This document shows, in pieces, positions 1 to 64,000 of a stretch of DNA of 64,000 bases. The translations under genes and the position numbers were made by a program. The DNA is from Rhodothermus marinus DSM 4252 (GTDB taxonomy: Bacteria; Bacteroidota; Rhodothermia; Rhodothermales; Rhodothermaceae). Position 1 is the first letter of the stretch. Each line of letters opens with the position of its first letter. The notes beneath the pieces are model-generated. The model ran no database searches and was not told the origin of the DNA. It saw only the letters and a program-made list of their open reading frames with translations. Location of the stretch: NCBI RefSeq assembly GCF_000024845.1, contig NC_013501.1, positions 376,001 to 440,000 on the forward strand, written 5' to 3'.

Positions 1-143
1 CTACCGGCGGCGTCCCGACGCGCCGAAGCCGTAACGAATCGGGCACTTTTCCGGCAGGCCGGCTTCTTCTTCGCGGCAGGGCAAATCTCTGCAGGTGCTC
101 CGGCGTTTTACTGACAAGTCATGCACTGACAGGCGCATAGGCC
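1..143. other. Leader region upstream of the ribonucleotide reductase
   Basis: I find no convincing coding sequence here. Because the downstream enzyme is B12-dependent I looked for a cobalamin riboswitch (B12 box and the conserved CCACTG-type core) on both strands and saw neither. The window edge cuts this region, so control elements further left cannot be excluded. Confidence 0.4.
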
Positions 144-2006
144 ATGGCGACGGAAGTGCTACCGGATCTGGGCACGCATTTTCACGAGCCGGTCTCCTGG
201 CACGTCTGGGACGCGAAGTACCGCTATCGCGAAGGCAACGTCGTGCGCGATCAGACGATCGAGGACACCTGGCGTCGGGTGGCCCGGGCGCTGGCGGCCG
301 CCGAACCGGAATCGGAGCGGGCGCGCTGGGCCGAGCGGTTCTATCAGGTGCTCTACGGGTTCAAATTTCTGCCGGGCGGGCGCATTCTGGCCGGCGCCGG
401 CACGCGCCACCGCGTGACGCTTTTCAACTGCTTCGTGATGGGCATCATCGAAGACTCGCTCGACGGCATCTTCGACAGCCTCAAAGAGGGGGCGCTGACC
501 ATGCAGCAGGGCGGGGGCGTGGGCTACGACTTTTCGACGCTGCGGCCGGCCGGGACGCGGGCGCGCACGACGGGTACGATCGCTTCGGGACCGGTCTCGT
601 TCATGCACATCTGGGATGCCATGTGCGCCACGCTGCTCTCGACGGGCGCGCGGCGCGGCGCCATGATGGCCACGCTCCGGTGTGACCATCCCGACATCGA
701 AACCTTCGTTACGGCCAAACATCGGCCCGGCGTGCTCACGCACTTCAACCTGTCGGTGCAGGTCTTCGACGAATTCATGGAGGCCGTGCGGCGCGACGCC
801 GACTGGCCGCTGGTCTTTCCGGCCGCCGCGCTGGAGGACGAAGGCATGGGCGACGGGCCGATCGTTTACCGGCGCTGGACGGGCACCGACGGTCCCGTGC
901 CCTGCCGCGTGCTCCGGGTGGTGAAAGCGCGGGCGCTCTGGGAGCAGATCCTGCGCGCCACCTACGACTACGCCGAGCCCGGCGTGCTTTTTATCGACAC
1001 GATCAACCGGATGAACAACCTCGCCTACCGTGAGCACATCACCGCGACGAACCCCTGTGGCGAGCAGCCGCTGCCGCCCTACGGGGCCTGCGACCTGGGT
1101 TCGATCAACCTGACGCGCTTCGTGCGGGCGCCCTTTACGCCCGAAGCCGATCTCGACTGGGAGGGGATCCGGGAGACCGTCGCCGTAGCCGTGCGCATGC
1201 TCGACAACGTGATCGACGTGTCGGGCTTTCCGCTGCCGGCCCAGGCCGAGCAGGCCCGCGGCACCCGGCGCATCGGGCTGGGCATCACCGGACTGGCCGA
1301 CGCGCTGATCATGCTGGGCCTGCACTATGCCTCGGAGGAGGCGCGCCAGCTGGCCGCCCGCGTCATGCAGACGATCTGCCACACGGCCTACCGGACGTCC
1401 ATTGCACTGGCCCGCGAAAAAGGCGTCTTCCCCTTCTTCGAGCGGGAGCGTTATCTGGAAAGCCCCTTCATTCAGGCGCTCCCCGAAGACATTCGCAAAG
1501 GCATCGCCACCTACGGGATCCGGAACAGCCACCTGCTTTCGATCGCGCCCACAGGGACGATCAGTCTGCTGGCCAACAATGTGTCGAGCGGCATCGAGCC
1601 CGTCTTTGCCTATCGCTACACGCGCTACATTCTGGGACTTGATGGCGAGCGGCGGGCCTACACGCTTACCGACTACGCCCTGCGGTTGTGGCAACGGCTG
1701 CACGGCGACAGCGAGATGCTTCCCGAGGCGTTCGTCGATGCCCAGCACCTGGACCCCTACGATCACCTGAAGATGCAGGCGGCCCTGCAGCCCTACGTGG
1801 ACGGGGCCATTTCAAAGACGGTGAACGTGCCGGCCGACACGCCCTTCAATGCCTTCCGCCAGCTCTACGACTGGGCCTATGATCACGGCCTGAAAGGATG
1901 CACCACGTACCGGCCCAGCCCGGTCCGGGGCGCCGTGCTGGAGGCGATCACCGCCGGCGTAGCCGAAAGCACGCACTGCTGCAGCATCGAGCGCGAGGCC
2001 GACTGA
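144..2006 (+). CDS. nrdJ: Adenosylcobalamin-dependent ribonucleoside-diphosphate reductase (class II)
   Basis: Reduces ribonucleotides to deoxyribonucleotides for DNA synthesis, in the cytoplasm, without a separate radical-generating subunit. The 620-residue product shows the RNR barrel signatures: Cys96 in FNCFV is the likely N-terminal redox cysteine, NPCGEQ around Cys305/Glu307 is the active-site motif, and APTGTIS is the conserved loop in the second half. A C-terminal CC pair (HCCSIE) lies in the tail, where class II enzymes carry the re-reducing cysteines. There is no N-terminal ATP-cone, so allosteric activity control by that domain is absent. Start at ATG 144 (gccATGgcg); I see no strong ribosome-binding site. 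Class II rather than class I is inferred from overall similarity and the lack of an adjacent NrdB. Confidence 0.9.
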   Translation: MATEVLPDLGTHFHEPVSWHVWDAKYRYREGNVVRDQTIEDTWRRVARALAAAEPESERARWAERFYQVLYGFKFLPGGRILAGAGTRHRVTLFNCFVMGIIEDSLDGIFDSLKEGALTMQQGGGVGYDFSTLRPAGTRARTTGTIASGPVSFMHIWDAMCATLLSTGARRGAMMATLRCDHPDIETFVTAKHRPGVLTHFNLSVQVFDEFMEAVRRDADWPLVFPAAALEDEGMGDGPIVYRRWTGTDGPVPCRVLRVVKARALWEQILRATYDYAEPGVLFIDTINRMNNLAYREHITATNPCGEQPLPPYGACDLGSINLTRFVRAPFTPEADLDWEGIRETVAVAVRMLDNVIDVSGFPLPAQAEQARGTRRIGLGITGLADALIMLGLHYASEEARQLAARVMQTICHTAYRTSIALAREKGVFPFFERERYLESPFIQALPEDIRKGIATYGIRNSHLLSIAPTGTISLLANNVSSGIEPVFAYRYTRYILGLDGERRAYTLTDYALRLWQRLHGDSEMLPEAFVDAQHLDPYDHLKMQAALQPYVDGAISKTVNVPADTPFNAFRQLYDWAYDHGLKGCTTYRPSPVRGAVLEAITAGVAESTHCCSIEREAD

Positions 2007-2014
2007 AACGTACG

Positions 2015-2044
2015 AAAAAAGCCCCTCGCCAGATGGCGAGAGGC
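2015..2044 (-). terminator. Rho-independent terminator, minus strand
   Basis: A 10-bp stem with one mismatch (2021-2030 with 2035-2044, loop AGAT) is preceded on the plus strand by six A residues (2015-2020). Read on the minus strand this is a GC hairpin followed by a U-run. It would end transcripts from the minus-strand sensor gene, although about 230 bp beyond its stop codon. It has no U-run for the reductase gene on the plus strand. Confidence 0.6.
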
Positions 2045-2085
2045 CCGTTCCGCAGGAATGCGCACTGCTGCGAACGAGTAATAAC

Positions 2086-2259
2086 GATTTCCGGGAAATC
2101 ATAGTGCATGTGAGAAAGCACGGGCGCACACGGCGGTGCGCCCCTACAGATTCCCTATCCCGTAGGGGCGGACCCCTATGTCCGCCCGATCATACCCGCC
2201 GGATCACATCCGCACCCGGGCTGTGGCACCCTCATGCACCGGTAAATCAGCGATCCCAT
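2086..2259. repeat. MITE-like palindromic repeat, copy 1
   Basis: About 170 bp resembling 44355-44526. The core 2103-2240 is bounded by imperfect terminal inverted repeats (AGTGCATGTGAG at the left, CTCATGCACC at the right). It contains two hairpins: 2122-2129 pairs with 2136-2143 (GGGCGCAC/GTGCGCCC), and 2166-2173 pairs with 2180-2187 (GGGCGGAC/GTCCGCCC). The inner flanks GCCCCTAC and GTAGGGGC can also pair, so the whole element can fold into a cruciform. No transposase ORF is present. It resembles the widespread GTAGGGGC-type intergenic palindromes of bacteria. Confidence 0.75.
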
Positions 2260-2275
2260 ATAATCGGGGACTCTG

Positions 2276-5200
2276 TCAGCTTTCAGGAAAGCCAGCCGGT
2301 TTCGGTTCCGAGTCGGTCCGGGTAAAGGTGAAGCGGGTGACGAGCTGGCGGAGGCTTTCCATACGCTCGGTCAATTGCGCCATGGCGGCGGCGATCGACG
2401 TGTTGCCGGCGGCCGCCTGTTCCGTGACCTGGGCGATGGCCTCGACGCTTTCGCTGATGTGCTGGATGGTGGCCGCCTGCTCTTCGCCGCTTGTGGCCAC
2501 CTGCGCAATACGTTCCTGCACCTGGCGGGAGCGCGCGATGATTTCTTCCAGCAGCGCGCCCACCTGATCGACGCGTGTCCGGCCGGTATCTACTTCCTGG
2601 TTGACCCGGGCCATGGCGGTCACGGCGCGGGACGTATCGTGCCGGATCCGGGCGGTCATCTGTTCGATTTCTTTCGTGGCGGCCGCCGTGCGCTCGGCCA
2701 GCTTGCGCACTTCGTCGGCCACGACGGCAAAGCCGCGACCCTGCTCGCCTGCCCGGGCCGCTTCGATGGCAGCGTTCAGCGCCAGCAGGTTCGTCTGATC
2801 GGCGATTTCGTCGATGATGCGGGCCATTTCGCCGATTTTCTGGCTGCTTTCGTCCAGCGCCTGAATGATGGCCGACGAGCGGGCTACCGCTTCGGCCACG
2901 TCGTTCATGCGGCCCACGGCGTCCCGGGCCACCTGGCCGCCTTCTTCCGCCTGGCGCAGGGACTGCTCGGCCAGTTCGGCCACGTGGCTCAGATTGCGGG
3001 TGGCCTCCGAGATCGTACGGGCCATTTCTTCGATGGCCTCGGCCACCTCGCCGGTTTGCCGGGTGAGCTGCTGCACGCCGGAGGCCAGTTCGCCGGAGTT
3101 CCGGTAGATTTCCTTGCTGGTGTCGGCCGTGGCCCGAATGACCGAGGCGACTTCCCGAAGGATGGCCTGCATGTTGGCTACGGCCCGGTTGAACCCGTCA
3201 AACAGGCGGCCGATCGCGTCGTCCTGCGTGGCCGTGAGCGCGACGGTCAGGTCGCCCCGCGAAAACCGCTCCATGGCCTCCAGAATCCGGAGTACGCTCT
3301 GTTCCAGATACTCCTGCTGCTGCTGCTGGAGTTGCTCGCGGGCGCGGCGGTCGTGCTCGGCCGCTTCTTCGAGGGCCCGGCGTTTTTCCCGTTCGGCCTC
3401 GGCTGCGTGGCGCATTTCGGCCTCGAGCCGCCGGTTGATGGCCTCCAGTTCGGCATTGATGGCTTCCTGGCGTTTGCGGCGACGACGTTCCCGATGGACG
3501 ACGCCGACCACTGCACCCACCAGCGTCAGACCCGCCAGCAATCGGAACCACCAGGTCGCCCAGAAGGGCGGCGTAATGACGATGTGCAGCGTGGCGGGAC
3601 GGGTGCTCCAGACGCCGTCGTTGTTTGTGCCGCGTACGAGCAGGACGTATTCGCCCGGATCCAGGTTGCTGTAGGTGGCCGTTCGCTGCGTCCCCACCTC
3701 GTTCCAGTCCAGGTCGAACCCTTCGAGCTTGTACGCATAGCGATTTTTTGAGGGCGCCGTGAAGTCCAGGGCCGCAAACTCGAACGTCAGCACGTTCTGC
3801 CAGTGGGCCAGGGTCAGCGTGCGGGTGACGCTGATGTGCGCCTTTAGCGGACTGTCTTTGGCGCCGACGCGTACCGGCTGGTTGAAGAGCCGGAAGTCGG
3901 TCAGCACCACGGGGGGCGGGGTCGTGTTGGGCTCGAAGCGATCCGGGTAGATCACGTTAAAGCCGTTGAACCCGCCGAAAAAGAGGGCCCCGTCCCGCGC
4001 CGTGTAGTCGGCAAAGCGATTGAACTCGTTGCCCTGAAGCCCGTCGGCTTTCGTGTACAGGGTGCAGGTCCTTTCCTGCACGTCGTAGCGGCAGAGGCCC
4101 CGGTTGGTGGCCACCCAGAGAAAGCCCTGGCGGTCGCGTGCCAGGCCCACAATCGTATTGCTGGGCAGGCCGTCTTCGCGGAAGAAGCGCGTCACGGTGC
4201 CGGTCTGGCGGTCGATCCGGTTGAGGCCGTACTGCGTGCCCACCCAGAGCGTGTGGGCATCGGCGACCAGGATCGAGAGCACGCTGTTGTTGCTCAGGCT
4301 GTTGGAACTGGAAGGATCGTGGCGGTAGTCGGTGAACGTCTCGGTGCGCGGGTCGAAGACGATCACGCCGGCGTCCTGCGTGGCCAGCACGAGGCGTCCT
4401 TCCGGATCGTGCCCCATGCGAAGAATCTGGTTGCTGCCCAGCGCACTGTTTTCCGGGGTGTAGACCTTGCGCTGGCGGGTGTTCAGGTCGATGCGCACCA
4501 GGCCACCGAGGAAGTTGGCCACCCAGAGCCGGTTCTGCGCATCCACCAGCGCGTCGAACACGTGGGGCGTGAGCAGCATGCCGTTCTGATCATTGAAAAA
4601 CTCCAGGAAGCGCCCCTGTCGGGGGCTGAAGCGGCCGATGCCGCCGGCCCAGCCCCCGACCCAGAGGTAGCCGTCCGCATCGGAGGCCATGGCGAAGACC
4701 GCATCGGTGCGGGCGTTGGTGTTGGCCATGCTGTATCCGTAGAGGCGACCGGTGCGACGGTCGAAGCGATGGAAGCCGCCGCCGTCGGTGGCCACCCAGA
4801 GGTTGCCCTGCGCGTCTTCGTAGAAGCGGCTGACGGCGTTGGCGTTCAGGCTGTAGGGATCGCCGGGCACGCTGCGGTAATGTTCGATGGCCTGGCTGTT
4901 GCGTTTGAGCACGTTCAGCCCCCCGGCAAACGTGCCGAACCACAGGTTGCCGGTGCGGTCCTGGTAGATGGCCCAGAGCGATTCGTTGTTCAGGCTGGAC
5001 GGATCGGTGCGGCTGTGGCGATGGTGTCGGAACGTTTCGGTGCGGTAGTCGAACAGGTCCAGCCCGCCGTTTTCGGTGCCGACCCACAGGCGTCCTTCAC
5101 GATCCACGTAGAGCACGCGCACCCGGTCGATGGCCAGGCTGCGCGGGTTGTGCGGATCGTGCCGGTAGCGCCTGAAGCCCTGCGCGATGTGGTCCAGATC

Positions 5201-5950
5201 GAGCCGACCCAGACCGCCGCCGTCGGTCGATACCCAGAGATGGCCGTGCGCATCTTCCACCAGGTCGAAAAGCACGTTGTGCGGCAGGCTACGCGGATCG
5301 CGGGGATCGTGGCGGAAGTGCTCGAAGACGCCGGTGGCGGGATCGAAGCGGTCCAGCCCCCCGGCCGTGGCCACCCAGAAGTTGCCCCGGCTGTCGATCA
5401 GCAGCGCGCGCACGTCGCTGTGACTCAGGCCGGTGGGGCTGTCGGGATCGGCGGCATAGTGCACGAAGGCCTCTCGCTTCGGATCGAAACGGTACAGCCC
5501 ATTCGTGCTGGCCACCCAGAGGTAGCCCTGGGCATCTTCGATCAGATCCTGTACGGCGCCGCCCTGAAAGCCCGTGCCGTCGCCGACCCGATAGTTGTGA
5601 AAGGCGTCCTGCGCCGGCAGGTAGCGGCTGAGGCCGGCGTCGGTCCCTACTCACAGCGTGCCGTGGCGATCGACATACAGGCAGCGAATGTAACTGTTGG
5701 CGATGCTGGTCGAATCGCGCGGATCGTGCTCATAAAGCGTGAAGCGATAGCCGTCGTAGCGGTTGAGTCCGCCGGCCGTCCCGATCCAGAGAAAGCCCAG
5801 CGAATCCTGCGTGATGGCCGTTACCCACGAGCGCGAAAGCCCGTCGTCGCTGGTCAGATGCGTAAACCGAAGCCGTTGCGCCTGTGCCGGTGTGCTCAGG
5901 ATGCCGACCAGCAGTACGATTGCAATAAATCCTCGATCCATTGAACGCAT
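2276..5950 (-). pseudogene. Beta-propeller/Y_Y_Y sensor fused to a methyl-accepting chemotaxis domain, interrupted by an in-frame TGA
   Basis: Read through, this is a 1224-residue sensor. A signal peptide (about residues 1-24, ending AQAQ) is followed by many two-component-regulator propeller repeats (LWVGT...GGL...) over roughly 25-690. Then come a Y_Y_Y domain, one membrane segment (about 760-785, [13 protein letters not shown]), a coiled coil, a HAMP-like stretch and a full MCP signalling domain with hairpin tip [20 protein letters not shown]. Codon 100 is TGA (5651-5653) where the repeat pattern demands Trp (L-W-V-G-T). The frame is identical before and after, so it is a nonsense change, not a frameshift. 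The downstream piece (start at 5515, 1079 residues) would lack the signal peptide and first repeat. Histidine kinase and DNA-binding output domains, usual with this sensor type, are absent. Confidence 0.8.
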
Positions 5951-5981
5951 GAATCCAGAAAACTGGAAGGGTTCAAGTACG

Positions 5982-6011
5982 CAAGCCTACGGATCTACTA
6001 TCGACAGCAAA
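5982..6011 (-). promoter_or_regulatory. Bacteroidota-type promoter for the propeller-MCP gene
   Basis: On the minus strand TTTG (6011-6008) is separated by 18 bases from TAGGCTTG (5989-5982), seven of eight matches to the Bacteroidota -7 element TAnnTTTG with a -33 TTTG. It lies about 30 bp upstream of the start codon at 5950. Confidence 0.45.
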
Positions 6012-6055
6012 AAGCAGACATTTAGCACATCCAGTGTGACGTTCAAGTCAGGAAG

Positions 6056-6077
6056 AATATTGAACCGATTCAATATT
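6056..6077. promoter_or_regulatory. Perfect 9-bp inverted repeat, candidate operator
   Basis: AATATTGAA-CCGA-TTCAATATT is a perfect inverted repeat with a 4-bp spacer in the AT-rich region between two divergent genes (sensor at 5950, amidohydrolase at 6182). The central CG flanked by symmetric arms recalls LacI-family operators, but the cognate regulator is unknown. Confidence 0.5.
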
Positions 6078-6127
6078 TGGCTTTGATTTTAAAGTTGAGC
6101 ATTATCGCACAACCACGGCGTCTTGCA

Positions 6128-6157
6128 TTTGAAAAGCACATTGGTTAAATATCTGTG
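6128..6157 (+). promoter_or_regulatory. Bacteroidota-type promoter for the M20 amidohydrolase
   Basis: TTTG (6128-6131), an 18-base spacer, and TATCTGTG (6150-6157), seven of eight matches to TAnnTTTG. The start codon follows at 6182. Confidence 0.45.
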
Positions 6158-6181
6158 AGGTAAAACGCAAGACAACGAGCC

Positions 6182-7633
6182 ATGCGACGTTATGGGATTA
6201 TCTGGGGGCTGCTATTGGCGTTGAGCGCGTCGGCGGCAGCAGGTCAGGATCTGGCCGCCTACAAGCAGGAGGCGCTGCAGGAGACGGAACAGCTCCGGGA
6301 AACGCTCCGGCACCTGGCGCAGGAGCTCTGGCGCTATGCCGAGACGGCCTTGCAGGAGGAGCGCTCGGCCGCCTTGCTGGCCGAGGCGCTGGAGGCCGAA
6401 GGATTTCGGGTGCAGCGGGGCGTGGCCGGCATGCCGACGGCCTTCATCGCCGAATGGGGCAGCGGTCGGCCCATCATCGGCATTCTGGCGGAGTATGATG
6501 CATTGCCAGGGGTGGGGAATGCGCCCGTCCCCGAGCGCCACTCCAGGGAGGATGGCGTCAGCAGCGGGCACGGCTGCGGACACAACCTGTTCGGGGCCGC
6601 TTCCACCGTGGGAGCGATCGTACTGAAGCGCATGATGGAACGCCACCGGATTCCCGGCACGGTCCGGCTCTACGGGACGCCCGCCGAGGAGACGGTAGTC
6701 GGGAAGGTCTACATGGCGCGTGCGGGCGTTTTTGACGACCTGGATGCCGCCATCGAGTGGCACCCGGGTACGGAAACGGCCGTGCGCAACCAGCCGGGGC
6801 GGGCCATGAACAACTTCATCGTGCGCTTCCACGGACAGGCCGCCCACGCCTCGGCCGATCCCTGGAACGGCCGCAGCGCCCTCGACGCCGTCGAGCTGAT
6901 GAACCACGCGGCCAACATGATGCGGGAGCACGTGCACCCCACCGCCCGGATCCACTATGTAATCACAGACGGCGGCGAGGCGCCCAACGTGGTGCCGGAA
7001 CGCGCCGAGGTCTGGTACTACGTGCGCGACATCAACCGGGAGCGCGTCGAGTTCATGTACGAGTGGCTGAAAAAGATGGCCGAAGGCGCGGCCCTGATGA
7101 CGCGCACCGAGTACGAGATCGAGTTCATCACCGGTGTGCACGAAGTGCTCCTGAACCGGCCGCTCCAGGAGGCGGTGCAGGCCAACCTGGAGCTGGTGGG
7201 ACCGCCGCGGTTCGACGCGCAGGAACAGCAGTTTGCCCGCCGCCTGCAGGAATTTCTGAAGATCGAGCCGGTCGGGCTGGATACGACGATCAAACCGTTA
7301 CCGGAAGGGCCGGAGCCACCACGGGGAGGATCGACCGACGTAGCCGAGGTGAGCTGGATCACGCCGACGGTGGGCTTTACGGTAGCGACGGCGGCCAGAA
7401 ATGTACCCTGGCATAGCTGGGCCACGACGGCCTGCCACGGTACGTCCATCGGCTACAAAGGGGCGGAGGTGGCCGCCAAGGTCATTGCAGCGACCGGACT
7501 GGACATGCTGCTGCGGCCCGAGCTGCTACAGGCCGCCCGGGAAGAGTTTCTCCGCCTGACCGGCGGCAGGCCCTATCAGTCGCCGTTGCCGCCCGACCAG
7601 CCGCCGCCCCTGCCTTCTCGCACGGACCGTTAG
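6182..7633 (+). CDS. Exported M20 family amidohydrolase (AbgB/peptidase M20D-like)
   Basis: The 483-residue product starts with a signal peptide (MRRYGIIWGLLLALSASAAAGQ) and so acts in the periplasm or outside. Metal-binding signatures of M20 peptidases are present: AEYDALPG, GHGCGHN with its metal-ligand Cys/His, and AEETVVGK containing the catalytic Glu. The dimerisation/lid domain follows (HGQAAHAS). The C-terminal half ends in a Pro-rich tail. The closest recognisable type is the p-aminobenzoyl-glutamate or amino-acid amide hydrolase group. The substrate cannot be read from sequence. Its stop codon overlaps by two bases the stop codon of the peptidase remnant on the other strand. Confidence 0.85.
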   Translation: MRRYGIIWGLLLALSASAAAGQDLAAYKQEALQETEQLRETLRHLAQELWRYAETALQEERSAALLAEALEAEGFRVQRGVAGMPTAFIAEWGSGRPIIGILAEYDALPGVGNAPVPERHSREDGVSSGHGCGHNLFGAASTVGAIVLKRMMERHRIPGTVRLYGTPAEETVVGKVYMARAGVFDDLDAAIEWHPGTETAVRNQPGRAMNNFIVRFHGQAAHASADPWNGRSALDAVELMNHAANMMREHVHPTARIHYVITDGGEAPNVVPERAEVWYYVRDINRERVEFMYEWLKKMAEGAALMTRTEYEIEFITGVHEVLLNRPLQEAVQANLELVGPPRFDAQEQQFARRLQEFLKIEPVGLDTTIKPLPEGPEPPRGGSTDVAEVSWITPTVGFTVATAARNVPWHSWATTACHGTSIGYKGAEVAAKVIAATGLDMLLRPELLQAAREEFLRLTGGRPYQSPLPPDQPPPLPSRTDR

Positions 7634-7832
7634 TGGTTGCTGAAGGGCAGCGGGCGGTCGCGCAGCATGCGATCCAGAAAGTCCACGGTGGCGTGGTAGG
7701 CGCGTAGCCAGCTTTCGTGCAGCAGAAAGCTGTGCACTTCGTCGGGCAGCACGAGCAGCTCGACGTGCACGCCGCGCGCGCGTCGAGCTGGGCCAGAAGG
7801 ACGGTGGCGAAAGCAAGGGCCGGGCGCAAATC
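7630..7832 (-). pseudogene. Frameshifted C-terminal remnant of an S9 prolyl-oligopeptidase-type peptidase
   Basis: Read from the minus strand, one frame gives ...ATVLLAQLDAR and, after a shift inside the GCGCGCGCG tract near 7779-7790, another gives GVHVELLVLPDEVHSFLLH...FLDRML...FSNH-stop. The second part matches the C-terminus of S9/TolB-type peptidases, including the catalytic histidine in PDEVHSF. A stop codon lies just upstream and no body of the gene is present. Only about 65 codons remain of a family normally over 600 residues. It is a decayed gene end left between two live genes. Confidence 0.65.
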
Positions 7833-7890
7833 AGGGCATACCCCATGACCAATCTCGTAGTAGTATGAAAAACGACGAGAAAACAGGCCT

Positions 7891-9195
7891 TCAGCTTTGC
7901 ACTAGCACGGCCGCAAAGAAGCCGTCGGTACCGTGCGTGGCAGGCTCGACGCGCAGAAAGGCGTCGGTCTGATGGGGAAACGCGATGCCCTGACGGGCCA
8001 GCACTTCGGCAGCCGGAATCAGCGTAAACTCCGGATGCGCATTCAAAAAGGTGTGGATCTGTTGTTCATTTTCGGCCGGGAGCAGCGAGCAGGTGGCGTA
8101 GACGAGCCGCCCACCCGGCCGTACAAGTGGCGCGTAGGCTTCCAGGATCTGCCGCTGCTGTTCGACGAGGGCTGCCACCCGCTCCGGAGTGATTTTCCAG
8201 GCGGCGTCCGGGTTGCGTCGGAGCACGCCCGTGCCGCTGCAGGGCGCATCGACCAGTACGGCGTCCGCTTTGCCGTACAGGCGGCGTACGATGGAAGCCC
8301 GGTTGTGCGGGAGCACGTGCAGGCGGACGTTGTGCACGTCGGCGCGACGGGTCCGCGGTCGCAATTCCCGCAGCCGGGCTTCGTGAATGTCGAAGGCGTA
8401 TAGACGCCCCTTGCCTTCCATGAGGGCGGCCAGATGCAGCGTCTTGCCGCCACCACCCGCACAGCCGTCCACCACCACCTGACCGGGACGCGCCTCGGTC
8501 AGCAGGCTGATGAGCTGGCTGCCTTCGTCCTGTACCTCGAACAGACCCTCCTGAAAGGCGCGGGTGCGAAAGATGAAGGCTTTTTCTTCGAGGATCAGTC
8601 CCACCGGACTGTAGGGCGTCGGGCGGCTCGGGAAGCCTTCCTCCAGGAGCCGCTGCTGCACCGTTCCACGGTCGGCTTTGAGCGTGTTGACGCGGACGGT
8701 CAGCGGGGCCGGTGCTTTCAGCGCGGCGCAGCGTGCCTCGACGGTTTCGCGGGGCAGTACCTCCAGCCAGGCCGCCACCAGCCAGTCGGGCAGGCTGTAC
8801 AGGATGCCAAGCGCGGCGGCGGGATCGTCCGGTAAGTCCGGCTCCCGGAAGCGCCGGGCGGCGGCTTCGAGCGCCCCGCGCTCTGCAGGGCGCACGGGCA
8901 GGTCCAGGATCGCGTCGCCAAAGCCGAACACTTCCAGGTAGAGCAGGGTCAGGAAACGCAGATCGTCGGCCCGGCGCCGGGCTGCGTGGGCCAATCGGCG
9001 GTAATGCCGGAGCATGCCGTAGACGGTCTCCGCCACAAAGGCACGGTCGCGTTTGCCCATCTTCCGGTGCTTCCGGAAGAACTGCTGCAGCACGGTGTCG
9101 GCCGGCAGCGGGGAGCGCAAGATCTCCCGCAGCACGGTCACCACCGCCTCGATCCACACCGGATAGACGCGCAGTGTGGTGGTTTCGGTCGCCAT
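7891..9195 (-). CDS. rsmB: 16S rRNA (cytosine-C5)-methyltransferase, RsmB/NOL1 family
   Basis: Transfers a methyl group from SAM to C5 of a cytosine in 16S rRNA (C967 in E. coli for RsmB). The 434-residue protein has an N-terminal NusB-like helical region (about 10-150, RDRAFVAETVYGML). The SAM-binding Rossmann fold shows a glycine-rich motif (VVDGCAGGGGKT) around residue 245. Both diagnostic cysteines are present: PCSGTG near residue 317 and ATCS near 365, the latter the nucleophile. The NusB-like domain favours RsmB over RsmF. It is followed by no close partner; the next minus-strand gene upstream is the metallophosphoesterase, 20 bp away, so the two may be co-transcribed. Confidence 0.85.
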   Translation of the reverse strand: MATETTTLRVYPVWIEAVVTVLREILRSPLPADTVLQQFFRKHRKMGKRDRAFVAETVYGMLRHYRRLAHAARRRADDLRFLTLLYLEVFGFGDAILDLPVRPAERGALEAAARRFREPDLPDDPAAALGILYSLPDWLVAAWLEVLPRETVEARCAALKAPAPLTVRVNTLKADRGTVQQRLLEEGFPSRPTPYSPVGLILEEKAFIFRTRAFQEGLFEVQDEGSQLISLLTEARPGQVVVDGCAGGGGKTLHLAALMEGKGRLYAFDIHEARLRELRPRTRRADVHNVRLHVLPHNRASIVRRLYGKADAVLVDAPCSGTGVLRRNPDAAWKITPERVAALVEQQRQILEAYAPLVRPGGRLVYATCSLLPAENEQQIHTFLNAHPEFTLIPAAEVLARQGIAFPHQTDAFLRVEPATHGTDGFFAAVLVQS

Positions 9196-9214
9196 AGTGC
9201 CAGCTCCTACACCC

Positions 9215-10459
9215 TCAGTCTTCCAGAGACGCCACGTTCGTGCAATGGTTCGCCAGGGGTCCGCGCCGGAGCGTGATCACGGTGACCTCGGGCCAGGCGC
9301 CCAGCCGGAGCGGCAATCCCCAGTAGTTCGAACCGGGATGCACGTAGAGCACGGCGTCCCGGTAGCGGTAGCAACCCATGGCGAAGCGCACGAACGGCGA
9401 GGCCAGGCACCAGCGCAGCGCCGGGATGGAGACCTGGCCGTGGTGGGTGTGGCCGCTGAGCGTCAGCGCCACGCCTCGGCGGGCCAGCTCGGGCCAGAGG
9501 GCCGGATGGTGGGCCAGTGCTACCACGAAGGCGCCGTCCGGCACGTGTTGTAGCGCACGTGCTACGTCGGGCACAACTTCAGCGCCGCCACCGTAGGGCC
9601 AGAACGAACCGGCCGGGTCGCCCAGGCCCACCACCCAGAAACGGGCGCCCCGGTACGAGACCGCGCGTGCTTCGTTGACGGGCACGATAAAGCCGGCCGA
9701 TTCCAGGGTGTGCCGCACTTCGTGCCAGCCCGCGAAGATGTCATGGTTCCCAGCGATGGCCCATACGCCCAGCGGCGCCCGCAGCGAACCGAACGCGTCC
9801 ACAAACAGACGGGCGTCAGCCGCATAGTCATCCACCTGGTCCCCGGTGAAGACGATCAGGTCGGGCGCGGCCGTTTCGACCGCCTGCACGATGCGACGCA
9901 GCAGCCGTCGCGAGGTATGCGGCCCGATGTGCAGGTCGCTGAGCTGGACGATGCGCAGCCCCTCGAGTGCCGGCGGTAATGTGGGAAAGCGGAACGTCCG
10001 GTGGCGCACCACCAGCCGATAGGTGCCCGCATAGCCCGTCAGCGCCACCAGCAGGTAGAGTCCCGCCATAACGACCAGCGCGTAGCGCGCCCCTACCAGG
10101 CCTGCGCTGAACGGCAGCCCCGCCAACCAGCCCAGCACGGCTGCGGTGCTCAGCAGCGGCAGCGCCAGTTGCACGTACCAGAACGGCCGGAATACCCAGC
10201 GCCGAACGGCCGCCGACGGGTAGAACCTCCCCTGAAAAGCCCGGAGCAGCACGAAGGCCGGTCCGATGCCCAGTAGCCAGAGCACCGCCGCTCCCACAAG
10301 TCCCGGCCACCCGTAGCCGGCCAGAAAGAGCGCCAGCACACCTACGTGCGCCGTCGTCCAGAGGACCACGCCACGGGCCAGCCGCCGGAGCATGGCGGCC
10401 GGTGGGTGAGGCGGGGCGGAAGCGTCCGGGCGTGAAGCAGATACGGCGGATTCCTGCAT
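9215..10459 (-). CDS. Membrane-anchored metallophosphoesterase (YkuE-like)
   Basis: Likely a dinuclear-metal phosphoesterase attached to the inner membrane. The N-terminal third (about residues 20-155) holds four hydrophobic segments. The calcineurin-like domain follows with all metal motifs: LSDLHIG, FTGDQVD, AGNHD, LAHHP and SGHTHHGQ. Family members act on lipid or nucleotide phosphates; the substrate here is unknown. I chose ATG 10459 (MQESAV, 414 residues). The open frame reaches 10561 (MPAVAH) but would then begin only 14 bp from the divergent gene at 10576. MLRRLA at 10393 is another possible start. Confidence 0.82.
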   Translation of the reverse strand: MQESAVSASRPDASAPPHPPAAMLRRLARGVVLWTTAHVGVLALFLAGYGWPGLVGAAVLWLLGIGPAFVLLRAFQGRFYPSAAVRRWVFRPFWYVQLALPLLSTAAVLGWLAGLPFSAGLVGARYALVVMAGLYLLVALTGYAGTYRLVVRHRTFRFPTLPPALEGLRIVQLSDLHIGPHTSRRLLRRIVQAVETAAPDLIVFTGDQVDDYAADARLFVDAFGSLRAPLGVWAIAGNHDIFAGWHEVRHTLESAGFIVPVNEARAVSYRGARFWVVGLGDPAGSFWPYGGGAEVVPDVARALQHVPDGAFVVALAHHPALWPELARRGVALTLSGHTHHGQVSIPALRWCLASPFVRFAMGCYRYRDAVLYVHPGSNYWGLPLRLGAWPEVTVITLRRGPLANHCTNVASLED

Positions 10460-10575
10460 GGCGCCCCTGAGACGGCAGCGTCGGGTCCCGGTTCCGGTAA
10501 ATGCCGGTGAATCAATTGCCAGAAATCCCCTAATTGACGTATCATGCGCCACCGCTGGCATGGCACGGGTGAGCT

Positions 10576-11460
10576 ATGAAAACGCGTACGCTGCGTTCGG
10601 ATCTGCTGATTCTGCTGGCGACGGCCATCTGGGGATTTGCGTTTGTGGCGCAGCGTGTGGGCATGGAGCACATGGGACCGTTCTGGTTCAATGCGCTGCG
10701 CTTCGCGATGGGCAGCCTCGTGCTGGTGCCGCTGCTCGGGCGGCGCGATCCGGCCGACGTGCCGCCCGCCGTGCAGCTCCGCGTGGGACTGCTGGCCGGG
10801 TTGATTCTGTTTCTGGGCGCCTCGGCACAGCAGATCGGACTGGTCTACACCACGGCCGGCAAGGCCGGCTTCATCACGGGACTCTACGTCATCTTCGTGC
10901 CGCTGCTGGGCGTCTTCTGGCGGCAGCATACCTACCTGGACGCCTGGCTGGGGGCGGTGCTGGCCGCCGCCGGCATGTATCTGCTGAGCGTGGCCGAAAC
11001 GCTCACGATCAATCCCGGAGACGTGCTCGTGCTGGTCAGCGCCGTCTGCTGGGCCTTTCATATTCACCTGATCGACCGCTACGCGCACCGCATGCCCCCC
11101 TTCCGGCTGGCCTTCACGCAGTTTGTCGCATGTGCCGTTCTGAGCGGCCTGACGGCCGCGCTGGTCGAGACACCCGTGCTGCCGACCGCCCGCGAGGCCT
11201 GGGGCGCGTTGCTCTATGCGGGTTTTCTGTCGGTAGGGATCGGCTACACGCTGCAGGTGGTGGCGCAGCGAGAGGCTCATCCCACGCATGCAGCCATTCT
11301 GTTCAGCTTAGAGGCCGTCTTTGCGGCGCTGGGGGGCTGGTGGCTGCTGGACGAAACGCTCTCGACGCGCCAGCTCCTCGGTTGTGGGCTGATGATGGGC
11401 GGCATGCTGCTCTCGCAACTTCGTCCCTTCACACGCCGGGCGCCCGTTTCTCTTTCATAA
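10576..11460 (+). CDS. DMT superfamily transporter, EamA family
   Basis: A 294-residue integral inner-membrane protein with about ten hydrophobic segments arranged as two EamA repeats (roughly 8-140 and 150-285), the usual size and layout of drug/metabolite transporters. Recognisable features include the N-terminal LLATAIWGFAFVAQR and, in the second repeat, LFSLEAVFAALGGWWLL, with its conserved glutamate. The transported solute cannot be inferred. It is divergent from the metallophosphoesterase. Confidence 0.88.
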   Translation: MKTRTLRSDLLILLATAIWGFAFVAQRVGMEHMGPFWFNALRFAMGSLVLVPLLGRRDPADVPPAVQLRVGLLAGLILFLGASAQQIGLVYTTAGKAGFITGLYVIFVPLLGVFWRQHTYLDAWLGAVLAAAGMYLLSVAETLTINPGDVLVLVSAVCWAFHIHLIDRYAHRMPPFRLAFTQFVACAVLSGLTAALVETPVLPTAREAWGALLYAGFLSVGIGYTLQVVAQREAHPTHAAILFSLEAVFAALGGWWLLDETLSTRQLLGCGLMMGGMLLSQLRPFTRRAPVSLS

Positions 11461-11527
11461 CGGGTTTAATTAAGGCATGAAATGTGCGATATTTAAGAGA
11501 AAGAACTTTCAATTTGCAGGGGTTACC

Positions 11528-11713
11528 ATGCGGCCCGGCGATATTGGCTGGATGCCCCGGGTGGCGGAAGTGGCGGCCGATCGGGAGCAGTACCGGGAAA
11601 AGGAAGAGCCGACGCACCGTCGGCGTCGGAAGAAGACGCGTGAGGAGACGCCGGATGCGTCCGGTGCACCTTCCGTCGGCGATACCGGTCGTCACATCGA
11701 TCTCCGGGCATAA
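11528..11713 (+). CDS. Small basic hypothetical protein (61 residues)
   Basis: An ATG at 11528 follows a GCAGGGG sequence 7-12 bases upstream that could serve as a ribosome-binding site. The predicted protein is highly charged with a central RRRRKKTREE tract and no membrane segment. I do not recognise a family. It is preceded by AT-rich DNA typical of a promoter region. It overlaps the end of the opposing 131-codon ORF by 22 bp, so at most one of the two may be real. A longer in-frame start exists at 11477. Confidence 0.4.
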   Translation: MRPGDIGWMPRVAEVAADREQYREKEEPTHRRRRKKTREETPDASGAPSVGDTGRHIDLRA

Positions 11714-12087
11714 TCGGCGTGCGATTGCCACGGATCCGGAAAACGAAAGCGCAGCAACCGCTTGCGTTCTCCTGAGCGCAGGCTGAGTCCTTTCGTCTGC
11801 AACGAGTCGAGCCATGCCGGCGGTCGAAGCGGACGGCAGGCCAGGTTGCGGAAATGTGGCCGAATGCCGGGTGCCGGACGGAAGGTGCGCATTTTCGGTC
11901 GGAAACGAGGGCCCGGCGGAAGAATCATCGCCCGGTCTACTGGAGGCGTCGCCAGTACCTGTCCGGGCGGGCAGGGACAGGCCCGATCGAGGAGCCCTTC
12001 AAACCGGAAGATACGCGGCGCGTCCTGCGCCAGCGCGTCGACCATCGAAAGCAGCCCCAGCAGGAGCACGGAGCAGACCGATCGCAT
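11692..12087 (-). CDS. Putative small secreted protein (131 residues)
   Basis: From ATG 12087 the product starts with a plausible signal peptide (MRSVCSVLLLGLLSMVDALAQ, cleavage after ALA) followed by a Pro/Arg-rich chain containing CPCPPG. No family is recognised. The open frame continues upstream to 12501 but that part is low-complexity and crosses the LacI promoter, so the signal-peptide start is preferred. Pro/Arg richness is also what shadow frames look like in GC-rich DNA, hence the modest confidence. Confidence 0.35.
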   Translation of the reverse strand: MRSVCSVLLLGLLSMVDALAQDAPRIFRFEGLLDRACPCPPGQVLATPPVDRAMILPPGPRFRPKMRTFRPAPGIRPHFRNLACRPLRPPAWLDSLQTKGLSLRSGERKRLLRFRFPDPWQSHADYARRSM

Positions 12088-12349
12088 GGTCTGTACACGG
12101 CGATTCTTGAGGCACCATGTGCTAACGGTCGGTGACTGTCGATTCGTATGCATCTTGTCGGCGTCGGGGCACTTCAGGCGCTGAGGGATAGGGCAAAGGC
12201 CAGGGGCCGAAAAGTTTGGCGGCGGGCTACGGGCGCAGGACCGCTCGGAACCGTGGGCCACCAGATGCAGCGGAGGTTCGCGCTGTCGTGCTCGGAGCAT
12301 AGCAGTCACTGGTTCATCATGCTTCGGATAATCCCCTGTAGCAAAGGCC
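12088..12349. other. Non-coding interval upstream of the LacI-family gene
   Basis: I see no gene with credible codon use here and no repeat shared with other parts of the window. It separates the putative secreted ORF from the regulator's promoter. Confidence 0.4.
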
Positions 12350-12381
12350 TTGACAGAAAAAGAGCGATCGCTTACCTTTAG
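12350..12381 (+). promoter_or_regulatory. Candidate promoter of the LacI-family regulator
   Basis: CTTG at 12350-12353, then 20 bases, then TACCTTTA at 12374-12381, close to the Bacteroidota TTTG / TAnnTTTG pattern. The spacer contains the palindrome GCGATCGC (12365-12372). The sequence AAAACGGTTCGATAAGCGCT just downstream has a LacI-operator flavour, so autoregulation is possible. Confidence 0.35.
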
Positions 12382-12409
12382 TAAAACGGTTCGATAAGCG
12401 CTGGACAAC

Positions 12410-13453
12410 ATGGGAAGCGCTCGGAGTACGATTCGGGATGTGGCCCGGGCGGCCGGTGTGTCGATTTCGACCGTCTCGCTGGTGCTCAACAACAAGGGCA
12501 ACGTCAGTGAGGCGACGCGCCGGCGGGTGTTGAAGGTTGCCCGAGAGCTGGGTTATGTGCCCTCCCGCGCGGCGCGCGACCTGTCGCTGCAGCGCACCGG
12601 CAACGTGGGCTTCGTGCTCCGCGAAGATCACTTCACCCGGAGTGAACCGTTTTACACCTACATTTTTCTCGGGACCGAATTCGAAGCGCGGCTGCATAAC
12701 CTCTATGTACTGCTGACCACCATTCCGCGGGATTATCGCAGGGGCGAGCATACGCCGCGCTTTCTGCGGGAGCGAAGCGTCGACGGTCTGCTGATCGCGG
12801 GCAAGGTCAGCGACGTGTTTCTGGAGGAGGTGCGGGCGATGAAGCTGCCCACCGTGTTGATCGATTACGAGGCGGAAGGTTTTCCGGCGGTGGTGATCGA
12901 CAACCAGGGAGGCGCCCGCGTGGCCGTCGAGCACCTGATCCAGCAGGGACACCGGCGCATTGCCTTTGTCGGCGCCGACATCCGGCATCCGAGCATTGCC
13001 AATCGGCTGGAAGGCTACCGGATCGCGCTGGTGCGGGCCGGGCTGCCGATGGATCCGGCGCTGGTGCTGGTTGAGGACGAAGCCGAGCCCACGCGGGCGA
13101 CGGGCCAGCGGCTGGGTGCGCGACTGCTGGCGCTGACGGAGCGTCCCACGGCCGCCTTCTGCGCCAACGACGCGCTGGCGCTGGGCGTGATGGAAACACT
13201 GCTGCAGGCAGGGCTCCGTGTGCCCGACGATGTGGCCCTGGTGGGCTTCGACGACGTGCAGGGAGCGGCGCAGGCGCCGGTGCCGCTTACCAGCGTGCGC
13301 GTCTTCAAGGAGCAGATGGGCGAGCTGGCCATGCGCCACCTGGCCGAACGGATCGGTCCGGAGCAGACCCGCCGCCCCTATGCCCGCGGCCAGCACACGA
13401 TCGTGGCCCCCACCGAACTCGTCGTGCGCGCTTCGTCGGTAAAAAATGCATGA
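12410..13453 (+). CDS. LacI-family transcriptional regulator
   Basis: A 347-residue DNA-binding regulator. The N-terminal helix-turn-helix (about residues 8-28, IRDVARAAGVSISTVS) is followed by the hinge helix (PSRAARDL) that inserts into the operator minor groove. A periplasmic-binding-protein-like effector domain occupies about 65-340 (GLLIAG, HRRIAFVG, FCANDALALGVM, DDVALVGFDD). It sits at the head of the carbohydrate region, so it most likely represses the downstream secreted protein, TonB receptor operon and perhaps the GH97 gene. Candidate operators with the family's central CG or GC lie at 13485-13496 and 32755-32768. The effector sugar is unknown. Confidence 0.9.
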   Translation: MGSARSTIRDVARAAGVSISTVSLVLNNKGNVSEATRRRVLKVARELGYVPSRAARDLSLQRTGNVGFVLREDHFTRSEPFYTYIFLGTEFEARLHNLYVLLTTIPRDYRRGEHTPRFLRERSVDGLLIAGKVSDVFLEEVRAMKLPTVLIDYEAEGFPAVVIDNQGGARVAVEHLIQQGHRRIAFVGADIRHPSIANRLEGYRIALVRAGLPMDPALVLVEDEAEPTRATGQRLGARLLALTERPTAAFCANDALALGVMETLLQAGLRVPDDVALVGFDDVQGAAQAPVPLTSVRVFKEQMGELAMRHLAERIGPEQTRRPYARGQHTIVAPTELVVRASSVKNA

Positions 13454-13484
13454 GACAGTGCGCGGATTTTTTATTCTGAAAGAT

Positions 13485-13496
13485 TAAATCGCTTTA
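13485..13496. promoter_or_regulatory. Candidate LacI-type operator
   Basis: TAAAT-CG-CTTTA is palindromic except for one pair, with the central CG typical of LacI-family operators. It lies between the regulator and the secreted-protein gene, just upstream of TATAACTTG, a possible -7 element. Binding here would block the promoter of the gene at 13575. Confidence 0.4.
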
Positions 13497-13574
13497 CTAT
13501 AACTTGATTTCAGAAACCGCTTCGTGCATGAAAAGGCCATGTAAAACGATAACCATCACCAACGGAGCACGGCG

Positions 13575-15123
13575 ATGAAGACGATGCTACAACACACGGG
13601 TCGGATCGGGCAGGCGCTCTGGTTTGCCCTGATTCTGGCAATCGGCGGCTGGAGCATGACCGCGCAGGCGCAGCAGACGCTGCTGGACCTGCTGACGGCA
13701 GATTCACCCATGAATCTGCTTTCGGACGGGGGATTTGAGTCGGGTTTGCCGAGTTACTGGGAACCGGTGGGCGATGGGGCGGAGTGGACGCGGGAGCGGT
13801 CGCGCACGCCGGAGTGGAGTTTGAAGCTCAGCGGGACGGGGGCTTCTTCGTGGGTGCAGTCGGAGGCGATTCGGAACTGGACGCCCCGGATTCCGGGGAA
13901 TCTGGAGCTGGTTGTGGGCGGCTGGGTGTGGACCGAAGGGGTGAACACCAATCCGCAGACGGACGAGGAGAAGTTTCAGCTGGTCTTTACGTTTTACAAC
14001 AGTGCGGGTCAGGATTTGCTGGGCGGTCCGCTGGTGATCGACGTGCCGCAGGATCAGCCGTCGACAGGCGGATGGGTTCAGATCGACAACACGTCGCTGG
14101 GTTCGTTGATTTTGCCGGAGGATGCGACCAGTGTTCGGATCGAGTTTCGGAAGGGTTCGCAGGCGACGGGTACGGTGTATCTGGACGATGTGTTTGTGCG
14201 GAAGGCGGATCCGAATGCGGAAGGCTGGGAGGGGGGACTGGTTTAACCCGAATGCGGATGTGAGCGGGGGTTGGTATTACTGGTGGCCGGATTTTCCGCG
14301 GGGGTTGGCGGGCTGGCCGGCCGATCAGGAGTTTGCGGTGACGGTGACGGAGTCGGATGCGCACCGTGGGCGTCGTTCGTTGCGGATTGAGGATTTGCAG
14401 GGGACGGCGCAGTACGAGGCGGTGGCGATCAGCGAGCGGGTGCCGGTGGTGGCGGGTGAGCCGGTGCTGGTGAGTTTCTGGGTGCGGTACGAGGGGGTTT
14501 TGAGTCCGGAGACGATCGGTGAGGGGAACAACAACATTGGGTTGACGGCGCTGTGGTACAATCAGATGGAGAGTGGTGCGGCGGGTTGGGGAGAGATTGG
14601 GGGAGTGGACATTCGGCTCAATGGGGAGTACAACGAGCAGGTGATTCCGTTGGCGGCGCGGGAGGATTCGACGGGATGGCGGCAGTATGCGTTTGTGGTG
14701 TATCCGAAGGAGGGGGCGGTGGGGATGGAGTTGCGGTTGCGCTACTGGCATGAGTTCACCGGCACCACCTACTGGGATGACGTCAGTATCGTGCGCATCG
14801 GTGGTAGTGCGTTGTTGCCCACCGGCGTAAGCGAGGAAAGTGCGGTGGAGCGGCCGCAGCGCTTCCTGCTCCATGCGAACTACCCGAACCCGTTCCGTCG
14901 CAGCACGACGCTGTCGTTCTCGCTGCCTGAGCCCACGCGGGTCACGCTGGCGGTGTACAACCTGCTGGGCCAGGAAGTGGTCACGCTGATCCGGGACGAA
15001 GTGCTTCCGGCCGGTACGCATCGGGTGGTGTTCGACGCGCGCGACCTTCCGGCCGGTCTCTATCTGTACCAGCTTCGGGCCGGTCGGTACGTCGAGACCC
15101 GCAAGATGCTGCTGGTGAAGTAG
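13575..15123 (+). pseudogene. Secreted T9SS-tailed protein with carbohydrate-binding-like modules, frameshifted at a G6 run
   Basis: Frame 1 runs 13575-14246 (223 residues) with a signal peptide ending AQAQ and a beta-sandwich-like module (SDGGFESG...YWEPVG, YLDDVFVRK). It stops early after a G6 run (14231-14236). One base fewer there joins it smoothly to the next frame (GDWFNPNADVSGG...), which continues to 15123 with a second sandwich module (YWDDVSIVRIG) and a C-terminal type IX secretion sorting domain (NYPNPFR, YNLLGQEV, LPAGLYLYQL, TRKMLLVK). Restored length is about 515 residues. It would be exported and anchored or released at the surface, perhaps binding glycans. Roughly 13.7-14.75 kb uses G- and T-ending codons unlike its neighbours. 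Sequencing error, phase variation and true decay are all possible. Confidence 0.75.
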
Positions 15124-15133
15124 TCCGGCTGCA

Positions 15134-15179
15134 GGCCGGGGGCCGCCTATGCCTATCGGGCGGCCCCCGGCCCCTTTTG
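15134..15179 (+). terminator. Strong rho-independent terminator
   Basis: A perfect 14-bp GC stem (15134-15147 with 15159-15172, GGCCGGGGGCCGCC) is followed by CCTTTTGT. It ends the transcript of the T9SS-tailed gene and insulates it from the TonB receptor operon. Confidence 0.85.
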
Positions 15180-15214
15180 TCCTGTTTTCCAGAAGCTGCT
15201 GGCGTTGTCGAACG

Positions 15215-17881
15215 ATGACCGGACTTGTAAAGCGTGGCACGGGCTGGATCGGGTTGCTCCTGCTGCTGAGTGCCCTGCCGCTCCGGGCGCAGACGACAGG
15301 AAAGATCGTCGGGCGCGTGACCGACGCGCAGACCGGCGAGCCGTTGCCCGGCGTGAACGTGGTGATCCTGGAGACGCAGCAGGGCGCTTCGACCGATGCC
15401 GACGGCTACTACGTCATCCTGAACGTGCGGCCGGGCACCTACACGCTCCGGGCCTCCATGGTCGGCTTTACGCCGCAGGTGGTGCAGGAAGTACGCGTGC
15501 AGATCAACCTGACCACCGAGGTCAACTTCACGCTCCAGGAGGAGACGATCACCGGCCAGGAGGTGGTGATCACGGCCACGCGCCCGCTGGTGCAGCGTGA
15601 CCTGACGGCCACGGCGGCGGCCGTCTCCCGCGAAGAGCTGGCCGTGTTGCCTGTGGAGAACTTCACGGACGTGGTGAACCTGCAGGCGGGCGTCGTGGAG
15701 GGGCATTTCCGGGGCGGCCGAATCGGGGAGGTAGCCTACCTGGTCGATGGCGTCCAGATCAACGACGTGTACGACCGTTCCTTTGCTTTTCAGGTCGAAA
15801 ACAACGCAATCCAGGAAATCGAGGTCATCACGGGCACCTTCAACGCCGAGTACGGAAGCGCTCAGTCCGGCGTGGTCAACATCGTGACCCGCGAGGGAAG
15901 CGAGCGCTATCAGGGATCGCTGGGGGGCTATGTGGGCGACTACCTGACAACGGCCACCGACCTGTTCATGGGTCTGGAGCGCATTTCGCCGCTTCATGCC
16001 CGCTCGATCCAGGGAGACCTGAGCGGTCCGCTGATTCCGGGCTATTCGAACGTGACCTTCTTCGTGGCGGGGCGCTATGTGCACAACGACGGCCACCTGT
16101 ACGGCCGCCGGATCGTGCTGCCGGTCGATCAGGACGACCCGCGGGCGCAGTACGTGACGGTCGATGGCCGCCAGGTCTTTGTGCCGGCGCTGGGCGACTC
16201 GGCGCTGGTGCCCATGAACTGGAGTGAGCAGCACACGCTGCAGGCCAAGCTGACAGCCCGCCTTTTCGGACAGCACAAACTGACGCTCAGCGGGCTCTGG
16301 CAGGGCGACCGGGGCAAGAACTACAACCATCTGTTCCGCTACAACCCGGACGGCACCCCGACGGTCTATGGCCGCTCGCGCTCATTGCTGGCCACCTACA
16401 CGCACATCTTTTCATCGCGCACGTTTGCCGAACTGAAAGGCGCCTATTTCACCAATGAAGTCCGGGAGTACGTCTACGAAAATCCGCTGGACCCGCGCTA
16501 TCCGCGGGACGATGCGTTGCGGCTGCTGGGCGGCAACTTCTCGTTCTACCGGGGCGGTGCCATCATGCGGCATTTCCGGCGCAGGACCGAGACGTTTACG
16601 GCCCGCTTCGACATCACAAGCCAGGTGACGCTACGCCATCAGGTGAAGGCCGGCGTGGAGTTCAAACAGCACACGCTGACGGTGCGCGACTTTGAGGTCA
16701 AGCGCAACCCGTCGACGGGCTTCCAGCCGGCCATTCCGCCCGTGCACACGCCCGACCACGTCTACTATCACAAACGGCCGATCGAACTGAGCGCCTACGT
16801 GCAGGACAAAATGGAATTCGATTATCTGGTCGTGAACGTGGGCCTTCGGTTCGATTTCTTTGATCCGCGCGCTGAGGTGCTGGAGGATTTCAGTCGGCCA
16901 CGCACGTCGCCGCGTCGTCCGGCCCCGGTGCGCTGGCAGCTTTCACCACGACTGGGCCTGTCGTTCCCGATCAGTCAGAACGGCGCCGTGCGGCTGGCCT
17001 ACGGGCATTTCTTCCAGATGCCCGCCTTCGACTACCTGTACACGAACGCCGACTACATCTACGACCCGGAGCGGGGGCTGAGCCGGGCGTTCGGCTATGC
17101 CGGACTGGAGCCCGAGCAGACTGTCGCCTACGAGATCGGCCTGCAACAGGCGTTCTCCGAATTGATCGGACTGAATCTGGTGCTCTACTACAAAGACATT
17201 CGCAATCTGCTGGGCACGCGTATCGAAGTGATTGCCCCGGGTTTTGATGAGCCGTTCCAGCTCGAAAAGTACGGCCGCTATGTGAACCGGGACTACGGGC
17301 AGGTCAAGGGCTTTCTGGTGTCGCTGGAGCGTCGCATGGCCGGCGGTTTCGGACTCGGCATTGATTACACCTTCCAGATTGCCCGGGGCAATGCGAGTGA
17401 TCCGCGGGCCGTGCTCATCGACGAAATGTCGGGGATCGAGCCGGAAAAGCAACTGGTACCGCTCGACTGGGACCGGCGCCACCAGCTCAATACGAGCCTG
17501 ACCGTGGGCGAAGCGGGGCGCTGGACCGTGACGCTGGTGGGACGCCTGGGCTCCGGACTTCCCTACACGCCGTCGATTGCTGACGAACGCATCGGCGTGG
17601 AAAACTCGGCCCGACGGCCCGGCTTCGTACAGTTCGACCTGTACGCCAGCCGTCTCTGGAAGCTCGGCTCCGTAGGGGTGCAGCTTTTCGCCCGGGTCTA
17701 CAACGTGTTCGACCATCGCAATGAAATCCAGGTGTACACCGATACCGGCCGCGCTTTCCCGAACCTGCGCTACTACTCCGGCGAGCCGCAGGGATTGAAT
17801 TCCAAGGAGGAATTCCTACGGCGGCCCGATTTCTATTCGGCGCCGCGGCTGGTCAACATCGGCATGAACGTAACCTTTTAG
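15215..17881 (+). CDS. TonB-dependent outer-membrane receptor with CarboxypepD_reg-like domain (SusC-like)
   Basis: Imports a ligand across the outer membrane using TonB energy. From ATG 15215 (888 residues) there is a signal peptide (ending PLRAQ) and a carboxypeptidase-regulatory-like beta-sandwich (about 27-115, GKIVGRVTDAQTGEPLPGVN). The plug domain follows (about 120-235, VVITATRPL...EVITGTFNAEYGSAQSGVVNIVT), then a 22-strand-type barrel ending in a terminal Phe (NIGMNVTF), the outer-membrane assembly signal. The open frame extends to 15149, but that start lies inside the preceding terminator. It heads an operon: the next gene starts 7 bp after its stop. There is no SusD partner; a 1097-residue secreted protein takes that place. 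Confidence 0.9.
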   Translation: MTGLVKRGTGWIGLLLLLSALPLRAQTTGKIVGRVTDAQTGEPLPGVNVVILETQQGASTDADGYYVILNVRPGTYTLRASMVGFTPQVVQEVRVQINLTTEVNFTLQEETITGQEVVITATRPLVQRDLTATAAAVSREELAVLPVENFTDVVNLQAGVVEGHFRGGRIGEVAYLVDGVQINDVYDRSFAFQVENNAIQEIEVITGTFNAEYGSAQSGVVNIVTREGSERYQGSLGGYVGDYLTTATDLFMGLERISPLHARSIQGDLSGPLIPGYSNVTFFVAGRYVHNDGHLYGRRIVLPVDQDDPRAQYVTVDGRQVFVPALGDSALVPMNWSEQHTLQAKLTARLFGQHKLTLSGLWQGDRGKNYNHLFRYNPDGTPTVYGRSRSLLATYTHIFSSRTFAELKGAYFTNEVREYVYENPLDPRYPRDDALRLLGGNFSFYRGGAIMRHFRRRTETFTARFDITSQVTLRHQVKAGVEFKQHTLTVRDFEVKRNPSTGFQPAIPPVHTPDHVYYHKRPIELSAYVQDKMEFDYLVVNVGLRFDFFDPRAEVLEDFSRPRTSPRRPAPVRWQLSPRLGLSFPISQNGAVRLAYGHFFQMPAFDYLYTNADYIYDPERGLSRAFGYAGLEPEQTVAYEIGLQQAFSELIGLNLVLYYKDIRNLLGTRIEVIAPGFDEPFQLEKYGRYVNRDYGQVKGFLVSLERRMAGGFGLGIDYTFQIARGNASDPRAVLIDEMSGIEPEKQLVPLDWDRRHQLNTSLTVGEAGRWTVTLVGRLGSGLPYTPSIADERIGVENSARRPGFVQFDLYASRLWKLGSVGVQLFARVYNVFDHRNEIQVYTDTGRAFPNLRYYSGEPQGLNSKEEFLRRPDFYSAPRLVNIGMNVTF

Positions 17882-17888
17882 TGCGGGC

Positions 17889-20800
17889 ATGATGCGGGTA
17901 TCTGCAGGACGGTTTCGGGGTATCGTGTTGCTGGCGGGCTGGCTGCTGGCCGTGCCGTCGCTGGCGCAGCGCACACCCGATCCGAACAAAGGTGATCCCC
18001 GGCTGACGCAGTGGGGCATCATGGACGGCAACCGGGTGCGCACGCTCTATGCCAACCACGGCGAGGTGGCCCGCTGGCCCGATCAGCCTTCGGGCGAGTG
18101 GCCCAAGGGCTCCGGCCATTCCTACGTGGACGGCGTGGCGCTGATTGTCTCGGCACGGACGCAGGACAGCCAGGGCCGCACGATTTACCCCATGAGCACG
18201 AACTACCGGGAGTTCATCGACCGCGACCCGGTCACCAAGCTGCCCTGGGGCTGGGCGCCGCTTCCCGGCTATTCGAACCCGCGCCAGTCGTCGCCGGCCC
18301 GCAGCGACGACCCGAGCACTTGGCCCACCGAGTGGCCCGACCGTCCCATTGAATGGGCGGGCTACTGGAACGGCTACTTCGGTCGGGGCATCATGAATGC
18401 CGACCTGGAGACCTACTTCGTCTTCGACGACGCACACGACTTCGAATGGACGCAGCCACCCCACCGCTTCTTCCCCTGTCGAAACGATACCACGCGCGGT
18501 GGACTCGGCATGGAAGTCGCCGCGCGGGGCTTCCAGTGGACGCACGTGCTGGCCCAGGACGTCATCTTCTGGCACTACGAGATCACGAACGAATGCGACG
18601 TTTTCTATCCGGACATCTTCTATGCCCAGTACATCGACTGGGGCGTGGGCGGCACCGACGACTCGGGCGATGACGAAGGAGCCTACAACACGCGGCTCGA
18701 CCTGGCCTTTGCCTGGGACTTCGACGGAATCGGCACGCCGGGTCAGTGGGGACCGGTGGGCGTTGCAGGCTATGCCTTCCTGGAATCGCCCGGCAACCAC
18801 ACGGACGGCATCGACAACGACCAGGACGGCATCACCGACGAGCGGCGCGACAGTGGTCCCGGTCAGCTCATCGAAGGTCAGGAAAACATCCGGGCCTATC
18901 TGGAGCAGCATTACAACCTGCAGGACTTCGAACGCTTCTACGGGCCGCTGGAATTGCGTCCGGCCTACCGGGCCGGCCGCTGGTGGACGGGCGACGAGAA
19001 CCTGACCTGGGTGGGCTTCACCGATCTGAACGGGAACGGCATCTGGGATCCGGGCGAGCCGACCAACGACGACTGCGGCGAGGACGGAGTCTGTCCGGGC
19101 GATCCGGGCTACAACGGTGCCGATCGGGGCGAGACCGACGGCCGCCCCACACCCGGCGAGCGTAACTTCGACGCGACGGACAAGGACGAGTCGGACCAGA
19201 TTGGTCTGACCGGCTTTGAGATCTTCGATGTGCACCGTTACGAGCTGATCGACGACGAGGAGGACTATCGGGTCTTTTCGCGGGCGCTTCCGCCGCTGGA
19301 GGACATCCTGCTCGAAGGCGGGCGCAACCTGGGCATGTTCTTCTCGTCGGGACCTTTCCCGTTGCAACCGGGCCAGACCGAGCGCTTCTCCATGGCCCTG
19401 CTGTTTGCCGGCCACGACTTCACGGATCCGCGCAACATGGAAAACACGTCGCTGGCCCGGAAGAAGGAGACCGTGCAGCAGATCTACAATGCGAACTATC
19501 AGTTTGCCCGGCCGCCTGACAAGCCCACGCTCATTGCCATTCCGGGCGACCGTCAGGTGACGCTCATCTGGGACGACGTGGCCGAGCGCTCGTTCGATCC
19601 GTTCCTGCGCGAGAACGACTTCGAGGGCTATCTGATCTATCGCTCCAGCGAGCCCAACTTCAACGAGAACTTCCTGATCACCGACGCCTACGGCACGCTG
19701 ACCTACCGGAAGCCGATCGCTCAGTTCGACCTGAAAAACGGCATTCGCGGGCTCCATCCGGTGGCCGTCAACGGCGTGCACTTCAACCTGGGCAACGATA
19801 CGGGCCTGCGGCACGTCTACGTCGATCGCGACGTGCAGAACGGCCAGACCTACTACTACGCCGTGGTGGCCTACGATCGGGGCTATGTGGCCCGCGACGA
19901 AAACGGCGACATCGTGGTAGATCCCGAGGGCTTCATCCGGGGCATTGCGCCGAGCCTGACCACGGCCACGATCAAAACCGATCTGGCCGGACAGGTGGTT
20001 TCGCTCGACATCAACACGGCCGTGGTAACGCCCCGGGCGCCGGCGGCCGGCTACGTGCCTCCCGAAGTGACTGCGTTCGAGCGTCAGACGATCGGCACGG
20101 GCTCGGTCGATCTACAGCTGGCCGCACCCGAGGCCGTGCAGGAAGGTGCCACCTACGAGGTGGTGTTCGAGAATCCGTCGCTCTGGCAGAACGCGCCGGA
20201 GGTCCACTACCGCGTGCAGCGCGAGACGGGCGAGGTGCTTCGGGAGGGGACCCTGCGGGCGGGGCTGAACGAACTGGCCGTGCTGGAAGGCGGCTGGGTG
20301 CTGACGCTCGATGAGCCGGCCGGCGTCAGCATCGACGGTAGCTCACTGACTTTCACCGACGAGCAGACGACCTACGCGGGCATCGTGCAACCGGCTTCGA
20401 CCAGCTCGGTGGTGGGCACAGCACGGTACGTGCCGCTCCCGGCCGATTTCGAAGTGCATTTTACCGAGACGTTTGCCGACACGTCGCTGCGGCTGGCGCT
20501 GGGTATGCGGCAGATCCCCACACCGTTCTACATCGAAAACCTGACCACGGGCGAACGGCAACCGTTCATCATCGTCGAAGACCGGCCCGAACTTCAGAAC
20601 GGACAGTACGATCACGGCGACCTGATCATCCTGGTCATGGGCGAGACGCCCGATAGCGAGCCGCAGATGCAGGGAGGGCGCTGGCGGGCGTCCTGGGCCA
20701 TTCGCTTCCTGCCGCCTGACCCGGTGGCGGAGCCGGACAAACCCGACCGGCCGCCACGGCCCGGCACGAGCTTCCGGTTCCGGACGATCAAGCCGTTCCA

Positions 20801-21182
20801 GACGGGCGACCGGATCCGGTTTACCATTCGGCCGCCGGCCTTCGACGCAAGCAAAGCACGCCACGACCTGCGCAACATCTATGTGGTGCCGAATCCGTAC
20901 GTGGCGACCAGTACGTTCGAGCCGTCGAGCGTCTATCGCATCGGCCGGGGCGAGCGGCGCATCTACTTTATGAATCTGCCGCCCGAGTGCACGATCCGCA
21001 TCTACACGCTTTCGGGCCAGCATGTGCAGACCCTGGAGCATCGCGGCGGCATCGACAACGGCCAGCTGGCCTGGGATCTGACCACCAAGGACGGAATGCA
21101 GCTCGCCTACGGTGTCTACATCTTCCATGTGGAAGCGCCAGGCGTGGGCGAGTACGTCGGACGCTTTGCGGTCATCAAGTAG
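17889..21182 (+). CDS. Large secreted protein with Fn3-like region and T9SS-like C-terminus
   Basis: A 1097-residue exported protein (signal peptide ending PSLAQ) of unknown function. Residues about 295-315 and 375-400 carry Asp-rich loops (DGIDNDQDGITDE, DLNGNGIWDPGE) resembling calcium-binding thrombospondin-3 or dockerin-like loops. About 530-690 reads as a fibronectin type III region (VTLIWDDVAERS, GYLIYRSSEPNF, GQTYYYAVVAYD). The last hundred residues (NIYVVPNPYV, IRIYTLSGQHVQTL, YGVYIFHVEA) look like a type IX secretion sorting tail. It is encoded between a TonB receptor and a PorV-like protein with gaps under 10 bp, so it probably works at the cell surface with them, perhaps as a substrate-capturing partner in place of SusD. 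Confidence 0.8.
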   Translation: MMRVSAGRFRGIVLLAGWLLAVPSLAQRTPDPNKGDPRLTQWGIMDGNRVRTLYANHGEVARWPDQPSGEWPKGSGHSYVDGVALIVSARTQDSQGRTIYPMSTNYREFIDRDPVTKLPWGWAPLPGYSNPRQSSPARSDDPSTWPTEWPDRPIEWAGYWNGYFGRGIMNADLETYFVFDDAHDFEWTQPPHRFFPCRNDTTRGGLGMEVAARGFQWTHVLAQDVIFWHYEITNECDVFYPDIFYAQYIDWGVGGTDDSGDDEGAYNTRLDLAFAWDFDGIGTPGQWGPVGVAGYAFLESPGNHTDGIDNDQDGITDERRDSGPGQLIEGQENIRAYLEQHYNLQDFERFYGPLELRPAYRAGRWWTGDENLTWVGFTDLNGNGIWDPGEPTNDDCGEDGVCPGDPGYNGADRGETDGRPTPGERNFDATDKDESDQIGLTGFEIFDVHRYELIDDEEDYRVFSRALPPLEDILLEGGRNLGMFFSSGPFPLQPGQTERFSMALLFAGHDFTDPRNMENTSLARKKETVQQIYNANYQFARPPDKPTLIAIPGDRQVTLIWDDVAERSFDPFLRENDFEGYLIYRSSEPNFNENFLITDAYGTLTYRKPIAQFDLKNGIRGLHPVAVNGVHFNLGNDTGLRHVYVDRDVQNGQTYYYAVVAYDRGYVARDENGDIVVDPEGFIRGIAPSLTTATIKTDLAGQVVSLDINTAVVTPRAPAAGYVPPEVTAFERQTIGTGSVDLQLAAPEAVQEGATYEVVFENPSLWQNAPEVHYRVQRETGEVLREGTLRAGLNELAVLEGGWVLTLDEPAGVSIDGSSLTFTDEQTTYAGIVQPASTSSVVGTARYVPLPADFEVHFTETFADTSLRLALGMRQIPTPFYIENLTTGERQPFIIVEDRPELQNGQYDHGDLIILVMGETPDSEPQMQGGRWRASWAIRFLPPDPVAEPDKPDRPPRPGTSFRFRTIKPFQTGDRIRFTIRPPAFDASKARHDLRNIYVVPNPYVATSTFEPSSVYRIGRGERRIYFMNLPPECTIRIYTLSGQHVQTLEHRGGIDNGQLAWDLTTKDGMQLAYGVYIFHVEAPGVGEYVGRFAVIK

Positions 21183-21191
21183 AAAACCACC

Positions 21192-22232
21192 ATGCAGACG
21201 GGCATACGACAGGGGCAATGGCTGGCCGCGATCGGCCTGGCGCTGGTACTGGCGGTGCCGACTCGGGCACAGACCGTCTCGAAGGCGGGCACCGTGGCCG
21301 GCGACTTTCTGCAGATCGGCGTGGGCGCTCGTGCGATGGCCATGGGCGGCTCGTTCGTCGCAGCGGCCGACGACGCGTCGGCGCTCTACTGGAATCCGGC
21401 CGGACTGGCCCATCTGGAGGGCGGCGAGGCCATGGCCGTGCACAGCCGCTGGCTGGCCGACGTCAGCTTCGACTACCTGGGGGCCGCGTTGCGCCTCGGG
21501 ACGCTGGGTACGCTCGGCGTCTCGGTCACGATGCTTTCGGTGCCGGACATGCTCGTGCGCACCGAAGACCGGCCGGAGGGTACCGGCGAATGGTTCGATG
21601 CCGCCGACCTGGCCATCGGGCTGTCCTACGGCCGCTTCATCACCGACCGCTTCGCCATCGGTGCCACGGCCAAGTTCATCCAGCAGCGCATCTGGCACAG
21701 CTCGGCCGTGGGCTTTGCCGTGGATCTGGGCGTGCAGTTCCGCACCGACTTCTTTGGCGGGCTGACGCTTGGGGCGGCCGTCTACAACTTCGGCACCGAT
21801 ATGCGCATGAGCGGTCGGGATCTGCGTACGTTTGTCGATCCGGATCCCACCCGCGAGGGCAACAACAATCGCATCCCGGCCAACTACGAAACGGATAGCT
21901 GGAGTCTGCCGCTCAACTTCCAGTTCGGTGTGGCACTGCGTCCCGTTCAGACACGCATGCACCAACTGCTGCTCACGGCCGATGCGCTGCACCCTTCGGC
22001 CAACTACGAAAGCGTCAACGTCGGCATCGAGTACGGTTTCCAGCAGCGGATCTTTCTGCGCGGTGGCTACCACGCGCTGTTTCTGCCCGGGGCCGAGGGC
22101 GGGCTTTCGGCCGGGCTGGCCGTGCATCAGGTGTTGCCCTACGCGGGCGGACTCGCCAAACTGGAGTACGCCTACCGCGACAGCGGCCGGCTCGGTGGCG
22201 TGCATATCGTAGGCATCGGCATTACGTTCTGA
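21192..22232 (+). CDS. PorV/PorQ family outer-membrane protein
   Basis: A 346-residue FadL-like beta-barrel protein. A signal peptide (ending TRAQ) is followed by the family signature GVGARAMAMGGSFVAAADD...YWNPAGLA. Alternating beta strands follow to a terminal Phe (IVGIGITF) suited to BAM-dependent insertion. PorV proteins shuttle type IX secretion cargo to the attachment complex. Here the gene is embedded directly after a T9SS-tailed protein, so a dedicated export or attachment role for that protein is a reasonable inference. It is part of the operon: 9 bp from the upstream gene and 3 bp from the next. Confidence 0.85.
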   Translation: MQTGIRQGQWLAAIGLALVLAVPTRAQTVSKAGTVAGDFLQIGVGARAMAMGGSFVAAADDASALYWNPAGLAHLEGGEAMAVHSRWLADVSFDYLGAALRLGTLGTLGVSVTMLSVPDMLVRTEDRPEGTGEWFDAADLAIGLSYGRFITDRFAIGATAKFIQQRIWHSSAVGFAVDLGVQFRTDFFGGLTLGAAVYNFGTDMRMSGRDLRTFVDPDPTREGNNNRIPANYETDSWSLPLNFQFGVALRPVQTRMHQLLLTADALHPSANYESVNVGIEYGFQQRIFLRGGYHALFLPGAEGGLSAGLAVHQVLPYAGGLAKLEYAYRDSGRLGGVHIVGIGITF

Positions 22233-22235
22233 CCC

Positions 22236-23561
22236 ATGCGCCGCCTCTTCCGACATCGCTGCTGGATCGGGCTGCTGGCCGGGGTGCTTCTGCTGGCCGG
22301 CTGTCATCGTCCGGCACCGACGCCCGTGCCGGAAAACGGCAGGGTACGGCTCGTCTACTGGACGGCCCCCAATCCTGACGAGCTGGCACTGGCCCGTGAG
22401 CTGGTGGCCGAGTGGACGGCGGCCAACCCGGACGTCGAGGTGATCGTGCAACCCATCCCGGCCGGACAGTCCAGCGAGGAGGTGCTGCTGGCCGCCGTGG
22501 CCGCGGGCACGACGCCCGACCTGTGCTCGAACATCTGGCCGGGCATCGTCGAGGATTTCGTCGAGGCCGGGGCGCTCGTGCCGCTGGATCGCTTCCCGGA
22601 CTTCGACTCGCTGCTCGAAGCCCGCATCCCCGAGACGGTGCGCGAGCCGTTCCGCTCACGCGACGGGCACTTCTACCAGCTCCCCTGGAAGACGAACCCC
22701 GTCATGATGTTCTACAACGTGCAACTGTTGCGGGAAGCGGGGTTCGAGCGGCCGCCGCGCACCTACGGCGAGTACCTGGAAGCCGCCCGCCGCGTCACGG
22801 CCGACACCGACGGCGACGGACTCATCGACCGCTGGATGGGCTATCGCGACATCCGTCCGATCTGGTGGCAACGGTACTTCGACTACTATGCCTTTTACAT
22901 TGCCGCTTCGGGCGGGCGTACGCTCTTCGACCGAGAGGGTCGGCTGGCCGTCGACACGGCCGCTTCGAACCGGGTGTTCGATTTCTTCGCCCGCCTGTAT
23001 GCCATGGGCGCCTTCCCGAAGGCCGTCTGGACCAGCGCCGGAAGCCGCTTTCTGAAGGGCCAGCTCGCCACCGATTTCACCGGCCCCTGGCACCTGATCT
23101 GGCTGGAAAAACATGCACCACCGACGCTGACCTACGACGTGGCGCCGATTCCCGTGCCGGACGACCACGAAGGGCCGGTTTATACCTACGGCGACTACAA
23201 GAACATCGTGATCTTTTCGACGACGCGCCATCCGGACGTGGCCTGGCGGCTGGCCCGCTTTCTGGTGTCGCGCGAGGCCGACCGACGGCTGCTGGAACGC
23301 ACGCGCCAGATTCCCGTGCGTCGGGGCCTGCTCGACGATCCGTACTTCGCGCCCGTGTTCGAGCGCTATCCGATCCTCCGACGCTTTGCCGAACAGGCCG
23401 CCTACACGCGGAGCGTCGATAGTGCCCCTGATCTGAAAGAAATCCTGGACGCGTTCGCGCAGGAGTTCGAGGCGGCCGCCGTCTTCGGCGTGCGCTCGCC
23501 CGCCGAGGCGACCCGCCGCGCGTTGCGTCGCATTCAGATGATCCTGGACTGGAATGCCTGA
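22236..23561 (+). CDS. Sugar ABC transporter substrate-binding lipoprotein (family 1)
   Basis: Binds a sugar outside the inner membrane and delivers it to the permeases encoded next. The 441-residue product has a lipoprotein signal peptide with lipobox LLAGC (Cys23). The two-lobed binding fold is indicated by VRLVYWTAPN, the IWPGIVEDFVEAGALVPLD segment (shared by MalE/UgpB-type proteins) and the hinge-region YQLPWKTNPVMMFYN. Its stop overlaps the first permease start by 8 bp, showing translational coupling. The ligand is unknown; the GH130 genes downstream suggest a mannoside or related oligosaccharide. Confidence 0.9.
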   Translation: MRRLFRHRCWIGLLAGVLLLAGCHRPAPTPVPENGRVRLVYWTAPNPDELALARELVAEWTAANPDVEVIVQPIPAGQSSEEVLLAAVAAGTTPDLCSNIWPGIVEDFVEAGALVPLDRFPDFDSLLEARIPETVREPFRSRDGHFYQLPWKTNPVMMFYNVQLLREAGFERPPRTYGEYLEAARRVTADTDGDGLIDRWMGYRDIRPIWWQRYFDYYAFYIAASGGRTLFDREGRLAVDTAASNRVFDFFARLYAMGAFPKAVWTSAGSRFLKGQLATDFTGPWHLIWLEKHAPPTLTYDVAPIPVPDDHEGPVYTYGDYKNIVIFSTTRHPDVAWRLARFLVSREADRRLLERTRQIPVRRGLLDDPYFAPVFERYPILRRFAEQAAYTRSVDSAPDLKEILDAFAQEFEAAAVFGVRSPAEATRRALRRIQMILDWNA

Positions 23562-24456
23562 GCTTCGAGCGACATTACGGCGCCTGCAGATCCGCCTGCG
23601 TGGCGAGCGGAGCGGCTACGTGCTCGTGGCCCCCTACCTGCTGCACATGGCCGTGTTTTTCGGCTATCCGCTGCTGTTCGCGTTTGTGCTGATGTTTCAT
23701 CGTTGGGACATCGTCACGCCCATGGAGTTCGTGGGGTTGAAGAACTTCGTGCGGCTGGTGCGGGACGATCTCTTTTTCCGGGCGCTGCTCAACACGGGTA
23801 TTTTTCTGACCATCCACATTCCGCTGCAGATCATTGTGGCGCTGTTTTTTGCGGAGCTGCTGAATCGTCCGCTCAGGGGGCGGGGCTTTTTCCGCGCGGC
23901 CTACTTCATGCCCGTGGTGGTTTCGGGGGTGGTCATCACGATCCTGTTTCAGCAACTGTTTGCCTTCGACACCGGACTGATCAACCGGATGATCCGGGCG
24001 CTGGGTGGGGAGCCGGTGCCCTGGCTCGTGTCGCCGGCGCTAGCCATGCCTTCGATTGCCCTGATGGCGACCTGGAAGAACGTGGGACTCTACATCGTGC
24101 TGTTTCTGGCCGGGTTGCAGCACATCCCGAAGCACCTGTACGAGGCGGCCGAACTGGACGGGGCCAACGCCTGGCAACGCTGGTGGCACGTGACGCTCCC
24201 CATGCTGAACCCCACGATGGTCACGGTGGTGGTGCTCTCGACGATCGGCGGGTTTTCGCTGTTCATCGAACCCTACATCCTGACGGGCGGCGGACCGCTC
24301 AACGCCACGCTTTCGGCCGTGCTCTACATCTACAACCAGGCTTTCTACTTCAACCACATGGGCTATGCGGCCGCACTGGGCTTCTGCTTTGCCATCGTGA
24401 TCTTCGTCGTGGTGCTGTTGCAGCGACGCTTTGTGGAAACCGACACCTGGAGCTGA
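23554..24456 (+). CDS. Sugar ABC transporter permease (MalF/UgpA type)
   Basis: A 300-residue inner-membrane permease with six hydrophobic segments. The cytoplasmic EAA loop (YEAAELDGANAWQRWWHVTL) contacts the ATPase. The size and the MLHMAVFFGYPLLFAF start match MalF/UgpA-type half-transporters. It begins inside the end of the binding-protein gene and is followed 3 bp later by its partner permease, so the three are one transport unit. The ATPase is probably the MalK-like gene at 30857. Confidence 0.92.
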   Translation: MPELRATLRRLQIRLRGERSGYVLVAPYLLHMAVFFGYPLLFAFVLMFHRWDIVTPMEFVGLKNFVRLVRDDLFFRALLNTGIFLTIHIPLQIIVALFFAELLNRPLRGRGFFRAAYFMPVVVSGVVITILFQQLFAFDTGLINRMIRALGGEPVPWLVSPALAMPSIALMATWKNVGLYIVLFLAGLQHIPKHLYEAAELDGANAWQRWWHVTLPMLNPTMVTVVVLSTIGGFSLFIEPYILTGGGPLNATLSAVLYIYNQAFYFNHMGYAAALGFCFAIVIFVVVLLQRRFVETDTWS

Positions 24457-24459
24457 ACC

Positions 24460-25269
24460 ATGCGCCGGCTGGGACTTTACCTGCTACTCGGGATCGGGCT
24501 GGTGGTGTTCGCCTATCCGTTCGTCTGGATGGGCATCGCCACGTTCACGCCGGAGGCGGAGATTCCCGAGCTGACGCTGCTCCCGTCGCGCTGGACGCTG
24601 GACCACTACCGGCTCGTCTTCGAGCGCATTCCGGTCTGGCGCGGGTTGCTCAACAGCCTGGTGGTGGCGCTGGCCGTGACGGCTTCGGTGCTGGTCTTCA
24701 CGTCGATGGCCGCCTACGCGCTGGCCAAACTGCACTGGCGCGGCCGCGAGACGGTCTTTTCGATCATTCTGTTCACGATGATGGTGCCGTTCCTGCTGCT
24801 GCTCATCCCGCTCTACACGCTGGTGGTGCGGCTGGGGTGGACCGATTCGCTGCTCGGGCTGATCGTGCCCTTCATGATGAACGCCACGGGCGTGCTGATC
24901 CTGCGCCAGAGTTTTCTGACGATTCCGCGCGATCTGATCGATGCGGCCCGGATCGACGGTTGCGGCGAGCTGCGCATTCTGTTTACGATCATCTGGCCGC
25001 TTTCGGTGCCGGCGCTGGTGACGGTGGGGCTGCTCACGTTCATCGGGAGCTGGAACGAGGTGCTCTGGCCCATTATCGTGGTGCGCGAGGTGCAGTGGAT
25101 GACGCTCCCGCAGCTGGTGGCGCTCTTTGCCGTGGGCGGCGGGGCCGAAGGCCAGCTCGGTCCGCAACTGGCGGCGGCCTTCCTGCTGGCGTTGCCCATC
25201 GTGCTGGCCTACCTGTTCTTCCAGCGCTACTTCATCCAGAGTTTTGCAACCGGTGGACTGAAAGGCTGA
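24460..25269 (+). CDS. Sugar ABC transporter permease (MalG/UgpE type)
   Basis: A 269-residue second permease subunit with six transmembrane segments (YLLLGIGLVVFAYPFVWM at the N-terminus). The EAA loop near residue 160-185 reads DAARIDGCGELRILFTIIW. It forms a heterodimeric channel with the preceding protein. The start ATG at 24460 lies 3 bp after the upstream stop. Confidence 0.92.
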   Translation: MRRLGLYLLLGIGLVVFAYPFVWMGIATFTPEAEIPELTLLPSRWTLDHYRLVFERIPVWRGLLNSLVVALAVTASVLVFTSMAAYALAKLHWRGRETVFSIILFTMMVPFLLLLIPLYTLVVRLGWTDSLLGLIVPFMMNATGVLILRQSFLTIPRDLIDAARIDGCGELRILFTIIWPLSVPALVTVGLLTFIGSWNEVLWPIIVVREVQWMTLPQLVALFAVGGGAEGQLGPQLAAAFLLALPIVLAYLFFQRYFIQSFATGGLKG

Positions 25270-25279
25270 GGACGTTTTT

Positions 25280-26722
25280 ATGCGACGGCTTCTGTGGATC
25301 ATCCCGGGCTTTTTTGTGCTGGCGGCGGCCGGTTGCCTGACCGCACCGGAAAGCCGTCCCGTCCCGGATACGCTTCCCATCAACCTGGCGCATCTGGAGC
25401 ATCTGAGCGAAGACGTGGTGCGGGGCGACTCGGTGCTGCGCATCGTGCACATCTACGCCGAAGCGCCGGATTACCACTGGGTGGACGACCCCGACGAAGG
25501 GACCGCCTGCGTGGACGACGTGGCCCGGGCGGCCGTGCTCTACCTGCGACTCTACGAACTGACGGGCGACGAAGCGGTGCGGCGCACGGCCGAAAAGCTG
25601 CTGCGCTTTGTGCTCTACATGCAACGGGCCGACGGGCTGTTCTACAACTTCGTCTATTCGAACCGACTCGACATCAACACGACGCACCAGAACAGCCGGG
25701 CCGAGCCGTTCGGCTGGTGGGCCGGACGGGCCGTGTGGGCGCTGGGAACGGCGGCCGACGTGCTGCGGCGGGCCAATCCGCGAATGGCCGCACAGGCGGC
25801 CGCGGCGGCACGGCGGGCGCTGGTGCACCTGGACCGCACCTGGCTGGTTCATTACCCGCGCACGCGGCGCGTCAACGGGCGCACCGTGCCGGAATGGCTG
25901 GTGTACCGCTACGGCTCGGACGCTTCCAGCGAGCTGCTGCTGGGGCTGGTCCGGCTCCAGAAGGCCGCGCCCGATACGTCGCTGGCCCGCATGATCCGAC
26001 AACTGGCCGAGGGGATGGCGCGCATGCAGTACGGCTCGATGGCGCGCCACCCCTACGGCGCGCATGCGTCCTGGATCGACACCTGGCACGGGTGGGGCAA
26101 TGCGCAGACGCAGGCGCTGGCCGAGGCCGGCTACCTGGAATCGGCCATTTACGAGGCCGAGCACTTCTACCCGCGGCTGCTCGTCTACGGCTGGATGTAT
26201 GCCATGTCGCTGGACGATTCGACGCAGGTGCAACGCTACGAACAGATCGCCTATGCCGTGCGCTGCGTGGCCGTCGGGCTGATCCGACTCTACGAGCAGA
26301 CCGGCGACGTGCGCTATGCCACAATGGCGGGGCTGGCCGCAAGCTGGCTGACGGGCAACAACGAGGCGGGCGTGCCCATGTACGATCCGGCCACCGGACG
26401 CGGCTACGACGGCATCACGGGACCGGGCACGGTCAACCGCAATGCCGGGGCCGAATCGACCATCGAGGCGCTCTACACGATGCTGGAGGTGAGCCGGCAC
26501 GAGCCGGCCCGGCGCTGGCTCTACGCACGGGGCGCCCCGCCCGTTGAGGTCACGCACGAAGGGACGCGCTACGCCTACCGCGTCTTCAGCGTGCAGGAAA
26601 AAGACGCGACGCGCTCGGTGGCCGTCGTGCTCAACCTGAGCGCGGAGCGGATGGAGCTGCTGGAAGGGGAGGCGCTGGCGCGGTTTCTCCGGGAAGTAAC
26701 CAGCGAACCCGTTCACCACTAA
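25280..26722 (+). CDS. Lipoprotein with an alpha/alpha six-hairpin glycosidase-like fold
   Basis: A 480-residue lipoprotein (lipobox AAAGC, Cys19). The sequence is rich in regularly spaced helices, with Trp/Tyr- and acid-rich loops (DYHWVDDPDEGTACVDDVAR, AEPFGWWAGRAVWALG, WIDTWHGWGNAQ). Such loops line the active site of (alpha/alpha)6-barrel glycosidases and epimerases. I do not assign a GH family. Its place between sugar-ABC permeases and two GH130 genes suggests it trims or recognises the oligosaccharide at the periplasmic or surface face before import. The C-terminal 60 residues look like a small beta domain (YRVFSVQEKDATRSVAVVLN). Confidence 0.7.
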   Translation: MRRLLWIIPGFFVLAAAGCLTAPESRPVPDTLPINLAHLEHLSEDVVRGDSVLRIVHIYAEAPDYHWVDDPDEGTACVDDVARAAVLYLRLYELTGDEAVRRTAEKLLRFVLYMQRADGLFYNFVYSNRLDINTTHQNSRAEPFGWWAGRAVWALGTAADVLRRANPRMAAQAAAAARRALVHLDRTWLVHYPRTRRVNGRTVPEWLVYRYGSDASSELLLGLVRLQKAAPDTSLARMIRQLAEGMARMQYGSMARHPYGAHASWIDTWHGWGNAQTQALAEAGYLESAIYEAEHFYPRLLVYGWMYAMSLDDSTQVQRYEQIAYAVRCVAVGLIRLYEQTGDVRYATMAGLAASWLTGNNEAGVPMYDPATGRGYDGITGPGTVNRNAGAESTIEALYTMLEVSRHEPARRWLYARGAPPVEVTHEGTRYAYRVFSVQEKDATRSVAVVLNLSAERMELLEGEALARFLREVTSEPVHH

Positions 26723-26736
26723 AAACGGAAAGGCTT

Positions 26737-27768
26737 ATGCCACAGGATTCCGAAGCCGTTACGTTGTTTCGACGCCATCCGGAACCCATCCTGACGCCGA
26801 TGCCGGAGCTTTCGTGGGCGTCGGGGGCTGTGTTCAATCCGGGAGCCTGGTACGACGGTACGCGCGTGCACCTGCTGGTGCGCGGCGTGCCGGCAGGCTA
26901 CCGGCGCATCCGACTGACCGATACGCGTCCGGGCGAGCCGGAATGGGGCTTTGAACCGTACGTGTCGTACATCGGCTATGCCGAAAGCACCGACGGCGTG
27001 CACTTTTCCGTCCGGCCCGAACCGTTGATCCGGCCCGACGCGCCCTACGATCACTTCGGCGTCGAAGACCCCCGCATCAGCCGCATCGACGACCTGTACC
27101 TGATCACCTACACGGCACTGGGGGCGCCCGCTTTTGCCCGACCGGGTTGCGTGCGCATCGGGCTGGCTTCAACCCGGGATTTTCAGTCGGTCACAAAGCA
27201 CGGCATCGTGGGACCGGACACGACGGACAAGGACGCCGTCATCTTTCCCCGGCGCATTCGCGGGCGCATCGCCATGCTGCACCGCATCGTGCCGTCCATC
27301 CAGCTCATCTACTTCGACGACCTGGAGCAGCTTTTCCATCCACCGAAGGCGCTGTGGGAACGACACCTGGCCAGGCTGGACGAGCACGTCGTGCTCCGGC
27401 CCGAATTCCCCTGGGAGGCCAAAAAGATCGGGGCCGGTCCCACGCCGATCGAGACCCCGGAGGGCTGGCTGCTCATCTACCACGGCGTGGACGCGCAGCA
27501 CGTGTACCGCATGGGCATGGCGCTGCTGGATCTGGACGATCCGCGTCGGGTGATCGCCCGCACGCCGGAGCCCGTGCTGGAGCCCGAGCTTCCGTTCGAG
27601 TGCGAAGGCGATGTGCCGAACGTGGTCTTCCCGGAAGGGGCCGTGGTGATCGGTGACGAGCTGCTGGTCTACTACGGGGCGGCCGATCGGACGATCGGCC
27701 TGGCGCGGGCACCCCTTTCCGATGTGCTTGCCCACCTTCGCGCCTGCTCGGTTCGTGTGTCTTCCTGA
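26737..27768 (+). CDS. GH130-type glycoside phosphorylase/hydrolase, first copy
   Basis: A 343-residue cytoplasmic five-bladed beta-propeller enzyme of the GH130 type (mannoside phosphorylases and mannosidases). Asp111 in FGVEDPR matches the family's catalytic proton-donor position. Other family features are the N-terminal FNPGAWYDG, the KDAVIFPRRIRGRIAMLHR segment and LIYHGVD. No signal peptide is present, consistent with action on imported sugar. A good ribosome-binding site (GGAAAGG) precedes ATG 26737. Whether it is a phosphorylase (phosphate-binding Arg/His needed) or a hydrolase is not decided here. R. marinus is known to carry GH130 mannosyl-glucose phosphorylases, but I cannot say this is one of them. 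Confidence 0.82.
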   Translation: MPQDSEAVTLFRRHPEPILTPMPELSWASGAVFNPGAWYDGTRVHLLVRGVPAGYRRIRLTDTRPGEPEWGFEPYVSYIGYAESTDGVHFSVRPEPLIRPDAPYDHFGVEDPRISRIDDLYLITYTALGAPAFARPGCVRIGLASTRDFQSVTKHGIVGPDTTDKDAVIFPRRIRGRIAMLHRIVPSIQLIYFDDLEQLFHPPKALWERHLARLDEHVVLRPEFPWEAKKIGAGPTPIETPEGWLLIYHGVDAQHVYRMGMALLDLDDPRRVIARTPEPVLEPELPFECEGDVPNVVFPEGAVVIGDELLVYYGAADRTIGLARAPLSDVLAHLRACSVRVSS

Positions 27769-27789
27769 AGTTCCAAGACCGGTAGTACT

Positions 27790-28902
27790 ATGGTCGATCC
27801 CTTATCGGTTCGTACGATTACAGCGGTACCCCCCGTACAGCCTGCTCGCCTGCATGATGGCCGCCCGGTGCTGGAACCGAATCCACAGAACGCATGGGAA
27901 TCGCGCGTCGTGCTGAATCCGGCCGCCGTGTTGATCACCGAGCCCGAGGAATGGGCGTGGCTGGCCGACCGCTGGGCGCTTGCTCCGGAGAAGCGCCGGC
28001 GCATCGAAGCGGCCGGTGGCGTGGTGGTGTTGCTCTACCGGGCGCAGGGCGCCTTCGATCCGGAACGCAACCACGCACCTTCGCGGCTGGGCCTGGCGCT
28101 GATGACGCCCACCCTGGAACTGATCCATCGCTTTCCATACCCTGTGATCGATGCGGCGGCCGACTTCCACAACCTGGGCGTCGAAGATCCGCGCTGCACA
28201 CGCGTGGGCGATACCTTTTACCTTTTTTACACGGGCTACTACACGGAAGCGCCCGGCGATCCGGAGGCCGAACGGGCTGTGCAGATATGCCTGGCTTCGA
28301 CGCAGGACTTTCTGGAGTGGACGCTGCACGGACCCCTGGAGGGGAATCTGAACCGCGTGGACAACAAAAATGCCGCACTGTTTCCGGAGCCGGTCGACGG
28401 ACGCTGGCTGCTGCTGCATCGCCCGATGGCCGGACCAGACGCCATGACGATCCATCTGGCTGAGGCCGAGGCGGTGACCGGTCCCTGGCACACGCGGGGC
28501 ATGCTGATGCCGAGCTATCCCTACCGGGAGTTTGCCCGCTCCTGGATCGGGGCCGGCGGGCCGCCGATCGCAATCGGCAACGAGCGATTTCTGATGATCT
28601 ACCATCAGGGGCATTATACCCGCGAGGGAATGCGCGAGTATGATCTGGCGGCGGCTCTGCTGGACTTTTCGCGGAGGGAGGCACCGGTGGTCGGACGCAT
28701 CGAGCCGCTGATGCGTCCCGTGGCCGACGGCGAGCGACACGGCGATCCGGAACTGGGCGTGGACAACGTGCTCTTTACCTGTGCCGGCTACGTCTGGGAA
28801 GGACAGGTGATCATTCCGTACGCCGGTGCCGACAGCCGGATCTTTGGCGCTTCGGTGCCGCTGGAGCCGCTGGTGCAGGCCCTGGAGCAGCGCAGCGCAT
28901 GA
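27790..28902 (+). CDS. GH130-type glycoside phosphorylase/hydrolase, second copy
   Basis: A 370-residue protein of the same fold, diverged from its neighbour. The catalytic-type motif is LGVEDPR (Asp133), with blade motifs FYLFYTGYY, NAALFPEPVDGRWLLLHRP and FLMIYHQGHY. The N-terminus is longer by about 20 residues and includes RVVLNPAAVLI where the first copy has AVFNPGAWYDG. The two adjacent, non-identical copies probably act on different chain lengths or linkages, as known GH130 pairs do. Its stop overlaps the next start (ATGA), indicating coupled translation. Confidence 0.78.
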   Translation: MVDPLSVRTITAVPPVQPARLHDGRPVLEPNPQNAWESRVVLNPAAVLITEPEEWAWLADRWALAPEKRRRIEAAGGVVVLLYRAQGAFDPERNHAPSRLGLALMTPTLELIHRFPYPVIDAAADFHNLGVEDPRCTRVGDTFYLFYTGYYTEAPGDPEAERAVQICLASTQDFLEWTLHGPLEGNLNRVDNKNAALFPEPVDGRWLLLHRPMAGPDAMTIHLAEAEAVTGPWHTRGMLMPSYPYREFARSWIGAGGPPIAIGNERFLMIYHQGHYTREGMREYDLAAALLDFSRREAPVVGRIEPLMRPVADGERHGDPELGVDNVLFTCAGYVWEGQVIIPYAGADSRIFGASVPLEPLVQALEQRSA

Positions 28903-30665
28903 AACGTCTGATGCTCATAGCGCTTGGCCTGACGGTGCTGGTCCCGGCCATCGCCTGGGCACAGCCGAAGCGGGTCCCGCTGGCCCGCGTGGGGGAGACC
29001 GTCATCGACCGGGCCACGTTTCTCCAGCGTTACGAGAACGCCGTCTGGATCGGCAAAGAGCGAAGCGGGGTCAGCATCGTGCCGAAGCACGCCTTTCTGC
29101 TGGCATTGATCGCCGAAGAATTGCTGGCGCAGGAAGGTGAGCGGCGCGGGCTCGATCAGGAGCGGCCCGTGCGGCCTATTCTGGAGGAAATCGAGCGCAT
29201 GCTGGTGCTCGACGCTCTCTACCGGACTGAAGTGCAGGAGCCGATCCGGCTGACGGAGGCCGAGATCGACTCGGTTGCGCGACTTCGGCTGGCGCCGGTG
29301 ACTTTTGCCTACCTGACCATCGGCGATTCGGCCCGGGCCTGGCATCTGCAGCGGCGAGTGCGGCAGGCACCCGATCCGATAGCCGCTTTCGATTCGCTCC
29401 AGCAGGTACTGGGTCAGGCAGGGCAGCTCAGGACGGCCCGCTGGGGCGAGCTTTACGAACCACTGGAAACCTTCCTGTATGCCGGAGCAACGCCCGGCCA
29501 GGTGGGACCACCGGTGTCGGTCGACAGCCTGTACTATCTGGTGCAACTCCGGGATCGGGCTACGCCCGCGTTGATCACACCCGAGACCTGGCAGCAGGCC
29601 CGCTACGAGGCCGGACGCATCCTGCAGGAGCGGCGCGAACGTGCCCGCTTTACGGACTTCATGCGACGCTTCGGGGCGGGCAAAACCGCGCAGGTCAACG
29701 ATACGCTGTTTTATCGGCTGGCCGACGCGATCCGAACCCGACTGACGCTGCGACAGGCGCAGCAGGAACGCCAAAACCGTCCCCGCTATCCGGTGGCTCT
29801 GCTTGAAAGCGACTGGGAAGCGCTCCGTCTGGAACTGACCGACGCCCTCGACGCCCCGCTGATCGAAGCGCCCACGTTTACGCGTGCGCTGGGCTATGTG
29901 CTGGACCGGCTGGCGTTTCGGGGATTTGAACTCCGGAGCGAGCGGCAGGCGGTGCCCCACCGGTTGCGTGCGTTGCTCTGGGAGATCATTGCCGAAGAGT
30001 TTCTTCTGGAAGAAGGGTACGCGCGGGGGCTTGATCGCCGGCTCGACGTGCAGCAGGACCTGACGATGTGGCGAAAGGCCTACCTGGCGCGGGGTATGCG
30101 TAAGGTGCTGGTCGATTCGTTACGGCAGGTCTGGCGCGGCCAGCTCTGGCTGGTCAACCTGTGCCGGGCCACGCTGAGCACGCGGGAGGCGGCCACACGC
30201 CTGCAGCAACACTGGGCACAGACGTCGGGGAGCTGTGAGGCGGATGGCACCCCGGTCGATACCACCGGCTACCGGCTGGCGCCGACGCTGGGCCCTGTCG
30301 GCGCTCTGGCCGTCTCCGCTGTCCCGGGAGCCGTACTGGGGCCGCTTGCCGAGTCCTGCCTGCCGGAATCGGTCCCCTGCTGGCGCGTCTACCGGCTGCT
30401 GGATCGTCGCCGTCCGGACGATCCGGAGGCCGCCTTTCAGGAAGCGGCCCGGGAAGAAGTGAATGCCTACATTGCCCGACTGGCCGAGCAGCGGGGTGTC
30501 ACGATCGACCTGGAAGCGCTCGAAGCAACGCGCGTGACGCCCCTCAACATGGTACTGGTACGGCTGCTGGGCTTCGGGCATCGTCTGCTGGCCGTGCCGA
30601 CGGTCTATCCCCTGATCGAATGGTTCGACCGAATGGACAAACGGCGGCTCTACGCCCCGCTATGA
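28899..30665 (+). CDS. SurA-like exported peptidylprolyl isomerase/chaperone-type protein
   Basis: A 588-residue protein with a signal peptide (ending AIAWAQ). The N-terminal part (about 25-115, VGETVIDRATFLQRYENAVW, LIAEELLAQEGERRGL) resembles the SurA/PrsA chaperone module. The central region (about 130-240) looks like a degenerate parvulin domain (AFDSLQQVLGQ...RWGELYEPLETFLYAG). A second chaperone-like module follows (about 320-400, FTRALGYVLDRLAFRGFEL, EFLLEEGYARGL). It probably folds or inserts outer-membrane or secreted proteins. Linkage in a sugar operon by a 4-bp overlap is unusual and hints that it serves the receptor, PorV or T9SS cargo of the same operon. Confidence 0.65.
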   Translation: MKRLMLIALGLTVLVPAIAWAQPKRVPLARVGETVIDRATFLQRYENAVWIGKERSGVSIVPKHAFLLALIAEELLAQEGERRGLDQERPVRPILEEIERMLVLDALYRTEVQEPIRLTEAEIDSVARLRLAPVTFAYLTIGDSARAWHLQRRVRQAPDPIAAFDSLQQVLGQAGQLRTARWGELYEPLETFLYAGATPGQVGPPVSVDSLYYLVQLRDRATPALITPETWQQARYEAGRILQERRERARFTDFMRRFGAGKTAQVNDTLFYRLADAIRTRLTLRQAQQERQNRPRYPVALLESDWEALRLELTDALDAPLIEAPTFTRALGYVLDRLAFRGFELRSERQAVPHRLRALLWEIIAEEFLLEEGYARGLDRRLDVQQDLTMWRKAYLARGMRKVLVDSLRQVWRGQLWLVNLCRATLSTREAATRLQQHWAQTSGSCEADGTPVDTTGYRLAPTLGPVGALAVSAVPGAVLGPLAESCLPESVPCWRVYRLLDRRRPDDPEAAFQEAAREEVNAYIARLAEQRGVTIDLEALEATRVTPLNMVLVRLLGFGHRLLAVPTVYPLIEWFDRMDKRRLYAPL

Positions 30666-30856
30666 GCCATCCACGGCCTGTCGGTAGGCCTGTGCGGCGT
30701 TCTCCAGCACAACCACACCACGCTTACATCCGGGAGCGATTGCCAGGCATGATGCAGAAAGCGGCCGAAGCCACCGTATCCGATAAGTCCCAGCCGAAAC
30801 ATCCGGCTTTGGGATGCACCAAAAGTACGACAGCGCAACGCAAGCAGGCGACAGAA

Positions 30857-31981
30857 ATGCATGAAACGATGCCGTCGAGCGGGGTCAGTCTGGAGCAGGT
30901 CTGGAAGATTTATGACAACGGCTATGTGGCCGTGGCCGATGTGACGTTCGAGGCGGCTGAAGGGGAATTTCTGGTGCTGCTCGGCCCTTCGGGCTGTGGC
31001 AAGACCACGCTGCTGCGCCTGGTGGCCGGACTGGAGACCGTCTCGCGGGGCACGATCCGCATCGGGGACCAGGTGGTCAACGATGTGCCGCCGCGCGACC
31101 GGGACATCGCCATGGTCTTCCAGAATTATGCGCTCTACCCGCACATGACGGTCTATGAAAACATGGCCTTCGGGCTGAAGCTGCGCCGGGTGCCGAAGGC
31201 CGAGATCGACCGTCGCGTGCGGGCGGCCGCCCGCGTGCTGGAACTGGAGCACCTGCTGGACCGGCGGCCGCACCAGCTTTCGGGCGGGCAGCGCCAGCGG
31301 GTAGCCGTCGGACGCGCCATCGTGCGCGAACCGCGCGTGTTTCTGTTCGACGAGCCGCTGTCGAACCTGGACGCCCGCCTCCGGGTGGAGATGCGGGCCG
31401 AGCTGGCCCGATTGCACCGGGAACTGGGCCGCACCATGCTCTACGTGACGCACGACCAGGTAGAAGCCATGACGCTCGGCCAGCGCATCGTGGTGCTCAA
31501 CCAGGGGCGCGTGCAGCAGATCGGCACGCCACTGGAAGTTTACCACCGGCCGGCCAACCGCTTCGTGGCCGGTTTCATCGGAAGCCCGCCCATGAATTTC
31601 ATCGAAGGGCGACTGGAGCATCTGGACGGACTCCGGTTCGTGGGCGAAGGTGGACGCGTGCAGATCCCGCTCGTTGAAGCCGAGTGGCCGAATGCCCGGC
31701 CCGGACAGCGCGTGACGCTGGGCGTGCGGCCCGAGCACGTAACGCTGGCTGCTTCCGAAGAGGCCACCATGCAGGGCCAGGTGGAGACCGTCGAGGTGCT
31801 GGGCGCCGTAGCGCACCTGTACGTGCGGGTGGGGCAGACGACCGTCGTGGCGCAGGTCGATGCCGCCATGCGTCCGGAGCCCGACCAGACGGTCGCCCTG
31901 CGGATCGATCCCGCACGCATTCACCTGTTCGACGCCGAGACCGGTCGGGCACTGTCCCGGATTGAGGCTGCCTCGGTCTGA
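30857..31981 (+). CDS. Sugar ABC transporter ATP-binding protein (MalK/UgpC/MsmX type)
   Basis: Powers sugar import by ATP hydrolysis at the cytoplasmic face. The 374-residue product has Walker A GPSGCGKTT, signature LSGGQRQRV, Walker B VFLFDEPLSNLD and a switch His in YVTHDQ. A C-terminal TOBE/regulatory region (about 240-374) is typical of MalK-type ATPases. The open frame extends upstream to 30620, overlapping the previous gene, but conserved sequence starts with SLEQVWKIYDNG shortly after ATG 30857; 30869 is an alternative. It lies about 190 bp after the operon and is the likely partner of the permeases at 23.5-25.3 kb. Its 3' end overlaps the opposing HD-domain gene by 61 bp. Confidence 0.9.
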   Translation: MHETMPSSGVSLEQVWKIYDNGYVAVADVTFEAAEGEFLVLLGPSGCGKTTLLRLVAGLETVSRGTIRIGDQVVNDVPPRDRDIAMVFQNYALYPHMTVYENMAFGLKLRRVPKAEIDRRVRAAARVLELEHLLDRRPHQLSGGQRQRVAVGRAIVREPRVFLFDEPLSNLDARLRVEMRAELARLHRELGRTMLYVTHDQVEAMTLGQRIVVLNQGRVQQIGTPLEVYHRPANRFVAGFIGSPPMNFIEGRLEHLDGLRFVGEGGRVQIPLVEAEWPNARPGQRVTLGVRPEHVTLAASEEATMQGQVETVEVLGAVAHLYVRVGQTTVVAQVDAAMRPEPDQTVALRIDPARIHLFDAETGRALSRIEAASV

Positions 31982-32640
31982 GCCAGTTCGCGCTGCAGCG
32001 CTTCGAGAAAAGCCTGTAGAAACGCGGTGCGGCGCTGCGCTTCGCGTCGTCCCGCGTCGGTCTGCATCCGATCGGCCAGATGTAGCAGCTTCGTGAACAG
32101 ATGGTCGAGCACGAAACGGCGGTCGTCGGGCGGGCGGTTGTGGGGAACGGGTTCGGCCGGATCATAGAGCGGCCGTCCGGTGGCGCCGCCCAGCATGAAC
32201 ATCCGGGCCAGCCCGATGGCGCCGAGCGCGTCGAGCCGGTCGGCGTCCTGCACGACGCGGGCCTCGAGCGTCCGGGGTGGAATCCCGGCCGAGAAGCTGT
32301 GTGCTTCGATCGCGTGATGGATGGCCGGGAGCAGGCTTTCCGGGTAGCCGGCTTCGCGTAGCAACACTACGGCCCGGTCGGCCGCCTTCCGAGAGGCGAG
32401 CGGACGCTCCGGATGGTCCTTGGGCACGAGCACGCAATCGTGTAGCCAGGCGGCCGGAAGCACCACGGCGAGGTCGGCCCCTTCGGCCAGCGCCAGACGC
32501 CGCGCCCATCGGACCACACGCCGCACGTGTTCCAGATCGTGCGCCGGATCCGACGCGTCCGCCCAGGCCCGTTGCAACAGTTCCTCGAAAATCGGCTCCC
32601 AGGCCGCCAGCGATCGTGTGCCGATCAGCAGGTCGGTCAT
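31921..32640 (-). CDS. HD-domain phosphohydrolase
   Basis: A 239-residue metal-dependent phosphohydrolase of the YfbR/YedJ-like HD family. Metal-binding motifs are in order: HDLEHVRRV, WLHD and QDADRLDALGAIG, the last diagnostic of the YedJ type. Likely substrates are nucleotides or other small phosphates. Start ATG 32640 (MTDLLIG) is preferred; the frame also allows 32676. The gene is convergent with the ATPase gene, sharing 61 bp at the 3' ends. Confidence 0.85.
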   Translation of the reverse strand: MTDLLIGTRSLAAWEPIFEELLQRAWADASDPAHDLEHVRRVVRWARRLALAEGADLAVVLPAAWLHDCVLVPKDHPERPLASRKAADRAVVLLREAGYPESLLPAIHHAIEAHSFSAGIPPRTLEARVVQDADRLDALGAIGLARMFMLGGATGRPLYDPAEPVPHNRPPDDRRFVLDHLFTKLLHLADRMQTDAGRREAQRRTAFLQAFLEALQRELAQTEAASIRDSARPVSASNR

Positions 32641-32754
32641 AAACAGCACAGATTTACGAAAGAAGCTAAAGCTCAAAAAATCCCATGCAAATCGCCCGGC
32701 GGCGCTTTTGCATTGACGGATGGCCGAAAACCCGTTATATTGAAGCCGTCAGAA

Positions 32755-32768
32755 TGTAAGCGCTAACA
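32755..32768. promoter_or_regulatory. Candidate LacI-family operator upstream of the GH97 gene
   Basis: TGTAAGCGCTAACA is a 14-bp palindrome with one mismatched pair and the GC-centred form typical of LacI/CcpA-family operators. It sits just downstream of TATATTG (a possible -7 element, with an upstream TTG 20 bp away) and 12 bp before the start codon, so bound repressor would block initiation. Confidence 0.55.
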
Positions 32769-32779
32769 CAGAGAGAGTT

Positions 32780-34813
32780 ATGCGACGGTTTTTGCCGGTT
32801 TTGCTGCTGATCGTGAGCCTGGCTGCAGGCGCCCGGGCCCAGACGGCTTCGGTGGCCTCGCTGGACGGCTCACTCGTGGTAAGCTTCACGCTTGAAGACG
32901 GACGACCCACCTACCGGATCGATCGCTTCGGCCTGCCGCTCATTCTTCCTTCACGCATGGGCTTTGAGTTGCAGGAGCAGCCACCGCTGGTCGGACCGTT
33001 CCGGCTCATCGGCGTCGCGCGCGATACGGTTGATACGATCTGGACGCAGCCATGGGGCGAAAAGAAAGACATCCGAAGCCACTACCACGAACTCCGGCTG
33101 CAGCTTGAAGAGACTTCCGAGCGGCCCCGGCGCATGGACATCGTCTTCCGCGTCTTCGACGAAGGCGTGGGCTTCCGCTACGAATGGCCGGCGCAGCCGA
33201 ATCTGGACCGGTTCGTCATCATGGACGAATTGACCGAGTTCCGACTGGCGGGCGACCATATGGCCTGGTGGATTCCGGCCTACCATCCGAATCGCTACGA
33301 GTATCTGTACCGCCATACGCCCGTCAGCCAGCTCGACACGGTCCATACGCCCGTCACGATGGAGACGGCCGACGGGTGGTTCCTGAGCTTTCACGAGGCG
33401 GACGTGGAAGACTACGCCACGATGACGCTGGCCCCGAAAGATTCGCTCACGCTGGAGGTGGACCTGGTGCCCTGGTCCGACGGCACGCGGGTCAGGGCCC
33501 AGACGCCGTTCCGCTCGCCCTGGCGCGTGCTGCTCGTGGGCGACGACGCGGGCGAGTTGATCACCAACTACACGATCCTGAACCTGAATCCGCCCAACCG
33601 CCTGGGTGACGTTTCGTGGGTGCGGCCGGCCAAGTACGTGGGCATCTGGTGGGAAATGCACATCGGGCGGTCCACCTGGGGATCGGGCCCGCGTCACGGG
33701 GCCACCACCGAAAACGCCAAACGCTACATCGACTTTGCCGCCCGCCACGGGTTCGACGCCGTACTCATCGAAGGCTGGAACGTCGGCTGGGACGGCGACT
33801 GGACGCAGAACGGCGACAAGTTTCGCTTTACCGAGCCCTATCCGGACTTCGACATCGAAGAGGTCGCTCGCTATGCCCGCGAAAAAGGCGTCCAGCTCAT
33901 CGGCCATCACGAAACGGCCTGTCACATCACGAACTACGAGCGTCAGATGGAGGACGCCTTCGCCTTCTACCGGCGGCTGGGTATTCACATGGTGAAGACG
34001 GGCTATGTGGCGCACGGCCGCAATTGCGTCTGGATCGACGAGCAGGGGCGGGAGCATCGCGAGTGGCACCACGGCCAGTTCATGGTGCGCCACCACCGAC
34101 GTGTGCTGGAGACGGCTGCTCGATACCAGATCGCCATCAATGCGCACGAGCCGGTCAAAGACACGGGCGAGCGCCGCACCTATCCGAACATGGTCAGCCG
34201 TGAAGGCGCCCGTGGTCAGGAGTACAACGCCTGGAGCGAGGACGGCGGCAATCCGCCCGAGCACACGACGATCCTGCCCTTTACGCGGCTGCTGGCCGGT
34301 CCGATGGACTTTACTCCGGGTATCTTCGACATTCTCATCGAAGACCGTCCCAACAATCGGGTCAACACGACACTGGCCAAGCAGCTGGCGCTCTACGTGG
34401 TCATCTACAGTCCGCTCCAGATGGCGGCCGACCTGCCGGAGCACTACGAGGCGCGGCCTGACGCCTTTCAGTTCATCAAAGACGTGCCCGTCGACTGGGA
34501 GGACACGCGCGTGCTGCACGCCCGGATCGGCGACTATGTGACGATCGTCCGCAAGGACCGTCACAGCGACGACTGGTATCTGGGCAGCATCACCGACGAG
34601 TACGGCCGCACGCTGCAGGCTCCGCTGTCGTTTCTGGAGCCCGGCCGCAAATATGTGGCGGAAATCTATCGGGACGCACCGGATGCCGACTGGCGCACGA
34701 ATCCGCTGGCGATTGAAATCACCCGCCAGATCGTCGATGCCTCGACCGTGCTGACGCTGCGCCTGGCGCCGGGCGGCGGCACGGCCATTCGTTTCCATCC
34801 GGTAGAAGAATGA
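32780..34813 (+). CDS. Glycoside hydrolase family 97, SusB-type alpha-glucosidase
   Basis: A 677-residue exported enzyme (signal peptide ending ARAQ) that would release glucose from alpha-glucans in the periplasm. The N-terminal beta-super-sandwich (about 25-270) is followed by a TIM barrel with family motifs (WWEMHIG, VLIEGWNVGWDGDW, HHETACH). Glu457 in NAHEPV and Glu481 in RGQEYNAW are 24 residues apart, the spacing of the catalytic-region glutamates E508 and E532 of Bacteroides SusB. This favours the inverting alpha-glucosidase subgroup over the retaining alpha-galactosidase subgroup. The C-terminal beta domain ends at 677. It stands alone behind its own promoter and a LacI-type operator. 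Confidence 0.9.
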   Translation: MRRFLPVLLLIVSLAAGARAQTASVASLDGSLVVSFTLEDGRPTYRIDRFGLPLILPSRMGFELQEQPPLVGPFRLIGVARDTVDTIWTQPWGEKKDIRSHYHELRLQLEETSERPRRMDIVFRVFDEGVGFRYEWPAQPNLDRFVIMDELTEFRLAGDHMAWWIPAYHPNRYEYLYRHTPVSQLDTVHTPVTMETADGWFLSFHEADVEDYATMTLAPKDSLTLEVDLVPWSDGTRVRAQTPFRSPWRVLLVGDDAGELITNYTILNLNPPNRLGDVSWVRPAKYVGIWWEMHIGRSTWGSGPRHGATTENAKRYIDFAARHGFDAVLIEGWNVGWDGDWTQNGDKFRFTEPYPDFDIEEVARYAREKGVQLIGHHETACHITNYERQMEDAFAFYRRLGIHMVKTGYVAHGRNCVWIDEQGREHREWHHGQFMVRHHRRVLETAARYQIAINAHEPVKDTGERRTYPNMVSREGARGQEYNAWSEDGGNPPEHTTILPFTRLLAGPMDFTPGIFDILIEDRPNNRVNTTLAKQLALYVVIYSPLQMAADLPEHYEARPDAFQFIKDVPVDWEDTRVLHARIGDYVTIVRKDRHSDDWYLGSITDEYGRTLQAPLSFLEPGRKYVAEIYRDAPDADWRTNPLAIEITRQIVDASTVLTLRLAPGGGTAIRFHPVEE

Positions 34814-34894
34814 GCGGCTCGGCCCACCGCATGCGGGACCTATTTTTCAGTAACTTCATAAAAGCAATGAACCTTCGACCAGACCTTCGGACGC

Positions 34895-35269
34895 ATGCGG
34901 TGGGTGATTGTCGGGCTGGCGCTGCTGCTCGGCGGATGCGTCGGGTCGCGCAAGGCGCAGGAGTCGGAAAACGGCCTGCACGTGTGGAAAAGCGATACGC
35001 CCTGGGGAGAGGTGACCGTGCGCCAGATGCGGAGCGATAAAGGGCTCTGCACCTTCCGGGAGGTCACGCTCCATCGGCAGGTCGGGCTCTACATCGACGG
35101 GCGGCCTACGTTCGTGCGGGCGACCGATTACCTGTGCGACGACGTCTTCGACGACTGGCGTTTCCGCTCGGCCATCGAGCAGCAGCGGGCCAACTACTGG
35201 GACCTGTCCGGTCTGTTGCTGCACCTGATGTACAGCACGATGCCCATCGAGGAGCATCCCCGCTGGTAG
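34895..35269 (+). CDS. Small hypothetical lipoprotein (124 residues)
   Basis: ATG 34895 encodes a short signal peptide with lipobox LLGGC (Cys15), then about 110 residues with no recognised domain (GLHVWKSDTPWGEVTV, RPTFVRATDYLCDDVFDDWRF). A C-terminal helical segment mentions no further membrane anchoring. It stands alone between the GH97 gene and secA. Confidence 0.7.
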   Translation: MRWVIVGLALLLGGCVGSRKAQESENGLHVWKSDTPWGEVTVRQMRSDKGLCTFREVTLHRQVGLYIDGRPTFVRATDYLCDDVFDDWRFRSAIEQQRANYWDLSGLLLHLMYSTMPIEEHPRW

Positions 35270-35428
35270 GCGCGGTGGTGAGGGCTGTTCTGTGGAGATC
35301 GCGGGCGGGAACGGACCGCTCCGGGCGGCGTGAGACTGCCGGTACCGATTTAAGCGGTACGGCTATCCGCGGTGTCGCATTTCGATGCCGCGGTTCTTGC
35401 GTGTAAATATCCGGAGTCGCGAATTGCC

Positions 35429-38400
35429 ATGTTTGACTTTCTGAAAAAGCTGTTCGGGGATCGCAACGAGCGGGAGCTGCGGAAACTCTGGCCTATTGTT
35501 CATAAAGTCAACGAATACGCCGAGCAGTTCAAGGCGCTCAGCGACGAGGAGCTGCGCGCCAAGACCGACGAGTTCAAGCGCCGCATCAAAGAGGCCGTAG
35601 CCGACATCGAGGCGCGCAAGGCCGAGATCGAAGCGCGCCTGCGGGGGGAAGTGCCCGACATCAGTGGCGACGGCCACGCCGAGGTCGAAGAACTCTCGCC
35701 CGAAGAGCGCGAGCGCCTCTACGAAGAGCTGGACGACCTCGAAAAAGAATGGCTGGAGCGCGTCGAACGTCAGCTCGATGAGCTGTTGCCCGAGGCGTTT
35801 GCCGTCGTGAAGGAAGCCTGCCGCCGCATGCTGGGCAAGGAGTGGATGGCCGGCGGGCAGAAGATCGTCTGGGACATGGTCCCCTACGACGTGCAGATTC
35901 TCGGCGGCATCGTGCTGCACCAGGGCAAGATCGCCGAGATGAAGACGGGCGAGGGGAAGACGCTCGTGGCCGTGATGCCCGTCTATCTGAACGCGCTGGC
36001 CGGTCGGGGCGTGCACGTCGTCACGGTCAACCCCTACCTGGCGCAGCGCGACGCCGAGTGGATGGGGCCGATCTATGAATTCCTGGGGCTGACCGTCGAT
36101 GTCATCGACAAGTACGAGCCGCACTCCGAAGGGCGGCGCCGCGCCTATCAGGCCGACATCACCTACGGTACGAACAACGAGTTCGGGTTCGACTACCTGC
36201 GCGACCACTCCTTCGTGATCGATCCGGACCAGCTCGTGCAACGCGGCCACCACTACGCGATCGTCGACGAGGTCGACTCGGTGCTTATCGACGAGGCGCG
36301 CACGCCGCTGATCATCTCGGGTCCGGTGCCCCAGTCGGGCGACGAGCGCTTCACCGAGCTCAAGCCGGTCATCGAAAAACTCGTCTACCTGCAGCAGCGG
36401 CTGGTGGCGCAGCTCGTGGCTGAAGCCGAGCAGAAGCTGAAGGAGCGGGATAAAGCGCTGGAAGCCGGCGATCGCAAACGGGCCAGCGAACTGGAAGAGG
36501 AGGCCGGACTGGCACTGCTTCGGGCTGCGCGAGGCTTTCCGCGCAACAAGCGCTTCATGAAGCTCAAGACCGAGCCGGGCGTCGAGACGCTCCTGCAGCG
36601 CACCGAAGCCTTCTACCTGCAGGACAACGCCAAGAACATGCCCTTCGTCGACGAAGTGCTCTACTTCGCGCTCGACGAAAAGAACCACACCATCGAACTT
36701 ACCGAAAAGGGTCTCGACGAGATCGCCCGCATCGCCGGCCAGGACCGCGACATGTTCGTCCTGCCGGACCTGGGTGAGGAGACGGCCCGGCTCGAGCAGG
36801 AATACCGGGAAAAGCTCCGCAGGCTGGAAGAAGAACTGGCGCAGCGCACCGACCTTTCCGAAGAGAAGCGCCAGAACAAGCTGGAAAACGATCGGCGCCT
36901 GCTGCACAAGGAACTGGAGGAGCAGAAGCGGGAGCTGTACAACCGGTACGCCGAGCGGGCCGAGCGCCTGCATGCGGTCGAGCAGCTGCTGCGTGCTTAC
37001 ACGCTTTATGAGCGTGACGTCGAGTATATCGTCCAGGACGGCAAGGTCCTGATCGTCGACGAGCACACGGGCCGTGTGCTGCCCGGCCGCCGCTATTCCG
37101 ACGGACTGCACCAGGCCATCGAAGCGAAGGAGGGCGTCAAGGTGCAGGCGGCCACGCAGACCTACGCCACGATCACGCTGCAGAACTACTTCCGCATGTA
37201 TCACAAGCTGGCCGGCATGACGGGTACGGCCGTCACCGAGGCGGAAGAGTTCTACAAGATCTACGGCCTGGACGTCATCGTCATCCCCACGCACAAGCCC
37301 GTCATTCGCGTCGATCACGAGGACCTGGTCTTCCGTACCAAGCGCGAGAAGTACAACGCGGTCATCCAGAAGATCAAGGAGTACCACAGGAAGGGGCAGC
37401 CCGTGCTGGTGGGCACCACGTCGGTCGAAGTGTCGGAGATGCTCAGCCGCATGCTCAAGCGCGAGGGCATCCCGCACAACGTGCTGAACGCCCGCCGGGA
37501 TCGGGCCAAGCAGGAAGCGCTGATCGTGGCACAGGCTGGTCAGAAGGGCGCCGTGACGATCGCCACGAACATGGCCGGCCGCGGTACCGACATCAAGCTC
37601 GGGCCGGGCGTCAAGGAACTGGGCGGGCTGGCCATCATCGGCACCGAGCGCCACGAAAGCCGCCGTATCGACCTGCAGCTCCGGGGCCGCGCCGGTCGCC
37701 AGGGTGACCCCGGCGAAAGCCAGTTCTACGTGTCGCTCGAAGACGACCTGATGCGCCTGTTCGGCTCCGAGCGCATCGCCCGCGTTATGGACCGCCTCAA
37801 GATGGAGGAGGGCGAGGTCATCACGCATCCGTGGGTGACCAAGAGCATCGAGCGGGCGCAGAAGAAGGTCGAGCAGAACAACTTCGCCATCCGCAAGCGG
37901 CAGCTCGAGTTCGACGATGTGCTCGACGCGCAGCGCCGCGTCGTCTACAGCCGTCGCCGGCACGCGCTCACGGGCGAGCGCATCAGCCACGACGTGCTCG
38001 AAATGCTGCGCGACGTGCTCGGCCAGATCGTCGAGCGGCACTACAGAGAAGGCGACCTGGAGGGGCTGCGCGACGAAGTGCTGCGCACGTTCGCCTTCGA
38101 CTTCGAGATGACCCCGGAAGAATTTGCCCGGCTGGGCGACGACGGCGTCTTCGACCGGCTCTACCAGGCCGCGCTCGATTTCTACCGCCGCAAGCGCCAG
38201 ATGCTGGCCGAGCCCTTCTATGAGCGGCTGCAGGCTTTCCTGAACCAGGACGGGCTGGAGCAGAAGCCCGACCGCGTCGTGGTGGACTTCACCGACGGCC
38301 GCCGCGTGCTCCGGGCCGTGGCCCGCGTGGACGAAGCGCTGCGCACGCGCGGCCAGGAGATCAACAACGCGCTGGAACGGGCCGCGCTGCTGCACTTCAT

Positions 38401-38839
38401 CGACGAGCACTGGACCGAACACCTGCGCGAGCTGGACGAACTCAAGGAGGGCATCAACCTGCGGGCCTTCGGCCAGCGCGACCCGCTCGTCGAGTACAAG
38501 GTCGAGGGCTTCAAGCTCTTCCAGCAGACGCTCGACAAGATCAACCGCGACGCGATCTCGTTCATCTTCCGGGCCGGACCGCTGGTGGAGACGCGTCCGG
38601 CCGCACCGGTGAGCGCGCCGCGTCGGCGCCTGGATCCATCGCGTGCGCGGACACAGCACGAGAGCGTCGATTCTTACGGCGTGCGCGTGCGGGCGCAGTC
38701 GCCGGCCGACTCGGCCGCGCGGCGCGATCCCACGGTCAAAGAGCAGCCGGTGGTCGTGGGCGAAAAGATCGGTCGCAACGATCCCTGTCCCTGCGGCAGC
38801 GGCAAAAAGTACAAGCACTGCTGCGGACGCAACCGCTGA
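35429..38839 (+). CDS. secA: Protein translocase ATPase SecA
   Basis: Drives preproteins through SecYEG by ATP hydrolysis. From ATG 35429 (MFDFLKKLFGDRNER) the product is 1136 residues, longer than E. coli SecA (901), as is usual in Bacteroidota. Walker A is MKTGEGKTLVA, the DEAD-type motif is VDEVDSVLIDEAR, and helicase motif VI is QLRGRAGRQGDPG. Extra length includes a Glu/Lys-rich coiled coil (about residues 320-360) and a second at about 450-520 inside NBD1/PPXD regions. The C-terminal SEC-C zinc motif CPCGSGKKYKHCC, which binds zinc and SecB or ribosomes, is intact. The upstream in-frame ATG at 35372 lacks support. Confidence 0.96.
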   Translation: MFDFLKKLFGDRNERELRKLWPIVHKVNEYAEQFKALSDEELRAKTDEFKRRIKEAVADIEARKAEIEARLRGEVPDISGDGHAEVEELSPEERERLYEELDDLEKEWLERVERQLDELLPEAFAVVKEACRRMLGKEWMAGGQKIVWDMVPYDVQILGGIVLHQGKIAEMKTGEGKTLVAVMPVYLNALAGRGVHVVTVNPYLAQRDAEWMGPIYEFLGLTVDVIDKYEPHSEGRRRAYQADITYGTNNEFGFDYLRDHSFVIDPDQLVQRGHHYAIVDEVDSVLIDEARTPLIISGPVPQSGDERFTELKPVIEKLVYLQQRLVAQLVAEAEQKLKERDKALEAGDRKRASELEEEAGLALLRAARGFPRNKRFMKLKTEPGVETLLQRTEAFYLQDNAKNMPFVDEVLYFALDEKNHTIELTEKGLDEIARIAGQDRDMFVLPDLGEETARLEQEYREKLRRLEEELAQRTDLSEEKRQNKLENDRRLLHKELEEQKRELYNRYAERAERLHAVEQLLRAYTLYERDVEYIVQDGKVLIVDEHTGRVLPGRRYSDGLHQAIEAKEGVKVQAATQTYATITLQNYFRMYHKLAGMTGTAVTEAEEFYKIYGLDVIVIPTHKPVIRVDHEDLVFRTKREKYNAVIQKIKEYHRKGQPVLVGTTSVEVSEMLSRMLKREGIPHNVLNARRDRAKQEALIVAQAGQKGAVTIATNMAGRGTDIKLGPGVKELGGLAIIGTERHESRRIDLQLRGRAGRQGDPGESQFYVSLEDDLMRLFGSERIARVMDRLKMEEGEVITHPWVTKSIERAQKKVEQNNFAIRKRQLEFDDVLDAQRRVVYSRRRHALTGERISHDVLEMLRDVLGQIVERHYREGDLEGLRDEVLRTFAFDFEMTPEEFARLGDDGVFDRLYQAALDFYRRKRQMLAEPFYERLQAFLNQDGLEQKPDRVVVDFTDGRRVLRAVARVDEALRTRGQEINNALERAALLHFIDEHWTEHLRELDELKEGINLRAFGQRDPLVEYKVEGFKLFQQTLDKINRDAISFIFRAGPLVETRPAAPVSAPRRRLDPSRARTQHESVDSYGVRVRAQSPADSAARRDPTVKEQPVVVGEKIGRNDPCPCGSGKKYKHCCGRNR

Positions 38840-38865
38840 GCTGACCGCCACGTGCGGCGTGGGCC

Positions 38866-40602
38866 ATGCTGCGAACGCTTTACATTCGGGACTACGCGCT
38901 GATCGAGGAACTGGAGGTTGAATTCGGCAGCGGACTCAACATCCTCACCGGCGAAACCGGCGCGGGGAAGTCCATTCTGATCGGCGCGCTCAAGATGATT
39001 CTGGGGGAGCGGGCCGATACGGAAATGATCCGCAGCGGCGCCCGCAAGGCCGTCGTGGAAGGCGTCTTCGACGAGGCCGACACGCCCCGCATCCGGGCGC
39101 TGCTCGAGGCGAACGCCATCGACCCGATGCCCCAACTCATCGTGCGCCGCGAGATCCTGTCCGGCCAGAGCCGCGCCTTCATCAACGACACGCCGGCCAC
39201 CGTCCAGCTCCTGCGCGAGGTGGCGGCGCAGCTCATCGACCTGCACGGCCAGCACGAGCACCAGAGCCTGCTCCGCACCGAAACGCATCTGGAACTGCTC
39301 GACAACTTCGGAAGCCTGGGCGGACTCCGCGACACCTACCGGCGCCATTACGAGGAGGTGACCCGCCTGATCCGGGAGCGCGAGGCGCTCATGGCCCGCC
39401 GCCGCGAGCTGCAGGAGCAGAAAGAACGCTACGCGTTCGAGATCGAGGAAATCGACCGGGTCAATCCGCAGCAAGGCGAGGAAGAAGCGCTCGAAGCCGA
39501 GCTGCGCATCCTTGAAAACGCCGAGCAGCTCTACGAGGCCACGGCGCGCCTTTACGAACTGCTCTACGAGTCGGAAAACGCTGTGCACGATCAGCTCGTG
39601 CTGGCCCGCAACGAGCTGCAGGACCTGGCGCGGATCGACCGGAGCTTCGAGGAGGCGCTCCAGGAGATTCGTTCGGCGCAGATCAGCGTGGCCGAGATCG
39701 CCAAGTTTCTGCAGGATTACAACGCGCGGATCGAATTCAATCCGGAGCGGCTGGAGGAAATCCGCGCGCGGCTGGTCGAGCTGGAGCTGCTCAAACGCAA
39801 GTATGGCGGCACGCTGGAAGCCGTGCTGGCCCATCGCGCCGAGATCGGCCGCAGGTACGAGCTGGCCGTGGACTTCGAGGGGGCGCTGGAGCGGCTGGAT
39901 CGCCAGCTGGCCAAAGCCATGCAGGCGCTTTCGACGGCGGCGCAGCGCCTTTCGGCCAAGCGGCGCGAGGTGGCCGAGCGGATCGAGCAGGCCATCGTCA
40001 GCGAACTGGCCGTGCTGGGCATGCCCGACAGCCGCTTCGAGGTGCGCTTCACACATCGCCCCGATCCCGAAGGCTGGATCGTCATCCCCGTCCCGGGCCG
40101 GGAGCCCGAGCGCTACGCGGCCTTCACGACCGGCATGGATCAGGTGGAATTCTACATTACGACCAACCCGGGCGAACCGCTTCGACCGCTGGCGCGCGTG
40201 GCATCGGGCGGTGAGGTCAGCCGGATCATGCTCGCGCTCAAGACGATCCTGGCCAAAAGCGACCGCCTGCCGATCCTGGTCTTCGACGAGATCGACACGG
40301 GCATTTCGGGCGCCATTGCGCACCGGGTGGGTGAGCGGCTGCATGACCTGGCCAGTTATCACCAGATCATCGCCATCACGCACCTGCCCCAGATTGCCGC
40401 CTTCGGCGACGTGCACTTTCTGGTCGAAAAAGTGGTCGAAGACGGCCGTGCCAAGACGCGCATCCGGCGGCTGTCGGACGAAGAGCGGGCGCGCCAGGTG
40501 GCCGCGCTCATGAGCGGTGCCGAGGTGACCGAAGCCGCTCTGGAGAGCGCCCGTGAGCTGATCCGCCAGGTGGCCGCCCGCGAAAAAGCACCCGAAGCCT
40601 GA
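38866..40602 (+). CDS. recN: DNA repair protein RecN
   Basis: An SMC-like ATPase that acts early in double-strand break repair. The 578-residue length is normal. It has Walker A GETGAGKS at the N-terminus, the family motif LIDLHGQHEHQSLL, a central coiled coil (about 155-370) and C-terminal signature and Walker B segments (VASGGEVSRIMLALK, ILVFDEIDTGISG, HLPQIAAF). It starts 26 bp after secA, so both may be transcribed together. Confidence 0.96.
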   Translation: MLRTLYIRDYALIEELEVEFGSGLNILTGETGAGKSILIGALKMILGERADTEMIRSGARKAVVEGVFDEADTPRIRALLEANAIDPMPQLIVRREILSGQSRAFINDTPATVQLLREVAAQLIDLHGQHEHQSLLRTETHLELLDNFGSLGGLRDTYRRHYEEVTRLIREREALMARRRELQEQKERYAFEIEEIDRVNPQQGEEEALEAELRILENAEQLYEATARLYELLYESENAVHDQLVLARNELQDLARIDRSFEEALQEIRSAQISVAEIAKFLQDYNARIEFNPERLEEIRARLVELELLKRKYGGTLEAVLAHRAEIGRRYELAVDFEGALERLDRQLAKAMQALSTAAQRLSAKRREVAERIEQAIVSELAVLGMPDSRFEVRFTHRPDPEGWIVIPVPGREPERYAAFTTGMDQVEFYITTNPGEPLRPLARVASGGEVSRIMLALKTILAKSDRLPILVFDEIDTGISGAIAHRVGERLHDLASYHQIIAITHLPQIAAFGDVHFLVEKVVEDGRAKTRIRRLSDEERARQVAALMSGAEVTEAALESARELIRQVAAREKAPEA

Positions 40603-40645
40603 GGAGGCTTCTCCAGGTTCTGAAATTCGGGACAACCAAGAATCG

Positions 40646-41179
40646 ATGATGGCCGAAACCACCACGTTATGGACGCCGCTTCCGGTGACGGCGGGTGCCG
40701 AGGAGCGCGCCCGGCACTACGAAGCCGTACGCCGGCATATCGACGCATTGCTCGAAGGCGAAACGGACTGGATCGCCGCCATGGCGACCGTGGCCTGCGA
40801 GCTGCACCACGCTTTCGACTACTACCACTGGACCGGCTTCTACCGGGCCGTTTCGGACGATCTGCTCATCGTGGGGCCCTACCAGGGCACGCATGGATGC
40901 CTGCGCATTCCGTTCAGCCGGGGCGTGTGCGGGGCTGCCGCCCGCACGCGACAGACGCAGCTCGTGCCCGACGTGCACCGGTTCCCCGATCACATCGCCT
41001 GCTCGGCCACCACGCAGTCGGAGATCGTGGTGCCCGTGCTGACGCCCGACGGCCGCCTGCTGGCCGTGCTGGACGTCGATTCGGACATCCCGGCCGCGTT
41101 TACCGAGGTCGATCAGCGCTACCTGGAGCAACTCTGCGCCGAGCTGGGGCGCCGTTTTGCCGATACGCCGCAGCGATGA
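40646..41179 (+). CDS. GAF-domain protein, free methionine-(R)-sulfoxide reductase type
   Basis: Reduces free L-methionine-(R)-sulfoxide, protecting against oxidative damage. The 177-residue protein is a single GAF domain. It carries the fRMsr cysteine pattern: GVCGAAA (Cys about 94), HIACSATTQSEIV (Cys about 113) and an additional upstream Cys near residue 82 (GTHGCLRIPF). These correspond to the three reactive cysteines of E. coli MsrC/YebR. Start could be either of the tandem ATGs at 40646 or 40649. Confidence 0.8.
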   Translation: MMAETTTLWTPLPVTAGAEERARHYEAVRRHIDALLEGETDWIAAMATVACELHHAFDYYHWTGFYRAVSDDLLIVGPYQGTHGCLRIPFSRGVCGAAARTRQTQLVPDVHRFPDHIACSATTQSEIVVPVLTPDGRLLAVLDVDSDIPAAFTEVDQRYLEQLCAELGRRFADTPQR

Positions 41180-41220
41180 AACGAAAAACGCCGGGCCCGA
41201 AAAGCCCGGCGTTGTCGTTT
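41179..41220. terminator. Bidirectional rho-independent terminator
   Basis: A perfect 10-bp stem (41187-41196 with 41204-41213, AACGCCGGGC) is extended by an outer AAACGA/TCGTTT pairing, giving U-rich tails on both strands. It serves the converging GAF-protein and phosphohexomutase genes. Confidence 0.85.
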
Positions 41221-41237
41221 TGCAACTGGCGGCTGCT

Positions 41238-42671
41238 TCAGTGGGCGGGCACCTCTGCAAAGCCGAGCTGTTCGATCGCGTTGTGCACGTAGGCTTCGGC
41301 CAGCTCGGGCGTGGGCGCTTCGGCATAGACGCGTAGCAGCGGCTCGGTGCCCGAAGGCCGGATCAGCACCCAGCCGCGGTCCGTGATGTGCTTGAAGCCG
41401 TCAAGCGTCTGCACCTCGCGCACGGCATCGCCCGCCACTTCCTTCAGGCCACCCGTCTGGCGCAGATGATCCAGCGCCGCCTGCTTTTTCTCCTCGGTCG
41501 TGTGCAGGTCGATCCGGTAGAAGTGGTGCGGCCCGAATTCATCGTACAGTTCCTGCACCAGTTCCGAGAGCTTCTTGCCCCGGCGCACCAGCAGCTCGGC
41601 CACCAGCAGCCCGATGTAGATCCCGTCGCGTTCGGGGAGATGGCCCTTGACGGCGATGCCACCCGACTCTTCGCCGCCCACGAGCACGTCGCGCTCGACC
41701 ATCTGCTTGGCAATGTGCTTGAAGCCGATGGGCGTGGTTTCGACGCGCAGCCCGTAGGCCTGACCCATCTTGTCGAGCAGGTGCGTCGTGGAGAAGGTCT
41801 TGATAATGTCCCCCTTCAAGCCCTGCTCCTTGTGCAGGTACTTGACCAGCAGGGCCAGGATTTCGTGCGAGGTCACGAAGCGGCCGTTTTCGTCAAAAAG
41901 CCCGATCCGGTCGGCATCGCCGTCGTTGGCCATGCCCAGGCCGCACCGCTCACGGACGACCACTTCGGCCAGCTCCTTCAGGTTGCGTTCGATGGGCTCC
42001 GGCGGCTGGCCGTGGAAGCCCGGGTTCCAGTCGCAGTGCAGCTCGACCACGCGGTCGGCGCCCAGCAGACGGCTGACCAGCCCCTGCGAAGCGCCGAACA
42101 TCGCGTCGTGCGCGATCTTCAGGTTGCGGGCAATGCCATCGATGTCCAGCTTCTCCCGGAGCAGGTTCAGGTAGGCCGTGTTCAGGTCGAACAGTTCGAC
42201 GCGGCCGTCGCTGACCAGATCGTCGAAGGCGGGGAGTTCGGCCGGTGGCTCGGCATCCGACAGTTCCCGCTCGACTTCGGCGATCATCTCCGGCGAAGCC
42301 GGCCCGCCGAAGTCCGCCTTGATCTTGAAGCCGTTGTATTTGGGCGGGTTGTGGCTGGCCGTAATGACGATGCCCGCGTTGCAACCGAAGTGCTTGGTAG
42401 CCCAGCTCACGGCCGGGGTGGTGGTGAAGGTGTCGGCCATGCGGACCGAAATGCCCTGTGCGGCAAAAATGCGGGCCACATGCTCGGCGAACTCGCGTCC
42501 CAGAAAGCGTGTGTCGTGGCCGATGACAACCTTCGGGTGATCGCCGTAGCGTTTCTTGAGCCAGCGGACCGTCGCCTGGGCGACGCGACCGAGGTTCGCA
42601 AACGTGAAGTCGTCTGCAATGACGGCCCGCCAGCCGTCCGTGCCAAACTTGATCTGTGCCATTGGTTGCAT
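41238..42671 (-). CDS. Phosphoglucomutase/phosphomannomutase family protein
   Basis: Interconverts hexose 1- and 6-phosphates. The 477-residue protein has the four-domain alpha-D-phosphohexomutase layout. It shows the phosphoserine loop TASHNPP (Ser near 108), the metal-binding loop DGDADRIG, the sugar-specificity loop GGEESGG and the phosphate-binding RPSGTEPLLRVY near the C-terminus. Alone it cannot be assigned to glucose or mannose. It could feed products of the GH130 phosphorylases (hexose 1-phosphates) into glycolysis, an inference from pathway logic only. ATG 42662 (MAQIKFGTDGWR) is an equally possible start. Confidence 0.92.
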   Translation of the reverse strand: MQPMAQIKFGTDGWRAVIADDFTFANLGRVAQATVRWLKKRYGDHPKVVIGHDTRFLGREFAEHVARIFAAQGISVRMADTFTTTPAVSWATKHFGCNAGIVITASHNPPKYNGFKIKADFGGPASPEMIAEVERELSDAEPPAELPAFDDLVSDGRVELFDLNTAYLNLLREKLDIDGIARNLKIAHDAMFGASQGLVSRLLGADRVVELHCDWNPGFHGQPPEPIERNLKELAEVVVRERCGLGMANDGDADRIGLFDENGRFVTSHEILALLVKYLHKEQGLKGDIIKTFSTTHLLDKMGQAYGLRVETTPIGFKHIAKQMVERDVLVGGEESGGIAVKGHLPERDGIYIGLLVAELLVRRGKKLSELVQELYDEFGPHHFYRIDLHTTEEKKQAALDHLRQTGGLKEVAGDAVREVQTLDGFKHITDRGWVLIRPSGTEPLLRVYAEAPTPELAEAYVHNAIEQLGFAEVPAH

Positions 42672-42781
42672 TCGGGTTTGGTTTCAGAAAAAACGTCAGG
42701 AGAGGTAAAAAAGATAGGGCATCCACGCCGGAAATCGTTCCCGCTTCCGGCCAGAATTTACGCCGTGGTTAAAACTCCGGC

Positions 42782-43345
42782 TTACTCCGATGCGGCGGCC
42801 ACTGGAATGCGCACTTCGGTGCGATCCCAGCGCAGGTACAGGTAGGTCTGGCCGTCTTCTTCCTCGAAGGTGATCGTGAAGCCCTCGTAGAGCTTGTCGG
42901 TACGGCGGGTGGGCACGTCGAAGCGGAAAAGATCCAGCTCCGGGTTGTAATTGAAGGCGCCCCACTGGCCCAGTGCCCGGTTGACGATGATCGTCCAGCG
43001 ATCCGGATAGGGAATGGTGTAGAGGCTGTAGGTACCGGCCGGCAGGTGATGGCCGCCGAAGATCAGATCGCCCGTCGTGGTGATTTCGGTGGCCTCGTTG
43101 GCCCCGGTACGCCAGACTTCCCCGTAGGGGACCAGCGCGCCGAAAATTTCGCGGCCGCGCTTGCGCGGTGAGCCATAGACGATCTTCATGTAGGTGCTGT
43201 CGATCCATGTGGCAGCCAGTGCCAGCGGACTACGCTCCAGGCTTCCCGAGCGTGGCGGGGGCACGACTTCTACCGAGTCCTGGGCGCGGGCCAGGGCCGG
43301 ACCCATCAGATAGACGAGCAGGGCGAGCAGGCAAAAGCGACGCAT
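42782..43345 (-). CDS. Exported DUF2911 domain protein
   Basis: A 187-residue protein with a signal peptide (MRRFCLLALLVYLMGPALARAQ). The DUF2911 body is recognised by the segment YGSPRKRGREIFGALVPYGEVWRTGANEAT split over about residues 57-86, then LPAGTYSLYTIP. The function of the family is unknown. The open frame runs further upstream to 43726, but that extension has no signal sequence and overlaps another gene, so ATG 43345 is preferred. Confidence 0.85.
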   Translation of the reverse strand: MRRFCLLALLVYLMGPALARAQDSVEVVPPPRSGSLERSPLALAATWIDSTYMKIVYGSPRKRGREIFGALVPYGEVWRTGANEATEITTTGDLIFGGHHLPAGTYSLYTIPYPDRWTIIVNRALGQWGAFNYNPELDLFRFDVPTRRTDKLYEGFTITFEEEDGQTYLYLRWDRTEVRIPVAAASE

Positions 43346-43362
43346 GGTGGAGGCCGGTCGGG

Positions 43363-43674
43363 TTATCGGGGAAGGACTTCCAGCGAAATGCTGGTGCGCG
43401 AGCGCTTGTGGAGCTTCAGCACCGGCTCGAGCGCCTGGTTCACGCAGGCTGCGATGGTGCGCTCGTACTGTTCTTTGGGCGTGCGCCAGGCTTCCGTCAC
43501 TACCTTGGTAACGAACGCTTCCGCGTCGCGCAGCGTGGCCGACGTCCAGCCCATCTGATGAAAACGGCGCAGGAGCGCCGATGCGACCTGTCTGGCCAGG
43601 TCCTGACAGAGTTGTTCCAGCGTAATGGTCATGGCCGGAGCCTGTTGTTCCTGTGTCGTCATGGCGTGTGGCAT
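43363..43674 (-). CDS. Small hypothetical protein (103 residues)
   Basis: An alpha-helical protein without signal peptide or recognised domain (LEQLCQDLARQVASALL, DAEAFVTKVVTEAWRTP). It ends 17 bp before the DUF2911 start and is probably co-transcribed with it. Alternative starts are ATG 43662 and 43632. Confidence 0.6.
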   Translation of the reverse strand: MPHAMTTQEQQAPAMTITLEQLCQDLARQVASALLRRFHQMGWTSATLRDAEAFVTKVVTEAWRTPKEQYERTIAACVNQALEPVLKLHKRSRTSISLEVLPR

Positions 43675-43792
43675 GAAGGTGAACGGTGCAAGGAAAATAC
43701 GATGAAGGGACCTTTGTTTCGTGCACAGGTTAAAAAAACGTTACAAGCGGAACGTCCGAGCCCGCCAGGACAACAACACTGGAAAAAAGCCC

Positions 43793-44215
43793 ATGGAAAA
43801 ACTGCGCGTTCTGTTTGTCTGCACGCACAATTCAGCCCGCTCGCAGATGGCCGAGGGGCTGCTGCGGGCCATGGCGGGCGATCGGTACGAAGTTTACAGT
43901 GCCGGGACCGAGCCGCGCGGCGTGCACCCGCTGGCCGTGCGTGTCATGCAGGAGCTCGGCATCGACCTGAGCGGCCACCACTCGAAACACGTCGATACCT
44001 ACCGCGACGTGCCCATGGACTACGTGGTAACCGTGTGCGATTCGGCCCGGGAGCATTGCCCCTACGTACCGGCGCGGCGACGCAACCTGCATCAGAGCTT
44101 TCCCGATCCCTCGGCCGTCGAAGGGGACGAACCCACCCGTCTGGAAGCCTTTCGGCACGTCCGCGATCAGATCCGCGCCTGGCTCGAGGAAACGTTCGTG
44201 CGCCAGGTGCCCTGA
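43793..44215 (+). CDS. arsC: Low-molecular-weight phosphatase/arsenate reductase ArsC (thioredoxin-type)
   Basis: A 140-residue protein of the LMW-PTP fold. The P-loop VCTHNSARSQMAE (CX5R, nucleophile Cys10) and the distal cysteines in VTVCDSAREHCP are those of thioredoxin-coupled arsenate reductases, which use three cysteines in turn. SFPDPSAVEGDE carries the general-acid Asp. No ars operon neighbours (ArsB, ArsR) are present, so a protein-phosphatase role remains possible. Start ATG 43793 (MEKLRVLFVCTHN); the frame upstream to 43721 is not conserved-looking. Confidence 0.85.
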   Translation: MEKLRVLFVCTHNSARSQMAEGLLRAMAGDRYEVYSAGTEPRGVHPLAVRVMQELGIDLSGHHSKHVDTYRDVPMDYVVTVCDSAREHCPYVPARRRNLHQSFPDPSAVEGDEPTRLEAFRHVRDQIRAWLEETFVRQVP

Positions 44216-44354
44216 AAATCCGGAATTCGTGTAGCTGTTGATGATGATCTTTTGATACTTTGTCCCGGATAAGCCATTGCTTCGCGCTGCGTCTCAGAAG
44301 CACGTGTTTGTAGTAAGCCACGAAGGCGTCAGCCGTAGGGGCGTCACCTGATAT

Positions 44355-44526
44355 GATTTTCCAGGCGTCATGGTACATGTGAGAACGCATGGGTGCACAC
44401 TGCGGTGCGCCCCTACCGGACAAACGACAACATTTCTACCATGTAGAGGCGGACCCCTTGTGTCCGCCCTGTTGTGTCTGCAGATCGGTATTGCGCCCTC
44501 ATGCACCAATGAATCGGCGATTACAG
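44355..44526. repeat. MITE-like palindromic repeat, copy 2
   Basis: The second copy of the element at 2086-2259, in the same orientation. Terminal inverted repeats are GGTACATGTGAG (44372-44383) and CTCATGCACC (44498-44507). Hairpin 1 pairs 44391-44398 with 44405-44412, where a C-to-T change in the left arm gives a G-U pair and so keeps the fold. Hairpin 2 pairs 44448-44454 with 44462-44468. The stems and ends are more conserved than the loops and the inner linker. Confidence 0.75.
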
Positions 44527-44861
44527 ACGGCACTTCGCTTCGCTCCGCGTCGGACTACAAGCGCGTCGGTCGTGCTTCAAACGGCGGGCTATAAACCTCA
44601 CCGAAACGCGGTAAAGGTGTACGGTCGAAATCGCGAGCTCCTTCAAAACTATTTTTCGGATGACTTCTTGCGAATAGAATGTGCTGGCGAAGCGCTGTTT
44701 TTGACCGTTGCTTCCGCTGATGCCTGCTCTGAGGTATATTTCGATTGTGTCAGAAACGTTTTCTGGCGGGTCTAATAGAACACGGCCGCGAAGTACTTTC
44801 TGCAATCAAAGTGCCGGATCGTCCGGATAGACGGGTGAGTTTTCGCACTCGATAGGTACAT
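44527..44861. other. Gene-poor interval right of repeat copy 2
   Basis: About 335 bp, less GC-rich than its surroundings. The first 70 bp (CTTCGCTTCGCTCCG..., GGCGGGCTATAAACC) look like further intergenic repeat debris. A plus-strand frame ending with TAA at 44773-44775 (AVKVYGRNRELLQNYFSDDF...) has protein-like composition but no start of its own, so it may be the tail of a gene cut by the repeat. I cannot identify it. Confidence 0.35.
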
Positions 44862-45341
44862 ATGCCTGAGCAATCATCTGCTGACGTTATTCTCCGTCCT
44901 TTCCGGCCTGACGACCTTCCGGCGCTGGTGGATGTCTACATGGCTGCATACCGGGACTTTCCCGAGTACGGGGAGCCTGACGAGGCGCATGCGCTGCGTT
45001 ATCTGCAATGGCTGCAGCGTCATCATACGCTGTTTCTCATAGCCGAGGTGGAGGGCCGACCGGTGGGATTTATCGTAGTGGATACCAACTGGCGGGACTG
45101 GAAGGGCCGTCGAATCGGAGAGATTCATGAACTGGCGGTTCAGCCGGAATACTGGGGGCGGAGCATTGCCCACCGACTGCTCGAGGCCGCGCTGGATCAT
45201 ATCCGTGCGCAGGGTCTGCAACAGGCCGGCCTCTGGGTGGGGGTCCGGAACGAGCGGGCCCAGAGCTTTTACCGTCACATCGGATTTCGGCGCTCGGGGA
45301 TGCGGAAGGACGAATGGATTAAAATGGTAAAAAGCCTGTAG
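44862..45341 (+). CDS. GNAT-family N-acetyltransferase
   Basis: A 159-residue acyl-CoA-dependent acetyltransferase. The acetyl-CoA binding motif A reads IHELAVQPEYWGRSIAHRLLEAALDHI (about residues 88-115, with the Q/R-x-x-G/S-x-G/A-type loop WGRSIA), followed by motif B VGVRNERAQSFYRHIGF. The acceptor is unknown. Its last 67 bp overlap the 3' end of the convergent M20 peptidase gene. Confidence 0.88.
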   Translation: MPEQSSADVILRPFRPDDLPALVDVYMAAYRDFPEYGEPDEAHALRYLQWLQRHHTLFLIAEVEGRPVGFIVVDTNWRDWKGRRIGEIHELAVQPEYWGRSIAHRLLEAALDHIRAQGLQQAGLWVGVRNERAQSFYRHIGFRRSGMRKDEWIKMVKSL

Positions 45342-46378
45342 AGGACCCGGGCCGTGTCTACCAGTTCCGCAACAGTGATGTGTTCTTCTGGACCGTGGGC
45401 ACGGGCCAGGTCGCCAAAGCCAAAAATGACACAGGAGGCGCCCACCTTGGAAAAGTTGGCCGCGTCGGTCCAGGAGGGCATCGTGTCGTACTGAGGGCGG
45501 CGGCCCAGGGCTTCCGTGTATGCCTCTTCCAGAAGCGTCACGCCGGCATGGTGCCCGAAGTCCAGCGGATTTTCGGCGTCCACGCGGCGGTACATGACCT
45601 CGCCCCGAAACATGGTCCGGGCCAGTTGTTGCAGCACTTCTTCGGCGGGCTCCCATTGCTGATCGGCCGGGATGATCACTTCCACCAGAGCCCGGGCCTC
45701 CGGAGGGGTGGCGTAATGATCCCAGCCGCCCTGAAACGAGAGCACGTTCAGCGGGCGTTGCAATGCGTTCTCGGCGGCCTGCAGATAGGCCATAAGGGTG
45801 CGAATGGGATGCGGGCCCCGGTGAAAGAGTGCCGCGTGGCGAGGGGTGCCATAGCTCCGCACCTCGAATTCCAGCGCACCGGCCTGGCGGGTGCAGATGT
45901 GGCCATTGCTTGGCTCCAGCACCAGTACGCAGTGATCCGGGCCCAGCAGGCGGGCCAGCGCGGCCGAACCGGCCGCGGAGGTGTTTTCTTCATCCACCGT
46001 GAAGGCCACCGACACGGGAATCTGACCGTAGGTCCGATGGCAGGCTTCCAGCGCGATCGTCAGCGCTGCCAGGAGGCCTTTCGTGTCTACCGCGCCTCGG
46101 CCATAAATGCGGTCTTCCTCACGACGTGGACGAAAAGGATCGACCATGCCCAGTGGGGGCACCGTGTCCACGTGGGTGTTCACGATGAACGGCTTTGCCG
46201 GATCGAGGTGAATCAGGTTGTACTGGGGTTGTCCGCCGACCTGCTTGCCTGCGTCCTGACGTTCCCAGCGAAGGAAATCGAGGCGCTTCTCCAGGTAGTG
46301 CAGAATAGGCGTGCAGTCCTCATGGCTCGGGATGGCGATGAGCTGTTCCAGTTCCTGAATCAGGGTGCTCGGCTGCAT
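45275..46378 (-). CDS. M20 family deacylase/peptidase (ArgE/DapE-like)
   Basis: A 367-residue cytoplasmic zinc hydrolase. Metal-binding motifs are NTHVDTVPP, GRGAVDTKG and DEENTSAAG (catalytic Glu and bridging residue). The dimerisation domain has SYGTPRHAALFHRGPHPI, and the C-terminal HGPEEHITVAELVD supplies the last His ligand. Its short form resembles acetylornithine or acetyl-lysine deacetylases of Bacteroidota, but the substrate is not fixed. Start ATG 46378 (MQPSTLIQELEQL); the frame upstream to 46495 crosses a terminator. Confidence 0.82.
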   Translation of the reverse strand: MQPSTLIQELEQLIAIPSHEDCTPILHYLEKRLDFLRWERQDAGKQVGGQPQYNLIHLDPAKPFIVNTHVDTVPPLGMVDPFRPRREEDRIYGRGAVDTKGLLAALTIALEACHRTYGQIPVSVAFTVDEENTSAAGSAALARLLGPDHCVLVLEPSNGHICTRQAGALEFEVRSYGTPRHAALFHRGPHPIRTLMAYLQAAENALQRPLNVLSFQGGWDHYATPPEARALVEVIIPADQQWEPAEEVLQQLARTMFRGEVMYRRVDAENPLDFGHHAGVTLLEEAYTEALGRRPQYDTMPSWTDAANFSKVGASCVIFGFGDLARAHGPEEHITVAELVDTARVLYRLFTILIHSSFRIPERRNPM

Positions 46379-46460
46379 GGGCTGTTGTTCAATAGGTGGG
46401 GTGTCAGGGTATGCCGGAAAGCGCCTGTGGAAACTCGCCAGGAGAACCGCACGGCATAAA

Positions 46461-46488
46461 AAAATCCCGCCCACTGGCGGGATTTTTG
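46461..46488. terminator. Bidirectional rho-independent terminator
   Basis: A perfect 12-bp stem (AAAAATCCCGCC with GGCGGGATTTTT, loop CACT) with A/U tails on both sides. It lies between tmRNA and the M20 gene, both on the minus strand, and so terminates tmRNA. Confidence 0.85.
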
Positions 46489-46548
46489 AGCACACGCAAA
46501 AATTTCTGGTTGTAAATCGCCAAAAAATAAAGACTTATGGGATCTATC

Positions 46549-46919
46549 TGGTGGAGATGGCGGGAGTCGAACCCGCGTCCGGATGGCCGCCCGGTCAGGC
46601 GTCTACGTGCGTAGCCGGCCTATTCGTTGTCGTCCATGCCGTATGCCGGCCGGCGAGGCCAGGCATGGACCCAGGCTGATTGGAATCTCGCTGCGCCGGT
46701 TCAGCCGGCACCGGCTACAGCCAGTCCGCCTCCGACGATGCCTCGCCGCGCGCGGGCGGACGCGCTGCGCGGGAGACAGATGGCGGGCTTAATTAGGCCG
46801 CCATCGCGTACGAGTAGTCGTTCGCACTTACTTTTTCCTGGCGAGATTAACGAGCATGCCAGGCAGCTCGGCACGCAGCCTGCCGTGCGTCTACCACCCG
46901 TCGAATCCAGTTCATCCCC
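46549..46919 (-). ncRNA. ssrA: Transfer-messenger RNA (tmRNA)
   Basis: Rescues stalled ribosomes and tags the nascent protein. The minus strand starts GGGGATGAACTGGATTCGAC (46919) and ends with a tRNA-like T-arm (GGGTTCGACTCCC) and an encoded CCA at 46551-46549. The acceptor stem pairs GGGGATG with CATCTCC. The tag frame at 46825-46793 reads GCG AAC GAC TAC TCG TAC GCG ATG GCG GCC TAA, giving ANDYSYAMAA. The hydrophobic MAA end suits ClpXP/ClpAP degradation. The length is about 371 nt. It is bounded by a terminator on the left and a promoter on the right. Confidence 0.93.
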
Positions 46920-46921
46920 AT

Positions 46922-46950
46922 CAAAGAACGCACACGTTGATACGATCAAA
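46922..46950 (-). promoter_or_regulatory. tmRNA promoter, Bacteroidota type
   Basis: Minus strand: TTTG (46950-46947), an 18-base spacer, then TTCTTTG (46928-46922), near the TAnnTTTG consensus. This places the -7 box three bases before the predicted tmRNA 5' end at 46919. Confidence 0.55.
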
Positions 46951-46964
46951 CTGCAAAAAGTTCC

Positions 46965-47417
46965 CTACCAGCGCGGCCGCACGTGGTCCCGCTGAAAGGC
47001 CGTGCCGGCCGGCTCCAGTCCTTCGGCTTCCAGCGCTGCATGCAATCGGGGCAGGAGCGTGGCCCGCAGCCCGGCCGGCAGGTAAGGAATCTTGCTGCGG
47101 CGGCCCGTGATGTAGTGACGATAGGGGTGGATGAACACGCGCACAAAGCGCCCGTCCACCGGCACAGCCTCCAGACGCACCACCACCCGATACAGGCCCC
47201 AGTGCTGCAGCGAACGGGACATGGTCTCCAGGTGCAAAGAATCCGACTGCGACACCTCCCAGCCTTCCGAGGCCAGCGCCCGCGCTACCGGCTGCAGCGA
47301 GGGGCCGGTCGTGTCGGGCAGGCGGTAGTCGTAGTAGAGCGGTACCAGGCGCGGACTGCAACCCGTCCCCGCAAGGCTCAGGAGCAACACCGGGAGGAAG
47401 AAAAGAAACCCGCGCAT
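46965..47417 (-). CDS. Hypothetical lipoprotein (150 residues)
   Basis: ATG 47417 gives a signal peptide MRGFLFFLPVLLLSLAGTGC with a lipobox-like AGTGC (Cys20). The mature part is about 130 residues (DYRLPDTTGPSLQPVARALA, GLYRVVVRLEAVPV, RVFIHPYRHYITGRRSKIPY) with mixed alpha/beta character and no recognised family. The frame extends to 47483 but the signal peptide fixes the start. It lies immediately upstream of tmRNA on the same strand. Confidence 0.75.
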   Translation of the reverse strand: MRGFLFFLPVLLLSLAGTGCSPRLVPLYYDYRLPDTTGPSLQPVARALASEGWEVSQSDSLHLETMSRSLQHWGLYRVVVRLEAVPVDGRFVRVFIHPYRHYITGRRSKIPYLPAGLRATLLPRLHAALEAEGLEPAGTAFQRDHVRPRW

Positions 47418-47481
47418 CGCGATCGGTCGGCTGCTCCAGCAGCCATACCGAAAACGCGCGCAAGAAGATCCGCATAAAAGC

Positions 47482-47518
47482 ATCGGGCAGGTACGCTCAC
47501 CCTTCGTACCTGCCCGAT
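47482..47518 (-). terminator. Rho-independent terminator after the alpha/beta hydrolase
   Basis: A perfect 14-bp stem (47482-47495 with 47505-47518, ATCGGGCAGGTACG) with a 9-base loop. On the minus strand it is followed by GCTTTTAT. It separates the hydrolase gene from the lipoprotein gene downstream. Confidence 0.75.
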
Positions 47519-47614
47519 CGGCGGAGGCTCACCGCAATGTGGCATGCAACACCCAGGAGGCAGAGCGCGCAGCCACATTTGATTCTGTGCAAGCAACATG
47601 CCAGACGCTCAGCT

Positions 47615-48472
47615 TCACGAATCTGGGGTAGGAGCAGAAGGAGCTGGCGCCGAGGTGTCCGCTTTCGCAGACCGGGGGCGTCCGTTCGAAACAACAGTCG
47701 GACAGTGTTGCTGCAGAAATGCCAGTAGCAGCGCGTTGAACTGCTCCGGCCGCTCCATCATAGGCGCATGGCCGCACCGGTCGATGAAGTGCAGCGTGGC
47801 GGCCGGCAAATGTTTCCGGAAGGTTTCGGCCACCTCCGGCGGAGTGATCCGGTCGTTGCGTCCCCAGATGAGGAGCACGGGCATGGTGAGCTCGCAGAGA
47901 CGATCGGTGACGGTTTCCCGCTGGGCCGAACGGGCCATGCGGATCAGCCGGATCGCCTTCTGGCGGTCGTGAATCGTGGCCTGCACGCGATCGACCAGCT
48001 CGTCGGTGGCGTGCCGGGGGTCGTAAAACGTCAGGGCTGCCCGTTCCCGGATGTACGCGCGGTCGTAGCGGCGCAGCGTGGATGTGCCCAGCTCGACTTC
48101 GTAAATGCCGGAGGCGCCCGTCAACACCAGCGCCGCCACGCGCTCCGGATGGCGCAGGGCATAAAGCAACGCCAGATGGCCGCCCAGCGAGTTGCCCGCC
48201 AGCACAACGCGCTCACATCGCATTGCATCCAGAAACTGCTCCAGAAAGGCGACCAGGCCCTGCAGGTTGCTTTCACGAACGGGTAGCTCGTAGATCGGAA
48301 GCAGGGGAATCCACACGCGGTAGCCGTTTGCGGTCAGCGCTTCGGCCGTGGCCTCCCAGTTAGACGGCTCGCCCAGCATCCCGTAGAGCAGGACCACCGG
48401 CGGCGAAGCCGACGCCGGGCCGGCCTCCAGATACGCATACGGCTCGGTATGGGAGCGAAACGGTGAGGGCAT
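47615..48472 (-). CDS. Alpha/beta hydrolase
   Basis: A 285-residue alpha/beta-hydrolase-fold enzyme. The nucleophile elbow AGNSLGGHLAL (Ser near 98), the oxyanion region LLYGMLGEPSNW, the acid IWGRNDRITPP (Asp) and DRCGHAPMMERP (His) complete the triad. The lid and substrate are unspecified; esterase or meta-cleavage hydrolase types look alike. The tail beyond residue 260 is a Pro/Ser/Ala-rich extension. Start ATG 48472 (MPSPFRSH) or 48484. Confidence 0.87.
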   Translation of the reverse strand: MPSPFRSHTEPYAYLEAGPASASPPVVLLYGMLGEPSNWEATAEALTANGYRVWIPLLPIYELPVRESNLQGLVAFLEQFLDAMRCERVVLAGNSLGGHLALLYALRHPERVAALVLTGASGIYEVELGTSTLRRYDRAYIRERAALTFYDPRHATDELVDRVQATIHDRQKAIRLIRMARSAQRETVTDRLCELTMPVLLIWGRNDRITPPEVAETFRKHLPAATLHFIDRCGHAPMMERPEQFNALLLAFLQQHCPTVVSNGRPRSAKADTSAPAPSAPTPDS

Positions 48473-48625
48473 ACAATTCTGCACAGACTACTACGGCAGG
48501 CGATCCCAAAATACGGCTGCTTTTTCACAGACGCCAGTCAACTGCAGGAGAAACCGGTTCATCAGCCTCAGCGTTTACCCTGCTCAGCATAGCATTTTCA
48601 CCACCAGCCCGGAACGTAGTGACCT

Positions 48626-48721
48626 ATGCCTTGCGGACGGAAACGGAAACGGAAAAAGATCGCCACGCACAAGCGGAAAAAGCGGCTTCGTAAGAATCGC
48701 CACAAGAAGAAAAAACGCTAA
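48626..48721 (+). CDS. AURKAIP1/COX24-type small basic ribosome-associated protein (31 residues)
   Basis: A 31-codon gene encoding MPCGRKRKRKKIATHKRKKR followed by LRKNRHKKKKR. It matches the conserved pattern of tiny Bacteroidota proteins of the AURKAIP1/COX24 family (M-P-x-G-K-K-R-K-x-x-K-x-A-T-H-K-R-K-K-R). These are thought to be small-subunit ribosome components. More than 60% of residues are Lys or Arg. It is closely followed by a terminator, indicating a single-gene transcript. Position 3 is Cys. Confidence 0.85.
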   Translation: MPCGRKRKRKKIATHKRKKRLRKNRHKKKKR

Positions 48722-48726
48722 GTTGA

Positions 48727-48763
48727 GAAAAGCTGCGGTCGGGTTCCGACGTAGCTTTTCGTT
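48727..48763 (+). terminator. Rho-independent terminator after the COX24-like gene
   Basis: GAAAAGCT (48727-48734) pairs with AGCTTTTC (48753-48760), with an inner GTCGG/CCGAC stem and a following GTTTATTT. Confidence 0.75.
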
Positions 48764-48792
48764 TATTTGAACACGGGCAACGCCAGATTGGA

Positions 48793-49122
48793 ATGAAAAA
48801 GACGTACACGACAGGCGAGGTGGTTCGCGCCGGACTGCTGGGCGCGCTGCTGGGTGGGGTGGCTGGCTTTGTGGTGGGATTGCTGGTTGCTCCCGAGACG
48901 GGCGGACAGATGCGCCGCCGCCTCACCTACCAGCTGGAGCACCTGGGCGAACGGCTCCAGCGGCTGAGTGAGCAGCTCCTGCATCCGCCCAGGCCGGGTG
49001 AAGCGCGCCGCAGTGGCGAAGCCCTGGTGGCCAGTGCCCGCGCCGAGGCCGAAACCATCCGCCAGGATATTGACGCGTTGCTGGGCGATCTGCGCCGTAA
49101 ACGGACCTCCGCAAACTCCTGA
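48793..49122 (+). CDS. YtxH-domain membrane protein
   Basis: A 109-residue protein with one Gly-rich membrane segment (about 12-34, GLLGALLGGVAGFVVGLLVAP) immediately followed by ETGGQMRRRL, the hallmark of YtxH proteins. The rest is a charged helix (about 45-105). It is probably anchored in the inner membrane with a cytoplasmic helical tail; family members are stress-linked but without defined biochemistry. It is 29 bp upstream of yaaA. Confidence 0.85.
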   Translation: MKKTYTTGEVVRAGLLGALLGGVAGFVVGLLVAPETGGQMRRRLTYQLEHLGERLQRLSEQLLHPPRPGEARRSGEALVASARAEAETIRQDIDALLGDLRRKRTSANS

Positions 49123-49151
49123 AGCCTGTACCGCCTGGCTTACCGGGATCC

Positions 49152-49964
49152 ATGCCTGAATTCGCCATTCTGCTTCCTCCGGCCGAAGGCAAGAAACCCG
49201 GCGGCAATCCGCTGGCGCCCGACATGTTCGACTATCGCGCGTCGAACACGTTCAACTACTTCAGCGAGTTGAATCCGGAGCGCCGGCGGCTGATCGATGC
49301 GGTGCAGCAGGCCATTCAGGCCGGGGACGATCTGGAAAAAATCTTCGGAGTGAAGGGACCGGCGCTGGAAGAAGCCATTCAGGTCAACCTGGAAATCTAC
49401 AAGGCGCCCCGCATGGCGGCGCTCGACCGCTACAGCCCCGGCGTGATGTACCAGGCGCTGGACTTCCCCGGATTGCCCACCGGTGCCCAGCGCCGCTTCC
49501 TGGAAAACACGATTATCTTCTCGGGCATGTTCGGGCTGCTCCGGCCCGACGATCTGATTCCGAACTATCGCCTGCGCATGGACGCCGTGGTGCCCGGCAT
49601 CGGCAAGGTGTCGCGCTACTGGCGTCCTTACATCAGCCCCATTCTCAACGAGCTGCTTAAAGACCGCTTCGTCTGGAATCTGCTTCCGGCCGCGCACCAG
49701 GAGGCCTGGGAAGACGCCCACACCTACCGCCAGATGGTAGAGATCAAGTTCTTTCAGGAAGAGGGGGGCCAGCGGCGGCCGGTTTCCCACGGCGTCAAAC
49801 CGCTACGCGGCCGTCTGGTCAACTTCATTGTACGCGAAGGACTTGAAGACATCGAGGGCCTGAAAGCCTGGCGGGATTCGGAAGGGTTCGTGCTGGACGA
49901 AGAGGCCAGCGAGTTCGACGAGGCCACCCGCCGGGCCGTGCTGGTGATGGTCAAGCGAGGCTGA
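49152..49964 (+). CDS. yaaA: YaaA family peroxide-stress protein (UPF0246)
   Basis: A 270-residue cytoplasmic protein. The N-terminal ILLPPAEGKKPGG and ASNTFNYF region, then YSPGVMYQALDF, IFSGMFGLLRPDDLIPNYRL and C-terminal VNFIVREGLEDIEGLKAW are family signatures. In E. coli YaaA lowers intracellular iron under peroxide stress and binds DNA. It is followed 4 bp later by udk. Confidence 0.87.
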   Translation: MPEFAILLPPAEGKKPGGNPLAPDMFDYRASNTFNYFSELNPERRRLIDAVQQAIQAGDDLEKIFGVKGPALEEAIQVNLEIYKAPRMAALDRYSPGVMYQALDFPGLPTGAQRRFLENTIIFSGMFGLLRPDDLIPNYRLRMDAVVPGIGKVSRYWRPYISPILNELLKDRFVWNLLPAAHQEAWEDAHTYRQMVEIKFFQEEGGQRRPVSHGVKPLRGRLVNFIVREGLEDIEGLKAWRDSEGFVLDEEASEFDEATRRAVLVMVKRG

Positions 49965-49968
49965 CGGG

Positions 49969-50607
49969 ATGATGGGGCGACCGGTGGTGATCGGCATCGC
50001 GGGCGGCTCGGGCTCCGGCAAAACCACAGTGCTGCGCCGCATCGTCGAAGCCTTCGGACCGGATCGGATTGCCGTTTTAGAGCACGACGCCTACTATCGC
50101 GACCTGAGCCATCTCCCCTTTGAGGCCCGCACGCAGGTCAACTTCGATCATCCCGACGCGCTGGAAACGTCGTTGCTGCGCGCGCATCTCGAGGCGTTGC
50201 TGGCCGGACGGCCCGTCGAAAAGCCCGTTTACAACTTTACCACGCACACGCGTGAGCCCTACACGGTCCGCGTCGAGCCGCGTCCGGTCATCATCGTCGA
50301 GGGCATTCTCGTGCTGGCCGAGCCCGAGCTGCGGGAGCTCATGGACATCAAGCTCTACGTGGATGCGCCCGACGATGTGCGGCTGATCCGACGTATTCGG
50401 CGCGACCTGCAGGAGCGGGGGCGGAGCATCGAATCCATTCTGGAACAGTACGAGCGGACCGTGCGGCCCATGCACCTGGAGTTCGTCGAGCCCTCGAAGC
50501 GTCTGGCCGATGTGATCATCCCCGGCGGCGGGTACAACCAGGTGGCCATCGATATGGTGCTGGCCCGCATTGCCGCGCTGCTGGAGCAGCACGCTACGTC
50601 AGGGTAG
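49969..50607 (+). CDS. udk: Uridine kinase
   Basis: Phosphorylates uridine and cytidine in pyrimidine salvage. The 212-residue protein has P-loop GIAGGSGSGKTT, the substrate segments HDAYYRDLSHLPFEAR and NFDHPDAL, the lid Arg-rich loop RLIRRIRRDLQERGR and HLEFVEPSKRLADVIIP, all in the usual order and length. Tandem ATGs at 49969 and 49972 are both usable. Its 3' end overlaps the opposing coaX gene by 9 bp. Confidence 0.95.
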   Translation: MMGRPVVIGIAGGSGSGKTTVLRRIVEAFGPDRIAVLEHDAYYRDLSHLPFEARTQVNFDHPDALETSLLRAHLEALLAGRPVEKPVYNFTTHTREPYTVRVEPRPVIIVEGILVLAEPELRELMDIKLYVDAPDDVRLIRRIRRDLQERGRSIESILEQYERTVRPMHLEFVEPSKRLADVIIPGGGYNQVAIDMVLARIAALLEQHATSG

Positions 50608-51372
50608 GCCCCGATCTGGATTACGCTCCAGCAGGAGGTAAACGCCCCGGAGCACCAGATGGGGATCGTGCACGTCGATCTGCTGGCCGAGGTGCGTCTG
50701 CAACAGCGAAGCCCAGCCGCCGCTGAGGATGACGAGGGGCGCAGTCGCAAGCGTTTCGGCCACCCGGCGCAACAGTCCCCGTGCGCTTTCCACGAAGCCG
50801 TAGAGCAGGCCGGCCTGAATGGCCGTGCGCGTGGAGCGTCCGACAGGTGAAGGCGGCCATTCGAGCGGCACTTCGGGGAGCTGGGCCGTCCCTTCCGCCA
50901 GGGCCTGACGCATCAGGGACGGACCGGGCGCGATCACGCCCCCCTGGTAGCAGCCGTGCTCGTCGATCACTTCGATCGTGAACGCCGTGCCCGCCAGCAG
51001 GGCCAGCACGGGACGTCGCCGGGGGCGTCCATAAAGCTCCCAGGCGGCGACGGCGGCCGCCAGTCGGTCAGTGCCCAGCGTGTGCGGCGTCTCGTAGGCC
51101 AGCGTGAAGGGCAGACGCCAGTCCGGCCCGATCAGCGCCGGCCGCACGCCGGACAGCTGCTGCACGGTTTCCTGCACGACGGGCGTGCGGGCGGGCACCA
51201 CCGACGCCATGGCTGCCCGCGTCGGCCGGTAGTCGCGCAGCGCGGCGGCCAGTTGCTGTTGCAGCCCGGCCGCGTCCGGCCCGGCCACGCGGAAGGTGTG
51301 CACCAGACGGTCCGCTTCGAACAGACCGCCCTTCAGCGCACTGTTGCCCAGATCCAGTGCCAGCCAGGTCAT
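50599..51372 (-). CDS. coaX: Type III pantothenate kinase
   Basis: First step of coenzyme A synthesis: pantothenate plus ATP to 4'-phosphopantothenate. The 257-residue protein has the CoaX signatures LALDLGNSALKGG (phosphate loop), TLGTDRLAAAVAA, the metal/acidic region around VLALLAGTAFTIEVID and GGVIAPG. The usual D-x-G-T motif is L-A-G-T-A here (normally DAGTA), a departure worth noting. It is translationally coupled to the upstream lipoprotein gene by a 4-bp ATGA overlap. Confidence 0.9.
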   Translation of the reverse strand: MTWLALDLGNSALKGGLFEADRLVHTFRVAGPDAAGLQQQLAAALRDYRPTRAAMASVVPARTPVVQETVQQLSGVRPALIGPDWRLPFTLAYETPHTLGTDRLAAAVAAWELYGRPRRRPVLALLAGTAFTIEVIDEHGCYQGGVIAPGPSLMRQALAEGTAQLPEVPLEWPPSPVGRSTRTAIQAGLLYGFVESARGLLRRVAETLATAPLVILSGGWASLLQTHLGQQIDVHDPHLVLRGVYLLLERNPDRGLP

Positions 51373-52166
51373 CGGTCGTCAGGCTTCAGGGCCATCAGGT
51401 CTTCGAACGGATGTTGGCAGAAGGCCGGGAGACGCGGAAGGCTGTCGGCCGGCGCCTGCGTGCCATAAATGTAGCGTGTCTCCAGACAGAATCGATAGGG
51501 TGGCCGACCGGGCGGGTCGAGTTCCAGGAGCAACTGCTCCCGGAGCAGGCGACCGTCGTCCGGGTGCAGCCCTACGCTCAGAAAGCGGCGCTCTGTGCCG
51601 AAGAGCGTCGCGTGCGTTTCCTGCAGCACGGCACCGATGAGTCGGCGTGCGTCGAGGTAGAGCATACCCTGGAAGGCTTCCGGCCCCGTGCGCTCCGGGT
51701 CGGCCGGACGCACGTGCAGGCGGGCTACCGTCCGGCCGAACAGCACCGTGTCGGGCAGCGACCGAAAGCGATAGGCATCGCGCTGGCGCGGCTGGAGAAA
51801 CGGGAGCGGTTCGGGCCAGAGCGCCTGCGTGGCCGCCAGCGGCGCATGATCTGCACGGCTGATTGCATGGTCGAAAGGACCTTCGGGAAAGGTGCCGTTT
51901 TGATCGATGCGGAGCCAGCGCAAAGCCGAATCGGGGCGGTAAAGGCCGGTGCGTACAGCGCGGCCCAGCAATCGGCCGCTGCTGTCCAGCACGACCAGCG
52001 TACGGGTCAACCGGAAGGTGTCCCGGGCCAGCCGCTCGAAAGCCCGGGGGATGGTCGTGGCTTCCAGTTCGGCCACCGGAGTTCGGGTAGTCGGTGGACC
52101 GGAGGCCGGGGGGCGGCAGGCCAGGCTCAAAACACACAGGAAACCCACCCAGTAGAGGGAACGCAT
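51369..52166 (-). CDS. Hypothetical lipoprotein (265 residues)
   Basis: ATG 52166 starts MRSLYWVGFLCVLSLAC, a lipoprotein signal with Cys17. The mature 248 residues contain no domain I recognise; repeated FRLTRTLVVLDSSGRLLG and DAYRFRSLPDTVLFGRTVAR segments suggest an all-beta fold, and an outer-membrane lipid-linked location is plausible. Stop overlaps coaX start. The long open frame continuing to 53108 is the antisense shadow of the phosphatase gene. Confidence 0.72.
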   Translation of the reverse strand: MRSLYWVGFLCVLSLACRPPASGPPTTRTPVAELEATTIPRAFERLARDTFRLTRTLVVLDSSGRLLGRAVRTGLYRPDSALRWLRIDQNGTFPEGPFDHAISRADHAPLAATQALWPEPLPFLQPRQRDAYRFRSLPDTVLFGRTVARLHVRPADPERTGPEAFQGMLYLDARRLIGAVLQETHATLFGTERRFLSVGLHPDDGRLLREQLLLELDPPGRPPYRFCLETRYIYGTQAPADSLPRLPAFCQHPFEDLMALKPDDR

Positions 52167-52229
52167 ACATGCCAGGGGTTTAGAAGGCGAAGCGCCGAAA
52201 GAACGACCAGAGCAGACGATTGGCTCCGC

Positions 52230-53048
52230 ATGATGGATGCCTACACGCTTTACGAAGAAGCCCGTGAGGTGGCGGCCCGGCTGGCCCGCGATGCCGGACA
52301 GATCGCCCGCTACTATGCCGGTCGGGTGACCGTCCGCGAAAAAGGCTATAACGAGCTGGTCACGCAGGCCGACGAAGAAGTACAGCGCTTCCTGATCGAG
52401 CAGATCCACCGGCATTTCCCCGAGCACGCGATTCTGGCCGAGGAGAACCTGTCCGACATGCAGGACGGCAGGGAAGGGGCGTCGTTTCGATGGATCATCG
52501 ATCCGATCGACGGCACGACGAACTTCACGCACGGTGTGCCGCCCTATGGCATCAGTCTGGCACTCCAGCATGAAGGCCGGACGGTCGTGGGGGTCGTCTA
52601 CGACGTGCCCCACGACGAGCTGTTCACCGCAGTGCGGGGCGGCGGGCTGTACGTCAACGGGGTGCGCGCCCGGGTTAGCCAGACCGAAACGCTCCGGGAG
52701 GCGCTCATCACGACCGGCTTCCCCTACCGGGAAGTCGTGCATCTGGAAGAATATCTGGAGGCGCTCGGGCGTGTGATTCGAGCGACGCGAGGGGTGCGTC
52801 GGCCGGGCGCGGCTTCGGTCGATCTGGCCTGGGTGGCCTGCGGACGCTTCGACGGATTCTTCGAGACGGGCCTGAGTCCCTGGGATGTAGCGGCCGGCAT
52901 CCTGCTGGTCGAAGAAGGCGGAGGACGGGTGACGGACTTTCACGGGCGGCCCGATCCGATCTTTGCCCGCCAGATGCTGGCCACGAACGGGCGCATCCAC
53001 GAGGCGCTCTGCGAGCTGGTCGCGCCGCTGCACCACGTCTACGCCTGA
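52230..53048 (+). CDS. Inositol monophosphatase family protein
   Basis: A Mg-dependent, Li-sensitive-type sugar phosphatase (inositol 1-phosphate, or related phosphomonoesters such as 3'-phosphoadenosine phosphate). The 272-residue product has metal motifs EEN (about 71), WIIDPIDGTTNF (about 90-101) and LSPWDVAAGILLVEEGGG. In Rhodothermus a role in compatible solute or inositol metabolism is possible but not shown. Tandem ATGs at 52230 and 52233. The frame is open far upstream (to 51357) but only as antisense to the lipoprotein gene. Confidence 0.9.
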   Translation: MMDAYTLYEEAREVAARLARDAGQIARYYAGRVTVREKGYNELVTQADEEVQRFLIEQIHRHFPEHAILAEENLSDMQDGREGASFRWIIDPIDGTTNFTHGVPPYGISLALQHEGRTVVGVVYDVPHDELFTAVRGGGLYVNGVRARVSQTETLREALITTGFPYREVVHLEEYLEALGRVIRATRGVRRPGAASVDLAWVACGRFDGFFETGLSPWDVAAGILLVEEGGGRVTDFHGRPDPIFARQMLATNGRIHEALCELVAPLHHVYA

Positions 53049-53084
53049 GTGGCGCCGACTTTTCTTCGAGGGCTGCGCCGTGCT

Positions 53085-53092
53085 ATCTTCGA
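53085..53092 (+). promoter_or_regulatory. Candidate -7 element of the fabI promoter
   Basis: TATCTTCG matches TAnnTTTG in seven of eight positions, with a TTTTC stretch 19-20 bases upstream at 53061-53065. It lies 33 bp before the fabI start. Confidence 0.3.
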
Positions 53093-53124
53093 GCATTCCT
53101 GTCCACAAAACGCAAGGAAGTCCT

Positions 53125-53976
53125 ATGGCGGAAAAAAGCTATGGTCTGCTGGAAGGCAAAAAAGGCGTCATCTTCGGGGCGCTCAACGAGCAGAGCATTG
53201 CCTGGGCGATTGCCGAGGCGGTGCATCGCGAAGGAGGACGCTTCATCCTGTCGAACGCACCGGTAGCTAAACGGCTGGGCACACTGGAAAAACTGGCCGA
53301 AAAGACCGGTAGCCCGATCATCTGGGCCGACGCCACGAACAACGACGACCTGATGGCGCTTTTCCAGCAGGCGCGGGAAACATTCGGGCCGTTGGATTTC
53401 ATCGTCCACTCGATCGGCATGGGACTCAACATCCGGAAGAATCGCCCCTACGAAGACCTGAACTACGACTGGTACATCAAGACACTTGACATTTCCGCCA
53501 TCAGCCTGCACCGGATCATTCACTGCGCGCTCAAGCAGGAGGCGCTGGCCGACGGCGCGTCGATCGTGACGCTGAGCTATATCGGCGCGCAGCGCACTTT
53601 CTCGAAGTATTCGGAGATGGGCGATGCCAAGGCGCTGCTCGAAAGCATCGTGCGCTCGTGGGGCTACCGGCTGGGCAAGCGGCGCATTCGGATCAACGCG
53701 ATCTCACAGAGTCCCACGCCCACCACGGCCGGCTCGGGTATCGAGGGCTTCGACGCGATGTACGAATTCGCGCAGCGGGTGGCACCGCTCGGGAACGCCG
53801 ATGCGAAGAGCTGCGCCGACTACACGGTCACGCTGCTGAGCGACCTGACGCGCATGGTGACCATGCAGACGCTGTACCATGACGGTGGCTTCAGCAGCAT
53901 GGGCATCTCGGACGAGCTGATCGAGACGCTGGCGGAAGCGCTGGGTGTGAAGCAGCCGAACGAAGCCGGATCGTGA
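53125..53976 (+). CDS. fabI: Enoyl-ACP reductase (NADH)
   Basis: Reduces the trans-2-enoyl-ACP double bond, the last step of each fatty-acid elongation cycle. The 283-residue SDR enzyme has the atypical FabI nucleotide motif GALNEQSIAWAIA. The active-site Tyr-x6-Lys is YSEMGDAK, with the preceding SYIGAQRTFSKY segment, and the substrate-loop region ISQSPTPTTAGSGI. A ribosome-binding site (AAGGAAG) lies upstream of ATG 53125. The next gene starts within its last codons (GTGA overlap). Confidence 0.95.
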   Translation: MAEKSYGLLEGKKGVIFGALNEQSIAWAIAEAVHREGGRFILSNAPVAKRLGTLEKLAEKTGSPIIWADATNNDDLMALFQQARETFGPLDFIVHSIGMGLNIRKNRPYEDLNYDWYIKTLDISAISLHRIIHCALKQEALADGASIVTLSYIGAQRTFSKYSEMGDAKALLESIVRSWGYRLGKRRIRINAISQSPTPTTAGSGIEGFDAMYEFAQRVAPLGNADAKSCADYTVTLLSDLTRMVTMQTLYHDGGFSSMGISDELIETLAEALGVKQPNEAGS

Positions 53977-55523
53977 CCCACCACGCGCACAGGGGACGGA
54001 CGCGCTGGGGCGCCTGGCTGGTGGTTTTGCTGTGGGTCGGGTGCAGCGCACCGAAGCACCCGACCTATTTGCCGCCGGTCGGGATCGACGTGCGGCACTA
54101 TGACGTGGCGCTCCGGCTGGACCCGGAAACGCGCCATCTGGAAGGGCAGGTAACGCTGGAGGTGCGACGCACGCAGGCGGCCACCGAGCTACCCCTGTGC
54201 TTCGGGATGCTGGTGGTCGATTCGGTCCGGGTGGACGGGCGCGCCGTGGCGCCCGTTCGGCGCGGCCAGCGGCTGATCATTCCGCTGAACGGCGAGTTGC
54301 AGACGCGGGTCACGCTCGCCTATCACGGCACGCCGTCCGAAGGGCTTTATGAGGCCACTTATCTGGGACAGCGCGTCGTGTTTACCGATTCCTGGCCCTA
54401 CCGGGGATGCGAGTGGCTCCCGGCCGTTCACCACCCGTCGGATCCGGCCACGCTGGCGCTGACGCTCACCGTGCCGCGTGGCTATCAGGCGGCCGGTAGC
54501 GGTCGGCTGGTGCGCATCGACACGCTCGACGCCGCGGTGCGCTTCCGCTGGCAGCTCGACGCCACGGCGCCCACCTACAGCTTCGCGTTCGCCGTGGCCG
54601 ACTATGTGCGGACCGATACCGTCGCCGACGATACGATCCCGATCCATTACTACCTGCTTCCGTCCGATCGCGATCGGGTCTACCGCCTGCGCCGCACACC
54701 TGACGCCCTGCACTGGCTGAGCCGCTGGCTGGGGCCTTATCCGTACCGGAGCTATGCCGTCGTGCAGGTGCCGATCGACTATGCCGGCATGGAGAACGCT
54801 TCGGCGCCTTTTTTGCGGGCCGATCTGTTCGATATGGGCGATGTGGAGGGCGTGCAGGTGCACGAACTGGTGCATCAGTGGTTCGGCAACCGGGTCTCGA
54901 TCGCGGGATGGCGCGATCTGTGGCTTTCGGAAGGTACAGCCACGTATCTGACCACGATGTTTTACGAGGCGTACGACGGCTTCGAGGTCGCCCGCCAGCA
55001 GTGGGTGGACATGGCCCGGCTGACGCCCGAGGCGCTCCGGCTGCACGGAGCGCTGGTGCCCGGCCGCTACGTGGATCCGGAAGCGCATCTGACCTGGGTA
55101 CCCTACCGCAAGGGCGCCTGCGTGCTGCACCTGCTCCGATTGAAGCTGGGTGACGCGACGTTTCAGCGGGCGCTGCAGACCGTCTACCGGCGCTTCGCCG
55201 GAAAGCCGCTTTCCACCGAAGGCTTCCAGGCCGTGCTCGAAGAGGTCGGCGGCCGGGATCTGGACGCCCTGTTCGACTACTGGGTCTACGGCGATCGCCT
55301 GCCCGAACTCCGGGTTTACTGGGAGGCCGCGCAGCGCCGTCTGACCTGGCGCGTTGTGGGCGACGGGGGGACGCTGCAGGGCGTTCCCTTTCAACTGGCC
55401 GTCCAGCAGGGCGCGCAGGTCCGGTACGTCGATGCCCGGGCCAGTGCCCTGCAATTGCCGGAGGCTACCGAACGGCCCGAGGTGCATCCGGTGGGCATTC
55501 TGATGAAAGTCGTCTATCCCTGA
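53973..55523 (+). CDS. M1-family aminopeptidase, exported lipoprotein
   Basis: A 516-residue zinc aminopeptidase. The GTG start at 53973 overlaps the fabI stop. The N-terminus is a lipoprotein-like signal (WLVVLLWVGCSAP, Cys24). The beta-saddle domain leads to GMENAS, the exopeptidase motif, then HELVHQWFGN, the zinc site, with the downstream Glu ligand in WLSEGTATYL. It is shorter than full M1 enzymes (about 850) because the C-terminal helical domain is absent or reduced, a form common in Bacteroidota. It probably trims peptides in the periplasm or at the surface. Confidence 0.88.
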   Translation: MTHHAHRGRTRWGAWLVVLLWVGCSAPKHPTYLPPVGIDVRHYDVALRLDPETRHLEGQVTLEVRRTQAATELPLCFGMLVVDSVRVDGRAVAPVRRGQRLIIPLNGELQTRVTLAYHGTPSEGLYEATYLGQRVVFTDSWPYRGCEWLPAVHHPSDPATLALTLTVPRGYQAAGSGRLVRIDTLDAAVRFRWQLDATAPTYSFAFAVADYVRTDTVADDTIPIHYYLLPSDRDRVYRLRRTPDALHWLSRWLGPYPYRSYAVVQVPIDYAGMENASAPFLRADLFDMGDVEGVQVHELVHQWFGNRVSIAGWRDLWLSEGTATYLTTMFYEAYDGFEVARQQWVDMARLTPEALRLHGALVPGRYVDPEAHLTWVPYRKGACVLHLLRLKLGDATFQRALQTVYRRFAGKPLSTEGFQAVLEEVGGRDLDALFDYWVYGDRLPELRVYWEAAQRRLTWRVVGDGGTLQGVPFQLAVQQGAQVRYVDARASALQLPEATERPEVHPVGILMKVVYP

Positions 55524-55539
55524 ACTGAAAACACGCGCT

Positions 55540-56313
55540 ATGATCCGGCTGTTCGTTTCCGACATCGATGGCTGTCTGGCCGAGCCCTATCGGCCGTTTG
55601 CCCTGGATCGGTTTCAGGAGCTGGCCCGGCAGGCACATCTGGCCGGACGGCCCGGCGATCACCCCGTGCTTCCGGCTTTTACGATCTGCTCCGGCCGGCC
55701 CTATCCGTACGTGGAGGCCGTGACTCAGGCGCTGGGGCTGCAGGTGCCCGTGCTGTTCGAAGCGGGCGCCGGCATGTTCGATCCGCGCGAGGTGGTCGTC
55801 CACTGGCATCCGGCCTTCACCGACGAACTGGCCGAGCAGGTCGAAGCGCTGCGCCGCTGGATGGTCGAACGCTGCATTCCGGGCACGTCGCTCATGCTCG
55901 ACATCGGCAAGCGCACACAGGCCGGCATGGTCAGCCCCGACACCGAGGAGATCCTGCGCTTCGTGCCGATCGTCGAAGAGTACGTCGCCGCGCATTTTCC
56001 GGCCTTCCATGTGTTTCACACGCATATCTCCATCGACGTAGTGCCGCGCGGCTTTACCAAGCGGGAAGGCCTGCAATGGCTCATGGAAACGCTGGGACTC
56101 GAAGCGGACGAGGTGGCGTACATCGGCGACTCGAACGGCGATCTGGGGGCGCTGGCGCTGGTCGGCTACGCTTTTGCGCCGGCCAATGCCGCCGAGTCGG
56201 TGCGCCAGCAGGTGTCCTACGTGATGGATGCGCCCGACATTGAAGGCGTGCTGGCGGCCTATCGCTGGTGTATCGCCCACAACGAGGCGTGCCGAAAGGC
56301 CGTGGCTCCGTAG
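55540..56313 (+). CDS. HAD-superfamily phosphatase (Cof/MPGP-like)
   Basis: A 257-residue haloacid-dehalogenase-type phosphatase. Motif I is FVSDIDGCL (nucleophile Asp8), motif II is ICSGRP, motif III is the Lys in GFTKREGLQ, and motif IV is IGDSNGDLGAL. A C2-type cap lies between about 85 and 185. Similar enzymes dephosphorylate sugar phosphates; mannosyl-3-phosphoglycerate phosphatase, relevant to Rhodothermus osmolytes, is of the same class, but no synthase gene is adjacent to support that. Confidence 0.8.
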   Translation: MIRLFVSDIDGCLAEPYRPFALDRFQELARQAHLAGRPGDHPVLPAFTICSGRPYPYVEAVTQALGLQVPVLFEAGAGMFDPREVVVHWHPAFTDELAEQVEALRRWMVERCIPGTSLMLDIGKRTQAGMVSPDTEEILRFVPIVEEYVAAHFPAFHVFHTHISIDVVPRGFTKREGLQWLMETLGLEADEVAYIGDSNGDLGALALVGYAFAPANAAESVRQQVSYVMDAPDIEGVLAAYRWCIAHNEACRKAVAP

Positions 56314-56366
56314 CACGTTGGCCCGCTTTGCCTTAATTTTAAAACCCACGTTAACCCGACGCGGCC

Positions 56367-57092
56367 ATGATGGGCATCTGGCTCGGCATGCTGCTGGTGT
56401 TGAACCTGCGGGCGATAGCGCCCGACTCCGCGCTGACGCTCTACTACGTGGCGGCCGAGCAGACGCTGCTGCACGCACAGCCCGGCGAGGGCGCCTACCT
56501 GATGTTGCATCGGCGCGAGCCGGTGCATGTGCTCGATCGGGTCGGTCTCTGGTGGCGCGTGCGCACGCAGGACGGTGCCGAAGGGTACGTGGTGGCGCAC
56601 GATCTGTCGAACGTCTGGCTCCGGGTCTCCAAGCGCCAGCGACGTCTGTTCGTATACCGGGGCACGCGGCTGGTGCGGAGCTTTCCCGTGGATCTGGGTA
56701 CGAACCCGTTTTCCGACAAAACGCGACGGGGTAGTGTGGCCAGTCCAGACGACTGGCGCACGCCAGAAGGCGTCTTCTACGTGGCGGCCAAGAATGCCCG
56801 GAGCCAGTATTACAGGGCACTCGTGCTGAACTACCCGACGGCCGACGACGCGCTGCGCGGCCTGCGTGAAGGGCTGATCAGCGAAGCCGAATATCGGGCC
56901 ATCGTCGAGGCCGAGGCGAACTTTCGTATGCCGCCGATGAACACGGCGCTGGGCGGCTGGATCGAAATTCACGGCGACGGCACCGGCCAGCAGGTGACCT
57001 GGACGCAGGGGTGTGTGGCGCTCCGCAACGAGGACCTGGACGCCATCTGGCCGCTCGTGGTGGTGGGCACGCCCGTACTGATTGAACCCTGA
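56367..57092 (+). CDS. L,D-transpeptidase (YkuD domain) with SH3-like domain
   Basis: A 241-residue exported cell-wall enzyme that would form 3-3 peptidoglycan cross-links or attach lipoproteins. An N-terminal hydrophobic segment (about 1-17) is followed by an SH3-like region (about 30-75, VHVLDRVGLWWRVRT...GYVVAHDL). The YkuD domain (about 80-240) carries the catalytic signature IEIHGDG...TQGCVALRN, with His near 196 and Cys near 212. Start is one of two tandem ATGs (56367/56370). Confidence 0.87.
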   Translation: MMGIWLGMLLVLNLRAIAPDSALTLYYVAAEQTLLHAQPGEGAYLMLHRREPVHVLDRVGLWWRVRTQDGAEGYVVAHDLSNVWLRVSKRQRRLFVYRGTRLVRSFPVDLGTNPFSDKTRRGSVASPDDWRTPEGVFYVAAKNARSQYYRALVLNYPTADDALRGLREGLISEAEYRAIVEAEANFRMPPMNTALGGWIEIHGDGTGQQVTWTQGCVALRNEDLDAIWPLVVVGTPVLIEP

Positions 57093-57097
57093 GCGGC

Positions 57098-57682
57098 ATG
57101 CAGGTATCCGGCAACGCGCGGCGCTACACGGTTGACAACCGGCTCTATCGCTGGCATATTCAGCAGTTTCTGAACGAACTGGGGCGATTGGTCGAGGCGA
57201 CGAAGCCGCGAACCATCCTGGACGTAGGCTGCGGCGAGGGATTCGTGGCGGCTTTTCTCAAGAGGCGTTTGCCGGAAGTCGAGATGACCGGGGTCGATCT
57301 TTCCGAAGAAGCGCTGGCCTATGCCCGACAGCATTTCGGAGAGCTGGCGACCTTCCGGCAGGCCGACATTTACCGACTCCCGTTCCCGGATCGGTCGTTC
57401 GACACGGTCGTGTGCAGCGAGGTGCTGGAGCACCTGGACGATCCCGATCGGGCCGTGCACGAGTTGAAGCGCGTGGCGCGACGCTACGTCGTGATCACGG
57501 TGCCGCTGGAACCTTATTTCAAATGGCTGAACATACTCGGCCAGTGGTTGGGCGTAAGCGAAGATCCCGGGCACGTGCAGTTCTGGAATCGTGACGGCTT
57601 CGAAACGTTTATCCGCCGACATTTTCCGGAAGCGGAAATCTCACGCAAGCACATCTATCAACTGGCCCGGGGACGCGTTTGA
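57098..57682 (+). CDS. Class I SAM-dependent methyltransferase
   Basis: A 194-residue methyltransferase. Motif I ILDVGCGEGFVAAFL (about 40-54), motif II VDLSEEALAYA, motif IV FDTVVCSEVLEHLDDP. The acceptor is unknown. Its end overlaps the in-frame extension of the next gene, whose true start is 57739. Confidence 0.87.
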   Translation: MQVSGNARRYTVDNRLYRWHIQQFLNELGRLVEATKPRTILDVGCGEGFVAAFLKRRLPEVEMTGVDLSEEALAYARQHFGELATFRQADIYRLPFPDRSFDTVVCSEVLEHLDDPDRAVHELKRVARRYVVITVPLEPYFKWLNILGQWLGVSEDPGHVQFWNRDGFETFIRRHFPEAEISRKHIYQLARGRV

Positions 57683-57738
57683 ACCTTCCGGAAAAATTTT
57701 GCGTAGGCGGAGAAGACTTCAGCCTGCCATTTCCTGCT

Positions 57739-59097
57739 ATGCGACGCGTTTTCCGGAGGGCCTTCGGGTTGCTGGCGCTGCTGAGCACGACCGCGATCGG
57801 TCGTGCCTCGGAGGGGCCGGTCTATGTGGTGGCCGTCGAGGGCATGGTCGATAACGTGCTGGTGCAGTACATCGAACGCGCCATCCACGAGGCCGAAGCG
57901 GCCGATGCCGCCGCCATCGTGTTTCGGATCGACACGTTCGGCGGGCTGGTGGCTGCGGCCGATCAGATCCGCCAGCTCATTCTGGACACACCGCTGCCCA
58001 CCGTGGCCTTCATCGACCGCAACGCGGCCTCGGCCGGGGCGCTGATCGCCTACGCCTGCGATCGCATCGTGATGGCACCGGGCGCTTCGATGGGGGCGGC
58101 GACGGTGGTGGAGGGCACCACCGGCGAGGCGGCGCCCGACAAGTACCAGAGCTACATGCGCGGACTCATGCGGGCTACGGCCGAGGCCAACGGCCGCGAT
58201 CCCCGCATTGCCGAAGCCATGGTCGATCCGGACGTAGCGATCGAAGGGCTGGTGCCGGCCGGCAAGGTGCTGACGCTTTCGGCCCGCGAGGCGCTGGAAC
58301 TGGGCGTGGCCGACGCCCTGGCCGCCTCGGTGGACGAAGCGCTGCAGGTGCTGGGCTACGGACCGCATCCGGTGGTGGCCTTTGCGCAGACGGGCACCGA
58401 ACGGGTGCTGCGCGTGCTGGCCTCGCCCGTGCTGCAGACGCTGTTTCTGCTGATGATGCTGGGCGGACTTTACTTCGAGCTGCAGACGCCGGGCGTGGGC
58501 GTTCCCGGCCTGATCGCGCTGGCCGGTGCGCTGCTGTTTTTCGCCCCGAACTATCTCTCCGGCCTGGTCGAGTTCTGGGAGGTGGTGCTGTTTCTGGTGG
58601 GAGTCGGTCTGCTGCTGGTGGAGCTGCTGGTGATCCCGGGCTTCGGCATTGCCGGGATTGCCGGGATTCTGTTCATGCTGGCCGGACTGCTGGCGGCGCT
58701 GATCGGCAACGTGGGCCTGTCGTTCCCCTCGGCGCGCGAAATCGGTCGGGCGATTGCCACGCTGACGAGCACGCTGATCCTGCTGGGCGTGGGCATTGCG
58801 GTGCTGGGGCGCTACCTGCCCCGCACGCGGCGCTTTCAGGAACTGGTGCTGGGGACCGGCCTGTCGCGCACGCAGGGCTATACGGCGGCAGCCACCGAGG
58901 CGCAACTGACGGGCAAACGCGGACGGGCGGTAACCCCACTGCGGCCGGCCGGCGTGGTCGAGATCGAGGGCAGGCGCTACGACGTAGTGGCGTCCGGTCA
59001 GTTCGTCCCGGCCGGCACGCCCGTCGAGGTGGTGCGCGTGCAGGGCAGCCGGATCGAAGTCCGCCCGCTTTCCGAAGCAGAAAACCAGACTTCCTGA
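57739..59097 (+). CDS. NfeD-family membrane-bound serine protease (ClpP-class), long form
   Basis: A 452-residue inner-membrane protein. A signal peptide (ending TTAIGRAS) is followed by a ClpP/SppA-like protease domain (about 25-225). The catalytic Ser is in NAASAGALIAYACD and the Lys dyad region follows (SMGAATVVEG). Four or more membrane segments (about 245-375) come next, then a C-terminal OB-fold NfeD domain (about 395-450). NfeD proteins partner with stomatin-like proteins, but none is present beside this gene. A short NfeD protein follows 24 bp downstream. Confidence 0.87.
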   Translation: MRRVFRRAFGLLALLSTTAIGRASEGPVYVVAVEGMVDNVLVQYIERAIHEAEAADAAAIVFRIDTFGGLVAAADQIRQLILDTPLPTVAFIDRNAASAGALIAYACDRIVMAPGASMGAATVVEGTTGEAAPDKYQSYMRGLMRATAEANGRDPRIAEAMVDPDVAIEGLVPAGKVLTLSAREALELGVADALAASVDEALQVLGYGPHPVVAFAQTGTERVLRVLASPVLQTLFLLMMLGGLYFELQTPGVGVPGLIALAGALLFFAPNYLSGLVEFWEVVLFLVGVGLLLVELLVIPGFGIAGIAGILFMLAGLLAALIGNVGLSFPSAREIGRAIATLTSTLILLGVGIAVLGRYLPRTRRFQELVLGTGLSRTQGYTAAATEAQLTGKRGRAVTPLRPAGVVEIEGRRYDVVASGQFVPAGTPVEVVRVQGSRIEVRPLSEAENQTS

Positions 59098-59121
59098 ACG
59101 TCCCAAACCGCCGAGTGAACC

Positions 59122-59634
59122 TTGGAGCTGCTGCTTGCCATCACGTTGATTCTGATCGGCCTGGCGCTGATCGTGGCCGAAGTGTACCTGATCCCCGGGA
59201 TGAACATTGCGGGGATTCTGGGGGTGGTGCTCGTGCTGTTCGGGCTGGCGTATGCGTTCACGGCGTCCGGACTGCTGGCCGGGCTGGCCGTGCTGTTCGG
59301 CACGCTGGTGGCAGGCGGTGTGCTGTTTCTGGTGCTCTGGCGTAGCGGTGCCTGGCGGCAGTTCGTGCTGGCGACCTCGCTGAAAAGCGAGTCGGCAGAG
59401 CGGCCCGGCGAGTACCGCGCCCGCTACCTGGGCAAAGAGGGCATTGCCGTGACGCCGCTGCGGCCCGTGGGGATCGTCGAGATCGACGGCGAACGCATCG
59501 AAGCGGCCACCGAAGGCCAGTACATCGCAGCGGGCAGCCGGGTGCGCGTGGTGGCCATGGACCGCCGCCGCTACTTCGTGCGGCTGGCGACGCGTTCGGA
59601 AGCTTCGTCTTCACCTGACTCCACCGAATCCTGA
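59122..59634 (+). CDS. Short NfeD-like protein
   Basis: A 170-residue protein with three hydrophobic segments (about 2-75) and a C-terminal OB-fold (about 90-160, GKEGIAVTPLRPVGIVEIDG, closely similar to GKRGRAVTPLRPAGVVEIEG of the upstream gene). It lacks a protease domain, as in truncated NfeD1b forms. The predicted start is TTG 59122 (no ATG nearby). It probably arose from duplication of the C-terminal half of its neighbour. Confidence 0.83.
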   Translation: MELLLAITLILIGLALIVAEVYLIPGMNIAGILGVVLVLFGLAYAFTASGLLAGLAVLFGTLVAGGVLFLVLWRSGAWRQFVLATSLKSESAERPGEYRARYLGKEGIAVTPLRPVGIVEIDGERIEAATEGQYIAAGSRVRVVAMDRRRYFVRLATRSEASSSPDSTES

Positions 59635-59644
59635 TCGGTGCGCA

Positions 59645-59676
59645 TTTGTGCTTCTGATCGGCCGCCCGTATCTTTG
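59645..59676 (+). promoter_or_regulatory. Bacteroidota-type promoter of the TonB-C lipoprotein gene
   Basis: TTTG (59645-59648), a 20-base spacer, and TATCTTTG (59669-59676), a perfect match to TAnnTTTG. It begins 69 bp before the ATG at 59714 and supports that start over an upstream in-frame ATG at 59648. Confidence 0.6.
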
Positions 59677-59713
59677 CAGGCCGAGTGCCTTCCACCAGAC
59701 CAGCTATTTACCG

Positions 59714-60418
59714 ATGTCGATGCGTTTTCGTCTGTTCTTGCCGCTTGTACTGCTCGGCCTGCTGGGGTGCCAGTCGGCGCCTTCGCTGGAGCCCCCCGAG
59801 GGCTGGCTCAGTACCGATGGGCGCTGGTGGCGCGCTGGAGTTGATACGACGCTGGCTTTTCGCGATCTGAGTTCGCTGGCGGCAATGGGACTGGAAGGGG
59901 CGCCGATGGCCTCCGTTTCGCGAACGTACGCCACCGGCGAGGTGCTCGTGCAGGCCGTGCGACGCAGCCTGACGCCGCTGTTTCGCGTCCATCCCGAGAT
60001 CGTCGATTCGCTTTTCAACCGGCACATTGCGCCCGAGCTGGCGCAGGCGTCGATCTCCGGTGACCTGGAGGCCGAGGTGGACCGGCTCCGTCAGGAAAGC
60101 TATCGCAAACTGCAGCGCTACTTCCGCGAGCCGCGCCCCATCACGCGACTGGGCGAGGACGTGCCCATCGTGTATCCCGATAGTCTGATTGAAAAGGGCG
60201 TGGCCGGCACGGTCGAAATGCAGGTCTATCTGGACGCTGAGGGGCAGCCTCAGGCGATCATGTTGCTGGAAAGCGTCCATCCGGTGCTCGACCGGCTGGC
60301 CATGCAGGCCACGGCACAGATGCGCTGGCAGCCGGCCTACGTCCGCCGGGGCGACGAATGGGTCGCCGTGCCGTCGTGGGTGCGCTTCAACATCCGCTAC
60401 CGGATTCCCGAGGGCTGA
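59714..60418 (+). CDS. Lipoprotein with C-terminal TonB domain
   Basis: A 234-residue lipoprotein (lipobox LLGLLGC, Cys19). After a helical middle part (about 60-130) comes a TonB/TolA C-terminal domain (about 135-230), recognised by YPDSLIEKGVAGTVEMQVYLDAEG and AMQATAQMRWQPAYV...VPSWVRFNIRYRI. This fold contacts TonB boxes of outer-membrane receptors, but TonB itself is anchored by an N-terminal helix, not a lipid, so this may be an accessory or a regulator. Its stop codon abuts that of the opposing CNT gene (TGATCA). Confidence 0.82.
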   Translation: MSMRFRLFLPLVLLGLLGCQSAPSLEPPEGWLSTDGRWWRAGVDTTLAFRDLSSLAAMGLEGAPMASVSRTYATGEVLVQAVRRSLTPLFRVHPEIVDSLFNRHIAPELAQASISGDLEAEVDRLRQESYRKLQRYFREPRPITRLGEDVPIVYPDSLIEKGVAGTVEMQVYLDAEGQPQAIMLLESVHPVLDRLAMQATAQMRWQPAYVRRGDEWVAVPSWVRFNIRYRIPEG

Positions 60419-61741
60419 TCAGCCGATCAGCACGCCTGCGATCGTAGCTGTCATCATGTTGGCCAGCGTGCCGGCCAGCACGGCGCGGAGGCCCAGTTCG
60501 GCCAGCTCCGAGATGCGCGAGGGTGCCAGCGGTCCGATCCCGCCGATCTGGATGGCGATTGAGGAGAAGTTCGCGAAGCCGCACAGCGCGAACGTGGCCA
60601 TCGCGACGGCCTTGTCCGAGAGCGCGTTCTGGCCGATGAGCGTCGAGAGGTTCAGGTAGGCCACGAATTCGTTGACCACGAGCTTGGTCCCCACGAGCGC
60701 GCCGAACTGAGCCGCGTCGCTCCAGGGCACGCCGATCAGCCAGGCCACGGGCGCCAGCGTCCAGCCGAACAGCCGCTCCATCGACAGCTCGACGCCCACC
60801 AGGCCGCCGGCCCATCCCAGGAAGTAGTTGAGCATGGCGATGAGCGCGATGAAGGCGATCAGCATGGCGCCGACGTTCAGCGCCAGCTTCAGGCCGTCGG
60901 AGGCGCCCGCGGCGGCCGCGTCGATCACGTTGCGTGTGGTGCGCTCGATCGACACCCGCACGGTACCGGCCGTGAGCGGCTGACCGGTCTCCGGAATCAG
61001 CATTTTGGCCAGTAGCAGCGCGGCCGGCGCCGCCATCACGCTGGCGCCCAGCAGGTGCTCGGCAAACTGCAGTCGGGCCACTTCGAGCGCCAGCCCGCGG
61101 GCCTGCGCATAGGGATCGCCCAGCAGCTGGATGTAGGCCGCCATCACCCCGCCTGCGATCGTCGCCATGCCGCCCGTCATCACAGCCATCAGCTCCGAGC
61201 GCGTCATTTTTTCCAGATAGGGACGAACGACCAGCGGCGCTTCGGTCTGTCCGACGAAGATGTTCGCCGAAACCGACAGCGACTCGGCCCCGCTGGTGCC
61301 CAGCGTGCGGCTGACCACCCAGGCTACCGCCTGCACGATGCGCTGCATGACGCCCAGGTGGTAGAGCACGGCCATCAGCGAGCTGAAAAAGATGATAGTG
61401 GGCAGCACCTGAAAGGCAAAGAAAAAGCCCAGGCTGTCATCGGTACCGGGGCTGAGTGCCAGGTTGCCGAACACGAAGCGGGCGCCCTCGGTCGTGAAGT
61501 TGAGCACGAGTACGAAGAACGAGCTGACCCAGGCGAAAAACTCCTTGGGCCAGCCCAGCGGGGCAAACCAGGCGCCCATCTCGCGGCCCTTCAGGATGAA
61601 GATGGCCAGCACGATCTGCAGCAGCAGCCCGCCGCCTACCGTGCGCCAGTTGATGTGGCGACGGTCGCTGGAGAGCAGGTAGGCCAGCCCCAGAATGACG
61701 GTCAGTCCGAGAATCCCCCGCAACAGGGCAATCAGGCTCAT
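60419..61741 (-). CDS. Concentrative nucleoside transporter (CNT/NupC family)
   Basis: A 440-residue inner-membrane symporter that takes up nucleosides with H+ or Na+. About ten hydrophobic segments occur; CNT signatures include [20 protein letters not shown] and the later [37 protein letters not shown]. It could supply uridine to udk elsewhere in the window. It is convergent with the TonB-C gene with zero gap. Confidence 0.93.
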
Positions 61742-61773
61742 GGCACGACGTCAGGTTGGTTGGGCAGGCAGTA

Positions 61774-61801
61774 AAAAGAGGCGGCGCCACATGGCGCCGC
61801 C
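61774..61801 (-). terminator. Terminator downstream of the M1 metallopeptidase
   Basis: A 10-bp inverted repeat (61780-61789 with 61792-61801, GGCGGCGCCA) is preceded by TAAAAAG on the plus strand, so the minus strand reads hairpin then CTTTTTA. It ends the M1 gene whose stop is at 61810. Confidence 0.75.
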
Positions 61802-61809
61802 CCGGAAGG

Positions 61810-63726
61810 CTATTCGGTAGAAGTAGATGCAGGCCAGAGATTGTTCGTGCGGTCCACGTCGGGCAGCAGGTGGTCCGGATCCAGCTCCACCTGCGCGGCT
61901 TCTCCCGGAATCTCGACGGTCTGGCGGGCGCCGGTGGCCCAGAGTTCGACAGGGAAGCGATAGCGGGCCTTTCGGCCGTCGGCGTAGGTGGCTTCGACGA
62001 CGACAGGGAAGACCAGCCCCTGGCGGTTGTGCAGGTAGAGGCGCGTCTGGCCTTCAGCTACGCGCACGCTGTCGATGGCCTGGTCGAGCAGGTCGGTCGA
62101 ATAGAACCAGCCGCGCCAGAACCAGTCGAGGTCTTCGCCCGCCACGTTTTCGATCGTGCGGAAGAAATCGGCCGGCTGCGGGTGCTTGAAAGCCCAGCGG
62201 CGGATGTAGGTGCGGAAGGCACGGTCGAAGCGTTCCGGCCCCAGCACATATTCGCGGAGCAGCCGGAGTCCGAAGCCGGGCTTGCGATAGGCCACGAAGC
62301 CCAGCGCCTGCGGCCGGATCTGGTCCGGGTAGGTCATGATCGGCTGGTGCACCAGCGAGTCCTGCATGCGCCGGACGATGTAGTCGGGCTGCAGACGCTG
62401 CGTGCGGGCAGCTTCTTCGCCATAGAAGGCCAGGTTGGAGTAGTAATTGATGAACGTGTTGAAGCCCTCGTCCTGCCAGGCGTAGCGGCGCTCGTCGCTG
62501 CCCACGATCATGGGAAACCAGGTGTGGCCGAACTCATGGTCGGTCACGCCGAACAGCCCCTGGCCGCGGGCCCGCACCGAGCAGAACACGATCATCGGAT
62601 ACTCCATGCCGCCCACGATGCCCGCCACGTTGATCGCCACCGGGTAGGGGTAGGGGTACCACATTTCCGAATAGTGCGCGATGGTGTGGCGCACGTAGCG
62701 GGTGGATTCTTCCCAGCCCGGCTGCTCGGGCGTGCCGAGTCCTTCTTTCGGATAGACCGACATCAAGAGCACGTCCTGCCAGGAGGCAGCGTCCCAGATG
62801 AACGCCTGCGAGGCCGCCCAGGCAAAGTCACGCACGTTCTCGGCATGGAAGCGCCAGGTCAGCGGCCCTTCGCCGGCCGGACGCGTCTCGGGACGGCCGA
62901 CTTCTTCCGGACGGATGATGTGTACCGTCTCGGCGCTCTGGCGGGCCTGCGCCAGCCGCGCCTGCTGCGCTTCGGTCAACACCTCGTCAGGGTTCAGCAG
63001 CTCGCCCGTGGCCACCACAATGAAGTTGCGCGGGACCGTGATCTCCACGTCGAAATTGCCGTACTCCAGGTAGAACTCGCCCTGGCCCAGGTAGGGCGCC
63101 ACGTTCCAGCCGTTCACGTCGTCGAAGACGTACAGACGCGGATACCACTGGGCGATTTCGTACACGGTGCCCTGTTCGACACGGAGGCGGCCCATGCGGT
63201 CGGCGCCGTATTCCGGCACGATGAAGCTGAAGTCGATCTCCAGTTGGAGCTGACCGCCCCGGGCGGGCAGGGGCGTGTCCAGGTCGATGCGCATGCGCGT
63301 GTCGTCGATCAGGTAGTGCGGCGCATAGCGGCGGCCGTCCTGCACCACCTCGACTCGGGTGATCTTGAAACCGCCGCCTTCGAAGGCGCCGCGCCAGCGC
63401 GAACCGGGCTCGATGAGCGCGTCGCCCAGGCTGCCCGCGGCAAACAGATTCTGATCCAGTTGCAGCCAGAGTTCCTGAAGGGCCACCGGGGCGTTGTTCG
63501 TGTAGGTGATCGTCTCGGAGCCCGTGATCCGGTGCGTGGTGGTGTCGAGCACCGCGTGAATACGGTAATCGACGCGCTGCTGCCAGTAGTCCGGTCCGGG
63601 CTCTCCGGAAGCCGTGCGATAGGAGTTCGGAGCAGGAAGATCCAGCGGCGCAAAAGCCGAAGGCTGCGCCTGCAGGTTTCCGACGAGCAGAACTCCACAC
63701 AGCAACAGGATCCATCGCGTACGCAT
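61810..63726 (-). CDS. M1 family metallopeptidase, exported
   Basis: A 638-residue secreted peptidase (signal peptide ending LQAQ). The beta-saddle N-domain leads into VGGMEYPMIVF (the GxMEN-like site with Tyr in the last position, a departure from classical aminopeptidases), then TDHEFGHTWFPMIVG and the downstream Glu in WQDEGFNTFINYY. This variant is common in Bacteroidota. Length and C-terminal beta domain (RARYRFPVELWATGAR) match the M1 subgroup. It is unlike the shorter M1 lipoprotein at 53973. Confidence 0.9.
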   Translation of the reverse strand: MRTRWILLLCGVLLVGNLQAQPSAFAPLDLPAPNSYRTASGEPGPDYWQQRVDYRIHAVLDTTTHRITGSETITYTNNAPVALQELWLQLDQNLFAAGSLGDALIEPGSRWRGAFEGGGFKITRVEVVQDGRRYAPHYLIDDTRMRIDLDTPLPARGGQLQLEIDFSFIVPEYGADRMGRLRVEQGTVYEIAQWYPRLYVFDDVNGWNVAPYLGQGEFYLEYGNFDVEITVPRNFIVVATGELLNPDEVLTEAQQARLAQARQSAETVHIIRPEEVGRPETRPAGEGPLTWRFHAENVRDFAWAASQAFIWDAASWQDVLLMSVYPKEGLGTPEQPGWEESTRYVRHTIAHYSEMWYPYPYPVAINVAGIVGGMEYPMIVFCSVRARGQGLFGVTDHEFGHTWFPMIVGSDERRYAWQDEGFNTFINYYSNLAFYGEEAARTQRLQPDYIVRRMQDSLVHQPIMTYPDQIRPQALGFVAYRKPGFGLRLLREYVLGPERFDRAFRTYIRRWAFKHPQPADFFRTIENVAGEDLDWFWRGWFYSTDLLDQAIDSVRVAEGQTRLYLHNRQGLVFPVVVEATYADGRKARYRFPVELWATGARQTVEIPGEAAQVELDPDHLLPDVDRTNNLWPASTSTE

Positions 63727-63824
63727 GACGACAACCGGGTCTGGTCAAACGAACGGCACAATATACAGTGATCGGCGGAAAGAAGGGGAAACATCGTCCA
63801 GCGCTTCTGACCGGGACAAAAAAA

Positions 63825-63849
63825 GCCCGGTCGATCAGGCCGACCGGGC
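63825..63849 (-). terminator. Terminator of the right-edge gene
   Basis: A perfect 9-bp stem (63825-63833 with 63841-63849, GCCCGGTCG). It is preceded by A7 on the plus strand, so on the minus strand it is followed by U7. It lies 19 bp after the stop codon of the partial gene at 63868. Confidence 0.85.
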
Positions 63850-63867
63850 GGGATAGAGGCGAACCCT

Positions 63868-64000
63868 TCAGTTTCTGGCTTCCTGTGCCTGCAGGCGGCC
63901 GACTTTGAGCCGGTGGGCGACCTCGGCCACGTAGCGTCCCTGGAAGCGGGCAATGCGGCGCTCGACCTCCGACGGCATGCGGCTGCCATCGCCGCCGGTG
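63868..64000 (-). CDS. Unidentified protein, C-terminal end only
   Basis: The minus strand reads, in one open frame from the window edge, TGGDGSRMPSEVERRIARF...VGRLQAQEARN and a TGA stop at 63870-63868. Only about 43 codons are visible, charged and helical. The stop is followed closely by a strong terminator, supporting a real gene. No family can be assigned from this fragment. Confidence 0.6.
   Translation of the reverse strand, partial: TGGDGSRMPSEVERRIARFQGRYVAEVAHRLKVGRLQAQEARN

Follow-up and report, generated by a model that had tools for sequence, protein, structure and literature searches.

A TonB-dependent receptor, a secreted protein and a PorV/PorQ-family barrel as candidate core of an outer-membrane uptake system without SusD in Rhodothermus marinus

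The window, that is, the whole stretch of 64,000 nucleotides of Rhodothermus marinus DSM 4252 analyzed here (NC_013501.1, positions 376,001 to 440,000), contains a TonB-dependent receptor (R), a large secreted protein (M) and an outer-membrane barrel (V) encoded side by side among genes of sugar metabolism. The features are as follows, in window coordinates.

12410..13453, plus strand: LacI-family regulator (Pfam LacI and Peripla_BP_3 over cut-off)
13575..15123, plus strand: carbohydrate-binding-type surface protein, tail of the ordinary T9SS type (Por_Secre_tail over cut-off; CBM_4_9 sub-threshold)
15149..17881, plus strand: R, TonB-dependent receptor, 910 aa (CarbopepD_reg_2, Plug and TonB barrel domains over cut-offs)
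17889..21182, plus strand: M, secreted protein, 1097 aa
17991..19499, plus strand: predicted N-terminal beta-supersandwich domain of M, limits approximate (structure comparison of model)
19515..19886, plus strand: Fn3-like domain of M, limits approximate (alignment motif; weak profile hit, E 0.24, on an Fn3-like PDB entry)
20853..21179, plus strand: C-terminal domain of M, M-tail class (tail-profile comparisons)
21192..22232, plus strand: V, PorV/PorQ-family outer-membrane barrel, 346 aa (NF033709, 211 bits over 90)
22236..23561, plus strand: ABC sugar-binding protein (Pfam SBP_bac_1 and SBP_bac_8 over cut-off)
23554..24456, plus strand: ABC permease, MalF type (BPD_transp_1 over cut-off)
24460..25269, plus strand: ABC permease, MalG type (BPD_transp_1 over cut-off)
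25280..26722, plus strand: 480-aa protein, weakly GH88/GH127-like (sub-threshold Pfam), 'c12' by synteny with the related locus L113 (same order)
26737..27768, plus strand: GH130 phosphorylase (Pfam 193 bits over 26)
27790..28902, plus strand: GH130 phosphorylase (Pfam 89 bits over 26)
28899..30665, plus strand: 588-aa secreted protein (distant similarity to the PPIase cluster beside the triad)
30857..31981, plus strand: ABC ATPase, MalK type (ABC_tran, OB_MalK and TOBE_2 over cut-off)
32780..34813, plus strand: GH97 enzyme (Pfam Glyco_hydro_97, 381 bits)

The tight packing of R, M and V, with gaps below 10 bp, that was noted in the original prediction was confirmed (7 bp between R and M, 9 bp between M and V, all on the plus strand). 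The start then given for R, 15215, is in the correct frame but is a later ATG (888 aa), the full open reading frame starting at 15149. The carbohydrate-binding-type protein is split over two frames (13575-14246 and 14122-15123), and a single open 493-aa relative in L113 covers both halves, each aligned in a different frame. The 588-aa protein, which matched no Pfam family at E ≤ 0.01, received ten tblastn matches (at 28–29 kb) from the PPIase cluster found beside the triad. Judging from the presence together of a LacI regulator, an ABC importer, two GH130 phosphorylases and a GH97 enzyme, the cluster is a polysaccharide utilisation locus.

Concerning R, the description as a SusC-like receptor held only in part. 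R is a TonB-dependent transporter with plug and barrel present and with a CarbopepD_reg_2 domain, but it lies outside SusC/RagA by the cut-off (TIGR04056, 76.4 bits versus 368). By BLAST, R resembled three SusC proteins of the same genome in the N-terminal domain and the plug only. In structure comparison, the barrel of the R relative in L113 matched the TonB transporters BtuB, PirA and FhuA with Z of about 20.

M gave no match to any Pfam family at E ≤ 1, the SusD families included, except a sub-threshold FlgD_ig match at the C-terminus, and no solved relative was found by sequence below E 0.24. By eye, its signal peptide ends in ...SLAQ, and no lipobox cysteine was present at the signal peptide ends of any of M1–M7, the seven M copies of this genome. 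An AlphaFold2 model of residues 27–1097 (pLDDT 91.3, pTM 0.85) was mostly beta. In the structure search, the lowest Foldseek E-values belonged to PorZ and fibronectin chains, while for the N-terminal domain the best 40 rows of VIA-align (Z 17.0–19.9) were mostly N-terminal parts of GH15/GH94/GH116-type enzymes, a match that was repeated on the model of an M relative (Z 20.3). The first 500 residues or so are thus predicted to form a beta-supersandwich, as in the N-terminal domains of sugar phosphorylases. No SusD chain was among the PDB matches listed for the M model, although such lists cannot exclude a family.

These fold matches could also mean that the N-terminal domain of M is an enzyme acting at the surface (an unclassified glycosidase, lyase or esterase) and not a binding protein or lid. 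They include carbohydrate-active enzymes such as the GH174 fucanase 9k1g (Z 14.4, rmsd 4.0, 239 residues aligned), and M has numerous invariant acidic residues. However, the top-ranking matches are the non-catalytic N-terminal domains of GH15/GH94-type enzymes, many of the invariant acids fall in DxDG-like loops reminiscent of calcium sites, and one and the same M type occurs in loci with differing enzyme sets. We consider an enzymatic role quite unlikely. Between triad types, the N-terminal region of M can be exchanged, the detectable similarity of M to its counterparts in the alginate- and pectin-type triads of this genome being restricted to the tail.

The T9SS tail attributed to M is divergent, and M is not among the 49 matches of the genome to the type A tail model TIGR04183 (E ≤ 0.001). 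Five of the seven own-genome M copies behave in this way, only M5 and M7 being matched. A model built for M tails outscored the ordinary-tail model in 140 of 140 M tails (median 159 versus 17 bits) and in none of 53 tails of the carbohydrate-binding-type proteins. M4–M7, which had been left out of training, scored 62.7–66.5 bits with the M-tail model versus 10.9–30.7 with the ordinary one, and no other tail among the own-genome genes examined exceeded 32.2 bits with the former. Aligned to eight ordinary tails of the genome, the M tail reached an hhalign probability of 93% over 53 columns; the PorZ and PorU tails matched it weakly. By these profile comparisons, M tails are a distinct class, probably of T9SS tail, while the sugar-binding proteins of the same loci carry ordinary ones. 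The genome also encodes SprA (2631 bits).

V had been called a PorV-like barrel. It belongs to the PorV/PorQ family, well over its cut-off, and the nearest solved chain is PorV (6h3i, E 5.8e-6), but it does not reach the equivalog cut-offs of PorV, PorQ or PorV2. With the housekeeping PorV model NF033710 it scored 70.8 bits (cut-off 250), while a separate gene adjoining PorU scored 292.6 and is the true PorV. V is thus an extra barrel beside the housekeeping one; that it is dedicated to M, as proposed, is suggested by the tail class and the adjacency of the genes. A different assignment, that V is a FadL-type channel of the same operon unrelated to T9SS, could draw on a sub-threshold Toluene_X/FadL match (20.4 versus 29.7 bits) and on the fact that in two triads of this genome V is followed by a further, weakly FadL-like gene (14.9 and 15.6 versus 29.7 bits). 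It appears very improbable in view of the PorV/PorQ family score, the nearest solved chain and the fact that V accompanies the M-tail class and not the proteins with ordinary T9SS tails in these loci.

The R. marinus genome contains seven triads: the one in the window (GH130/ABC-sugar), a starch, a pectin-type and an alginate triad, and three elsewhere. R, M and V each split into the same groups, {1,2,3}, {4,5} and {6,7}. As a yardstick, neighbour families of the M1-type loci were found at three of the seven triads, versus three of 16 other TonB-receptor regions and one of two SusCD regions. This contrast is weak, and the yardstick hardly discriminates, because models from M1-type loci do not cover GH13, GH28 or lyases, T9SS tails may account for some of the GH16 matches, and the window region stopped before the GH130 genes.

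Loci of other genomes were surveyed in two samples. The first comprised the best 80 of at least 574 M-relative loci, all relatives of M1; the second, 80 places chosen from the matches listed, mostly full-length, which may share genomes with the first. In the first sample, R immediately preceded M in 73 of the 74 loci where this could be tested (six were at an edge), and V lay in the same locus as M in 77 of 78 (two at an edge). In L131 and L135, V was one gene further on, and L166 had a different order; L184, where R ends at 9861 and the M gene starts at about 9902 with overlapping stop-to-stop frames, was counted as having R. R and V were again beside M in the second sample, in three loci of which the order was R-V-M. 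M occurred without R or V, in the stretch examined, in L163, L216 and L217. Found seven times in this genome and again in both samples from other genomes, the arrangement is not due to chance. The order recurring across the first 80 loci was LacI, carbohydrate-binding-type protein, R, M, V, importer, glycosidases. LacI relatives were found in 23 of them by model and in 22 by clustering, and the cluster of the carbohydrate-binding-type protein in 53.

Sugar genes (regulator, importer, kinase or enzyme) were flagged in 65 of the 80, with one representative per family checked. Since the 80 loci are relatives of M1, this count is informative for the M1 type alone. The triad might instead be a general uptake module, many examples of which (such as T3, T6 and T7) import proteins, peptides, metals or other substrates. 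These three have FG-GAP/UnbV, TPR, cytochrome, amidase or beta-lactamase-type neighbours, the only sugar hint being a T3 protein that matched a lambda-carrageenase propeller model (27.2 versus a cut-off of 26.8). In view of the sugar genes in 65 of 80 loci, we regard this broader role as somewhat unlikely.

The absence of SusD agreed with the original prediction: no PF14322 place of the genome is near the window triad. No SusD was found in the 80 + 80 loci of other genomes either, with a three-sequence model that recovered a held-out SusD at 3e-67, so that the module, whose second gene takes the usual SusD position, recurs in glycan loci without SusD. The refuting case named in the original prediction, SusD homologues elsewhere that serve R, was not borne out by the seven PF14322 places of the genome (five over cut-off), each of which has another TonB-receptor match within about 4 kb; none is thus orphan, although some sharing with R may occur. 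Outside the class to which R. marinus belongs, 41 of 45 sampled genomes with a strong M had no PF14322 match, and 35 had none when PF07980 was added, the other ten having one to three. Considering all 91 such genomes, 49 had some SusD, 39 of them of the own class, so M and SusD are not exclusive; in these counts, at most three M candidates were scored per genome, and SusD numbers mean 'at least' once they reach 12 and 9.

Taken together, we moderately favour the interpretation that R, M and V form the core, in the outer membrane, of an uptake system that works without SusD and serves glycans in the window locus. M would cross the inner membrane by its putative Sec signal and then pass the outer membrane through the T9SS, as its tail and the SprA of the genome suggest. 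Its C-terminal domain would be taken over by the adjacently encoded V and remain docked there, by analogy with PorZ on PorQ and with type B substrates on PorP/SprF. If the tail stays docked in this way, V would be both shuttle and membrane anchor, replacing the lipid anchor of SusD. The beta-supersandwich of M would bind a glycan at the surface and hand it over to R, which would import it using TonB; in the window locus, the ABC importer and the two GH130 phosphorylases would finish the process inside the cell, most likely on beta-mannosides.

Contact between R and M was approached with a fused-chain prediction of the R barrel and the M N-terminal domain of L113 (1198 residues). The alignment had 29 rows with both parts and 24 with M only; R-only rows were excluded, as in a 133-row version up to 193 residues of them landed in the M part. 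The result (pLDDT 87.2, pTM 0.57) did not place the two parts confidently. As the modelled chain contained neither the plug nor V nor the remainder of M, this value is no proof of contact and no refutation of it.

The lack of a confident placement fits another arrangement, in which M and V form a surface-display pair of their own and R, merely co-regulated, imports oligosaccharides without touching M. In line with it, type B substrates are clustered with PorP/SprF barrels and the tail of PorZ stays on PorQ, the passages concerned mentioning no receptor (PMC10202324). Against it, R is retained in the three loci of R-V-M order, and in a mirror-tree analysis of 140 triads the R-M distances correlated at 0.91 (partial 0.68; R-V 0.56, M-V 0.12), though linkage and protein length alone could give this, and the correlation is not taken as proof. 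We judge the separate pair unlikely and keep the three-component uptake system as the preferred interpretation. Many relatives of the Bacteroidetes keep R-M-V together and probably use the trio for sugar capture and import where SusC/SusD is rare or missing. More tentatively, and with somewhat less than even confidence, the three proteins could form a single stable complex in the outer membrane, with M, exported by the T9SS and anchored by its tail on a private PorV barrel and not by a lipid, serving the TonB transporter as exchangeable lid or delivery arm. This complex would be the general means of glycan uptake in those lineages of the Fibrobacteres-Chlorobi-Bacteroidetes superphylum with few or no SusD, Rhodothermia keeping both it and SusCD.

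In a 2023 metagenome study, susCD was, in the passages concerned, scarcely detected in carbohydrate clusters of Ignavibacteriales and undetected in those of Ca. Kapabacteria, which leaves open how these lineages import oligosaccharides (PMC10576277). The triad is a concrete candidate for this role, testable by deletion in a culturable thermophile. Its genes would provide signatures other than SusD for recognising glycan loci in genomes that yield little to SusCD-based callers, and feeding of a transporter would join the known uses of T9SS with cognate PorV-like barrels. Searches of open-access full texts retrieved no paper that names it as a system. The alginate locus of R. marinus, which contains T5, has been published with tonB, hypA (T9SS type A tail) and hypB (PorV/PorQ family) in this order, the two latter being drawn as 'hypothetical' and assigned no role in the corresponding text (PMC9530828). 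The hypA relative in T5 shares only the tail with the window M by profile comparison.

Compared with known systems, the triad resembles SusC/SusD of Bacteroidota in having a TonB transporter with a carboxypeptidase-like N-terminal domain, a surface partner and a location in glycan loci. It differs in that R is below the SusC cut-off, M matches no SusD family, is modelled as mostly beta and lacks a lipobox, and a PorV-type barrel is added. With BtuB-BtuG, the cobalamin importer of Bacteroides, it shares a TonB transporter with a non-SusD surface partner, and the structure matches to the L113 relative include 8blw and 8p98, which we take to be BtuB-BtuG importers; BtuG, which acts as a lid, is a lipoprotein not known to have a T9SS tail or a cognate PorV barrel, and its substrate is a vitamin, not a glycan. 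T9SS proteins with cognate barrels are described in the pairs type B substrate-PorP/SprF, PorZ-PorQ and PorU-PorV (PMC10202324). There, as proposed here, a PorV-like barrel, often encoded nearby, deals with the C-terminal domain of the secreted protein, while M tails are separate from the ordinary type A tails. To our knowledge, a TonB receptor is not part of any of these three pairs.

The three genes were found on the same strand, with gaps of 7 and 9 bases between the called reading frames, in keeping with the gaps of under 10 bp in the original prediction:

15149-17881, + strand: TonB receptor (R)
17889-21182, + strand: secreted protein of 1097 residues (M)
21192-22232, + strand: barrel of the PorV/PorQ family (V)

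Two other predicted features were upheld only in part. The receptor, described as SusC-like, belongs to the TonB receptors and has a carboxypeptidase-like N-terminal domain, but it scores far below the SusC cut-off; the T9SS tail ascribed to M is T9SS-like, although divergent. V scores under the cut-offs of the housekeeping forms of its family. By eye, the signal peptide of M ends in AQ and no lipobox was found in M; no Pfam domain exceeded its cut-off there. The genome of Rhodothermus marinus DSM 4252 (3,386,737 bases) consists of two contigs of 3,261,604 (C1) and 125,133 bases (C2), with the window at C1:376001-440000.

Upstream of the triad there are a LacI regulator and a carbohydrate-binding-type (CBM) T9SS protein, and downstream of V an ABC sugar importer, a 480-residue protein, two GH130 phosphorylases, a 588-residue protein, a MalK-type ATPase and a GH97 enzyme. 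A locus from another genome (L113) is arranged almost identically: LacI, CBM protein, R, M, V, binding protein, two permeases, c12, GH130, GH130 and ATPase. The presence of GH130 suggests that beta-mannosides may be the substrate of the window locus. The CBM-type gene upstream of R (13575-15123) is spread over two frames, while the L113 relative has a single open frame; in another Rhodothermus genome (L273) it is broken elsewhere, by a 332-residue ORF, and in a third Rhodothermus genome (L275) it is open over the stretch fetched.

The triad is a widespread module. An alignment of 14 M proteins, used to scan the genomes of GTDB, picked up at least 574 relatives, the best 80 of which, kept as first sample, include, going by their record titles, Ignavibacteria and relatives, Calditrichota, Neomarinimicrobiota, KSB1, Kryptonia, Delongbacteria, Eisenbacteria, WOR-3 and Rhodothermaceae, among others. 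Within these best 80, R was immediately 5′ of M in 73 of 74 testable loci, and V adjoined M in 74 of 78 loci, 77 of which had V at one place or another. A second sample, of 80 stretches, had R at most 500 bp upstream of M in 73 and V downstream in 75; two more had a gap of 0.5–1.5 kb before M and two a lone M. SusD was detected in none of the 80 loci of either sample, the model used on the first being built from three SusDs of the DSM 4252 genome; a SusD kept out of training was recovered at 3e-67. Three second-sample loci (L235, L237 and L239) showed the order R-V-M, and in L163 (a GH130/ABC locus), L216 and L217 M occurred without R or V within the fetched stretch.

Of the 80 first-sample loci, 65 were flagged for one or more sugar genes (regulator, importer, kinase or enzyme); nine others had no sugar gene and six a CBM-type gene only, several of these being on short contigs. 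The neighbour clusters, each with one representative checked (GH130, LacI and the binding protein by models from DSM 4252 genes), were CBM-T9SS protein (53 loci), sugar-binding protein (31), permeases (30 and 27), SurA-like PPIase (28), LacI (22), GH3 (19), sodium symporter (18), GH16-T9SS (16), GH130 (13) and GH94 (8). The SurA-like double PPIase frequently beside the triad (neighbour cluster 6; e.g., L065:11171-12829) is perhaps its private chaperone.

To compare the distributions of M and SusD, 247 genomes from the GTDB phylum of R. marinus were used, taking E ≤ 1e-40 as a strong M and PF14322 or PF07980 at E ≤ 1e-5 as SusD. Strong M occurred in 91 genomes and SusD in 131 (49 with both, 42 with M alone, 82 with SusD alone, 74 with neither). 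Among the 46 strong-M genomes of Rhodothermia, 39 had SusD, so this class mostly carries both; in the other lineages with M, SusD matches are few or absent, as 35 of the 45 strong-M genomes outside the class lacked a match and ten had 1–3. Of the 72 genomes with at least five SusD matches, six had strong M, all of them Rhodothermia. According to PMC10576277, susCD is scarce in gene clusters of Ignavibacteriales and absent from those of Ca. Kapabacteria.

Genome searches with PorV-family, M and R, plus gene calls, gave seven triads in DSM 4252 (T1–T7, with M1–M7; that of the window is T1). T2 is accompanied by LacI, PPIase, a T9SS protein matching starch-binding CBM20 and two GH13 enzymes, and T4 by GH28; T3, T6 and T7 are among other kinds of genes. 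T5 is the alginate locus, with the gene order of the R. marinus locus of PMC9530828, which, where it treats that locus, lists tonB, hypA and hypB in that order, gives hypA and hypB without a role and calls the locus structurally identical in DSM 4252. Beside the plasmid triad (C2:8638-21093, 125-kb contig, L067-L068) are an amidase, a protein of beta-lactamase type and an FG-GAP T9SS protein; this last gives a borderline lambda-carrageenase propeller match, the one recorded for T3. T6, T7 and a SusC/SusD pair cluster at C1:2018000-2068000 (L073-L075), amid FG-GAP/UnbV_ASPIC, TPR and cytochrome c554-like genes. R, M and V share the grouping {1,2,3}, {4,5}, {6,7}. The M4–M7 profile aligned to the M1-type profile over no more than the last ~105 residues (hhalign 99.3%, E 7e-21), so R, V and the M tail are what stays constant in the triad.

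AlphaFold2 modeled M from 89 sequences with pLDDT 91.3 and pTM 0.85. With VIA-align, its N-terminal ~500 residues matched parts of dextran dextrinase (Z 19.9, rmsd 2.9 over 253 aligned residues), glucodextranase (Z 18.6, rmsd 3.0 over 237) and laminaribiose phosphorylase (Z 18.1, rmsd 3.7 over 273); the same kind of comparison for the model of the L113 relative gave Z 20.3, rmsd 3.0 and 251 aligned. We take the matched region to be the N-terminal beta-supersandwich of GH15/GH94 enzymes; a Pfam family name, GH94_b-supersand, exists for GH94. The common fold in itself indicates no function. The single test of R-M contact, a prediction of the R barrel and M N-domain of L113 as one chain, gave a pTM of 0.57 and thus no confident placement.

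Concerning the tails, a model of 14 M tails was compared with an ordinary-tail model on complete triads and neighboring T9SS genes. Each of the 140 M tails from complete triads favored the M-tail model (median 159 v 17 bits), a preference partly built into the model for M1-like tails; M4–M7, outside training, scored 62.7–66.5 v 10.9–30.7. In the first-sample loci, where contig ends cut some genes, it was favored by 0 of 53 CBM-T9SS, 0 of 11 CBM9-T9SS and 1 of 16 GH16-T9SS tails, and among the DSM 4252 genes fetched the seven M tails scored at least 62.7 and all others at most 32.2. One and the same locus thus has two kinds of tail, an ordinary one on the CBM protein and a special one on M, which also has its own barrel. 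The genome also encodes SprA, PorU and a true PorV separate from V. At L079:5258-7854, a 527-residue protein ending in an ordinary T9SS-type tail stands immediately before a weakly PorQ-like barrel (81 bits against the 90 of the PorV/PorQ family), possibly a PorZ/PorQ-type pair without receptor.

Open-access full-text searches did not find the triad named as a system; its gene order, distribution, predicted fold and tail class are shown here. M would be exported by the T9SS, dock on V with its tail retained there, bind glycan and hand it over to R. This anchoring is proposed because of the special M tail with its own barrel and of precedents in a review (PMC10202324), in which type B substrates form clusters with their cognate PorP/SprF barrels, the PorZ tail is retained on PorQ, and cognate PorV-like barrels are suggested to shield tails from cleavage.
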